This document shows positions 1 to 37,010 of a DNA stretch of 37,010 bases, piece by piece. A program made the position numbers and the translations under genes. The notes beneath the pieces were generated by a model. It searched no databases. It was not told the DNA's origin and saw nothing but the letters and a program-made list of their open reading frames with translations. The DNA is from a virus: the IMG/VR virus record IMGVR_UViG_3300049489_000385, positions 1-37,010 of that record. One strand, 5' to 3'. The first letter of the stretch is position 1; the number at the start of each line of letters is the position of its first letter.

Positions 1-127
1 TAACTAAGTCGATTCGCCGCCCTACTTTCTGCGCCCCTTTTGGGGGCCGATTTGGGGCAGCTCACCTACTAGTTAGAGAGCTGGTTAGCTCATTACTGAG
101 CCTTTCGCGGAAACCTTGCGGCCTCTT
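1..127. repeat. Terminal direct repeat, left copy (contig overlap)
   Basis: These 127 bases are identical to 36884-37010. The length is a common maximum assembly k-mer, so the simplest reading is a circular assembly graph cut open. The unit genome would be 36883 bp, circular or circularly permuted, as expected for headful packaging. A true short terminal repeat of the virion DNA cannot be excluded from sequence alone. No gene crosses the joint. Confidence 0.9.
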
Positions 128-240
128 GCGCTTGAGAGTACTCACCCCAACTGCTTTGATGGGGCTTCTTTCTATCAAGAAAACTATGGCCAGTTTTCCG
201 CCTCAGTCCCTCAAGCGACCTCGGCACTCAGAACGTGTTT
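1..240 (-). ncRNA. Candidate structured leader RNA, part 1 (continues at 36883-36701)
   Basis: There is no credible gene here, but hairpins are dense: GAAAACT/AGTTTTC (179-198, 7 bp), CCCCA/TGGGG (145-164), GAGCT/AGCTC (78-91), and GCCCC/GGGGC with a TTTT loop (33-47). The 33-37 arm can instead pair within CTGCGCCCC (29-37) to GGGGCAG (54-60), so two folds exclude each other, as in attenuators. If the leftward promoter at 262-291 is used, this is the first half of a roughly 420-nt untranslated leader that crosses the contig ends. A put- or nut-like antitermination leader is an inference. An origin of replication is the alternative. Confidence 0.4.
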
Positions 241-243
241 GCG

Positions 244-263
244 TTTTGAGTTGATGGGGTAAT
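244..263. repeat. 20-bp direct repeat, copy 1
   Basis: TTTTGAGTTGATGGGGTAAT occurs here and again at 36717-36736. On the leftward strand one copy lies at the expected transcription start of the leftward promoter. The other lies just upstream of the SD of the first leftward gene. The copies therefore bracket the presumed leader. Confidence 0.8.
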
Positions 264-291
264 ATTAGCATTGACGATTTATATATGTCAA
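262..291 (-). promoter_or_regulatory. Leftward promoter with shared 12-bp operator-like element
   Basis: On the minus strand TTGACA (291-286, a perfect -35) is followed after 18 bp by TAATAT (267-262). The spacer and -10 contain GTCAATGCTAAT (275-264). The same 12-mer sits in the matching position of the rightward promoter near 501-512. This is probably the main promoter of the leftward operon, controlled by the Cro-like protein at 536-781 (inferred). Confidence 0.55.
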
Positions 292-485
292 CGTCTTTGC
301 GAATATTTACAAATAATAATTTAGAGACTATAAACATTATGAAACAGAGCGAAAAACTTGGTTACAAATTGAGCGAATTGATTGATTTAAGCTGCCGCCT
401 GCTCATTATTTATTACCTTAATTGATACTCATTAATATTAGCTATGCTGTTGCTAACTTATCAATTAGCAAAGACATTTAATTAC

Positions 486-514
486 TTGCACTTTAAAAAT
501 GTCAATGCTAATTT
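486..514 (+). promoter_or_regulatory. Rightward promoter candidate with shared operator-like element
   Basis: TTGCAC (486-491), a 17-bp spacer and TAATTT (509-514) precede the SD of the regulator gene at 536. The -10 is weak, but GTCAATGCTAAT (501-512) is the exact inverted copy of 264-275 and holds the same place relative to the -10 in both promoters. A further dyad, TAATTGATA (419-427) and TATCAATTA (459-467), lies upstream. From 292 to 485 the sequence is AT-rich and shows only a 28-codon frame (339-425) without a good SD. Confidence 0.45.
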
Positions 515-535
515 ATGACTCAGAGGAGTATTTTC

Positions 536-781
536 ATGAACGAACAAATTAATGACGCTCAAATTGACTCGATAAAACGGGCAATTCAAATTGTTGGTAG
601 TCAGGGAGCAATGGCAGAACGTCTAAACCTAAAAAGCCAGGGAACTATCAGCCAATGGGTAACAAAACGCCGCCCATTACCGGCCAAACATTGCCTAAAA
701 ATCGAGGCGATGACGGAGGGTGTAATCACCCGTTACGAGCTGCGCCCAGACGTTTTCGGAACAACCAATATTGCAGCCTAA
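536..781 (+). CDS. Cro/YdaS-like helix-turn-helix regulator
   Basis: An 81-aa protein starting MNEQIND. The ATG at 536 is chosen because GAGGAG lies 8 nt upstream; the in-frame ATG at 515 has no SD. The fold reads as a small Cro-type HTH of the YdaS kind: 'GSQGAMAERLNLKSQGTISQW' covers the two recognition helices, followed by 'RRPLPAKHCLKIEAMT', typical of this family. It is the first gene after the divergent control region, and a hairpin terminator follows directly, so it may be made alone early. By position and family it probably represses one or both divergent promoters through the shared GTCAATGCTAAT sites. No matching CI-type repressor was found. Confidence 0.8.
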   Translation: MNEQINDAQIDSIKRAIQIVGSQGAMAERLNLKSQGTISQWVTKRRPLPAKHCLKIEAMTEGVITRYELRPDVFGTTNIAA

Positions 782-784
782 ATA

Positions 785-808
785 GCCAGCCCCAAGCTGG
801 CATTTTTT
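785..808 (+). terminator. Rho-independent terminator after the regulator gene
   Basis: GCCAGC (785-790), loop CCCAA, GCTGGC (796-801), then ATTTTTT. It stands between the regulator gene and the replication operon. Read-through or antitermination would be needed for the replication genes unless a promoter lies within 809-838, where none is evident. Confidence 0.75.
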
Positions 809-838
809 CATAAATAAGACAGGAAGGAGGGTTAGGTT

Positions 839-1702
839 ATGGCTCGCATTCGATCAACTAAACCAGAGTTTTGGACTAGTGATAAAGTAGTTGAATGTGA
901 AATAGCGACTCGACTACTTTTCATTGGGCTCTGGTCGTTTGCTGATGACGGTGGCGTTATGAAAGATTCGCCCAAGCGAATCAAGATGGAAGTGTTTCCA
1001 GCAGACGATTTTGACTCCACTACCATTCGAGGAATGCTAGACGAATTATCTAAGAATGGTTTAATAAAATACTTCACTGTCAAAGAAACGAGATATATCA
1101 AGGTGTTAGGATGGCATCATCAGAAAATAGACAAGCCATCGTTTAAATATCCTCAGCCAAATGGCGTAATTCCGAAGAGCAGGCAGCAATATATAGACTG
1201 CCAAACTAATAGCGTTCGACTAGCACTCGTCGAACCCTCACCCCCGGAGTCGAGTCGAGTCGAGTCGAGTCGAAGGGAGTCGAAGGGAGTCGAAGTCGAA
1301 GAGATACGCGACGACGACGACGAAACCTCGCCGAATAATTTCAGCCAAGAACCGGAAAGGGATATTTTCACGTCTGGGATAACCAACGCCCAAACCGTTT
1401 CAAACCCAGAGCACCCCGTTTGGAACTGGGTGCCCAGCAAAAACACTATGAGCGAATTTCTAAACCGATTTTCGATACCTGAAAAATTCATTCAGGAACG
1501 ACTCAGCGAATTCAAATCCTACTGGTCAGGGCGTCAGGATGGTGGCCCGAACTACGATGCCAAGTTTATGGCGAACGTTCAGAGCAATTGGAAAAAATTA
1601 GGTCACAACTGGCAACCGTCACCGCAATATTACGACTCAACGAAATCAATAATCGACCAGTACGGCGGCTGGGATGACGAGCCGAAGGAGAATTTAAAAT
1701 GA
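839..1702 (+). CDS. Replication initiator-like protein (O/DnaD-type N-terminus)
   Basis: 287 aa. The N-terminus (MARIRSTKPEFWTSDKVVEC.., residues 1-110) matches the winged-helix start common in phage replication proteins: 'RSIKPEFW..', then 'LLFIGLWSFADDGGVMKDSPKRIK'. The middle (about 135-165) is a low-complexity Ser/Arg/Glu stretch encoded by a GAGTC repeat array. An acidic run (DDDDE) follows, then a C-terminal domain with 'NAKFMANVQSNWKKLGHNWQPSP'-like helices. AGGAAGGAGG lies just upstream. The gene overlaps the next by ATGA, as initiator and helicase-loader genes do in lambdoid phages. Origin binding is inferred from family and position. Confidence 0.75.
   Translation: MARIRSTKPEFWTSDKVVECEIATRLLFIGLWSFADDGGVMKDSPKRIKMEVFPADDFDSTTIRGMLDELSKNGLIKYFTVKETRYIKVLGWHHQKIDKPSFKYPQPNGVIPKSRQQYIDCQTNSVRLALVEPSPPESSRVESSRRESKGVEVEEIRDDDDETSPNNFSQEPERDIFTSGITNAQTVSNPEHPVWNWVPSKNTMSEFLNRFSIPEKFIQERLSEFKSYWSGRQDGGPNYDAKFMANVQSNWKKLGHNWQPSPQYYDSTKSIIDQYGGWDDEPKENLK
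1247..1300. repeat. GAGTC pentamer and GAAGGGAGTC decamer array (candidate origin iterons)
   Basis: Five perfect GAGTC units (1247-1271) are followed by two GAAGGGAGTC units (1272-1291) and GAAGTCGAAG. The array lies in the middle of the initiator-like gene, where lambda O carries its iterons. A GACGACGACGA run and the AT-rich AATAATTT follow downstream. The pentamer is not a multiple of three, so gain or loss of a unit would shift the frame. GAGTC also fits GANTC, the CcrM/HinfI-type methylation site, seven times in 45 bp. Confidence 0.85.
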
Positions 1703-2301
1703 GTAATTTTTGGAACGATTCGCTCAAAGCAAATCTCAAGAAAGCATCTGATTTTTATCGGCCAAAGGTCTGGTCAATCGATCATAACAAGATCTGGCAA
1801 GATGCGCTCAAGGGCTACAAGGCTGAGGAAATAACTCAGGCGTTTGAGGATTACTATCGATCCAGTGCTTACATGCCAAAGCCGTCAGAAATCATCAAAA
1901 TCATGCGATATTTTAGTCCGCAGAGAACAAACCAACAGCCAGAGGCAGAACACGAGCCATTGCCTGATTGCAACGAGATTATCGCTAGCGCCTGGATCCG
2001 GTTTAATTTTATCCAGAATGGTTTTGAACTTAAGTTCGAGGCACCTGAACCAGGAACAGAAACCAAGCGAGTTAGGATGACCGATTGCCAAGCGATATTG
2101 ATTTGTAACCTTGAGGCGAAAAGATGCAGGTTTCCCGATGCGATACAAGAAGCGTTTTGGTTGTTCGATGTGTGGGGAAAGGCAAAAGCACACAGAACGA
2201 GCGAGCAGCGTCTAGCAGCATCGCAAACACCCAAGCCAAACAAGCAAGAACTAGGGCCAGTGCCAGATTATTCTTATTTGTTTGAGGGTTCAGCAGCATG
2301 A
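1699..2301 (+). CDS. Replication P-like helicase-loader candidate
   Basis: 200 aa, starting in the ATGA overlap with the initiator gene. Residues 1-70 (MSNFWNDSLKANLKKASDFY..W..ALKGYKAEEITQAFEDYYRS..YMPKPSEIIKIM) resemble the start of phage P-type loaders, which bring host DnaB to the origin. The C-terminal half is of unknown fold and ends PVPDYSYLFEGSAA. No phage helicase or polymerase is encoded, which fits dependence on host DnaB. The function rests on position and weak N-terminal likeness. Confidence 0.55.
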   Translation: MSNFWNDSLKANLKKASDFYRPKVWSIDHNKIWQDALKGYKAEEITQAFEDYYRSSAYMPKPSEIIKIMRYFSPQRTNQQPEAEHEPLPDCNEIIASAWIRFNFIQNGFELKFEAPEPGTETKRVRMTDCQAILICNLEAKRCRFPDAIQEAFWLFDVWGKAKAHRTSEQRLAASQTPKPNKQELGPVPDYSYLFEGSAA

Positions 2302-2498
2302 ATTGCAAAATATGCAACACGGAATTTAAACAGCGAAACAGGATGCAAGTCACTTGTGGCGGCGAGTGCGCGAAGATCTACAAAAACAGGCCAGAAAAAA
2401 AGGGTTACATGCCAACGCATAGAGACATCGAAAAGAACGACGAAGTGGCGTTCAAAAACCTGTTCTTGCTCGGTCGAGTCGGAAGGCTGTCAGCATGA
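2298..2498 (+). CDS. Small zinc-ribbon-like protein (paralogue of 2932-3132)
   Basis: 66 aa. CKIC (3-6) and CGGEC near residue 20 form a likely zinc knuckle, followed by a basic stretch and 'NDEVAFKNLFLLGRVGRLS'. It shares the pattern C..C..EFK..R....C.GEC and the later 'NDEV.F.N' with the protein at 2932-3132. The start overlaps the previous stop in CAGCATGA, with GAGGG 9 nt upstream. No function is recognised; nucleic-acid binding is plausible. Confidence 0.7.
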   Translation: MNCKICNTEFKQRNRMQVTCGGECAKIYKNRPEKKGYMPTHRDIEKNDEVAFKNLFLLGRVGRLSA

Positions 2499-2935
2499 AA
2501 AAGCGCAAGCAATACAACGAGTACAAAAAGTTTTTAGAGCTGATCGTTGGCGCTCAATTCTGTTGGCAGTCAGTCGATCCGTTATCGGCTAACCCGGATA
2601 TCACGCACACGCGGTTAAGCCACAGAAACGCGCTCAAGCGCTCAAATTTGCACAAGACGAAAGATTTTTTCACCGGGATCACCTCGCGCCGAAAGCTCAA
2701 ATGGAAGGTGATCGTTGAGGTCGAATTCAAGACGCCAGACGGCAAAACGTACTATCGAGGGGCAGATATGGTGATCCATGGAATTTTGAGCGAGGCAGAC
2801 GGGCACTATCAAAAACTCATCGAGGAAATATTTGCTGAAGCGCAGATGAAGCACTACGTGACCACTCACATGACCATGGAAGTTTTGGGTACGGATTCAA
2901 TTCGGGAAACTGATTTTCAGGAGTGTGCAGCATGA
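2495..2935 (+). CDS. Conserved-looking hypothetical early protein
   Basis: 146 aa, not recognised. It is basic at the start (MKKRKQYNEYKKF), with a central mixed region and a beta-rich segment 'KWKVIVEVEFKTPDGKTYYRGADMVIHGI' followed by a helix 'YQKLIEEIFAEAQMKHYV'. No metal site or transmembrane (TM) helix is seen. It lies between two paralogous zinc-ribbon genes and overlaps both by ATGA, with GGAAGG before its start, so the three are translationally coupled in the early operon. Confidence 0.65.
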   Translation: MKKRKQYNEYKKFLELIVGAQFCWQSVDPLSANPDITHTRLSHRNALKRSNLHKTKDFFTGITSRRKLKWKVIVEVEFKTPDGKTYYRGADMVIHGILSEADGHYQKLIEEIFAEAQMKHYVTTHMTMEVLGTDSIRETDFQECAA

Positions 2936-3132
2936 AATACAAAAAACAATGCGCAGTGTGTGGGATCGAGTTTAAAACATGTCGAGTCGACGCGAAATGC
3001 TGCGGGACTGAATGCGCCGGTGTTAATCTGAGTAGACGCGCAAACAATCCGATTAGCAGTGATTTAGATAACGATGAGGTTATGTTTAGAAACCGTCTCA
3101 TTCTCCGCCCAACAATAACCAGACTAGGGTAA
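2932..3132 (+). CDS. Small zinc-ribbon-like protein (paralogue of 2298-2498)
   Basis: 66 aa from the ATG at 2932, which overlaps the upstream TGA and has AGGAG 7 nt before it. CAVC, CCGTEC and a basic tail follow the same plan as the protein at 2298-2498: Cys pair, EFK, second Cys pair, then 'DNDEVMFRNRLILRPTITRLG'. The two copies flank one hypothetical gene, which suggests a local duplication. Function unknown. Confidence 0.7.
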   Translation: MKYKKQCAVCGIEFKTCRVDAKCCGTECAGVNLSRRANNPISSDLDNDEVMFRNRLILRPTITRLG

Positions 3133-3137
3133 TCAGC

Positions 3138-3350
3138 ATGAGATTCGGAAACAAAGAAACGACAATGACGGTGACAAATCACGCCATGAGAATCAAGGAG
3201 CAGTTTCAGATTGACAGGGATGTTAAGGCCTTTCTGCGCAAGGGCGGCAAGGTCAAAAAAATTGCTTCCGGGGTTTTCGGGCAGACTGATTTTGCTCACG
3301 GCAGCGCGCGGAAAGTGAACAAGCCGGAAAAGGCGAAATTAGCGAATTAG
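3138..3350 (+). CDS. Small hypothetical protein
   Basis: 70 aa, basic, no TM helix. The segment 'IDRDVKAFLRKGGKVKKIASGVFG' resembles short phage proteins with a 'FL.KGGKV' hairpin, whose function is not established. It starts in a CAGCATGA context with AGGGT upstream, like its neighbours. Residue 11 or 17 could be an alternative start. Confidence 0.6.
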   Translation: MRFGNKETTMTVTNHAMRIKEQFQIDRDVKAFLRKGGKVKKIASGVFGQTDFAHGSARKVNKPEKAKLAN

Positions 3351-3378
3351 ATCGCAAAAAATGTAGTTTGGAGTAGGC

Positions 3379-3537
3379 ATAAGCTCTGCTGATCTTTGCA
3401 GGCTAACAGGGATTGCAAAAAGCACAATTTCAGAGATTGAAAATAGCGTTCAGCATCCGAGTGTTTGGACTATGTACAAAGTCGCAAAAGCGCTGGATTG
3501 CACGATTGAAAGCCTGTTGAAACATGGAACAAAATGA
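3379..3537 (+). pseudogene. Headless XRE-type helix-turn-helix frame
   Basis: The frame encodes SSADLCRLTGIAKSTISEIE.. followed by '..HPSVWTMYKVAKALDCTIESLLKHGTK', a clear XRE HTH lacking its first helix. A TAG stop (3364-3366) closes the frame upstream. No ATG, GTG or TTG precedes the HTH core; the first ATG lies inside the domain. GGAG stands 5 nt before an ATA codon at 3379, so a rare ATA start is the only way to an intact short product. A decayed regulator is more likely. Confidence 0.5.
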
Positions 3538-3569
3538 CCGTAACGCCTCTCGTTGAAGCGCAAACTTAG

Positions 3570-3772
3570 ACCTGAATCTACAGGTATCAACTGGACTGTT
3601 GGGAGATTTGATAAGAAGCGCGCAGATTAATGCGCGAGATCAACGGTGAAAAGCCGTGTTGTTCTGTTGGGCAAGCCGAAAGGATAAAACCAACCCTTAT
3701 TTACCTGATGGACGCGCACCAGGAATCGGTAATTTAGCGGGGATAACCCGCTGACAGCCCGGAAAGACGGGC
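3570..3772 (+). ncRNA. Candidate structured RNA or structured 5' leader
   Basis: The gene-free interval 3541-3808 holds six stems in a row: ACCTG/CAGGT (3570-3585), CGCGC/GCGCG (3619-3636), CAACGG/CCGTGTTG with one bulge (3641-3661), GTTGG/CCAAC (3666-3694), AGCGGG/CCCGCT with a GATAA loop (3736-3752), and GCCCG/CGGGC with a GAAAGA loop (3757-3772). The SD of the next gene follows about 20 nt later. It matches no RNA family I can name. It could be a non-coding RNA, an attenuator for the 3809 gene, or a riboswitch-like leader. Confidence 0.45.
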
Positions 3773-3808
3773 ACTAATCACAATCAAGGTGGGGGAGGGA
3801 ATTAAATA

Positions 3809-4018
3809 ATGAAATTGCAGGAATTTAAGCACAATACGACAGAAATATTTGTTGAGGGAAAAGAGTGTTCGGTAACCGTCAATCCGTGGGCGAACATGGA
3901 AGGCTTAAACATGATGATGCATGGCAAGGATTTGTCGTTGCGACTGGCGGGCGCATTGCGATGGGAAGATATTGACGTGTTGTTAGTGGCCTTTAATGCG
4001 GCTAGGGCTATTGAATGA
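3809..4018 (+). CDS. Small hypothetical protein
   Basis: 69 aa, beginning MKLQEFKHNTTEIFVEGKEC, with a predicted beta start and helical end ('LRWEDIDVLLVAFNAARAIE'). GGGGGAGGG stands about 9 nt before the start. It overlaps the next gene by ATGA and follows the candidate structured RNA, whose folding could affect its translation. No family recognised. Confidence 0.65.
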   Translation: MKLQEFKHNTTEIFVEGKECSVTVNPWANMEGLNMMMHGKDLSLRLAGALRWEDIDVLLVAFNAARAIE

Positions 4019-4254
4019 CCGACGATCAAGAACGCGAGATATGCGACAGGTATATGCAACGGGCGTGGGCCGAATGGCATACAGATGTTGAAGATGACTT
4101 GTTACCTGCGATAAATATCAGCTTCCGAAAGGGGTTTTATGCGGCATGGTGTTTGGCGATTAGTGTGAGAGAAGATGGGTCGGTTAAATGGTCAAGTGGG
4201 CGAAATGAACGAAATCAAAAAGGCGATGAAAAAAGCGTGGGAAGACTGGCATAA
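4015..4254 (+). CDS. Small hypothetical protein, first of a tandem paralogue pair
   Basis: 79 aa. 'RYMQRAWAEWHTDVEDDLLPAINISFRKGFYAAW' aligns with 'KAMKKAWEDWHKGIPAELLPRQTMTLEYGFKTGV' in the next gene, so the pair arose by duplication. The last 27 codons overlap the start of the second copy in another frame; the homologous part ends before the overlap. The start overlaps the previous stop (ATGA). Function unknown. Confidence 0.65.
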   Translation: MTDDQEREICDRYMQRAWAEWHTDVEDDLLPAINISFRKGFYAAWCLAISVREDGSVKWSSGRNERNQKGDEKSVGRLA

Positions 4255-4372
4255 GGGCATCCCGGCTGAGTTATTGCCACGACAAACAATGACGCTTGAA
4301 TATGGGTTTAAAACTGGCGTTGAGTACGAAAAGAAACGGGCGGCAGATCAAGCAAAAAAAGAGGCTTTATAA
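4175..4372 (+). CDS. Small hypothetical protein, second of a tandem paralogue pair
   Basis: 65 aa if begun at 4175, where GAGAGAAG stands directly upstream. The alternative start at 4205 (MNEIKKAMKKAWEDWH, 55 aa) is where likeness to the upstream paralogue begins, so the true start is uncertain. The C-terminus is lysine-rich and helical (YEKKRAADQAKKEAL). It ends directly before the RuvC-like resolvase gene. Function unknown. Confidence 0.6.
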   Translation: MGRLNGQVGEMNEIKKAMKKAWEDWHKGIPAELLPRQTMTLEYGFKTGVEYEKKRAADQAKKEAL

Positions 4373-4825
4373 ATGGTTCATATCGGCATTGATCCAGATC
4401 TAAAAAAAAGCGGCGTAGCGATCTTGATCGACGGGCGCTACATATCTCTTAAATCAATGACGTTCCCGGACGTTGTAAAAATGATCAGTAGGCAGAGCAG
4501 TTACGATGACGTGCTATTCACAATCGAGGATGTAAACGCGCACAATCCGACATTTAGCCGGGGGAAGCAGAATCAATCAGTCATGAATAAAATCAGTCAA
4601 AACGTTGGGCAAGTCAAAGCTGTTGGCACGCTGATAGTGCAACTGCTTGAGCACCACAAATGCCCGTATGAGCTGATCAAGCCGCTAACCGGATTACTCA
4701 AGCAAGCCAAAGATAACAAAGAGCTGTTTAATCGGCTCACAGGATGGACATGGCCAAGCAACGCAGACACTAGGGATGCCGCCATGCTCATTCATCGCTA
4801 TGCAAAAAAACAGGGGGCAGCATGA
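4373..4825 (+). CDS. RuvC-like Holliday junction resolvase
   Basis: 150 aa with an RNase H-type fold: 'IGIDPDLKKSGVAIL' gives the first catalytic Asp (residue 7), 'LFTIEDVNAH' the Glu (52), and 'NADTRDAAMLIHRY' the late Asp pair (132, 135). This matches RuvC-like phage resolvases in length and motif order. Such enzymes cut branched DNA before packaging or during recombination. It fits with the RecE/RecT pair on the opposite strand. The start follows the previous stop directly. Confidence 0.8.
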   Translation: MVHIGIDPDLKKSGVAILIDGRYISLKSMTFPDVVKMISRQSSYDDVLFTIEDVNAHNPTFSRGKQNQSVMNKISQNVGQVKAVGTLIVQLLEHHKCPYELIKPLTGLLKQAKDNKELFNRLTGWTWPSNADTRDAAMLIHRYAKKQGAA

Positions 4826-4998
4826 GCAGACAACTAGATTGCAGACGATGCGAAAAGCCAATGGCCACGCTACGCGATGCAAAAGTGAGGCGCGGAATTG
4901 TTGTCTACTGCGAGGAATGCGACCGAGAAATACAAGCGCTACTAAGTCCAAAAATAACTGATATTCCCGAATTTTTGCGCGGATTTATGGGCAAATGA
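4822..4998 (+). CDS. Small four-cysteine zinc-ribbon protein
   Basis: 58 aa (MSRQLDCRRCEKPMATLRDA..). CRRC and CEEC (residues 7-10 and about 35-38), spaced by a basic beta-hairpin, form a classical zinc ribbon; the tail is helical. The start lies in a CAGCATGA overlap with the resolvase stop, with GGGGG 5 nt upstream. Possibly a recombination or regulatory accessory protein by position (inference). Confidence 0.7.
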   Translation: MSRQLDCRRCEKPMATLRDAKVRRGIVVYCEECDREIQALLSPKITDIPEFLRGFMGK

Positions 4999-5129
4999 GT
5001 AGTTTTTACTGCGACAAATGCGGCGCTGAGTGTATCGACTCATCCAATGGTTATGTGACGGGATGCAAACATCACCCGCCAGATACGCAACCTAAGCCAG
5101 TCAATGCTCGATTTTTGAACAAGCTTTGA
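4995..5129 (+). CDS. Small zinc-binding protein at the end of the early operon
   Basis: 44 aa. MSSFYCDKCGAEC..GYVTGCKHHPPD carries CxxC, a further Cys, and CKHH, a likely zinc site of a type common in small phage proteins near ninB-like genes. The start overlaps the previous stop (ATGA). It is the last rightward gene before the convergent leftward island. Confidence 0.65.
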   Translation: MSSFYCDKCGAECIDSSNGYVTGCKHHPPDTQPKPVNARFLNKL

Positions 5130-5166
5130 ACATGACATTTAATTAGACCAAAAAGTTTTTCAAAAT

Positions 5167-5195
5167 CAACCTAAATCCGGTCGATTAGGTTGTTT
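5167..5195 (+). terminator. Weak terminator-like hairpin at the end of the early operon
   Basis: CAACCTAAATC (5167-5177) pairs with GATTAGGTTG (5183-5192) with one bulged A, then TTT. It lies between the last rightward early gene and the convergent leftward genes. The short U tract makes it weak; it could serve both strands. Confidence 0.45.
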
Positions 5196-5226
5196 CCCGA
5201 TAGCAAACATAAAACGTTATCAGGAA

Positions 5227-5640
5227 TTAAAAAAAAACCAAAAAAACCAAAAAAACCAAAAAAACCAAGGCTAAGTGCCAGCGCACAAAGGTGCGGCCTG
5301 ACAAAGCACCGCTTAAACGAGCGCAAAACGCTTGCCCCATGATTCCCACGGGGTAACTGGTCAGGTCGGTTAAAAACGATAGGTCGACATTTTTAGGCTT
5401 GCGCCGGTAGGGCTTAGGCTTGCCCGTAACGCCCATCGCCAGCAAAACATCATCCACGCGCCCAGCATCAAGCAAAGTGCACCATATACGCGCCGTCAGT
5501 GGCAATGACGGCGGCACAGGACTTTCACCGCTCAATTAATGGCGGCCCGTATTGTACGGGATACCCAAAAAATCACGGCAGAAAACGACCGGCCAGACAT
5601 TGAGTCGGGCGCGTAGTTGCTCGATTTGCGCCGTTGTCAT
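5227..5640 (-). pseudogene. Helix-turn-helix gene interrupted by one in-frame TAA
   Basis: The first part (5640-5536) encodes MTTAQIEQLRARLNVWPVVF.. and stops at TAA (5538-5536) after ..IPYNTGRH. The same frame continues without a gap as LSGESPVPPSLPLTARIWCT.. to 5227. 'TGRH-x-LSGESPVPP' is the usual 'W/YLSGE.PVP' end of a phage HTH domain, so both halves belong to one protein of about 136 aa, and one base change would restore it. TAA is used normally elsewhere. The C-terminus is an odd VFL repeat encoded by a 9-bp tandem repeat. An amber-like switch, sequencing error or decay are all possible. Confidence 0.6.
5229..5268. repeat. 9-bp CCAAAAAAA tandem repeat
   Basis: Nine As, then CC plus seven As three times, then CCAAGG. 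The unit is in frame with the leftward HTH frame and gives its terminal VFLVFLVFLVFF. On the leftward transcript it is a U-rich tract that could also act as a termination tail. Confidence 0.85.
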
Positions 5641-5644
5641 TAGT

Positions 5645-5883
5645 CTAGCTCACCCTTTGCCACGCCCAAGACTCATAGTCGCCTGAATTCGTGATATTTT
5701 TGAACCCGGCGAATTCAGTGCCGCTCCAAAATTGCCTAGTAGCCATCGCAAGCACGAAAAATTCAGGCTCGTTCATTTCGTGCAAAGTGCGCATAAAGTG
5801 GTTTTTATTGATCGACCACTTGCCGCATGATTTTATTCCAGCATCGCAAAAGCCAAGCTTTTTGCAAGATCGTGATACACCAT
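5645..5883 (-). pseudogene. Frameshifted small gene
   Basis: Two neighbouring frames look natural. One runs through ..HVDFIIVSPVGMVYHDLAKS LAFAMLE to TAA at 5835-5833. The other continues as ..AGIKSCGKWSINKNHFMRTL.. and ends ..YESWAWQRVS at 5645. Joining them near 5835 needs one inserted base and would give one protein. The second part has its own ATG at 5794 (49 aa). No family is recognised. It sits between the RHH gene and the interrupted HTH gene. Confidence 0.4.
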
Positions 5884-5939
5884 CCCGACCGGCGAGACGA
5901 TAATAAAGTCAACGTGCTTACCTGCCAGGGTGCGACTGT

Positions 5940-6062
5940 TTACTGTGCTGGTTTTTTGAGTGCGCGTTTTAGCGCAACCCTGATAAATTCAGACCTGCTA
6001 AGTTCTTGCTCATCCAGAGCAAGAACCATTGCTTTGGGCAGTCGGAGACATATTGTCTCCAT
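5940..6062 (-). CDS. 40-aa ribbon-helix-helix protein
   Basis: METICLRLPKAMVLALDEQE followed by LSRSEFIRVALKRALKKPAQ is a minimal MetJ/Arc/CopG-type RHH: one beta strand (ICLRLP), helix 1, and the 'SRSEFIR.AL' second helix. Such proteins bind palindromic operators as dimers. The start is at 6062; the SD is poor (AACGG). The gene itself folds into perfect hairpins: GGAGACA/TGTCTCC at the start codon (6044-6060) and a 10-bp GTTCTTGCTC/GAGCAAGAAC stem (6002-6026). Confidence 0.75.
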   Translation of the reverse strand: METICLRLPKAMVLALDEQELSRSEFIRVALKRALKKPAQ

Positions 6063-6072
6063 TTTGCCGTTA

Positions 6073-6102
6073 GGGGCTGGTCGCCCAGCCCCCTTTCTCT
6101 TT
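6073..6102. terminator. Strong GC hairpin between two leftward genes
   Basis: GGGGCTGG (6073-6080), loop TCGC, CCAGCCCC (6085-6092). On the plus strand it is followed by the pyrimidine-rich CTTTCTCTTT, a terminator form for rightward transcripts. On the leftward strand it lacks a U tract and instead stands 10 nt before the RHH start codon, where it may limit translation. Confidence 0.6.
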
Positions 6103-6112
6103 CCGCCAGTCA

Positions 6113-6415
6113 TTATTCTGTGAACCTCTTGAGTTTTTCTATCCGCTCACCGTTGAGCGGATTTACTTGTTTTGCGATGGGGTAATCCCCATCGCTATCG
6201 TAAGCCATTCTGTGCGCGCAGTGCGTCGAAAACCCGCACTCCCAGTCAATCGAGTTAACCCACCATTCTGGTGAGTTAACCTTAACTAGCCCGTTTGAAA
6301 GGCTAGTTGTACTAGACGAGTATGTCTCGCCGTTTTCTAATGCAAAGACGATAACAGAGCCGTTCCTTGCCGCATAAATCCTACCTTTTTTGCCTTTTAG
6401 GTAACTAATGTTCAT
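6113..6415 (-). CDS. Hypothetical protein from an inverted-repeat-rich gene
   Basis: 100 aa, MNISYLKGKKGRIYAARNGS.., with a beta-rich N-terminus, 'PEWWVNSIDWECGFSTHCAHRM' in the middle and 'PLNGERIEKLKRF' at the end. AAAGGAG stands 7 nt before the ATG, so the start is firm. No family recognised. The coding sequence holds at least four strong inverted repeats: 6142-6161, 6174-6195, 6254-6280 and 6284-6308. Confidence 0.7.
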   Translation of the reverse strand: MNISYLKGKKGRIYAARNGSVIVFALENGETYSSSTTSLSNGLVKVNSPEWWVNSIDWECGFSTHCAHRMAYDSDGDYPIAKQVNPLNGERIEKLKRFTE

Positions 6416-6478
6416 TTTAGTGCTCCTTTGGGTTAGGGCTGTTTGTTAAGCCGATGTAGATATATTACTCCCCTCTGT

Positions 6479-6597
6479 TTGATTATGCAATACATAATCA
6501 ATAAATAGTTAAGATATTTTTGAAAATATTGGTGTTGTCAAAATGACAACAAATAGGACTATTAAAAAAATGAATGATTGCGCGGCGCGTCATTCAT
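6479..6597. promoter_or_regulatory. Divergent control region with four dyads
   Basis: Between the leftward 6113-6415 gene and the rightward 6608 gene lie: TTGATTATG/CATAATCAA with a 5-nt gap (6479-6501), ATATTTT/AAAATAT with a 2-nt gap (6514-6529), TGTTGTCA/TGACAACA with a 3-nt gap (6533-6551), and ATGAATGA/TCATTCAT with a 12-nt GC-rich gap (6570-6597). The third contains TTGACA on the minus strand and could overlap a leftward promoter. These look like operators for RHH or HTH proteins encoded on either side (inference). Confidence 0.55.
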
Positions 6598-6607
6598 GCA
6601 GTGAATA

Positions 6608-6730
6608 ATGGATCAATCCGGCGCGATGGTAGCGGTATCGGTGCGCATGACAGCCGCACAGAGCGATAAACTAAAAGCGCTGGGCGGCGCGGCATGGATC
6701 CGCGCGCAGATAGACAAGTCGCGGAAATAG
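6608..6730 (+). CDS. 40-aa ribbon-helix-helix-like protein
   Basis: MDQSGAMVAVSVRMTAAQSD followed by KLKALGGAAWIRAQIDKSRK. The strand 'VAVSVRMT', a helix, and 'LGGAAWIRAQIDK' match small proteobacterial RHH-like proteins with the 'LGG.AWLR..I' ending. No strong SD is seen. It is the first rightward gene after the divergent dyads, and its stop codon forms part of the -35 box of the next promoter. Confidence 0.6.
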   Translation: MDQSGAMVAVSVRMTAAQSDKLKALGGAAWIRAQIDKSRK

Positions 6731-6772
6731 ACATTTTGGCGCGCTCATGCTATAAATCAGGCATGAGCGCGC
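6728..6772 (+). promoter_or_regulatory. Late promoter set inside a perfect palindrome
   Basis: TAGACA (6728-6733), a 17-bp spacer and TATAAA (6751-6756) form a near-consensus sigma-70 promoter. The -10 lies in the loop of a perfect 12-bp inverted repeat: GCGCGCTCATGC (6739-6750) and GCATGAGCGCGC (6761-6772). It heads the lysis and virion block. The palindrome could be an operator or make a 5' hairpin. The 80 nt before 6851 hold no other gene. Confidence 0.6.
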
Positions 6773-6850
6773 GTTTACGTGTTCATTTTTCTACTCCTGG
6801 TTCCAATTTTTACGCCCTCAGTTGTTCGGGGGCGATTTTTGGAGTTAACG

Positions 6851-7294
6851 ATGCTCCACAACTACAATGCAGTACTTGTTAGACTGCTAGCGGATAGCAA
6901 TCAAACACTGGGCGCGCTCACTGTTTACGATCACGCTAGCCGCGTGTTTGATTGCTACACGTTAGAGCTGCCATGGCTCAACAACGCTCCGCTTACGAGC
7001 TGTATACCCGCAGGCACATACTACGTAGATGCTAGGTTGTCAGGTAAATACGGGCGGCATTGGCACGTAAAAGCGCTAAATCACGGCGAGGTTTATGGGC
7101 GTAGCATGATATTGATACACAACGGTAATTATCATCGTGATACGCAGGGTTGTATTTTGATTGGGCGTGATATCGTTGATCTTGATAACGATGGACACAA
7201 AGATGTCACCAGCTCAAAACTCACAATGGACGCGCTAAACAACGCGATAGCGTCAACCAGTTTTTATATGACGATCGTAGACCTAACGCGATGA
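6851..7294 (+). CDS. DUF5675 family protein (endolysin candidate)
   Basis: 147 aa from the ATG at 6851 (GGAG 6 nt upstream); the frame opens further up, but without an SD. It contains 'VFDCYTLELPW', 'SCIPAGTYYV', 'GRHWHVKA', 'MILIHNGNYHRDTQGCILIG', the standard motif series of DUF5675 proteins found in phage lysis regions. The His, Asp, Cys set (IHNGN..DTQGC) resembles a peptidoglycan-acting site, but the activity of the family is not settled. It is followed by a tiny membrane protein, as expected in a lysis cassette. Confidence 0.75.
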   Translation: MLHNYNAVLVRLLADSNQTLGALTVYDHASRVFDCYTLELPWLNNAPLTSCIPAGTYYVDARLSGKYGRHWHVKALNHGEVYGRSMILIHNGNYHRDTQGCILIGRDIVDLDNDGHKDVTSSKLTMDALNNAIASTSFYMTIVDLTR

Positions 7295-7422
7295 TCATAC
7301 TCACAATAGCGATAATCGTGATTGCAGTACTTGTGGCGTGGGGCGTTGACGGATTGCTGGCGCGCAGGATGGACGAGCGCGATAACTCAGGCGGCTACTA
7401 TGATCCAACTGATGATCAATAA
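7291..7422 (+). CDS. Tiny membrane protein (holin- or spanin-like)
   Basis: 43 aa: MIILTIAIIVIAVLVAWGVD is one N-terminal TM helix, followed by a charged tail (ARRMDERDNSGGYYDPTDDQ). It overlaps the DUF5675 gene by ATGA. Size, topology and position suit a pinholin or a short inner-membrane spanin, but no family motif supports either. Confidence 0.6.
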   Translation: MIILTIAIIVIAVLVAWGVDGLLARRMDERDNSGGYYDPTDDQ

Positions 7423-7540
7423 AATCAAACTACTGTTGCAGTCGATTTACAACTGGGCGATACGCAAGCTATGGCGCATGTCGATGATTGATGAGCGGCA
7501 AACGTTATTTGACTACGCGCGAGGATTAATATCAGCATGA
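7412..7540 (+). CDS. Small basic amphipathic protein
   Basis: 42 aa from the ATG at 7412 (MINKIKLLLQSIYNWAIRKL..DYARGLISA); 7400 is an alternative start. It overlaps the preceding membrane protein gene by 11 nt and the next gene by ATGA. The amphipathic basic N-terminal helix suggests membrane association. It is probably part of the lysis cassette; function unknown. Confidence 0.5.
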   Translation: MINKIKLLLQSIYNWAIRKLWRMSMIDERQTLFDYARGLISA

Positions 7541-7920
7541 TCAGACTAATAGCACTGATGTTAATTAGCGTTGTTGCGCAATCTGCAACGATTGATCTGA
7601 CGTGCGATAAGCCAACAAAACGCGAGGACGGTAGCGCGATCACTAATCTGACCGGCTACCGCATTTACCACAGCATTAACGGTGTTGTTAAACCCGTTAT
7701 CGCGATACCGGCTACAACGTGCGGCTATAAACTGATAGACGCTCTACCCGGTAAATACGAGTTTGCGATTAGCAGTGTTGAGGGCACGCTAGAGGGTAAA
7801 CGATCGGCAATGGTTACCGTTGATGTTGTATCTAGCCCGCCGCCGCCCGTTGTTACTAAAATCGTGATAACTCAGTGTTACAGTCCGACTAATTGCGTGA
7901 CTCAGGAGATTACTCAGTAA
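7537..7920 (+). CDS. Secreted fibronectin III-like protein
   Basis: 127 aa. MIRLIALMLISVVAQSA is a signal peptide with a likely cleavage after AQSA. The rest looks like one Fn3 domain ('LTGYRIYHSINGVVKPV..', 'GKYEFAISSVEGTLEGKRSAMVTVDV'), followed by a proline linker and a Cys-containing tail. It may be an exported outer spanin-like or virion accessory protein. Overlap with the next gene is TAATG. Confidence 0.6.
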   Translation: MIRLIALMLISVVAQSATIDLTCDKPTKREDGSAITNLTGYRIYHSINGVVKPVIAIPATTCGYKLIDALPGKYEFAISSVEGTLEGKRSAMVTVDVVSSPPPPVVTKIVITQCYSPTNCVTQEITQ

Positions 7921-8192
7921 TGGCGACTCAGGGAACAACTACGATAGATTTTGGCGTTGGCGCAACAGATGTTGCTACTGCGGTATCTGAGGCCGGGATT
8001 ACTGGGGGGCAACTCGTTGAGGCATGGATATTACCAGCGGCAACAGCGTCTAACACTGTTGATAATCATTGGGTCGAGGATCTGCATGTTGTTGCGGGTA
8101 GTGTATCTGCCGGCGTTGGGTTTACGATTTACGCGCACTGTAAAACTGGTTTTGCTCACGGCCAATTTAACGTTGGTTATGTTTTTAATTGA
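7920..8192 (+). CDS. Small accessory virion protein candidate
   Basis: 90 aa from the ATG in the TAATG overlap (AGGAG 11 nt upstream). MATQGTTTIDFGVGATDVAT.., then 'AWILPAATASNTVDNHWVEDLHVVAGSVSAGVGFTIY', is a beta-rich pattern seen in small phage structural proteins preceding fibre-like genes. No catalytic motif. It belongs to the accessory structural block before the terminase genes. Confidence 0.6.
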   Translation: MATQGTTTIDFGVGATDVATAVSEAGITGGQLVEAWILPAATASNTVDNHWVEDLHVVAGSVSAGVGFTIYAHCKTGFAHGQFNVGYVFN

Positions 8193-8206
8193 GGTTTTTA
8201 ATTGAG
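8181..8206 (+). repeat. 13-bp tandem duplication at a gene junction
   Basis: GTTTTTAATTGAG is present twice in direct succession (8181-8193, 8194-8206). It duplicates the stop region of the upstream gene and the SD (GAGG) of the downstream one. It is evidence of recent slippage. Confidence 0.9.
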
Positions 8207-8214
8207 GTTAAGAA

Positions 8215-9693
8215 ATGAGTGTATCACTGATTGGATCAGATGGATCAACAATAGTAACGCCCTCAAATGGGCTACCGGTGTTTACGGGTGACGCGGCGGT
8301 TTTGCCAGAAAGTGTTGGGGGAACTAGGACATTTAGCGAGGTCGATGCTGGTCAGTTAACAGGCGCTATACTGTTGCGATCTGAAGAGGTTGACGTTGAT
8401 TATAGATCAAGGTCTGCGCTTGACACAGTGTTAGACGACGAAACGTTTAGTTACACGGCGCAGAACACTGGCAAACACACGTATTCTAATACGACTATGA
8501 CGATTGGCCTTACTGCTGGCCAACTGACTACAAATAGCGGATCGATAACGACGACTACAACCGGCGTATCGTTTGCGACGTATGCGTTTTTCCCAGTTAT
8601 AGGCACGTCAACCTTGTCAGTAGACACAGAATTGGGCTTTAGTGCTCAACCTCAATCTAATACATTTGTTGAGTTCGGTATTGGCATTCCTGGAGCGGTA
8701 ACAGCGGCACCGACTGACGGGGTATTTTTTAGGCTAAACGCGTCAGGCTTGCAAGGCATTGCGTCGTTTAACGGTGCTGAATCGAGTACGGGGGTATTCC
8801 CACTGTCTGACGGAACAGGTACGTGGGTTTACACTAACAGCAAAAGATATCAATTTATCTGCTACGCTACGGCAGTAGAAGCACAGTTTTGGGTTAACGA
8901 CGGATTGGGCGCGTTATGCCTAGCGACGCTACCGCTGCCATCAGGTCAGTCGCGGATGATGATGGGTGCGTCAGGGCAATATTTTCTCAAGCATAGAATC
9001 GTCGGCGGGGCAGCAGGCGGCATACTGCAAGCGCAGGTGGGCGCGTATAATGTGCGACTTGGTGGCCCGCAGATAGCTATGTCGATGGGGCACGTAGGCA
9101 ACAAAATTTTTGGTAGTTATCAGGGTTTGTCTGGCGGCACAATGGGCGGCTTGGCGACCTACGCCAACAGTACTAACCCAACGGCGGCGGCACCAAGCAA
9201 CACCGCGTTAACAGCAAACCTCCCCGGTGGGCTTGGTGGACAGGGGGCGGTTATTGCAGCAGTGGCGGCAGCTACTGACGGGATCTGGTCGGAATACGGC
9301 AACTCGGCTGGAACCGTTAACATAGCAGGGCGTAGACTGTGCGTTACTAGCGTTAGACTTGATGCCGTGAACCTAGGCGCGGCGGTAGCGACTACAGCGA
9401 CGACGATTCAGTTTTGCATTGCATTTGGACATACTGCGGTGTCTCTTGCAACCGGTGAAGCGGCAACCACAAAAGCGCCGCGCCGCGTCCCACTTGGTAT
9501 AATGACATGGCCGATAGGCGCTGCAATTGGCGCGCAACCTCAAATCGGGCCGATTATTCTGGATCTGAACAGTTCGCCAATTTACGTTAATCCAGGTGAG
9601 CGGATCGCACTCGTCGGTAAATTTTTGGCCGGCACCGCAACAGCATCACAAGTCATTAACTTTACGTACACACTAATTTACGGCTGGGAGTAG
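8215..9693 (+). CDS. Large beta-rich virion or appendage protein
   Basis: 492 aa, Thr/Gly/Ala-rich, without a signal peptide. MSVSLIGSDGSTIVTPSNGL.. is followed by a lectin-like or jelly-roll-like middle (about 100-290, 'FVEFGIGIPGAVTAAPTDGVFFRLNASG', 'RYQFICYATAVEAQFWVNDG'), and the C-terminal 200 residues resemble phage coat-attached or fibre modules ('INFTYTLIYGWE'). GAGGTTAAGAA precedes the start. Placed upstream of the terminase, it is probably a head decoration or receptor-related protein. No firm family. Confidence 0.65.
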   Translation: MSVSLIGSDGSTIVTPSNGLPVFTGDAAVLPESVGGTRTFSEVDAGQLTGAILLRSEEVDVDYRSRSALDTVLDDETFSYTAQNTGKHTYSNTTMTIGLTAGQLTTNSGSITTTTTGVSFATYAFFPVIGTSTLSVDTELGFSAQPQSNTFVEFGIGIPGAVTAAPTDGVFFRLNASGLQGIASFNGAESSTGVFPLSDGTGTWVYTNSKRYQFICYATAVEAQFWVNDGLGALCLATLPLPSGQSRMMMGASGQYFLKHRIVGGAAGGILQAQVGAYNVRLGGPQIAMSMGHVGNKIFGSYQGLSGGTMGGLATYANSTNPTAAAPSNTALTANLPGGLGGQGAVIAAVAAATDGIWSEYGNSAGTVNIAGRRLCVTSVRLDAVNLGAAVATTATTIQFCIAFGHTAVSLATGEAATTKAPRRVPLGIMTWPIGAAIGAQPQIGPIILDLNSSPIYVNPGERIALVGKFLAGTATASQVINFTYTLIYGWE

Positions 9694-9774
9694 TTATGCA
9701 TGTCGCTACTATTGGCCAGTGGTGCGTCACCTTACTGGTTTTTACAAAAAAATATAAACCACGGAGTAATGGCG

Positions 9775-10356
9775 ATGTATCCACGTAATGCAGTATCACC
9801 GCAACGATTAAGCATTGGCCCAGTAGTGCAAATTGCTAACGGGGCAGTTCAAACGTCTGGCGTTAGTGTTGACATTGTTCCGCAGGGCGGCGCGGCTAGC
9901 TCTGGCGTAGGAACGATAGCGTATGAACAAGGGATAGTGCATTACATACCGACTCAGGCAGAGACAAATTATACTAGCTTTATGCTAATAGCATATAAAA
10001 CAGGCTGTATACCAGCTAGCACAACGGTTGTGACTTCAGTTTCTGGGACGTCTGGTTATGCTGGACTAGATTGGTCATACATATTATCCCCTACGACAAC
10101 GGTTAATTTATCTAATACAACAGTGGGAACGGCGTCGGCGGTAACAGGATTGACAGCATCAAACCTCGATGTTGCGGTCAGTACATTAGGCACAGCGGCA
10201 GCACTGGCAACGGTGGACTCGGTAGTTGACGCTATCAAATTAAAGACAGATTCATTGACATTTACCAAAGCCGGGGAAATAGATGCAAATATTCAAAGCA
10301 TCAACGACGTTACTATTACCGGCAACGGTTCAACTGGAACGGAGTTTGGTGTCTAA
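9775..10356 (+). CDS. Accessory structural protein
   Basis: 193 aa if begun MYPRNAVSPQRLSIGPVVQI (GGAG 9 nt upstream). An upstream start at 9700 also has GGGAG and would add 25 residues. The N-terminal 'MYPRN..SPQR..IGPVVQI..GAVQTSGVSV' pattern recurs in proteins of phage structural blocks, and the helical end 'DANIQSINDVTITGNGSTGTEFG' is typical of them. Function unknown; probably a virion component. It overlaps the next gene by TAATG. Confidence 0.65.
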   Translation: MYPRNAVSPQRLSIGPVVQIANGAVQTSGVSVDIVPQGGAASSGVGTIAYEQGIVHYIPTQAETNYTSFMLIAYKTGCIPASTTVVTSVSGTSGYAGLDWSYILSPTTTVNLSNTTVGTASAVTGLTASNLDVAVSTLGTAAALATVDSVVDAIKLKTDSLTFTKAGEIDANIQSINDVTITGNGSTGTEFGV

Positions 10357-10547
10357 TGCTAGTCGGAACCGTATGGGCTGATACCGTATGGCTAGACATT
10401 TGGGGCCCAATTTGGGCCGCGTCTGGCGCAACGGTATCTATTTGGACAATACAGGCCGATTCGGTTACCGCGTGGGATGAGCAGTTATCCACGTCGACTA
10501 CATGGACGGAGCAGTCAGACTCTGTTACGACGTGGGTTGAGCAATGA
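10356..10547 (+). CDS. Small Trp-rich repeat protein
   Basis: 63 aa with an imperfect repeat built on W, T, D and E ('TVWADTVWLDIWGPIWAA', 'DSVTAWDEQLSTSTTWTEQ', 'SDSVTTWVEQ'). Such short 'W.EQ' proteins accompany the preceding structural gene in related phages. It starts in a TAATG overlap. Probably structural; no domain recognised. Confidence 0.55.
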   Translation: MLVGTVWADTVWLDIWGPIWAASGATVSIWTIQADSVTAWDEQLSTSTTWTEQSDSVTTWVEQ

Positions 10548-10556
10548 GGGGTTAGC

Positions 10557-10958
10557 ATGGCAGAAACAAAAAAACGTGCAAGAGGTAGGATGGCAGGCGG
10601 CGGTTTCAAAGATCTGATAACGCAAGCGGATAGGGACAGGGTTGCGTTATTGGCCGGTTATGGCATACCACAGAAACAAATCTGCCTGATGATTATGAAT
10701 GGGATTGCTAGCGACACGCTTGCAAAACATTTTAGGACTGAGCTTGATCTAGGTATAGCAAAAGCGAATTCTGACGTTGCTGGAACACTGTATCAGAAAG
10801 CGATGAGTGGGGACACAACGGCGCTTATCTGGTGGACTAAAGCGCGGATGAAGTGGACTGAAACACAAAAACATCACGTAGGTGGAGCTGATGACGGCCC
10901 GGTAAAAATTGATAGCACGTTTAAAATAGAATTTGTCGATGCCAAGCGTAAAGATTAA
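10557..10958 (+). CDS. terS: Terminase small subunit
   Basis: 133 aa, GAGGGG 6 nt before the start. The HTH near residues 20-55 ('TQADRDRVALLAGYGIPQKQICLMIMNGIASDTLAKHF') and 'AGTLYQKAMSGDTTALIWWTKARMKWTE' are the standard layout of small terminases that recognise DNA and load the large subunit. It lies directly before and overlaps TerL. Confidence 0.85.
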   Translation: MAETKKRARGRMAGGGFKDLITQADRDRVALLAGYGIPQKQICLMIMNGIASDTLAKHFRTELDLGIAKANSDVAGTLYQKAMSGDTTALIWWTKARMKWTETQKHHVGGADDGPVKIDSTFKIEFVDAKRKD

Positions 10959-12390
10959 TGGGAAACTCAGGCCAATACTTGAAACAAAGCGGCCCATAGT
11001 TGTTGTTTATGGTGGGCGCGGGTCTGGAAAATCGTTAGGAATTGGTGACATTATGACGATAAAAATGCGCAGCGAGGGGGCTGATATTTATTGTCTACGA
11101 GAGTATCAGGATTCAATTGTAGATTCTGTTCATCGTGTTATGTGTGACTCAATAAACAATCGCCTGAAATTGGATAATTTCACTATTACGGATAACAAAA
11201 TAACGGATAATCTGACTGGCGCAATGACTACATATCGCGGCGCGGCGCGTAATCCTGACTCTATTCAGTCCGCGCAGGGATATAAATACTCGTGGTTTGA
11301 AGAGGCGCATAGAGCTAGCCAAACATCGCTAGATAAACTGATACCTACAATTCTTAGAAACCCTGGCGCTCAATGTGTTTTTACTGCTAACCCTCAATCT
11401 GCAAATGACGCATTTAGCGAGCGGTTTATAAACCCGTATAAGCACGAGCTTGATAAAACGGGTTTTTATCAAGATGACATACACCAAATAATCAAAGTTA
11501 ATTGGAGAGACAACCCATGGTGGAACGCGGAGCAAGAGCAAATACGAAAATGGGACTATGATCACCGTTCACGCGCCAAATACGAGTGGATTTGGGAGGG
11601 TGAATTCAATGATGAAGTTGAAAACTCGATTATTAAAATCGAATGGTTTGATGCTGCAATAGATGCGCACAAGCATGAGCGACTGAGCAACGCGTTTAAA
11701 CCTCATGGTATTGTTGTTGCGGCACATGATCCAAGTGATACAGGCAACGATGCTAAGGGCTATGCGTTGCGCCATGGCTCAATTATCAAGCGCGTTTTGT
11801 GCAAGGATTCCGGCGAGGTTGATGAGGGATGCGATTGGGCGCTGGGCCATGCTATTAGAGATAGTGCTGATTGGTTTGTTTGGGATGGCGATGGCATGGG
11901 GACAGGCCTTAAGAGACAAGTTGCTGAATCCTTGAACGGTAAAAAAATGCAATTTCACATGTTTAAGGGCTCGTTATCTGGGTCAGGGCAGGATAACGCA
12001 AAAAAACGCTATCAACCGATTGATAACGAGCGAGAGGCACAAACTTACGATGAGGTTTTTCGCAACAATCGCGCACAGTATTATATATTGCTAGCGGATA
12101 GGTTTTACAACACGTATCGCGCTATTGTGAAGGGTGAATATGTTGATCCTGCTGATATGATTAGCCTAGACTCGGAAGGAATAACAGAAATGGCACGGCT
12201 TAGATCAGAGCTCTGCAAAATACCGAAAAAAGAAAACAACAGTGGTCTTTATCAAATTATGAGCAAGCTAGAAATGAAGTCTGAAGGAATAGAAAGCCCA
12301 AATATGGCCGATTCAATCATGATGACGCTTTGGGGGCCTAGCGTTGTCGAATGGGAGAATATTGAGTTTCCGAGGGCTATGATTATATGA
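10939..12390 (+). CDS. terL: Terminase large subunit
   Basis: About 483 aa from the ATG at 10939; a TTG two codons earlier is possible. Walker A GGRGSGKS is at residues 25-32 and the Walker B-like 'YSWFEEAHR' near 115. The RNase H-type nuclease domain follows: 'VVAAHDPSDTGND' (first Asp), 'DWFVWDGDGMG' (second) and 'NMADSIMMTLWG' (third). It packages DNA through the portal and cuts concatemers. Length and motifs match PBSX/P22-type headful terminases, consistent with a circularly permuted genome. Confidence 0.92.
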   Translation: MPSVKINGKLRPILETKRPIVVVYGGRGSGKSLGIGDIMTIKMRSEGADIYCLREYQDSIVDSVHRVMCDSINNRLKLDNFTITDNKITDNLTGAMTTYRGAARNPDSIQSAQGYKYSWFEEAHRASQTSLDKLIPTILRNPGAQCVFTANPQSANDAFSERFINPYKHELDKTGFYQDDIHQIIKVNWRDNPWWNAEQEQIRKWDYDHRSRAKYEWIWEGEFNDEVENSIIKIEWFDAAIDAHKHERLSNAFKPHGIVVAAHDPSDTGNDAKGYALRHGSIIKRVLCKDSGEVDEGCDWALGHAIRDSADWFVWDGDGMGTGLKRQVAESLNGKKMQFHMFKGSLSGSGQDNAKKRYQPIDNEREAQTYDEVFRNNRAQYYILLADRFYNTYRAIVKGEYVDPADMISLDSEGITEMARLRSELCKIPKKENNSGLYQIMSKLEMKSEGIESPNMADSIMMTLWGPSVVEWENIEFPRAMII

Positions 12391-14444
12391 AAATGTCAGA
12401 TGATGAATTAATGTCTATCGTGTTGACTGCTGATAATGACGCGCTCAGTTATTCGCGCGAGCTGAAAGAAATCAATGACGTATGTATGGATTTTTATAAT
12501 GCAGCGCCTTGGAATGAGATAGAAGGTCATTCGACGGTAATATCAACTGATGTTCATGATGTTGTTGAAGCTGACATGCCTAGCCTAGTTGAAATTTTTT
12601 TAGGCAACAAAAAAGCGCTTACGTTTGAGCCTGTAACCGGGGCAGATGCAGACATTAAAGAGGCGGAAGATAAAACCGAGTATGTAAGATGGATTGTAGA
12701 GCATCAAGAAGACTATTTTAGTCTGATACATAATTGGATTAAGACTGCTGAAATTAAGAAATTTGGCGTATTGCGCTATGATTGGACAGAAGAAAAAAAC
12801 GTAACAAAACGATGCTATACAGGATTAGATGACGCTGAATATTATCAATTGTTGATTGAGCTAGACAGAGAAGATAAACGTAATGATTCTTCTGTCTATG
12901 TTACAAAAAACATCAAGGAAGATGATGGCTGGACGTTAGAAGCAAAAATAAAAAGCATCGTCAAAAAGGTGAAAATATGCGCCATACCAACAGATAATTT
13001 TGTGATTAGCCGGAACGCAACGAGCAAGTGGGACGCTGAAATTGTAGGCGATGACACGCTTGTTAGTCGTAGCGACCTTATTGCTGCTGGCTTTGATAGA
13101 ACGATTGTCGAAAGTCTTAATGTGTCGTCGCAATCACGACAAAATAGTAATAAAACCGGTTACATTGGTGGATCGAGATCAAAACAATCAGACGTGCCAG
13201 ACACAGCCAGCGAATTGGTATTAGTTAGCACTCGTTGCATTAAGCTTGATGCTGATGGTGACGGGATAGCTGAACGGTTAAAGGTCATTTACTCAGGTGC
13301 TACACTGTTATCACGAGAGTGCTTTGATCATGTTAATTATGCGATTTTGAGCACTGTTTTAATGCCTAATGAGGCCATTGGAAAATCACGATCAGAAGTA
13401 AATACAAAAACGCAAGAAGTCAAAACGGCCCTAGTTCGGGGCATGCTGGACAACACCTATCGCGTAAACGCTGGGCGTGTTGTTGTTAATATCAATGATA
13501 CTAACATAGATGACGTGTTGACTCAGCGGCAAAGCGGGATTATTCGCACTCGCGGCGATGTACGTCAAGCTGTTGCGGCATTAGAAACGCCCTATGTCGC
13601 CGATAAAACATTGCAGGTAATTCAGTACATGGATTTTGCTAGGGCTCAGAGATCTGGAACCCTGATGGCTACTCAGGGTCTTAATGCTGATACGTTCACA
13701 AATGAGACCGCAACTAGATTCAATGGCGTACAAGACGAGGGCGCGGCCAAAATTAGGCTTGTAGCAAGGGTAATTGCTGAAACCGGTATGAAAGACCTTT
13801 ACGAAGGTATTTGCTGGACTGTTGAGCACTATCAAGATCATGATGCTGAAATAATGGTATTAGGCAAGCCAATGACGGTAGATCCAACACGATGGCGATA
13901 CAAAAACAGAATTACGTCAAACGTCGGAATTGCAACGACAGATGAGGCAGATAACGTTAAAAATATGGCCGCATTGTTGCAAATCCATCAGCAATTAAAG
14001 GCCATGGGGAGTATTTTAACGGATGATCTGAAGATTTATAACACGCTAGATAAATTGCTGTCTGGGATTGGCATACGTGGAACAAATAAGCATTTCAATA
14101 ACCCTGAAATACCTAAAGAGACTCTACTTGCTCAATATGAACAAGTGTTGACGATGGCAGAACAGCAAAAGTTAATGATTGAGCAAATGCAGCAAAAGAA
14201 TCCGCTTGCTGAAGCAGAACAAATAAAGGCGCAAGCGTCGTTACTGAATACGCAAATAAAGGAGGAAGGCATCAAAAACAAAAATGAGATCGAGATTGCT
14301 AAATTGTTGCAGGATCAAAACCAATTTAACAGACAGTTACAAGAAGACCAACGTCAATTCAATGCCGGTATCCTAGCAAAACTCAATGAGCTAGAGCTTA
14401 AATTCAATGTCAACTTAGTTAGTGACTTGCCACGGGTGGAATAA
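12387..14444 (+). CDS. Portal protein (P22-like size class)
   Basis: 685 aa, close to the P22 portal (about 725). The helical N-terminus (MKMSDDELMSIVLTADNDAL), 'EIEGHSTVISTDVHDVVEADMPSLVEIFLG', 'FVISRNATSKWDA', and a long Gln-rich C-terminal coiled-coil barrel (about 590-670, 'QQKLMIEQMQQKNPLAEAEQIKAQ') identify it as the dodecameric portal. It overlaps terL by ATGA. It forms the DNA channel and binds terminase and tail adaptor. Confidence 0.88.
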   Translation: MKMSDDELMSIVLTADNDALSYSRELKEINDVCMDFYNAAPWNEIEGHSTVISTDVHDVVEADMPSLVEIFLGNKKALTFEPVTGADADIKEAEDKTEYVRWIVEHQEDYFSLIHNWIKTAEIKKFGVLRYDWTEEKNVTKRCYTGLDDAEYYQLLIELDREDKRNDSSVYVTKNIKEDDGWTLEAKIKSIVKKVKICAIPTDNFVISRNATSKWDAEIVGDDTLVSRSDLIAAGFDRTIVESLNVSSQSRQNSNKTGYIGGSRSKQSDVPDTASELVLVSTRCIKLDADGDGIAERLKVIYSGATLLSRECFDHVNYAILSTVLMPNEAIGKSRSEVNTKTQEVKTALVRGMLDNTYRVNAGRVVVNINDTNIDDVLTQRQSGIIRTRGDVRQAVAALETPYVADKTLQVIQYMDFARAQRSGTLMATQGLNADTFTNETATRFNGVQDEGAAKIRLVARVIAETGMKDLYEGICWTVEHYQDHDAEIMVLGKPMTVDPTRWRYKNRITSNVGIATTDEADNVKNMAALLQIHQQLKAMGSILTDDLKIYNTLDKLLSGIGIRGTNKHFNNPEIPKETLLAQYEQVLTMAEQQKLMIEQMQQKNPLAEAEQIKAQASLLNTQIKEEGIKNKNEIEIAKLLQDQNQFNRQLQEDQRQFNAGILAKLNELELKFNVNLVSDLPRVE

Positions 14445-14749
14445 TGACAAAAGACCAAGAAGAAACCGCGCTGGTTAACACATACAACGACGGGCGATCC
14501 GCGTACACATACCTAGAGAAAATTCAGGCCGAATCGGCTTTCATACAGATGAAAGCTGACTTGATGTTTAAATTTGAGAACACTGGATTTAAGGACGACG
14601 ACGAGCGGCGCGAAATCTGGCGAAAAATGCAAACTGTTGCATGGTTGGAACAATCATTGCAAAATATAGTAGATAATGGTAAAATCGCGGAAGTAGAGCT
14701 AAAAGGCTTTGCTAAAATCAAACAGAAATTAAAAGGTATTGCATGCTAA
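14444..14749 (+). CDS. Hypothetical head-region protein
   Basis: 101 aa, almost all helical and charged (MTKDQEETALVNTYNDGRSA, 'DDERREIWRKMQTVAWLEQSLQNIV'). It starts at the base where the portal gene ends. A gene of this size between portal and scaffold occurs in related podoviruses; its role is unknown. It overlaps the scaffold gene by 7 nt. Confidence 0.65.
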   Translation: MTKDQEETALVNTYNDGRSAYTYLEKIQAESAFIQMKADLMFKFENTGFKDDDERREIWRKMQTVAWLEQSLQNIVDNGKIAEVELKGFAKIKQKLKGIAC

Positions 14750-15516
14750 ATAATCCTACGGAACTTAGCTCAGAAGAGGCGATTGAAGAGGATCTCACAG
14801 AGATAACCGAAGATGTTGCCAATGTAAATGCTGAAGGCGAGGAGTTAGAAGAAGCAGAAGCGAAGGGTGAAGAGGAAGTCTTTCTTATCGGGGACAAGGA
14901 AATAACGCCTAAGCGCCTAGAAGAACTTGAAAAAGGCTTCATGCTGCAATCTGACTACACAAAGAAAAGGCAGCTTGAATCTAGACAGTACAAAGACCGG
15001 ATGTCTGAATTAGACGCCGTTGTCGAGCAAGCTAAGCTTTTTGAAACGTTTTTGAAAGATGATGAAAAGGCGGTCAATTGGGATTCTCTGTTAAAATCCG
15101 AAGAGCGGGAAATAGAGGGTAAGTTTAAAGCCAGACGCGAAGAGATTGCAAAAGTTGCGGAAAAAGCGAAGACCGCTAAATTGCAAATAGTAAACGCTGT
15201 TTTGGCAGAAACTAACAAAGCGCTGTTTAATCATTATCCGGAATGGCAAGGCACTACAGGCGAAAAGCAACACAAAGCAGATATAGAGTTAGCTCAAAAA
15301 TATGCTAAATCTATCGGTCATACTGACGAAACGCTATCGCGTTTAGTCGATCCTGCTGAATTTATTGCGATAATTGACGCTGCTAAGTACCACGCCATTA
15401 AAAACGCCAAACCTGACGCCAAAAAAGAACGCCAAGCTCCAAAGTCGGTTACGGCAAAGAAAGCCGTTAAAACTGCTGATAAGAGCTGGGCAGAGGTTTT
15501 CTATGGCAAAGGATAA
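14743..15516 (+). CDS. Capsid scaffolding protein
   Basis: 257 aa, very acidic N-terminus (LSSEEAIEEDLTEITEDVAN..), then long helices with mixed charge and a lysine-rich C-terminus ('KKERQAPKSVTAKKAVKTADK'), the usual composition of scaffolds whose basic tail contacts the coat. Position directly before the major capsid gene confirms the role. AAGGT stands 7 nt before the ATG. No protease motif is seen. Confidence 0.82.
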   Translation: MLNNPTELSSEEAIEEDLTEITEDVANVNAEGEELEEAEAKGEEEVFLIGDKEITPKRLEELEKGFMLQSDYTKKRQLESRQYKDRMSELDAVVEQAKLFETFLKDDEKAVNWDSLLKSEEREIEGKFKARREEIAKVAEKAKTAKLQIVNAVLAETNKALFNHYPEWQGTTGEKQHKADIELAQKYAKSIGHTDETLSRLVDPAEFIAIIDAAKYHAIKNAKPDAKKERQAPKSVTAKKAVKTADKSWAEVFYGKG

Positions 15517-15521
15517 TTTAA

Positions 15522-16538
15522 ATGGCAACACTATCAACAACTGCATTAACCATGCTGGATTGGGCTAAGCGCCAAGATCCTAAAGGTAAAACCGCGTTTA
15601 TCGCTGAGGTTTTAAGCCAAACCAACGAAATGCTCAACGACATGCTAATGAAGGAAGGGAATCTTCCGACTGGCGAGCGTTGCACTATTCGTACAGGTTT
15701 GCCAACCACATACTGGCGACTGATCAACCAAGGTACGCCTCCAAGCAAATCAACCACGGCACAAGTAACCGAGAATTGCGGCATTCTTACCGCAAGGTCC
15801 GAACTTGATCAAGATGAAGCAGAGCTAAATGGAGATACTGGGGCGTATCGTCTTTCTGAATCCGTTGCATTTCTCGAAGCCATGGCACAAGAAGCGGCCA
15901 GTACTCTCATTTATGGATCTGCTGCTGATCCAGAGGAGTTTGTAGGGCTAGCGCCGCGCTATAATAGCCTATCTGCAAACAATGCTGAAAACATCTTAAG
16001 CGCTGGCGGGGCTGGATCAGATAATACCTCAATCTGGTTAATTGGATGGGGCGATCAATCGATCTATGGGATTTTTCCCAAGGGCTCACAAGTCGGTTTG
16101 AGTCATGAAGATCTTGGCTTAGGGGATGCTTTTGACGCATCGAATAACCGATTCCGTGCTTATATGGATCTTTATAAATACAAGCTCGGTTTAGTGGTCA
16201 AAGACTGGCGGTATGGCGTTCGGATTCCGAACATTGATGTGTCTGATTTGGCGGCAGCGTCTGGAGCGCAAGAACTGACAGATGCAACAGCAATAGACAA
16301 ACTTATGTCACGCGCTATCGACAGATTGCCAAAAATGGCAGGTATCAAGCCAGCGTTTTATTGCAATCGAACAGTTGCGAGCTTGTTGCGCGTCATGGCG
16401 TTAGGAAGAAGCTCATCAGCAGTTACAGTCGAGCCAGCACTTAACCAATACGGCCAGAACATTTTTGAAACTAAGTTTCTTGGCATCCCTGTACGAATCA
16501 CTGATGCGATCACTAACACTGAAGCCGTCGTTTCTTAA
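15522..16538 (+). CDS. Major capsid protein
   Basis: 338 aa. 'MATLSTTALTMLDWAKRQDP', 'EMLNDMLMKEGNLPTGERCTIRTGLPTTYWRLINQG', 'FVGLAPRYNSLSANNAENILSAGG' and 'WRYGVRIPNIDVSDL' are the conserved blocks of the major coat family found in BPP-1/epsilon15-like and many other podoviruses, an HK97 fold without a separate delta-domain cleavage site. The strong SD context and place after the scaffold gene agree. Confidence 0.9.
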   Translation: MATLSTTALTMLDWAKRQDPKGKTAFIAEVLSQTNEMLNDMLMKEGNLPTGERCTIRTGLPTTYWRLINQGTPPSKSTTAQVTENCGILTARSELDQDEAELNGDTGAYRLSESVAFLEAMAQEAASTLIYGSAADPEEFVGLAPRYNSLSANNAENILSAGGAGSDNTSIWLIGWGDQSIYGIFPKGSQVGLSHEDLGLGDAFDASNNRFRAYMDLYKYKLGLVVKDWRYGVRIPNIDVSDLAAASGAQELTDATAIDKLMSRAIDRLPKMAGIKPAFYCNRTVASLLRVMALGRSSSAVTVEPALNQYGQNIFETKFLGIPVRITDAITNTEAVVS

Positions 16539-16549
16539 GGAGAAATAGC

Positions 16550-17023
16550 ATGTATTTAGACAATTTTCTGAAATTTTCAGACGCTCAGGCGGTAACGGCG
16601 GATGCTGTAGGGACTAACGTTCTTGATCTATCTGTTGATCGTAGTATTGGCTCTGGCGAGCCAATGGCTGTTTTATTTGTGGTTGATGTTGCCGCAGATC
16701 AAACGACAGGCGACGAAGACTATACGTTTGATGTTGAATATGCATCTAACGCAGCTCAATCGACAGGCCGTCAAATAATTGGCAGGCGTATCTTTGAATC
16801 TGGTACGCCAACCGCACCAGCTCAGGATGCCGATTTGTTAGTTGCTGGGTATGCGTTTTATATTCCGATTCCGCCAACTGTATTATCAGAAAGCGAGCGG
16901 TATCTAGGAATCAGATACGACGTGACCGGCACAACCCCAACGATTACATGCACCGCGTTTTTAGTGCCTATGGCAATGGTCGATTCATACACTACCTACA
17001 ATAACGGCTACGCAATAGTGTAA
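16550..17023 (+). CDS. Bbp16-like capsid cement protein
   Basis: 157 aa, MYLDNFLKFSDAQAVTADAV.., 'LDLSVDRSIGSGEPMAVLFVVDVAADQTTGDEDYTFDVEYA', ending '..YTTYNNGYAIV'. This is the pattern of the Bbp16 family that decorates and stabilises heads built from the same coat family. AAGGAG lies 8 nt upstream. Its place directly after the coat gene supports the call. Confidence 0.85.
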   Translation: MYLDNFLKFSDAQAVTADAVGTNVLDLSVDRSIGSGEPMAVLFVVDVAADQTTGDEDYTFDVEYASNAAQSTGRQIIGRRIFESGTPTAPAQDADLLVAGYAFYIPIPPTVLSESERYLGIRYDVTGTTPTITCTAFLVPMAMVDSYTTYNNGYAIV

Positions 17024-17035
17024 TAACGGTGATTT

Positions 17036-17305
17036 ATGCAGGTAATTGTAAAAGAGGGTAAGGTGGGCTTTTATGATGGTAAACGGGTTTACGGCGGGGA
17101 TACAATCACGCTTAAGCCCTACCTGCTAAATGGCGTTTATGTCACTACAGAACAGCAATTTAGCAACGCATGGATGATCAAGGTCATTACGGATGAAACG
17201 CCACAAAATAAAATTAGCCAACCGGCTGTAATGTTTGATGGTATAGCTGTTTATGGGGACAAAATAAACAAGGCTAAGCGTGGTAGACCTGCTAAGCAAA
17301 AATAG
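17036..17305 (+). CDS. Small hypothetical head protein
   Basis: 89 aa. A beta-hairpin N-terminus (MQVIVKEGKVGFYDGKRVYG) and a basic tail (NKAKRGRPAKQK) with an AT-hook-like 'RGRP'. It stands between the cement gene and a strong terminator. It may touch packaged DNA through the tail (inference). No family recognised. Confidence 0.6.
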   Translation: MQVIVKEGKVGFYDGKRVYGGDTITLKPYLLNGVYVTTEQQFSNAWMIKVITDETPQNKISQPAVMFDGIAVYGDKINKAKRGRPAKQK

Positions 17306-17308
17306 CTA

Positions 17309-17332
17309 ATGGGGCTTAGGCCCCATTTTCTT
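17309..17332 (+). terminator. Rho-independent terminator within the morphogenesis block
   Basis: ATGGGGC (17309-17315), loop TTAG, GCCCCAT (17320-17326), then TTTCTTCT. It separates the abundant head proteins from the adaptor and tail genes and probably lowers their transcription. Confidence 0.85.
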
Positions 17333-17349
17333 CTAAACAAAGGTGAGCT

Positions 17350-17988
17350 ATGCCGTTTGATACTTATGCAAACCTGAAAGCATCTATTCTTGCCCGCTCA
17401 AAGCGCAACGATGTAAGCTCTGATATGCTAGCGGATTATATCAATCAGGCCGAAGCAGAGTTTTATAATAACGCGCAAGCGCCTTTGCGAATTCGTGCAA
17501 TGGAAGCCAGGGCAACCGCAACGGTTAGCACTTCTTCGAGGTTTCTTGCATTGCCAGACTTATTCTTGCAAATGCGACGATTAAAACTTAACGACCCGTT
17601 TTCTGGAAGCAGAGACACAGATATTGAATATCTTGCGCCTGAACAAATGCCGCTTAATAATTTGGTGCAATATCCGCATTATTTTACGGTAACAACTCAA
17701 TTAGAATTTGATTCAACACCAGACGCGGCATATACCGCAGAAATGCAGTATATAAAGAAGTTAATACCATTAAGCGACTCAAATACAACTAACACAATAC
17801 TAAGCGACCATCCAAATATTTACCTATTTGGGGGGCTTTGGGCATTGTTTTTAGATATGCAAGAAGGGGATGTCAGCGAGTTTTTCTACAACAAATTTAT
17901 ATCAGCTATCGAGGGGGCGAATAGAACAGATCAGGCCGGTAGATACGGCCCGGCTCCGATTATCAGGGCAGAAGGATATCATCCTTGA
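17350..17988 (+). CDS. Head-tail adaptor protein
   Basis: 212 aa. 'MPFDTYANLKASILARSKRN' and 'ADYINQAEAEFYN' begin the phage adaptor family (P22 gp4 / SU10 type), with 'FLQMRRLKLN' and 'DHPNIYLFGGLWALFLDMQE..' later, typical of the group. It binds below the portal and joins the tail. AGGTGAG precedes the start. It overlaps the stabilisation gene by ATGA. Confidence 0.75.
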   Translation: MPFDTYANLKASILARSKRNDVSSDMLADYINQAEAEFYNNAQAPLRIRAMEARATATVSTSSRFLALPDLFLQMRRLKLNDPFSGSRDTDIEYLAPEQMPLNNLVQYPHYFTVTTQLEFDSTPDAAYTAEMQYIKKLIPLSDSNTTNTILSDHPNIYLFGGLWALFLDMQEGDVSEFFYNKFISAIEGANRTDQAGRYGPAPIIRAEGYHP

Positions 17989-19400
17989 AAATGACGACGT
18001 TCAAAACGGTTCCGGTCAATATCGTAGGGCAATCATACGAGCACAGAAGCCGCACGTTTTCGATCCAAAAAACAATGAACCTTATCCCACAAGGCGAGTT
18101 CACAGGTGCCAGCGAATCAACGCTAACGACATGGCCAGGATGTACGATAATGGCTACTGATAGCGGCGCAAATCGCGGCATTACAATATTTAATAATGAG
18201 TTGTACAAAGTGTCAGGATCGACACTATCAAGGGTAAGTTCTGCTGGTTCAGTTACAGATATCGGGACAATAACGGGGTTTAATCGTTGTGGGTTTGCCA
18301 ATGATGGCACGACGCTTATTATCACAACGGGCGGCACTGGCTATCAATATGACGGAACGACGCTAAGCATAATTAGCGATAGCGATTATCAAAATGCAAA
18401 CACTGTTGCATATATCAATCAGCAGATGGTTTATGACGGAAACGGGGGAAAGTTTCAGGTTTCAAACGTAGGTGCGCCAACTGCGATTGAAAACAACAAT
18501 TTTGCCACGGCAGAAAGTGCGCCTGATGACACGTTGCGAGTGCTGGCATTCAATGAGCGCGTGTATCTGTTTGGTACTGACACACTAGAAACATGGTATA
18601 ACTCAGGCTCAGGAAACCCGCCGTTTGCCAGAGTCCAGGGCGGCACAATGAACGTCGGACTAGAGGCTATTCATTCGGTGGCTACTACGGACGACTATTT
18701 CTATTTTCTAAGCAACGATAATAGAGTTTATCGCGTATCCTCTCATCAAGTCGAAAATATAACGACAATTGCAGTATCGCACCAGCTAGACTTCATTAGT
18801 TACAAAGAAGACGCTATAGGCCAAATATACCGAATAGAAGGCCAAAATATTTATGTTTTGACGTTTCCAAATGGCAACAAGACGTTTGCGTTTAATGAGC
18901 AAAACGGCGCATGGTTCAATCTATCGACTAACGCAGACGAAGACAGATATATAGGCGAGGATTATGTTGAGATTTATGGCAAACGCTTGATAGCAGACGC
19001 AATCGGCAATATACATGAGTTATCACTTACGACTTATACTGATAATGGTGAAGTAAAGATCCAAGAACGAATTTTTGGCCCACTAAATGGCATCGCAATC
19101 AACGCACCAGGTGAGCGGTTTTTGATGTCATGGCTAGATATCATTATGGAATTAGGCGTTGGATTGGTCACCGGCCAAGGCACCAATCCGCAGTTGATGG
19201 TTTCGGCATCATTCGATGGTGGTAAAACCTTCTCTACTGAAAATGATGTCCTGATTGGACGACAAGGCGATGGGAGGATTAAGGCTAGGTGGTGGCATTG
19301 TGAATCATTTTATGATGGCTTTTTTAGAATCCGTTGTAGCGATCATGTATTTATTTGTATCTATGGCGGGGCGATTGGCATTAAGCCAAGCGGTTACTAA
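17985..19400 (+). CDS. P22 gp10-like packaged-DNA stabilisation protein
   Basis: 471 aa. The N-terminus 'FKTVPVNIVGQSYEHRSRTFSIQKTMNLIPQ' with the later 'TWPGCTIMAT', 'GFNRCGFANDGTTLIITTGGTGYQYDG', 'ERVYLFGTDTLETWYNSGSGNPPFARVQGG' follows the block order of P22 gp10, a beta-propeller-like plug that closes the portal after packaging and anchors the tail needle. Size matches (P22 472 aa). Confidence 0.85.
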   Translation: MKMTTFKTVPVNIVGQSYEHRSRTFSIQKTMNLIPQGEFTGASESTLTTWPGCTIMATDSGANRGITIFNNELYKVSGSTLSRVSSAGSVTDIGTITGFNRCGFANDGTTLIITTGGTGYQYDGTTLSIISDSDYQNANTVAYINQQMVYDGNGGKFQVSNVGAPTAIENNNFATAESAPDDTLRVLAFNERVYLFGTDTLETWYNSGSGNPPFARVQGGTMNVGLEAIHSVATTDDYFYFLSNDNRVYRVSSHQVENITTIAVSHQLDFISYKEDAIGQIYRIEGQNIYVLTFPNGNKTFAFNEQNGAWFNLSTNADEDRYIGEDYVEIYGKRLIADAIGNIHELSLTTYTDNGEVKIQERIFGPLNGIAINAPGERFLMSWLDIIMELGVGLVTGQGTNPQLMVSASFDGGKTFSTENDVLIGRQGDGRIKARWWHCESFYDGFFRIRCSDHVFICIYGGAIGIKPSGY

Positions 19401-19906
19401 TGGCAATTGTTAATCCACGATTACAGCGCATCCCAAAAGCCTTATTACAGGATAGGGAGACTAGGCTTTATTTTGAGGATATAGAGCGGTTTTTACATGA
19501 TCTATGGATACGGACGGGCGGCGGCGATGATGATGTTGCAAATCAATCGTTACGAGAATTGTACCCATGGTCGGTATCCGCAACGGAATCTAGCCATGGA
19601 CTATTTAGCTATTTTGACTCTAATCACACAAAAACTGATTTTGATGTTATCGAGGTTATAGGTACGACACATACAACACGCGGTAACGAAATTGTGGTTT
19701 GTAATAACACGGCATTACTAACGGTAACACTAAATCCAGATGCAGATCATAAAGAGCAGGCGATTATAGTCAGGAATAATACGGGTAGCGTAAGGGTGAC
19801 GGCTACAAAATTGATTAGCGGGCAGTTAACTAAAACTATACTTAGACGATATAGCGCTCCACACCATATTTTCACAACTGAAGCGGATTCCTGGAGTGTA
19901 ATCTAA
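19400..19906 (+). CDS. Tail-region structural protein
   Basis: 168 aa. A helical N-terminus ('RIPKALLQDRETRLYFEDIERFLHDLWIRTGGG') is followed by a beta domain ('TTHTTRGNEIVVCNNTALLTVTLNPDADHKEQAIIVRNNTGSVRVT'), the layout of small knob or fibre-linking proteins in podovirus tails. It overlaps the stabilisation gene by one base and the next by ATGA. Exact role unknown. Confidence 0.6.
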   Translation: MAIVNPRLQRIPKALLQDRETRLYFEDIERFLHDLWIRTGGGDDDVANQSLRELYPWSVSATESSHGLFSYFDSNHTKTDFDVIEVIGTTHTTRGNEIVVCNNTALLTVTLNPDADHKEQAIIVRNNTGSVRVTATKLISGQLTKTILRRYSAPHHIFTTEADSWSVI

Positions 19907-21102
19907 TGAGCGGCTACGAGTTTGAAAAATTACCGCTTAGCGCGTTCGGTGATTTGCGAGTAGTCGAGATATCGCCGATATTTCATAGCTCGTTTGAATA
20001 CACTGTTGACAATACCGAAATAACGACAAATTCAGTTGTAGCGGGTGGAACGGTTACGCAGGCGGATGGAATGGCGGTTATTGGCACAAGCACAACGACC
20101 GGTAGCACGGCTATATTACAATCGAAAACGCATGCTAGGTATCACGCTGGCTTTGGCGGCTTGATGCGAGTATCAGCATTGTTTACTGCTGGCGTTTCTG
20201 GAACCGTTCAGTATGCCGGTCTAGCCGATACCGCTGGCAGCTCTGCAACGGTTAAAAACGGCTACATGGTTGGATATGACGGGACAACGTTTGGCTTCCA
20301 TCGATTTCAAAATGACACAAAAATAAGCGTAGCCCAGACATCTTGGGACGACCCTATGGACGGAACTGGCGAAAGTGGCATGTTGCTAGACTCGTCAAGG
20401 CTGAACGTGTTTTTTATTCAGTTTCAATATCTTGGCGCAGGGGCGATAAAACTTTGGGTAGAACGTGAACAAGGAGATTTAGTATTAGCCCATTCAATAC
20501 AATACGCAAATAGCTACACGTCCCCCAGCGTACACAATCCTAATTTCTACGCGATGTTTATCGCCAAAAATGGCGCTACGACATCAAACGTGGTGATAAA
20601 AACCGGATCATATGGGTATTTTGTAGAGGGCAAAACGTCACATATTGAATACCATCAGCCGCAATTTGCAACCGGATTGCGTGAAAAAACCACGGTAACA
20701 ACTGAAACGGCTATCTTTACTATTAGATGCCGGTCTACATATGCATCAAAAACGAATTTTATTGACATACAGTTAGAGCGTTTGGTGGCGTCTATTGAGG
20801 CCACGTCAGCAAATAACCTAGGATCTGTAAGACTGGTTAAAAATGCAACGCTAGGCGGGTCACCTTCATACGCAGACATAAATACAAACAACTCAGTAGT
20901 TGAAATTGATACAGCGGGAACAACTGTAACGGGCGGCACAACATTACTAGCCATCCCGTTAGCAGGGAAGAACGACAAATCCATTGAAAATGTCACTGAT
21001 TACAAATTTATTTTGCAGGCTGGCGAATCGATTACTGTAGCCGGAACGAGCGCCAATAGTGCAACTATCGTCGCTGCTATAATGTGGAAGGAGTTGTTCT
21101 AA
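19906..21102 (+). CDS. Fibre- or knob-like tail protein
   Basis: 398 aa, beta-rich. It begins MSGYEFEKLPLSAFGDLRVV.. and resembles receptor- or base-attached phage proteins with a 'FGDLRV.E..P....' start. Middle: lectin-like 'GFGGLMRVSALFTAGVSGTVQYAGL' and 'NVFFIQFQYLGAGAIKLWVE'. C-terminus: 'LQAGESITVAGTSANSATIVAAIMWKELF'. Probably a tail attachment protein distinct from the tailspike. It overlaps the next gene by TAATG. Confidence 0.65.
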   Translation: MSGYEFEKLPLSAFGDLRVVEISPIFHSSFEYTVDNTEITTNSVVAGGTVTQADGMAVIGTSTTTGSTAILQSKTHARYHAGFGGLMRVSALFTAGVSGTVQYAGLADTAGSSATVKNGYMVGYDGTTFGFHRFQNDTKISVAQTSWDDPMDGTGESGMLLDSSRLNVFFIQFQYLGAGAIKLWVEREQGDLVLAHSIQYANSYTSPSVHNPNFYAMFIAKNGATTSNVVIKTGSYGYFVEGKTSHIEYHQPQFATGLREKTTVTTETAIFTIRCRSTYASKTNFIDIQLERLVASIEATSANNLGSVRLVKNATLGGSPSYADINTNNSVVEIDTAGTTVTGGTTLLAIPLAGKNDKSIENVTDYKFILQAGESITVAGTSANSATIVAAIMWKELF

Positions 21103-21443
21103 TGGCAACAGAATTATCAAATTTTACAAGCGAAACACAGATTGGCACTACGACGACGTTAGTATCAACTACTTCGACAGAAAAGAAATTTATCGGTAAA
21201 GCAGTGCTAACTAATACTAGTACTAGTGCCGTAGAAGTCACTATTTGGCGACTTTTAACATCGACCACGCCAACTTCTGGTAGCGGCGGTAACTGGCTAG
21301 ATAAGCGAACTATTCAGCCAGGAAAAATTTGGATAGTTGATAGTCTGACAGGCCAAGCGTTGGGTAATAGTATGTCCGTCAAAGCTACCGCCGGAACGGC
21401 AAGCGTGGTAAACGCTAACCTTAGCGGGGCTGTTGAAAGTTGA
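21102..21443 (+). CDS. Small tail-associated beta protein
   Basis: 113 aa from the ATG in TAATG (AAGGAG 10 nt upstream). 'STEKKFIGKAVLTNTSTSAVEVTIWRL' and 'RTIQPGKIWIVDSLTGQALG' form an all-beta domain like phage decoration or tail-collar accessory proteins. Position between fibre-like and GNAT-like genes. Function unknown. Confidence 0.6.
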   Translation: MATELSNFTSETQIGTTTTLVSTTSTEKKFIGKAVLTNTSTSAVEVTIWRLLTSTTPTSGSGGNWLDKRTIQPGKIWIVDSLTGQALGNSMSVKATAGTASVVNANLSGAVES

Positions 21444-21877
21444 TTATTTCGCGAACCTATGACCTCGACGTTATTAAGAACGTCCTATTCGATTCTGCAA
21501 TTTATGACAGAATAAGCGAAGATGGAACAGATGATTACGAATTAACGCTTGGTAATAGCATTTTTGTTACAGATGAAAACCAAATCGGCATTATGATTTA
21601 CCATTGGCTAAATAATGTAACTCTTGAATGCCATGTTCAGATATTGCCCGATTATAGAGCGTATGCGTTTGAATTTGGCCAGTCTGTTTTAAAATGGGCT
21701 TGGGATAATACGAAAGCGCTTAAGATTGTTGCTCAAATACCAACGATCTATCCTGATGTCATTGGGTTTTCGTTGAAAAACGGTTTTGAGCGGGAAGGCA
21801 TTAACAAAAAGTCATACCTGAAAAATGGTGTTTTGTGTTGCCAGGAGTATTTTGGCCTATGTAGGCCTGAGGTGTAA
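21440..21877 (+). CDS. GNAT-like / DUF2824-type protein
   Basis: 145 aa, TTG start overlapping the previous TGA. 'CHVQILPDYRAYAFEFGQSVLKWAWDNT', 'VAQIPTIYPDVIGFSLKNGFEREGINKKSYLKNG' is the C-terminal half of a GNAT fold (acetyl-CoA loop not clear). Such proteins stand before the ejection proteins in many podoviruses. An enzymatic role is unproven. Confidence 0.65.
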   Translation: MIISRTYDLDVIKNVLFDSAIYDRISEDGTDDYELTLGNSIFVTDENQIGIMIYHWLNNVTLECHVQILPDYRAYAFEFGQSVLKWAWDNTKALKIVAQIPTIYPDVIGFSLKNGFEREGINKKSYLKNGVLCCQEYFGLCRPEV

Positions 21878-21879
21878 AA

Positions 21880-22734
21880 ATGGGATTTGTCAGAAAAACA
21901 ACAGGCATTGATTTAACGGGCGGCGGGGTTAGAGACGCGGCAGGTGCGGCGGCTAATATACAAGCTGAATATGGTATGAAGGCAATGGAAGCTTTGCGCG
22001 GTGACCTTGCTCCATTTAGGCAGGTCGGAGAACAATCCGCTAACATGCTATTACAGAGCATTATAGGTGCTCAACCTGAGGAAACTAACCAGGTGTTGAA
22101 TGATCCATTTTTCAGGGCTCTATCAAATCAGCAAAGCCAAGATTTACTTGCACAAAATGCGGCGCTTGGTTTAGGCGGTTCGGGAGGTACAAGAGACGCA
22201 CTAAACAGAAACATGCTTTTGCTAGGACAGCAATTTAGATCTGATGAGCGCAATAGGCAACTCAATAGATTTAATCAGCTCATGGGGATCACAACGATGG
22301 GCCAGAATGCAGCAGCTCAAACCGGATCGGGAAGCGCTAATATTTTGACAGATATAGGCGCGGCAAGGTCTACCGTTCCTATCGTCGGAGCTAATGTTGC
22401 CGCTCAACAAGGTCAGCAGTTGATGGGGCTATTTGGGGCCGCTGGTGCTGGATATATTGGGTCGTCTGCTGCCAGTGCTGGGGGTGGTACTGGCGCGTTG
22501 GCTGCTCTTTTAGGTGGCATGGGGTCAGATAGACGCTTAAAAACAAATATAAAGCGAGTTGGTAATGATGAGCATGGCAACATCTACCGATTTAAATATA
22601 TTGGCGGGAATAATACCTATGAAGGGCGTATGGCTGATGAGCTCAAAGAAATAAGGCCTGATGCTGTCAAAACGCATCCTTCCGGGTATTTGATGGTAAC
22701 TGATGAGTTTAAAGCGAGGTTAGTATGCCACTAA
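21880..22734 (+). CDS. Ejection protein with S74 chaperone-like C-terminus
   Basis: 284 aa. Residues 1-200 are helical and Ala/Gln/Gly-rich with hydrophobic stretches ('GLFGAAGAGYIGSSAASAG'), as in small P22 gp7-type ejection proteins. Residues 216-284 begin SDRRLKTNIKRVG and continue to 'GRMADELKEIRPDAV', the start of the S74 intramolecular chaperone domain usually found at the end of tail fibres. The domain is short, about 69 residues, so self-cleavage is doubtful. GAGG lies upstream. Confidence 0.7.
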   Translation: MGFVRKTTGIDLTGGGVRDAAGAAANIQAEYGMKAMEALRGDLAPFRQVGEQSANMLLQSIIGAQPEETNQVLNDPFFRALSNQQSQDLLAQNAALGLGGSGGTRDALNRNMLLLGQQFRSDERNRQLNRFNQLMGITTMGQNAAAQTGSGSANILTDIGAARSTVPIVGANVAAQQGQQLMGLFGAAGAGYIGSSAASAGGGTGALAALLGGMGSDRRLKTNIKRVGNDEHGNIYRFKYIGGNNTYEGRMADELKEIRPDAVKTHPSGYLMVTDEFKARLVCH

Positions 22735-23948
22735 GACCGGAAATGATTTTAGAAGGGGCGCTTACAGCTCTAGAAAAAGCTCAGCCGGTTACTAATTTGA
22801 TGACTGGCGCTAGCAATATGCAGAAGTTACAGCAAGGGCAGATTCAGAATCAGCTTTTGAGCCAGCAAGCGCAACAAAATAAGGTAATGAATCCGCTATT
22901 ACAGCAAGAAGGAGTTCTGAGCAACCAGCTATCGCAACAAACACTTGATGTTAATCAACAAGCATTGAACGAAGCCCAGAAAAAGCAGTTTATTGGGCAA
23001 TTAGGCATGGCGGCCAAGGTGCTCAAGCCATTTGTTGACCAAGGCGACTTGCTTGGCGCTGCTGGCGCTGTGCGATCATTGCAAGGAATTGGGCTACCAC
23101 CTGAAGTCATGCAAGACATCGATGGAATGATCGCAACCGGCGACATGAGTACGTTGCAACAGCATATTAATGCAATAGAGCAATTTGGAGCTACCTCCAA
23201 CATTCCGAAAATAAAAGCGACCCATTACGATGAAGATGCAGGATGGACGGGTATTACTGACACAGGAGAAGTCTTCGTTAAACCAGTAGCCACAGGTCAA
23301 CCAACACGGATGCAGCGGCGGTTGCAGGAAATGCAGGCGCAAATAGCGACAGAGCAGGCTAAAAGCGGAATACTTGTAGATCAAACAAAACAGGTGGAGC
23401 AGATTAAGCAGCGAGAGGCAAGAGTCTCGGAAATAACCGAAGAGCTAAGCAAGCGAAATAGGGACTGGGCAAGAACAAACACAAAACTTACAGAAGCTTT
23501 ATCCTTAGCTAAGGATGCTACGCAGGGTATTGCGGGTGAAGCCAAGACGAAATTAAGCTCTTTGTTACCTGGAATCGATGTTACAAACGAAGCGGCGTTA
23601 GATTCAGCATTGCAACAATTAGCGCTTGAGCAACTGAGCTCATTTGTTGGTCAAACAACTAATTATGAGTTTGGCGTTGTGCAAAACATAACAGGCAAGC
23701 TCGGGAACTCAAGGGAGGCGAACATAGCGCGGCTGAACTCATTAAAACGCGCAGCGTGGTTTAATCAGCGTGAATATGACCAATTCAAAAACCACGTTAA
23801 GCAGGGCGGAGAGCCTGACGACTTTAGCTTTAATTTTGACGAGCATGTAAAGCTGGGCGAAAAGACATACACGCTTAAAGATATACGGGACACGGCAGCG
23901 GCAAATAATCTAACTATTGAAGATCTGTTCAAGAGGCTTGACAAATAA
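22725..23948 (+). CDS. Internal virion / DNA ejection protein
   Basis: 407 aa, Gln-rich and helical. 'MILEGALTALEKAQPVTNLMTG', then a Q-rich stretch (35-85), a coiled coil (about 200-260, 'EEMQAQIATEQAKSGILVDQTKQVEQIKQREARVSEITEEL'-like), and 'SFVGQTTNYEFGVVQNITGKLGNSREANIARL', a motif shared with P22 gp20-type proteins. It overlaps the previous gene by 10 nt (ATGCCACTAA). It leaves the virion with the DNA (family knowledge). Confidence 0.72.
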   Translation: MPLRPEMILEGALTALEKAQPVTNLMTGASNMQKLQQGQIQNQLLSQQAQQNKVMNPLLQQEGVLSNQLSQQTLDVNQQALNEAQKKQFIGQLGMAAKVLKPFVDQGDLLGAAGAVRSLQGIGLPPEVMQDIDGMIATGDMSTLQQHINAIEQFGATSNIPKIKATHYDEDAGWTGITDTGEVFVKPVATGQPTRMQRRLQEMQAQIATEQAKSGILVDQTKQVEQIKQREARVSEITEELSKRNRDWARTNTKLTEALSLAKDATQGIAGEAKTKLSSLLPGIDVTNEAALDSALQQLALEQLSSFVGQTTNYEFGVVQNITGKLGNSREANIARLNSLKRAAWFNQREYDQFKNHVKQGGEPDDFSFNFDEHVKLGEKTYTLKDIRDTAAANNLTIEDLFKRLDK

Positions 23949-26161
23949 TGCCTATTATCGATCTGGATACTGGCGAATACATGGATGATGCAAAGCTAGC
24001 AGAGTTTGAAGCTAAGCGATTACAGCAACCTAAGTCGTTGCCAACAGAGCAGCAACCATCTGCATCTAGTGAGGTTGGAAGGATTATTGATCTGGATACT
24101 GGCGAATATATCGACCAACAGCAAAAGCAACCAGAAACGCCTATTGATCAAGAGCCTTTACCTACGAACATGGGTGGTCATATGGCTCGATCAAACATGC
24201 AAATAAATCGCAATCGTGAGCTAGAACGCCAAGTTATGCGATATCGCGCAGGTGATTTAAGCAGCTATGATGTTTCACCAGAACAAATGGAGGCAATTAG
24301 GGCAAAGCGTATTGCGGATATCCCTGAAATTACAGGAAGCTTTAAAGAGCTAAGCAATAACCTAGGACTTAAACAAGCGCTAATAGGAATGACGGCTTTT
24401 GACCCTGATGAGTTTGGGGCGATACTGACAAAAGCAGAACCAAAAATAGGGATAGTAACAACGCCAGAAGGCGAACGTTTGGCAATTAATCGCGAAACTA
24501 ATGAAGCTATGTCTATCAATAAAGTCGGCCCTAGTTGGCTTGATGCTATTCAATTAGGCGGCGCGGCGGCCATGTTCACGCCAGCAGGTAGGTTGTCTGG
24601 CATAGGCAAGCAAACCGCAGGAGCGATAGCTACACAATCGGCTATAGAGGGCGCGCAACATCAATTAGGCGGTGAATTTAATCCGGCTGATGTTGCTATA
24701 GCTGGCGCAGCGGTTCCGGTAGTTGCGTTAGGCGGTAAATATTTGGGCGGAAAGTGGCAACTAATGAAGGACAAGATGCGATTAAATAATAATCTAATCG
24801 ACACGGCCACCGGTCTACCAGTTCCAGCATTTGAACGAGCGCTAAAAAAAAGGAATATAGACTTTGGCGCGCTTGTTGATGACATAGATTCGCTACCTAT
24901 TATTAGATCTGCGCGAACACCTGAAGAAACAGTGGATGAAATAATTAAGCATCAGTTAAAGACAGGTAAACGAAGTAACACTCTTTATCAGTTTAGACTT
25001 GAAGACGGCAATATAGTAGATGATTTAGTGGGTAAAGAGGCTGTAAGGCAGGGTTACAAGAAGGGTGACGTAGTTGCCGCAAAGATGGCAGATGAACCAA
25101 CTCGGCGCGAAATGGAGAGGATGCTATTGACCCAGCGCGCCATACATTCAAACTCATCCAAAGCTAAGGATATGAGGCCTTCAGACATCCCAGGTGAGGC
25201 ATTAATGGGCAGATTTGAATATATCAAAAATGACGCCGCCAAAAAAGTTGCTGAATTAAATAAAATCGCCAACAGTGAATTCAATATAGGGAAAAACCTG
25301 ATTGAACATGAATCCACAAAAGGTGGGAGACTGAAGGGTTTACAAATAGATACGACGAATATTGAAAGCAGGCTATTAAAAGAGCTGAACGACCTGAGGA
25401 TTTTTGTACCAGACGGGACGCCGTTACAGGAATTTTTGACAAACAAAGCTACGCATGAATTTGTAGGTTCACAAATCACTAAAGACAAAGCCTCTCAAAA
25501 AGTTATTAAGGACGTTTTCGATATATTGCGCGAACATGGAAATGCAGATGCTTTTACAGCGCATAATATCAAACGCCAGTTAGACGCGATGATTGACTTT
25601 AGAAAACAGTCAAAGGAAGGGCTAACCGAATCAGGCCGAAGGTTTGCAAAGGCGATAAGGCACGAGTTAAATGAATCTATTCGCAAGGTGTCACCTAAAT
25701 ATGCAAGAGTAAACGACGACCTCAGTAAAGCCATAACATCCATGAATAACTTGCAGGAGGCACTAGGCGGGTCAATTCATGTATTTGACGATGGCGCAGA
25801 GCAGGCGGTAGGAACTAAACTAAGGACTCTATTTAGCAACTATTCAACGCGCAAAAATCTAGATAACGCAGTTAATGAGATTGATTCGGTAGCAAGAGAT
25901 CTAGGCGGAAAATTTAATACTGACGTCAAAGATTTGACTAATTTTGCTAGCGTTTTAGATGATAGATTTGGCGCAATTGGTGCACGAAATTCATTTCAAG
26001 GTCGAATTGATTCGACCTTGAATGTTCAATCATTGCGACCGTCCCAAATAGTTAAAGATAAAGTTGCAAAAGAAGCTATGGCAAAAATTGAATCAATGCA
26101 GAATATAAACGATACCCAAGCGTTTAACGTAATGCAGAAAATATTGAGAGGTCAAAAATAA
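23948..26161 (+). CDS. Large internal virion / ejection protein
   Basis: 737 aa. The N-terminus carries the repeat IIDLDTGEY twice (residues 3-11 and about 46-54), also duplicated in DNA (23953 and 24083). A hydrophobic Gly/Ala region (about 205-275) is followed by a long helical C-terminal half ('MLLTQRAIHSNSSKAKDMRP', 'VARDLGGKFNTDVKDLTNFA'). It is last of the three ejection genes, in the place of P22 gp16, which helps DNA cross the membranes. No lytic domain is visible. Confidence 0.68.
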   Translation: MPIIDLDTGEYMDDAKLAEFEAKRLQQPKSLPTEQQPSASSEVGRIIDLDTGEYIDQQQKQPETPIDQEPLPTNMGGHMARSNMQINRNRELERQVMRYRAGDLSSYDVSPEQMEAIRAKRIADIPEITGSFKELSNNLGLKQALIGMTAFDPDEFGAILTKAEPKIGIVTTPEGERLAINRETNEAMSINKVGPSWLDAIQLGGAAAMFTPAGRLSGIGKQTAGAIATQSAIEGAQHQLGGEFNPADVAIAGAAVPVVALGGKYLGGKWQLMKDKMRLNNNLIDTATGLPVPAFERALKKRNIDFGALVDDIDSLPIIRSARTPEETVDEIIKHQLKTGKRSNTLYQFRLEDGNIVDDLVGKEAVRQGYKKGDVVAAKMADEPTRREMERMLLTQRAIHSNSSKAKDMRPSDIPGEALMGRFEYIKNDAAKKVAELNKIANSEFNIGKNLIEHESTKGGRLKGLQIDTTNIESRLLKELNDLRIFVPDGTPLQEFLTNKATHEFVGSQITKDKASQKVIKDVFDILREHGNADAFTAHNIKRQLDAMIDFRKQSKEGLTESGRRFAKAIRHELNESIRKVSPKYARVNDDLSKAITSMNNLQEALGGSIHVFDDGAEQAVGTKLRTLFSNYSTRKNLDNAVNEIDSVARDLGGKFNTDVKDLTNFASVLDDRFGAIGARNSFQGRIDSTLNVQSLRPSQIVKDKVAKEAMAKIESMQNINDTQAFNVMQKILRGQK

Positions 26162-28125
26162 TGGCGTGGACACCAATCAGCAATACGGCTATCCAGTATT
26201 CAAAGCTAGCCGCTGGAACGTCAGCAGATGGCTATTATCTCAAATTTTACGCAGATGGAACGACGACGCCCATCAGCATGGCAACCGACTCGACAGGCGG
26301 CACAACGCTCGCTAAATGCGCTTTAAATTCGCTCGGTTACCCTGTAAACGGATCTAATGCGGTATTTATACCACACATTGATCAAACGTATAAGCTGGCG
26401 CTTTACACAAATGCGACTGATGCAGATGCGAACACGCTCGCAAATGCAGTATGGGTTATTGATGATTTAATACAAACTGACCACAGTTTACGGGAGGAAC
26501 TAGCGGCGACTGGTGGGTTATTGTTAATTGGCAACGTTGCCACAGTCGCTGAACTGGTAACACTATCCCCATCATCTGGCGATACCGTTGAAACGGTTAG
26601 CTACTATGCGAGCACGATACCAAGTGGTAGTGGAAAATATACCGCTGCTACGCTGGCAGATATTAGGACTGCTAAAGGTGACGGCGGGTGGGTTCCTGAT
26701 GAGTTGATAGATCATACTGCTGCTAATGGGCTGGTATGGATGTTGCAACACAATGGTGAGATTAATTTATATCAAGCTGGTGCTGTTGGGGATAATACGA
26801 CTGATGACTACGATTCAATAGATGCGGTTTTTCAGTTAACTAACGTAAAGGCAATCATACCCCAGTCTACATTTTTGATTAACACCGGATTAACAGCACC
26901 GTTATGCGAATCGGTGGGTGGATACGGGATCAACGTTTCAACTATTAGAGCTGGAAATGGTGTCACTAAAGCTCTGTCAATAAAGACAAGCGCTCCTAGC
27001 CACTTGCATGATTTTCAGATAACGGGCAACGCAACAACTAATGCTAAAGGATTATATGTAGGTGACGCAACGCTAACCGCTCACATTGCAATGGATAGAG
27101 TTGCAGTAAGAAATTTCACAGGCACTGGTGCGGTAGGTCTATATGTTTTGGACGGAGTAGCAATTGATTATAACCATTGCGAATTTACCGGAAGTACCAG
27201 AAATATAAGAGCTGATGCGGCAGTTGTGACAAATGGCGCTCCGACTACACAAGTGTTCAGTGGTGGTCTATGCGCAGACGCAACAGAAGAAGGTGCATAC
27301 CTGACTGGTGCGAGTCAATTTATATTTACTGATCAGTTCGTTTTCCAGAACAATAGTAAGCATGGGCTTTTAGCCGAAATTGATACAGGATCGAACGTAG
27401 TAGATTTAGACTTGAATGGATGCTATTTTGAAGGGAATTACGGATCTACGACAACGGAGTACCAAGCGAAAGTAATCGGGACAGCAGCAGCTACAGCTAG
27501 AGTTAAATTTAGACATAATTTTTTCAACGGTAGTGGGTCGACTGCTAAATCAATTCACATTACCGGATCAAATTGCCGTGAATGCCAGCTAGATAATAAC
27601 CAAGTTCCCAACTTAACAGGTCAAATTTTAGTTGACGGATCGGCACAAGGGAGGTCTATAAACTGGCCAGGTAATCTGGCAGAGACAGTACTAACAATCA
27701 CAGATCCAACGTTGTTTTATAATACGGCGACGTTTGAAACAGAATGGTCGGCGTGGACTCCGACATACGCCAGTTCAGTTGGTAACGCTGCTACGTCTTT
27801 TACTGGCGCTGGAACTGTTACAACATCGCTTGCGCGGTGGAAACGTATAGGTAAAACACTACACATGGTTGTTAGTTTTGGGGCCACATTAAACGCGGTG
27901 ACTCCGACATATTTGAGCTTTACACTACCAAACGGGTATTCCGCAAAAACTGCAATAATGTATACTCCGGCATCTGTTCTTGATAACACTACGTATTTAG
28001 GGACTGGGGTAGTTTCGACAGCTGGAACAACAGCTATCCGCGTCTATAAGAGTTTAGCTGCCCCAGCGTTTACGTCAGGATCTGCGGTAGAGTGTAACGT
28101 AATTTTCACAATTGAAATTGTGTGA
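26161..28125 (+). CDS. Tailspike with right-handed beta-helix
   Basis: 654 aa. Residues 1-105 (MAWTPISNTAIQYSKLAAGT.., 'YYLKFYADGTTTPI', 'QTYKLALYTNATDADAN..VWVIDDL') form the virion-binding head domain. 'AVGDNTTDDYDSIDAVFQ' opens a pectate-lyase-like beta-helix to about residue 500. The C-terminal 130 residues ('WTPTYASSVGNAAT..FTLPNGYSAKTAIM') are a beta-sandwich trimer domain. It probably binds, and may cleave, host surface polysaccharide. The last codons form a dyad, CACAATT/AATTGTG. Confidence 0.82.
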   Translation: MAWTPISNTAIQYSKLAAGTSADGYYLKFYADGTTTPISMATDSTGGTTLAKCALNSLGYPVNGSNAVFIPHIDQTYKLALYTNATDADANTLANAVWVIDDLIQTDHSLREELAATGGLLLIGNVATVAELVTLSPSSGDTVETVSYYASTIPSGSGKYTAATLADIRTAKGDGGWVPDELIDHTAANGLVWMLQHNGEINLYQAGAVGDNTTDDYDSIDAVFQLTNVKAIIPQSTFLINTGLTAPLCESVGGYGINVSTIRAGNGVTKALSIKTSAPSHLHDFQITGNATTNAKGLYVGDATLTAHIAMDRVAVRNFTGTGAVGLYVLDGVAIDYNHCEFTGSTRNIRADAAVVTNGAPTTQVFSGGLCADATEEGAYLTGASQFIFTDQFVFQNNSKHGLLAEIDTGSNVVDLDLNGCYFEGNYGSTTTEYQAKVIGTAAATARVKFRHNFFNGSGSTAKSIHITGSNCRECQLDNNQVPNLTGQILVDGSAQGRSINWPGNLAETVLTITDPTLFYNTATFETEWSAWTPTYASSVGNAATSFTGAGTVTTSLARWKRIGKTLHMVVSFGATLNAVTPTYLSFTLPNGYSAKTAIMYTPASVLDNTTYLGTGVVSTAGTTAIRVYKSLAAPAFTSGSAVECNVIFTIEIV

Positions 28126-28165
28126 GGCGTATGGTTTAAAAAATATCAATTGAGGATGCTGTAGC

Positions 28166-28489
28166 ATGATTGATAAACGATCCACCGACCCTAGGTTTGA
28201 AATGCTTGCGCAGAAAATAGACTTTCATGATGAGAAACTAACCAACCACATTACTGAATTTGATCGCCATATTCAGCGCGAAGAAGCACAAGACAAGCTG
28301 TTAGTCGAAGCGATAGACCGGCTAAGCACCGGTCACGATAAGCTAGTAGCCATAGCTGAAGCCAACAAAGAGTCGTGGCAGGTATGGTTTGATATCCATA
28401 CCACCACAAACAGGCTAAGGCGGTTTGCCTTGTGGCTTGGAGGCTTTGGGCTTTTTGCCGGGTTTGTCACTTGGTGTTTAGTTAAGTGA
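28166..28489 (+). CDS. Coiled-coil protein with C-terminal membrane helix
   Basis: 107 aa. Charged coiled-coil N-terminus (MIDKRSTDPRFEMLAQKIDFHDEKL..), then 'RRFALWLGGFGLFAGFVTWCLVK', one TM helix at about 84-105. This tail-anchored form after the tailspike suits a lysis-timing or holin-like protein, or a virion accessory. GAGGATGCTGTAGC precedes the ATG. Its 3' end overlaps the convergent gene at 28482 by 8 nt. Confidence 0.65.
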   Translation: MIDKRSTDPRFEMLAQKIDFHDEKLTNHITEFDRHIQREEAQDKLLVEAIDRLSTGHDKLVAIAEANKESWQVWFDIHTTTNRLRRFALWLGGFGLFAGFVTWCLVK

Positions 28490-28616
28490 CACAAAAGCTT
28501 ATTTGTGATATTGGCTCGCCTTTGATCACCAAAGTGATATGAACAACATCGTCAACTTGATCAACGTCAAGCTTGATGTTGTCTTTTAACCAGTCGATTA
28601 TCATTTGCTCACTCAT
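28482..28616 (-). CDS. Small hypothetical protein
   Basis: 44 aa, MSEQMIIDWLKDNIKLDVDQ.., a helix followed by two beta strands ('VVHITLVIKGEPISQISFCVT'). The start overlaps the upstream stop (ATGA). It is the last gene of the leftward block and meets the rightward 28166-28489 gene tail to tail with an 8-nt overlap. Function unknown. Confidence 0.65.
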   Translation of the reverse strand: MSEQMIIDWLKDNIKLDVDQVDDVVHITLVIKGEPISQISFCVT

Positions 28617-28849
28617 ATGTAATCAACTTCTTCGACATTATCCATAGTCGTGTTCTCGACGGCAGTTAACTGTTTCTGTAGCTCGACTATCTGTGCTCTG
28701 ATATCGATCTTTGCACCAAGTATTGCGCCGTCAAGGGTTGTGTAGCAGTGCTGTTTTTCACCCTCTGATTTCGATGAAAATGGAAATTCATCGACTTTCA
28801 CTCTTTGAATAGTGCCAATGTTGTTCCAGTCCCAATAATATAACCACAT
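28613..28849 (-). CDS. Hypothetical protein
   Basis: 78 aa, AGGAG 8 nt before the ATG. The aromatic N-terminus (MWLYYWDWNNIGTIQRVKVD) is followed by a helical heptad region 'GAKIDIRAQIVELQKQLTAVEN'. Translationally coupled to the 44-aa gene downstream. No family recognised. Confidence 0.7.
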   Translation of the reverse strand: MWLYYWDWNNIGTIQRVKVDEFPFSSKSEGEKQHCYTTLDGAILGAKIDIRAQIVELQKQLTAVENTTMDNVEEVDYI

Positions 28850-28875
28850 TTCATATTCTCCTATATTTTCAGTGA

Positions 28876-29142
28876 TTAAAAATTAGCGTTGTAAAATTGC
28901 TCGATCATCTGATCAAACTTCTCTTTTGATACCTGCATACCCTCGCCGTCTGGGCGTTGTATCCAAAATGACCCATCGCCACAGTCTGTTATTGTGAAAT
29001 TTGGTGTTTCAATAAAGTCTTTCAAAGCTCCATCCAAAATGACCCATATTGCCTTCAGTTCAAAGCGCAAGACTCTTGCCGCAGTACGTAGCGGCTGGCT
29101 TGTATTAGAGCTTTCGCTCAAGTCTGCGCGACGCCAACCCAC
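28876..29142 (-). CDS. Hypothetical protein with unclear start
   Basis: The C-terminal half ('DFIETPNFTITDCGDGSFWIQRPDGEGMQVSKEKFDQMIEQFYN') looks like a real small beta-helix protein. The GTG at 29142 has no SD, and a TTG near 29025 with GGAG close by is an alternative. The 16-mer ATCCAAAATGACCCAT occurs twice within the frame (28961-28976, 29032-29047), 71 bp apart and in different reading frames. The 5' part may therefore be a recombined remnant. Confidence 0.5.
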   Translation of the reverse strand: MGWRRADLSESSNTSQPLRTAARVLRFELKAIWVILDGALKDFIETPNFTITDCGDGSFWIQRPDGEGMQVSKEKFDQMIEQFYNANF

Positions 29143-29190
29143 GCTTGACAGAGTCTTGCTAAATAAATCTATAGTGCCGCCGATTATCCC

Positions 29191-29362
29191 TCAAAACAAT
29201 GTTTCGTCAGAATATTGGGCTCGTTTATTCCACCACTCCAATGTAAAAAGTCGTTCGTCCCTGCCAACCGGTGATAACTCGCATTCTTGGTTGCTACACC
29301 ATGCGTAAAAAACAGACTCGCACGGACTATCACCTTCTATTCAAATTGATGCCTTTGCGCAT
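29191..29362 (-). pseudogene. Small gene with a single-base frameshift
   Basis: ATG at 29362 (GGGAG 9 nt upstream) gives MRKGINL. After one extra A the other frame continues IEGDSPCESVFYAWCSNQEC.. to TGA at 29193-29191. The span of 172 bp is 3n+1, as expected for one inserted base. The product would be about 56 aa with two Cys and 'LEWWNKRAQYSDETLF'. The 29194-29434 interval otherwise has only this remnant and GC-rich hairpins. Confidence 0.5.
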
Positions 29363-29434
29363 ACGGGGCGGCTCCCGTTTCGCTCGCTCCGGCTCCCCAG
29401 AGCTTATTAAGCAATGCGCTTGCCAGCGAAATCG

Positions 29435-29668
29435 TTAATCTTTATTAGTTACCTTCAACTTGTCGATATGGGCCGCGAGGCCTAGGCCTAGGCATAGGTA
29501 TTGCAAATCCTCGAAATTGACATAAGGACAATGCACATAGTCATTCACTAGCGCAAAACTCAGCTCGGCGGGCATTGTCATGCCCTCTTGAGTTTCGGTT
29601 AGCACCTTGCCGGTTTGATCCATCGTTAAATAGTTTTCGTTCCATCGTCGTCTAGTCAATTTCGTCAT
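29435..29668 (-). CDS. Hypothetical protein
   Basis: 77 aa, MTKLTRRRWNENYLTMDQTG.., GCGGA 6 nt upstream. The mixed sequence 'PAELSFALVNDYVHCPYVNFEDLQYLCLGLGLAAHIDKL' contains a Leu/Gly-rich helix. The start overlaps the headless frame upstream. No family recognised. An attC-like site at its end is not convincing. Confidence 0.6.
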   Translation of the reverse strand: MTKLTRRRWNENYLTMDQTGKVLTETQEGMTMPAELSFALVNDYVHCPYVNFEDLQYLCLGLGLAAHIDKLKVTNKD

Positions 29669-29670
29669 TT

Positions 29671-29781
29671 TGTTCCGCCCAATGTAGGAACGCTTCTTTT
29701 TTGCTGATTGGTGCCCCTAGCGTTCCGTCTTCTTGCAGTATTAGATAAACCGCATCGCTGTGGACAAGCCGTTGTGCTTGG
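29671..29781 (-). pseudogene. Headless small frame
   Basis: An open frame reads ..QRLVHSDAVYLILQEDGTLG then APISKKEAFLHWAEQNDEID and stop, but it opens at the stop of the previous gene and has no start codon or SD. It follows the degenerate cassette-end at 29760-29789 and looks like the tail of a gene whose beginning was replaced by recombination. Confidence 0.4.
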
Positions 29782-29783
29782 GG

Positions 29784-29966
29784 TTATGTTCCAAAATGCT
29801 CAACGCACTTGGCGTAAACCGACTTTATAGAATCAATTGATATTCTAACGTCAATTTCACCTTCAGGGCCAAGTTTTACGGTTTGATAAAACTTCCCAGA
29901 AAACACCTTTTTCAAATCATCGTCTGACAGTTTACGCGGCATCATCACCGTGTTTGTTTCGCTCAT
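29784..29966 (-). CDS. Hypothetical protein, paralogue of the 30331-30576 product
   Basis: 60 aa. 'ETNTVMMPRKL' at the start and 'IKSVYAKCVEHFGT' at the end match 'ETKTVMMPRAL' and 'IKAIYAKCVEHFGT' in the cassette gene at 30331-30576; the middle differs and lacks the Cys motif. GGAAGG precedes the ATG. Its stop lies in ACATAAC followed by CCC, like attC site C, but no matching R' follows (the hairpin CAAGC/GCTTG remains). Confidence 0.65.
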   Translation of the reverse strand: MSETNTVMMPRKLSDDDLKKVFSGKFYQTVKLGPEGEIDVRISIDSIKSVYAKCVEHFGT

Positions 29967-30019
29967 AAGCGCCTTCCAACTTCAATAAATTTCGCGTTTC
30001 GCCCACTTATACGACAATC

Positions 30020-30064
30020 GTATAACACCTAAAATTGCGATTGTCGTCTAATAAAGTGTTAGGC
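30020..30064 (-). other. attC-like site D (degenerate)
   Basis: R'' is GCCTAAC (30064-30058) and holds the TAA of the 68-aa gene. It is the exact complement of R' of site C. A GTTATAC at 30026-30020 could be R', giving a 45-nt site, but the inner arms then pair poorly. Alternatively, perfect 10-bp arms ACGACAATCG/CGATTGTCGT (30011-30020, 30038-30047) extend the site to 30001, where R' reads AGTGGGC and has lost GTT. Confidence 0.5.
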
Positions 30065-30265
30065 GCTAATGTTTTTCTTCGGCACTAGAAATGCTTTATC
30101 TTCGTAAAATTCAATAGGCTTTTGATCTGTAAACGAAGGAATCATAACTACCGCTGTCATGTTCGACGGTAAGTTTTTACATAAAACAATAAAATTCAGC
30201 AGAACAGGTTCTTTCCCTGCTAGCCACTCTATTATCTTTAATTTCCACATAGGCAAGTTGTTCAT
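30059..30265 (-). CDS. Cassette gene, hypothetical protein
   Basis: 68 aa, MNNLPMWKLKIIEWLAGKEP.., with a beta-rich middle ('VLLNFIVLCKNLPSNMTAVVMIP') and basic end. AGGAGAG precedes the ATG by a few bases. The gene begins 30 nt after the R' of site C, and its stop codon lies in R'' of site D, the usual plan of a one-gene integron cassette. No family recognised. Confidence 0.7.
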   Translation of the reverse strand: MNNLPMWKLKIIEWLAGKEPVLLNFIVLCKNLPSNMTAVVMIPSFTDQKPIEFYEDKAFLVPKKNISA

Positions 30266-30289
30266 TTTCTCTCCTAAACTTTAATAAAA

Positions 30290-30336
30290 GCCTAACAAGG
30301 CATTCCAGCGTATGCCCGCTGAATGCGGGGTTATGT
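30290..30336 (-). other. attC-like site C
   Basis: On the minus strand: R'' ACATAAC (containing the stop of the gene), CCC, L'' GCATTCAGCG, loop GGCATA, L' CGCTGGAATGC, CTT, R' GTTAGGC (consensus GTTRRRY). L' has one extra G against L'', the extrahelical base used by integrases for strand choice. This is the clearest of the four sites, 47 nt. Confidence 0.8.
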
Positions 30337-30576
30337 TCCGAAATGCTCAACGCACTTGGCGTAGATTGCTTTGATTGTTGTCCATGAGATTCCTACTTGG
30401 TTAAGCGTATAACCATCCCCGTGGCATTTTTTGCATAACTCCCCATCTTCATCTATCCCATTTTCACAAAACACACATTCTTCTTTAACGTCTTCTGTAA
30501 ATTCCCCAATCAATAAAGCCTTAGCGCCATTCTCGGCGGTTAAAGCTCTTGGCATCATAACTGTCTTAGTTTCCAT
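30331..30576 (-). CDS. Cassette gene, small zinc-motif protein
   Basis: 81 aa from METKTVMMPRALTAENGAKA; AGGTGA stands 6 nt upstream, whereas the longer frame from 30597 would start inside the cassette-start repeat. CVFC..CKKCHGDG is a DnaJ-like two-knuckle zinc motif (about residues 33-52). The end 'IKAIYAKCVEHFGT' is shared with the 29784-29966 protein. The stop lies in R'' of site C. Function unknown. Confidence 0.72.
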   Translation of the reverse strand: METKTVMMPRALTAENGAKALLIGEFTEDVKEECVFCENGIDEDGELCKKCHGDGYTLNQVGISWTTIKAIYAKCVEHFGT

Positions 30577-30593
30577 TTGATCACCTATGTGTA

Positions 30594-30642
30594 ACATAAC
30601 AAAGCATTATTGCGGACAATCCGCAAAATAGCTGGGTTATGC
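30594..30642 (-). other. attC-like site B
   Basis: Minus strand: R'' GCATAAC, CC, L'' AGCTATTTTGCGGA, loop TTG, L' TCCGCAATAATGCT, TT, R' GTTATGT. The arms pair imperfectly in the middle, as attC arms do. R'' is the exact complement of R' of site A. The gene stop (30647) is 5 nt before R''. 49 nt. R' departs from GTTRRRY at the fifth base (T). Confidence 0.72.
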
Positions 30643-30646
30643 ATCT

Positions 30647-30856
30647 TCATTCTTTCAGGTGGCTGACCCTGCCATCCAACTTGTCCCGCAGTTCAAGAGC
30701 AGCAACACACGCCCACTCAGCGTCTTTTCTGCCCTGGCGTTCTCCGGCTTTGTACGCCGCTTGTGCCACCTCTTCGTAACCGATTCCAAAGCGTTCGGCG
30801 CGGCCCTTGAACGCCTTGTACAACTTGCTTCGTTCTTTCCAGTCTGCAAAGCTCAT
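30647..30856 (-). CDS. Cassette gene, hypothetical helical protein
   Basis: 69 aa, MSFADWKERSKLYKAFKGRA.., almost fully helical and charged ('YEEVAQAAYKAGERQGRKDAEWACVAALELRDKLDGRVSHLKE'). GGAG stands 8 nt before the ATG, about 25 nt after R' of site A. One-gene cassette between sites A and B. No family recognised. Confidence 0.72.
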   Translation of the reverse strand: MSFADWKERSKLYKAFKGRAERFGIGYEEVAQAAYKAGERQGRKDAEWACVAALELRDKLDGRVSHLKE

Positions 30857-30880
30857 CTTTTTTCTCCGTAGTTAAGAGAG

Positions 30881-30950
30881 GCATAACCACTCGGTCAACC
30901 GGACAGCCATACGCTGCTCTCCGGTCTTCCGGTTACCTCAGACGTTATAC
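30881..30950 (-). other. attC-like site A
   Basis: Minus strand: R'' GTATAAC (holding the TAA of the MT-A70 gene), GTC, L'' TGAGGTAACCGG, a 26-nt variable loop, L' CCGGTTGACCGA, GTG, R' GTTATGC. L' carries one G that has no partner in L'', an extrahelical base, and the GTC/GTG spacers match an unpaired central spacer. Total 70 nt, within the usual 57-141 nt. Confidence 0.78.
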
Positions 30951-31526
30951 CTCATTTCCCCATGCCTCCCATCCGTCACGCTTTCTTCGCGCAAACAGTT
31001 CAAGGTATGGCCCCGGTGACACCGTTTCGACAATCTCCTGAAAAGCATCAGGCTTAACACTGTGCTTCCCACGCTTCCAGTTCCACCAAGTAGTCGGCAC
31101 CCTCTTCATAGCTGGCAGCGTGCCTTTTCTCGCAAATAAGCAAAACTCTGCTGTGTTGCAATACGTTCCACCCAAACCAACACCCATAGGGTTCTTTGCC
31201 CAGACCAACAAAGACGAAGGGCGAAACCCCCACGCCCGCGCCACCTTGTAAGCGGCTTCAATCTTCGCGTTTACCGTCCAAAGGTACAGGTGAGCCGCGT
31301 CAGCAGTGGGCGGGCAAAGCGCCTCAATCTCGGCGTCGCTCATGGTCGGGTAAATCAACTGCCGTACGTGGCTGCCAAACGCGCTACCTTTAGCCGGGTG
31401 CGGTGTTTTCCGGTTCAAGTCAATCTGCCACGGTGGGTCTGCAACAATAGTTTTCCAGTCGCCGTGAGGTATAACACGGCGGTCAACACGGACGCCTGAC
31501 GGCGGTGTTGGTTGTTCGGTGTTCAT
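30945..31526 (-). CDS. MT-A70 family adenine methyltransferase
   Basis: 193 aa. DPPW at residues 30-33 (TIVADPPWQ) is the catalytic motif; 'LYLWTVNAKIEAAYKVARAWGFRPSSLLVWAKNPMGVGLGGTYCNTAEFCLFARKG' and 'SVKPDAFQEIVETVSPGPYLELFARR' are the conserved MT-A70 blocks. Phage members methylate N6-adenine in DNA and can protect against restriction. It overlaps the next methyltransferase by 4 nt, higher in GC than the cassettes downstream. Its stop lies in R'' of attC site A. Confidence 0.85.
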   Translation of the reverse strand: MNTEQPTPPSGVRVDRRVIPHGDWKTIVADPPWQIDLNRKTPHPAKGSAFGSHVRQLIYPTMSDAEIEALCPPTADAAHLYLWTVNAKIEAAYKVARAWGFRPSSLLVWAKNPMGVGLGGTYCNTAEFCLFARKGTLPAMKRVPTTWWNWKRGKHSVKPDAFQEIVETVSPGPYLELFARRKRDGWEAWGNEV

Positions 31527-32281
31527 TGGGTGTCGCCTTTCACTTCTACGTTAGCAGGCAAAAGCATGTCGCCCTGCACCGCCGTGTCGCCAGCGCCGAT
31601 TTTCGCATCCTCGAACAGCCGGGGCTGTGCGTACGCCTGTTCGATCCTCCGACACGCTATGTCAAAGTATTTGCGCTCCCGCTCAATTCCGACGAACTGC
31701 AAACCCATCCGAGCGCAGGCCACGCCAGTCGTCCCGCTGCCCATGAATGGGTCGCAAACCGTTGCAACATCGTCGGGGGCTTGCCGTATCGCCCACTCGA
31801 TCACCTTCACCGGCTTTTGCGTCGGGTGGTCAAACCGCTCTTCGTTTCCTTCCCTGGCAAACCCGTTCCAAAGGCATTCAATCCGCCGCACGGCTTTCGG
31901 CAGGTTCGTCCACGCCAGCTCGCACTCGGCAAAATTACCGTTGGTCTTTTTGTCCCAAACCAGGATGCATCTTGTCGGCGGCAGTGTGTAGTAGTTGCCG
32001 CCAAAAATAATCTGGTGCTGCGATTTCGCCAGCATCAAGCCAATAAGCCAAACCGGCGGGGCTTCGGTGTCCCACTCTGTTTGCTCATAGGTGCGCTTGG
32101 CTACTCGCCGGTGTCCGTGCCCGACCACGGTTCCGCTTGCTTTGTGGGCCGCCGCGTCTGCGCCGATACCATACGGCGGGTCGGTCATTAGCAAATCAAA
32201 GTCAGGCAGCAGCGGCAGCACTTCGCGGCAGTCGCCGTGAATCAGGCGGCAGTTGCCTATCGTTACCTCATCGAATGCCAT
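31523..32281 (-). CDS. Beta-class site-specific DNA methyltransferase
   Basis: 252 aa. DPPY at 34-37 comes first and the SAM motif DPFMGSGT at 177-184 later, the beta-class order of N6-adenine or N4-cytosine enzymes. The 'GGNYYTLPPTRCILVWDKK' and 'RFDHPTQKPVKVIEWAI' blocks are typical. The target is unknown; GANTC is worth testing because of the GAGTC array at 1247. No restriction partner is present. GAGG precedes the start; a 16-codon frame (MALKMN..) overlaps upstream. Confidence 0.85.
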   Translation of the reverse strand: MAFDEVTIGNCRLIHGDCREVLPLLPDFDLLMTDPPYGIGADAAAHKASGTVVGHGHRRVAKRTYEQTEWDTEAPPVWLIGLMLAKSQHQIIFGGNYYTLPPTRCILVWDKKTNGNFAECELAWTNLPKAVRRIECLWNGFAREGNEERFDHPTQKPVKVIEWAIRQAPDDVATVCDPFMGSGTTGVACARMGLQFVGIERERKYFDIACRRIEQAYAQPRLFEDAKIGAGDTAVQGDMLLPANVEVKGDTQ

Positions 32282-32323
32282 GCTGCCTCAACACAAAAAT
32301 ATTCATTTTCAGCGCCATTTCTC

Positions 32324-32545
32324 CTAATCAACAGCCTTACGGTATGCTTTGCTAGTTTTGTAATATTCTGGATTATCAGTAGACTGTGCTAAATCATCCG
32401 CAAGGCTCATCATGTCGCTAAACGCTAACCAATGAGCTTCTGCTTTTTTAGTATCAGGCGTTTGTTGCGCAGAGTTTTTATGAGCAACAGCCCTGCCAAT
32501 CAGTCGGCCGATAACTTCTACAATCTTGTTTTCGTCAACAATCAT
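32324..32545 (-). CDS. Hypothetical helical protein
   Basis: 73 aa from the ATG with AGGTGG 5 nt upstream (MIVDENKIVEVIGRLIGRAV..); a GTG three codons earlier lacks an SD. Helical, with 'EAHWLAFSDMMSLADDLAQSTDNPEYY'. Its stop overlaps the SD of a short frame before the methyltransferase gene. No family recognised. Confidence 0.68.
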   Translation of the reverse strand: MIVDENKIVEVIGRLIGRAVAHKNSAQQTPDTKKAEAHWLAFSDMMSLADDLAQSTDNPEYYKTSKAYRKAVD

Positions 32546-32576
32546 AATATCCACCTAATTAACCAGATTTTTGAAA

Positions 32577-32903
32577 CTAATCTCTCTGTGTGGCGGTCTC
32601 GTGCGCGTAACGCAGTAAATCTTGCAGACAAATCCATTCGCCATATGAGTAATGCGATCTGCCACACAAAAAAATGCGTTCGTTGTTGTCTATCTGACTC
32701 ACTTTGTCCTCAAGCGTTAGGCCACTGTCCCACCACGGACGTGTTTGGTTAGCCCGTGTCAGTACTGCCATCAGTGTTGCACCGTTCTCCAGCATTTCAT
32801 TTGCGTCCAGTGCATCCTTGCACTGTTGCTCGTACTCAAGGCATTGCGCAGAATCACGGAACTGTTTCCCGTCTTCTGCGGCGTAAAACGTGATTATTCT
32901 CAT
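32577..32903 (-). CDS. Hypothetical protein downstream of a hexamer array
   Basis: 108 aa from MRIITFYAAEDGKQFRDSAQ (AAGGGG about 7 nt upstream). It contains 'CLEYEQQCKDALDANEMLENG' and 'EWICLQDLLRYAHE'. The frame stays open through the 222-bp hexamer array to an ATG at 33167, which would add an 88-residue Arg-Gly-rich extension. I prefer the short form because of its SD. No family recognised. Confidence 0.7.
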   Translation of the reverse strand: MRIITFYAAEDGKQFRDSAQCLEYEQQCKDALDANEMLENGATLMAVLTRANQTRPWWDSGLTLEDKVSQIDNNERIFLCGRSHYSYGEWICLQDLLRYAHETATQRD

Positions 32904-32940
32904 CTCCCGCCCCTTGTTGAGTTTAATAAAATGTTGACAC

Positions 32941-33162
32941 CGACTGCGACCGCGACTGCGACTGCGAACGCGACCCCGACCGCGACTGCGACTGCGAACG
33001 CGACCGCGACTGCGAACGCGACCACGCCAACGACCCCGACCGCGACTGCGACCGCGACCCCGACCGCGACCGCGACCGCGACCACGACCGCGACCGCGAC
33101 CGCGACTGCGACCACGACCCCGACCACGACCCCGACCGCGACCGCGACCGCGACCACGACCA
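32941..33162. repeat. Hexanucleotide satellite of about 37 units (GCGACC/GCGACT)
   Basis: The 222 bp are built of 6-bp units, mainly GCGACC, with GCGACT, GCGAAC, CCGACC and ACGACC variants. It lies between two leftward genes. No stop occurs in any of several frames: Thr-Ala on the plus strand, Arg-Gly, Ala-Val or Ser-Arg on the minus strand. The minus strand has GG every 6 nt, allowing two-tetrad G-quadruplexes. Confidence 0.95.
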
Positions 33163-33194
33163 GTCATAGCCGGTTCGCATCATTGCCACGTTGT

Positions 33195-33524
33195 TCATAT
33201 TTGTGAGCTCGGTAATGCTGGTTTAAATTCCGCAACGTCAATTATTGACGTTGTGTTGATCCAAACCCCGTTTGGAAATGGCTCAACTTCGTTAAACGTC
33301 CCTTTTTTTAAACAGTCATAAAAGCGCCCCGTGTCTGCAATCCATGCAGCATTCGACAAAAACACAAACGCGCCTTTGATCTGTTCACATTTTCCGGTGT
33401 GAATATGCGTTACTGTACGCACCAGGTAGTTTTTATCAATTTCAAACGGACTGACGAACGTTTGAAATTGAAACAGTGCTGCCAGTTCTTTTGCTTGCTT
33501 AATTGTTAAATCGTCTAAGTTCAT
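33195..33524 (-). CDS. DUF6948-like phage protein
   Basis: 109 aa, MNLDDLTIKQAKELAALFQF.., then 'YLVRTVTHIHTGKCEQIKGAFVFLSNAAWIADTGRFYDCLKKGTFNEVEPFP', ending 'IIDVAEFKPALPSSQ'. This pattern (TI.QA.E.AALF start, YL.RTVT..TG, AAWIADTGRF) is the DUF6948 type found in many phages. AAGGGG stands 8 nt before the ATG. Function unknown. Confidence 0.75.
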   Translation of the reverse strand: MNLDDLTIKQAKELAALFQFQTFVSPFEIDKNYLVRTVTHIHTGKCEQIKGAFVFLSNAAWIADTGRFYDCLKKGTFNEVEPFPNGVWINTTSIIDVAEFKPALPSSQI

Positions 33525-33576
33525 TTTATCGCCCCTTGTTAGTTAATTTTGGCTATAAAGCCGCCCCTTGTTTAGT

Positions 33577-33705
33577 TTAGCAATTATGCATACGAAGTAA
33601 TTTGCGTTGCATGTCAATAAAAGCTTTTCGCTTTGACTCCGCTGCATACGGAAAGATCGCGACACCTATACTCAGGGCCGCCGCAAGGATTAAACTTTTC
33701 ATCAT
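33577..33705 (-). CDS. Tiny exported or membrane protein
   Basis: 42 aa: MMKSLILAAALSIGVAIFPY is a signal peptide or membrane anchor, followed by basic AESKRKAFIDMQRKLLRMHNC. The start lies in a repeat of ATGATGAAAAG, so two ATGs (33705, 33702) compete. There is no clear SD besides GAAAAG. Between 33525 and 33576 there is only leader sequence with two SD copies. Confidence 0.5.
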   Translation of the reverse strand: MMKSLILAAALSIGVAIFPYAAESKRKAFIDMQRKLLRMHNC

Positions 33706-33712
33706 CTTTTCA

Positions 33713-33775
33713 TCATCTTTTCATCAATCTGGTGACCCACTTAGATACTTTGCTTTCAGTTGCATCCTGAAACAT
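33713..33775 (-). CDS. Possible 20-aa coupling peptide
   Basis: MFQDATESKVSKWVTRLMKR, beginning 2 nt after the stop of the 33778 gene and ending in the ATGATGAAAAG repeat just before the next start. It has no own SD. It may only couple translation to the membrane peptide gene. Confidence 0.3.
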   Translation of the reverse strand: MFQDATESKVSKWVTRLMKR

Positions 33776-33777
33776 AA

Positions 33778-34071
33778 TCATTTGTTTTCATAGTTAGCCC
33801 ACCTTCGTTTTTGCCCTGCGCTTCTGTTGGAAAACTCCTTGGCCTTCTTCACAGCGATCACGCGCAGATCTTTGCAGCCTTTTCCTGGCGCACACCAAAT
33901 GCTCATTCCATCGTAATAACATTGAACGACACAATCTTTCGCCGGGTGTTTCTTGTTGCAGCATCGGCAGTAGATCAGTTCATCAGGATCAAACCCGCTA
34001 TGTACTTGAAAAGCGCCGCATTCATCTACAAAACTTGTAGCTGGTTGCATCTTTGGTGTATAAATGTGCAT
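33778..34071 (-). CDS. Hypothetical zinc-binding protein
   Basis: 97 aa from MHIYTPKMQPATSFVDECGA, beginning 1 nt after the previous stop; a longer frame up to 34242 would overlap the upstream gene. 'YCRCCNKKHPAKDC' and the later 'CAPGKGC' give a zinc-ribbon pattern. Basic C-terminus (SNRSAGQKRRWANYENK). Probably nucleic-acid related; no family. Confidence 0.65.
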   Translation of the reverse strand: MHIYTPKMQPATSFVDECGAFQVHSGFDPDELIYCRCCNKKHPAKDCVVQCYYDGMSIWCAPGKGCKDLRVIAVKKAKEFSNRSAGQKRRWANYENK

Positions 34072-34072
34072 T

Positions 34073-34351
34073 TCACAAATCCACAAAAACAAGTTGTGTG
34101 AGTAGTTTTCTGATTGTTTCGCCTCTGCAAACACATTCACCTTTTTTATCAAACAGACACCATTTACCGTCTTGATGCTTGATCTCGCAACCGAGTTCAA
34201 GCCGTGTTTGCAGCAGATCCAGTGCCGGAATAGTGCAATCAATCATCCCGCGTAGACTTTCGTTTTTTGTTTCCAGCGATGCTATTTGCTTGGCAGCATC
34301 ATTGATCATCGCGTTAAGCTGATCTTTTTTGATCGTGATTGTTTCGTTCAT
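34073..34351 (-). CDS. Hypothetical helical protein
   Basis: 92 aa, MNETITIKKDQLNAMINDAA.., helical first half with a coiled-coil pattern ('KQIASLETKNESLRGMID'), Cys-containing end ('WCLFDKKGECVCRGETIRKLLTQL'). GGAG stands 9 nt upstream. Next to recT in the leftward operon. No family recognised. Confidence 0.68.
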   Translation of the reverse strand: MNETITIKKDQLNAMINDAAKQIASLETKNESLRGMIDCTIPALDLLQTRLELGCEIKHQDGKWCLFDKKGECVCRGETIRKLLTQLVFVDL

Positions 34352-34386
34352 TTATCGTTCTCCAATACGTTAGATGTTTGTGCTGC

Positions 34387-35283
34387 TCAAATCTTATCCA
34401 TGGCCGCTTTGTAGTAAGCTCTAATGTCCTTGCGCTCAAACTCAGTCACCTTGTCGCCCAGCTCTGCAATGTCGTTGCCGCAGACTTTCAATTCTTCAAT
34501 TGTCGAACATTCATCAATGCTTCGTTTTGTGAATTTCACATAGTCAATCTTTGGCTCAGGATCGGCCTGCTTTTGTGTCTCTGGCCCTTTTTCAACAACG
34601 GGCTTTTCAGCTTGATTGGCTTTCTTCTCTGACGCCATTTTTACAGCGTCCATTAGATCGCGGCTTGCTGTAGATTGATCTGAGGTCTCGTTATCATAGA
34701 CAACATGCGCTGGCCCCATGTCATGCTGTTCTTCTGCTGTGTGCATACCCATGCTGATTTCAGGTGCCTTGGTTCGGATAAAGAAAGCAGCAGCACGGTA
34801 AGTGAGCATCAGTTCAGGCATCGTTTTCCACTTTGAACCGTTCTTGTTCATCCATCCTTCGTTGATCGCGGTTTGGATCGTGACCAGCGGCCCATGAACT
34901 CTTTCGCCAGTACTCAGTTCAATGGCAACGGCGCGGCATCCCCAGTTATTTTGTCCTTCTGTGCCTTCAAACTCATATTGCAACGAGCTGAACCGGCCTG
35001 ACGAGTTAAAACAGGCAATCAAAAACTGTGACGAAAACGAAGGCTTTTCGTGAACGATGTAAATATTTTGCATGACCATAAACGGGTCAGCTTTCATGCG
35101 CTGGGCCATGCCTAACGCGATCATGACGTTAGCGGGTTTGTTCTGGAACGTGGTAGGGACAATACTTGACCGGGCCAAATAATCTGACATTTTCATGGTT
35201 TCTTCAAAACGCTGAATACTCGAAAAAAAACTGTCATTACTGACGCTCACCGGCATTTGGTTCACTGTTGAAATAGCATTCAT
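34387..35283 (-). CDS. recT: RecT-family single-strand annealing protein
   Basis: 298 aa. 'NVMIALGMAQRMKADPFMVMQNIYIVHEKPSFSSQFLIACFNSSGRFSSLQYEFEG' and 'WGCRAVAIELSTGERVHGP', 'KWKTMPELMLTYRAAAFFIRTKAPEISMGMHT' are the RecT core (about 50-200), followed by a charged linker and a C-terminal helix. It anneals single strands made by the neighbouring exonuclease. GGAGG stands 8 nt before the ATG, inside the end of the exonuclease gene. Confidence 0.88.
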   Translation of the reverse strand: MNAISTVNQMPVSVSNDSFFSSIQRFEETMKMSDYLARSSIVPTTFQNKPANVMIALGMAQRMKADPFMVMQNIYIVHEKPSFSSQFLIACFNSSGRFSSLQYEFEGTEGQNNWGCRAVAIELSTGERVHGPLVTIQTAINEGWMNKNGSKWKTMPELMLTYRAAAFFIRTKAPEISMGMHTAEEQHDMGPAHVVYDNETSDQSTASRDLMDAVKMASEKKANQAEKPVVEKGPETQKQADPEPKIDYVKFTKRSIDECSTIEELKVCGNDIAELGDKVTEFERKDIRAYYKAAMDKI

Positions 35284-35286
35284 GTT

Positions 35287-36102
35287 TTAGCCCTCCATTT
35301 TCTTGATAAAGTTGTAACTCAATTCGGCTTGATACAGGCCGTTAAAGTAGCCAGACTCAGAAGCGCGTTTAAACGCCTCCAGGTTGGCTTTGTATTCATA
35401 TCGGCCATGTTCTACCGCTTGCGCGGGCAACGTCACGCAGCGCACCGGATAGCGGCCTAATTCAATCGTTTTCTGGATCACCAAGAATATAAAGGTGTCT
35501 TTTTCTTCACCGCAGGCGTTTACGCCATCGATATAAAATGGTGCCTGGACGTGATAGCGATAATCTTCAATGGAATACCGTTCAAAATTGGCCAGGGTGT
35601 CGGTCGTTTTAACGTCCACCAGAAAACGACTATTCGATATGTTCTTGTCTGGTCGACACTTGCAAAGGATGCCGGTTTCTGGATCGTTCCAATAGTATGA
35701 CGATTCAGCAGCGCCATCAGCTTCGATCAGATAACGGGCAAACGGGTGAGCCATGACTGACCCGAACATCAACTGCAATTTTTTATGCTCTTCAGTGGTT
35801 AAAATCTTTTTGTGCTTGTTCTCCTCCTCGAATGCCTTCCTTTCTGCCTTGCCATCATTGGTTCGGCCATTGATCTCAGGCATTACCGCAAACTCTTTAT
35901 CGTACAAATGAGGCTCCAGCAACATCGTGTGCATTGCTGACCCGAAATTCAGAGCATCAAGTTTATCTTCATCGACCGGGCAATTTTGCGCCCACTCTAA
36001 AGACGACTGATCACGCGCAAACATGTCCAGCTTAGTTTTGCTGATACCGGCGCTGGCGTGATAGTCAGCATTTGATAAGTTCGGATAGACCCCATTACTC
36101 AT
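35287..36102 (-). CDS. RecE-like exonuclease (PD-(D/E)XK)
   Basis: 271 aa. 'GVYPNLSNADYHASAGISKTKLDMF' and 'FGSAMHTMLLEP' open the RecE/exonuclease VIII nuclease domain. Catalytic elements are the PD at 151-152, D163-V-K165 (LVDVKTT) and QAPFY at 186-190. It lacks the long N-terminal part of E. coli RecE, as most phage forms do. Paired with recT 3 nt downstream. AAGGG precedes the start by 7 nt. Confidence 0.85.
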   Translation of the reverse strand: MSNGVYPNLSNADYHASAGISKTKLDMFARDQSSLEWAQNCPVDEDKLDALNFGSAMHTMLLEPHLYDKEFAVMPEINGRTNDGKAERKAFEEENKHKKILTTEEHKKLQLMFGSVMAHPFARYLIEADGAAESSYYWNDPETGILCKCRPDKNISNSRFLVDVKTTDTLANFERYSIEDYRYHVQAPFYIDGVNACGEEKDTFIFLVIQKTIELGRYPVRCVTLPAQAVEHGRYEYKANLEAFKRASESGYFNGLYQAELSYNFIKKMEG

Positions 36103-36104
36103 TT

Positions 36105-36257
36105 TTAAGCCCTTGAATAGCTAGCTATTGAACGTTGACAGTCCCGCGTTTCGCTTTCACTCGCGAACGGCAGGAATTTGTTTAGATTATTAATCCGCCT
36201 TTGCAGACTCAGGATCTGATCAGCGGCTGTTTTGCGGCTCGTATGACCACAAAACAC
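36105..36257 (-). CDS. Small hypothetical protein (GTG start)
   Basis: 50 aa read from GTG directly after the previous TAG: VFCGHTSRKTAADQILSLQR.., ending in 'SETRDCQRSIASYSRA'. Helical, basic. The SD (AGG) is only 3 nt away, so translation may rely on coupling. It ends 3 nt before the exonuclease start. The gene contains a 14-bp palindrome, AATAGCTAGCTATT (36116-36129). Confidence 0.45.
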   Translation of the reverse strand: MFCGHTSRKTAADQILSLQRRINNLNKFLPFASESETRDCQRSIASYSRA

Positions 36258-36410
36258 CTACCTGAGAAGCTCTCTAAGCTCCATTTCAAGCCGGTCAATG
36301 CGCTGGCAGTCCTGGCCATATGCGCCTTGGTCTGCATATTTCAGATTCTCGCGCAGGTCTTTAATCTCAGCCCTCAGAGCGTCGATTCTTTCTTGATTTG
36401 TTTGCATCAT
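36258..36410 (-). CDS. Small coiled-coil protein
   Basis: 50 aa: MMQTNQERIDALRAEIKDLR followed by ENLKYADQGAYGQDCQRIDR and LEMELRELLR. Heptads suggest a coiled coil. GGGGGA lies just before two ATGs, and it overlaps the upstream gene by 44 nt in another frame. Function unknown. Confidence 0.6.
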   Translation of the reverse strand: MMQTNQERIDALRAEIKDLRENLKYADQGAYGQDCQRIDRLEMELRELLR

Positions 36411-36537
36411 TCCCCCAACCTATCGTACTTATGTCGCTTAACCCGCGCTTGGCAATATTTCTTGCAGCGCGCCACGAAAGTACAAACGCCAAAAACAGAA
36501 ACCCTAACGACATTGCATAAGCTGCATCTTCAACCAT
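36367..36537 (-). CDS. Small membrane protein
   Basis: 56 aa: MVEDAAYAMSLGFLFLAFVL then SWRAARNIAKRG; one TM helix (about 8-22) with a positive tail, so the tail should be cytoplasmic. The start overlaps the previous stop by 8 nt (ATGGTTGA). Function unknown; perhaps a membrane-active early protein. Confidence 0.6.
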   Translation of the reverse strand: MVEDAAYAMSLGFLFLAFVLSWRAARNIAKRGLSDISTIGWGNDANKSRKNRRSEG

Positions 36538-36700
36538 AAATAATGTCCAGGTTAAAAACCGTACCTGGGTTGATCTCGCGAGCGAGCTTTTTAGTCTCGT
36601 AACGAGCTATGCGAATGCGGTTCTCGCGGGTCATTGGGTAAAGCTCGACAGCTCTTGGGCGGTGTTGCGGGTGAAGCTGGACTATGTTATTGGTTTGCAT
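36530..36700 (-). CDS. First gene of the leftward operon, hypothetical
   Basis: 56 aa: MQTNNIVQLHPQHRPRAVEL.. with a basic middle ('TRENRIRIARYETKKLAREI') and 'PGTVFNLDIIYG' at the end. AAGGGA stands 7 nt before the ATG. As first gene after the leader it could be a small regulator, for example an antitermination factor, but nothing in the sequence proves it. Confidence 0.62.
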   Translation of the reverse strand: MQTNNIVQLHPQHRPRAVELYPMTRENRIRIARYETKKLAREINPGTVFNLDIIYG

Positions 36701-36883
36701 TTAGTGATCCCTTGAGTTTTGAGTTGATGGGGTAATCCCGGCTATAAGACCCTTTAATCGGGGGTCGCCGCATGACACCGGGGATCATGCGGCCAAGGCC
36801 ATAATGTTGCCCCTATGGGCTGCTGGTCGCTATCCAGCTGAAATAATAGGGAACATCTTAGCTAGAGATGTTCCCTCCAGTTC
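36701..36883 (-). ncRNA. Candidate structured leader RNA, part 2
   Basis: Gene-free stretch before the leftward operon, continuing from 1-240 in the circular map. Strong stems: AGGGAACATCT/AGATGTTCCCT (36848-36876, 11 bp), GCCGCATGA/TCATGCGGC (36767-36793, 9 bp), GACCC/GGGTC (36748-36766). Between the last stem and the first gene lies copy 2 of the 20-bp direct repeat. Leader, attenuator or origin are all possible. Confidence 0.45.
36717..36736. repeat. 20-bp direct repeat, copy 2
   Basis: TTTTGAGTTGATGGGGTAAT, identical to 244-263. It ends the presumed leader, about 17 nt upstream of the first leftward gene and partly overlapping its SD context. Confidence 0.8.
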
Positions 36884-37010
36884 TAACTAAGTCGATTCGC
36901 CGCCCTACTTTCTGCGCCCCTTTTGGGGGCCGATTTGGGGCAGCTCACCTACTAGTTAGAGAGCTGGTTAGCTCATTACTGAGCCTTTCGCGGAAACCTT
37001 GCGGCCTCTT
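36884..37010. repeat. Terminal direct repeat, right copy (contig overlap)
   Basis: Identical to 1-127 over all 127 bases; see the left copy. It shows that the contig closes on itself. Confidence 0.9.

Follow-up and report, generated by a model that had tools for sequence, protein, structure and literature searches.

An array of integron-type cassettes in a phage early operon carries its genes antisense to their attC sites

The window analysed here, 37,010 bases long, covers positions 1-37,010 of the IMG/VR virus record IMGVR_UViG_3300049489_000385. Its plus strand encodes the terminase, portal, major head protein and head closure genes, and its minus strand the ExoVIII and RecT genes. Five cassettes are located within the leftward early operon of the phage, and all five of their genes are on the minus strand, with the attC sites on the plus strand (Table 1). 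Megablast of positions 20001-36900 against 50,697 records returned no near-identical phage, the Rfam scan of the window returned 0 matches, and no relatives of the gene at 29435-29668 were found in viral contigs. The TIGR02249 profile search reports no integron integrase (IntI) in the 37-kb record, which may be a fragment. Of a complete integron (intI with attI and Pc), intI is therefore missing from the record, and no integron integrase accompanies the cassettes, as in a CALIN. Throughout, the absence of IntI is based on the TIGR02249 search, and for the window additionally on protein scans, which found no recombinase domain in the larger proteins scanned. The TIGR02249 search is of the same kind as a PF00589 search that returned 0/6 records, although one of these (the contig of L088) holds a lambda-type integrase, and the PF00589 negative is thus unreliable alone.

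Table 1. Features of the cassette array and of the phage ORF that it probably interrupts.
Feature	Positions	Strand	Evidence and remarks
Whole array, putatively inserted, 1728 bp	29784..31511	+	Order c4, c3, c2, c1, c0 in attC polarity; core sites and flank join
c4 gene, 60 aa	29784..29966	-	Both ends resemble the c2 protein (alignment A1)
attC4, weak	30020..30064	+	Located via core boxes GTATAAC and GTTAGGC; model non-significant on both strands; c3 core rule 6/6
c3 gene, 68 aa	30059..30265	-	No relatives found in viral contigs
attC3	30290..30336	+	38.8 bits R1, 41.7 bits R2
c2 gene, 81 aa	30331..30576	-	EaA-like phage family, four-cysteine motif
attC2	30594..30642	+	22.0 bits R1, 30.4 bits R2
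c1 gene, 69 aa	30647..30856	-	Relatives in L088, L089, L090
attC1, aadA-like type	30881..30950	+	50.1 bits R2
c0 gene, MT-A70 DNA methyltransferase, 193 aa	30945..31526	-	First codons within attC0 and phage flank
attC0, partly decayed	31469..31517	+	16.8 bits R2, model match extending to 31556
3' part of putatively interrupted 48-codon phage ORF	29652..29783	-	Flank join
5' part of the same ORF: ATG and first five codons	31512..31526	-	Sequence; flank join

Two covariance models were used for attC detection. For R1, the training set was 21 attC sites taken from known integrons, namely class 1 cassettes carried by plasmids and by a genomic island, the integron of Shewanella phage M16-3 and an integron piece of a Vibrio phage; the window was excluded, and R1 recovers its own training sites on the gene strand. 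R2 was built from 73 R1 matches from outside the window. R1 scores attC3 at 38.8 bits on the plus strand (E 1.9e-7) versus 4.9 bits on the minus strand, and attC2 at 22.0 bits (E 0.0037) versus 9.8 bits. R2 recovers attC1, missed by R1 probably through a register shift in the R1 stem, with 50.1 bits (E 1.1e-9), attC3 with 41.7 bits (E 9.6e-8) and attC2 with 30.4 bits (E 4.1e-5), all on the plus strand, as well as a weak fifth site at 31469 (16.8 bits, E 0.061). Three significant sites are thus found within 661 bp, where a CALIN is defined by at least two close attCs. The site at 30020-30064 is non-significant on either strand (13.4 and 11.0 bits with R2) and is doubtful. In a simple hairpin scan, which is weaker evidence than the covariance models, two attC sites reach 34 and 37, against a maximum of 33 over 8 Markov-shuffled windows, but 34 is likewise the score of an unrelated hairpin at 36881. 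A preliminary description of this DNA had placed four attC sites at gene ends; all four are present there, three of them as significant model matches, whereas 30020-30064 falls short and the significant matches lie on the plus strand instead of the minus strand that it had assumed.

The attC polarity is that of the plus strand, and every cassette gene of the window is antisense to its own attC. At the two sites given an R1 score on each strand, the plus reading leads the minus reading by 12 and 34 bits, the extrahelical base falls in L'' solely under the plus reading, and at 30290-30336 the attC form is the best fold for the minus strand (the attC bottom strand) only. A usual integron cassette has its gene running toward the attC, which allows expression from the integron promoter; here the attCs are on the plus strand and the genes on the minus strand. 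The preliminary description had read the order of the attC boxes on the leftward strand, which the R1 scores, the extrahelical base and the best fold contradict, and this reversed reading hid the antisense genes. The stop codons that it placed inside R'' lie, under plus polarity, in the complement of R'.

In integrons, a cassette begins with the R' bases that follow the G, and these are complementary to the R'' that closes the same cassette, since both derive from one circular attC. Read in attC polarity, this core rule holds at 6/6 positions in c3 (TTAGGC..GCCTAA), c2 (TTATGT..ACATAA), c1 (TTATGC..GCATAA) and c0 (TTATAC..GTATAA), and at only 4/6 in c4 (TTATGT..GTATAA). Over all loci, 6/6 pairing is reached by 110/130 cassettes and, within single sites, by 29/164; inside each of the array's hairpins, the complementarity between R'' and R' is inexact. 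Pairing of the ends across the cassette, and not within the hairpin, is the opposite of what is expected of a terminator hairpin. The motif TAACNNNNCGGTCAAC(A)CGGAC is common to attC0 and attC1, with 2 matches in the window versus 0 in 100 shuffles. The G+C content of the cassettes is uneven, 38-56% compared with 46% for the phage.

Cuts at G|TT after 29783 and after 31511, followed by joining of the flanks, produce an open 48-codon ORF, MNTEQPQAQRLVHSDAVYLILQEDGTLGAPISKKEAFLHWAEQNDEID, which overlaps both its upstream and downstream neighbour genes. The predicted empty site, i.e. the sequence expected for the uninterrupted locus, would be GAACAACCCCAAGC. Since one in three cut points (28/84) keeps the frame of the joined ORF, its openness supports the insertion but does not prove it. 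Neither phage records nor PHROGs yielded a relative of the restored 48-aa product, and its existence therefore depends entirely on the join; no sister phage was found in which the site is empty. As read from the sequence, the methyltransferase frame starts at the ATG of the interrupted ORF and then crosses attC0. The segment 29760-29790 was considered as a truncated further attC and rejected as native phage sequence beside the junction. Cassettes had previously been proposed for 30001-30950 and they are indeed located there, but the array spans 29784-31511 and comprises a fifth cassette, that of the methyltransferase, beyond this interval.

The c0 protein has an 88% identical relative in the viral contig L156. 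At the DNA level, identity is 85% over 533 bp that start at GTTATACC and end at GAGGTATAACG, both predicted core sites, and the limits of homology are exactly the predicted G|TTATAC and GTATAAC boundaries. Outside the core sites homology vanishes (24/60 and 12/70 bases), and window positions 31512-37000 have no detectable match in the L156 contig. This CALIN cassette is thus found elsewhere as a discrete mobile unit. L156 contains seven attCs according to the model and a head-tail adaptor gene; an ORF at the contig end, which we read as adenylosuccinate synthetase, suggests that the contig may be a provirus. At L156:2957-3060, as in the window, the start codon of the methyltransferase lies inside the neighbouring attC, and the first residues of the protein therefore depend on the neighbour cassette.

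Relatives of the cassettes are seen in other phages beside different neighbours. The c2 family is common in phages, and a scan of bacterial genomes, made with narrower patterns as its alignment included the short c4 protein, returned a single match, in a Desulfobacterales contig without attC. Acquisition from a host (super)integron, as put forward in the preliminary description, is not borne out by this distribution. Neither does the locus correspond to what that description regarded as refuting its proposal, an absence of attC matches together with homologous phages in which the same genes are stable content. The ends of c4 and c2 have 37 bp in common at 97% identity (29780-29816 and 30327-30363) while the gene middles differ; the common end is perhaps a chimera or an old gene conversion.

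Integron-type cassettes in a phage devoid of an integrase, the core of the initial proposal, are upheld by the attC models, the L156 homology and the lack of a TIGR02249 match. On sequence grounds, it is highly probable that a five-cassette CALIN was inserted between the G and TT of a small phage gene, a secondary site that resembles attG. An integron integrase most likely made the insertion and, as none was found in the phage, was probably supplied by the host. The exact core-site boundaries would fit insertion by host IntI acting in trans, and likewise the spread by host IntI that the preliminary description put forward. Secondary integron sites (attG, G|WT) receive insertions without target duplication. 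Likewise, the array lies between G and TT without target duplication; unlike attG insertions, it lies in a phage gene, holds five cassettes and has no visible integrase. Points against this explanation as a whole, the antisense genes included, are the non-significant model score of attC4, the 4/6 core rule of c4 and the sense cassettes of Tetrasphaera phage TJE1. The hairpins might instead be ordinary terminators or repeats between phage genes that resemble attC by chance, since gene ends often carry hairpins, attC4 scores weakly and the hairpin at 36881 scores equally in the simple scan. However, the independent attC models contradict this reading, the ends pair across the cassette rather than inside the hairpin and the L156 homology breaks exactly at the core sites, leaving it very improbable. 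It is also unlikely, if less markedly so, that a single ancient capture was followed by homologous recombination (RecT/ExoVIII, lambda-Red-like), and not IntI, moving cassettes between phages. The phage encodes ExoVIII and RecT, and the 3' end of 37 bp common to c2 and c4 would agree with such exchange, whereas the L156 homology stops at the 7-base core with flanks devoid of homology and both junctions of the insertion fall exactly at G|TT.

The antisense orientation extends to other phages. Loci fetched as relatives of window proteins yield eight R1 matches, and in every case the cassette gene is on the other strand. To remove this bias, viral contigs were scanned with the attC motif TTARCTCARGCGTTAGRY alone, giving 50 loci; IntI is present in 1/23 of the attC-bearing records checked. 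Counting by longest ORF proved noisy in G+C-rich contigs and was replaced by a weighing of coverage, start codon and ribosome-binding site. In the 18 IntI-less contigs found by motif, 47 clear cassettes are antisense and 3 are sense, versus 2 antisense and 27 sense in IntI arrays (Fisher p about 1e-15 per cassette). Counting contigs is safer, because cassettes of one contig are non-independent and some calls come from short ORFs: all IntI-less contigs give 21 antisense, 1 sense and 4 ties, and those with IntI 0 antisense, 5 sense and 1 tie (p 7e-5), the two IntI loci L146 and L148 being one contig. Six antisense contigs were checked; in five of them the part read includes genes for packaging or virion proteins (terminase, portal, tail or head-tail adaptor), and the sixth encodes phage-like replication proteins. 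Two published phage CALINs are antisense as well, that of Pseudoalteromonas phage H101 with plus-strand attCs and minus-strand genes, and that of MW202573 with the reverse arrangement. The sole clear IntI-less phage array with sense genes is that of TJE1 (L101:242-1519), whose host is an actinobacterium. An antisense cassette of another phage array, at L100:2138-2755, carries a Mom-like DNA modification gene of anti-restriction type (phrog_1384, E 4e-29). Prophage contigs display long near-perfect inverted repeats with CACAAC..GTTGTG ends (L019:574-646 and 890-993; L024:908-1011; L073:124-259), which have an attC-like outline, yet return no R1 match and coincide with no tRNA.

In Vibrio cholerae, moving attC bottom strands to the lagging-strand template increases excision dramatically (PMC11023631). 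In the window, the array points rightward while its genes read leftward with the early operon, which would replace the integron promoter Pc for cassette expression. With the genes antisense, the recombinogenic attC bottom strand is the coding strand, and this strand would be the lagging-strand template when the operon is replicated co-directionally. Such a position should help the bottom strand to fold and phages to exchange cassettes within a host that carries IntI, and high cassette turnover may pay in phages. We tentatively propose that phages could hold their own pool of integron cassettes, apart from the bacterial pool, with genes turned relative to attC so that coding falls to the recombinogenic strand, which in co-directional operons is the lagging-strand template, expressed under phage operons and using host IntI in trans to swap anti-restriction and accessory genes.

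The main rival for the orientation bias, which we regard as rather unlikely, is host selection: phage genes would persist in host integrons only if antisense to Pc, hence silent, and phages would take them from there. Bottom-strand recombination sets the orientation of cassettes at attI, allowing expression from Pc (PMC11023631), and the cassettes include phage-type genes such as the Mom-like one; a narrow genome search found no host integron with these antisense cassettes, which speaks against it. An artefact of sampling or ORF calling is less probable still. Short cassettes in G+C-rich contigs do yield ORFs on both strands, five contigs entered via the window's own cassettes and the motif covers one attC subtype, but the motif-only set still stands at 47 to 3, the same subtype is mostly sense in the IntI contig L146, the orientation of H101 and MW202573 uses depositors' gene calls and the polarity model was trained solely on sense arrays.

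The presence of integron cassettes in phages is established: Qi et al. 2023 described phage integrons together with 17 CALINs, noted methyltransferases as cargo and showed recombination with IntI1 for five of six phage attCs, attCs of H101 and TJE1 among those that recombine (PMC9892861). The window array resembles the CALINs of H101 and TJE1 in its attCs without IntI, small unknown genes and DNA methyltransferase cargo (PMC9892861). Unlike in that account, its insertion point is resolved and the counterpart of one cassette has been located in another viral contig. H101 is antisense like the window, although the text of PMC9892861 is silent on orientation, and TJE1 differs in being sense. With sedentary chromosomal integrons and prophages with integron pieces (Shewanella phage M16-3, Vibrio phage p16), the array shares attC structure and the core rule; those systems have IntI and sense cassette genes, whereas the array has neither. 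The antisense rule seems unreported: no statement of it was found in the literature, of which most subscription journals and all figures were outside coverage, leaving priority unproven. If phages do hold an opposite-orientation pool, cassette flow between phages and bacteria would be sorted by orientation, the strand bias of attC would gain a second biological use, and phage accessory genes (DNA methyltransferases, the Mom-like modification gene) would be a candidate source for the unresolved origin of cassettes. Elsewhere in the window, at 32906-33190, 12-18 bp repeats give the ORF 32577-33167 a long N-terminal Arg-Gly/Arg-Ser run.
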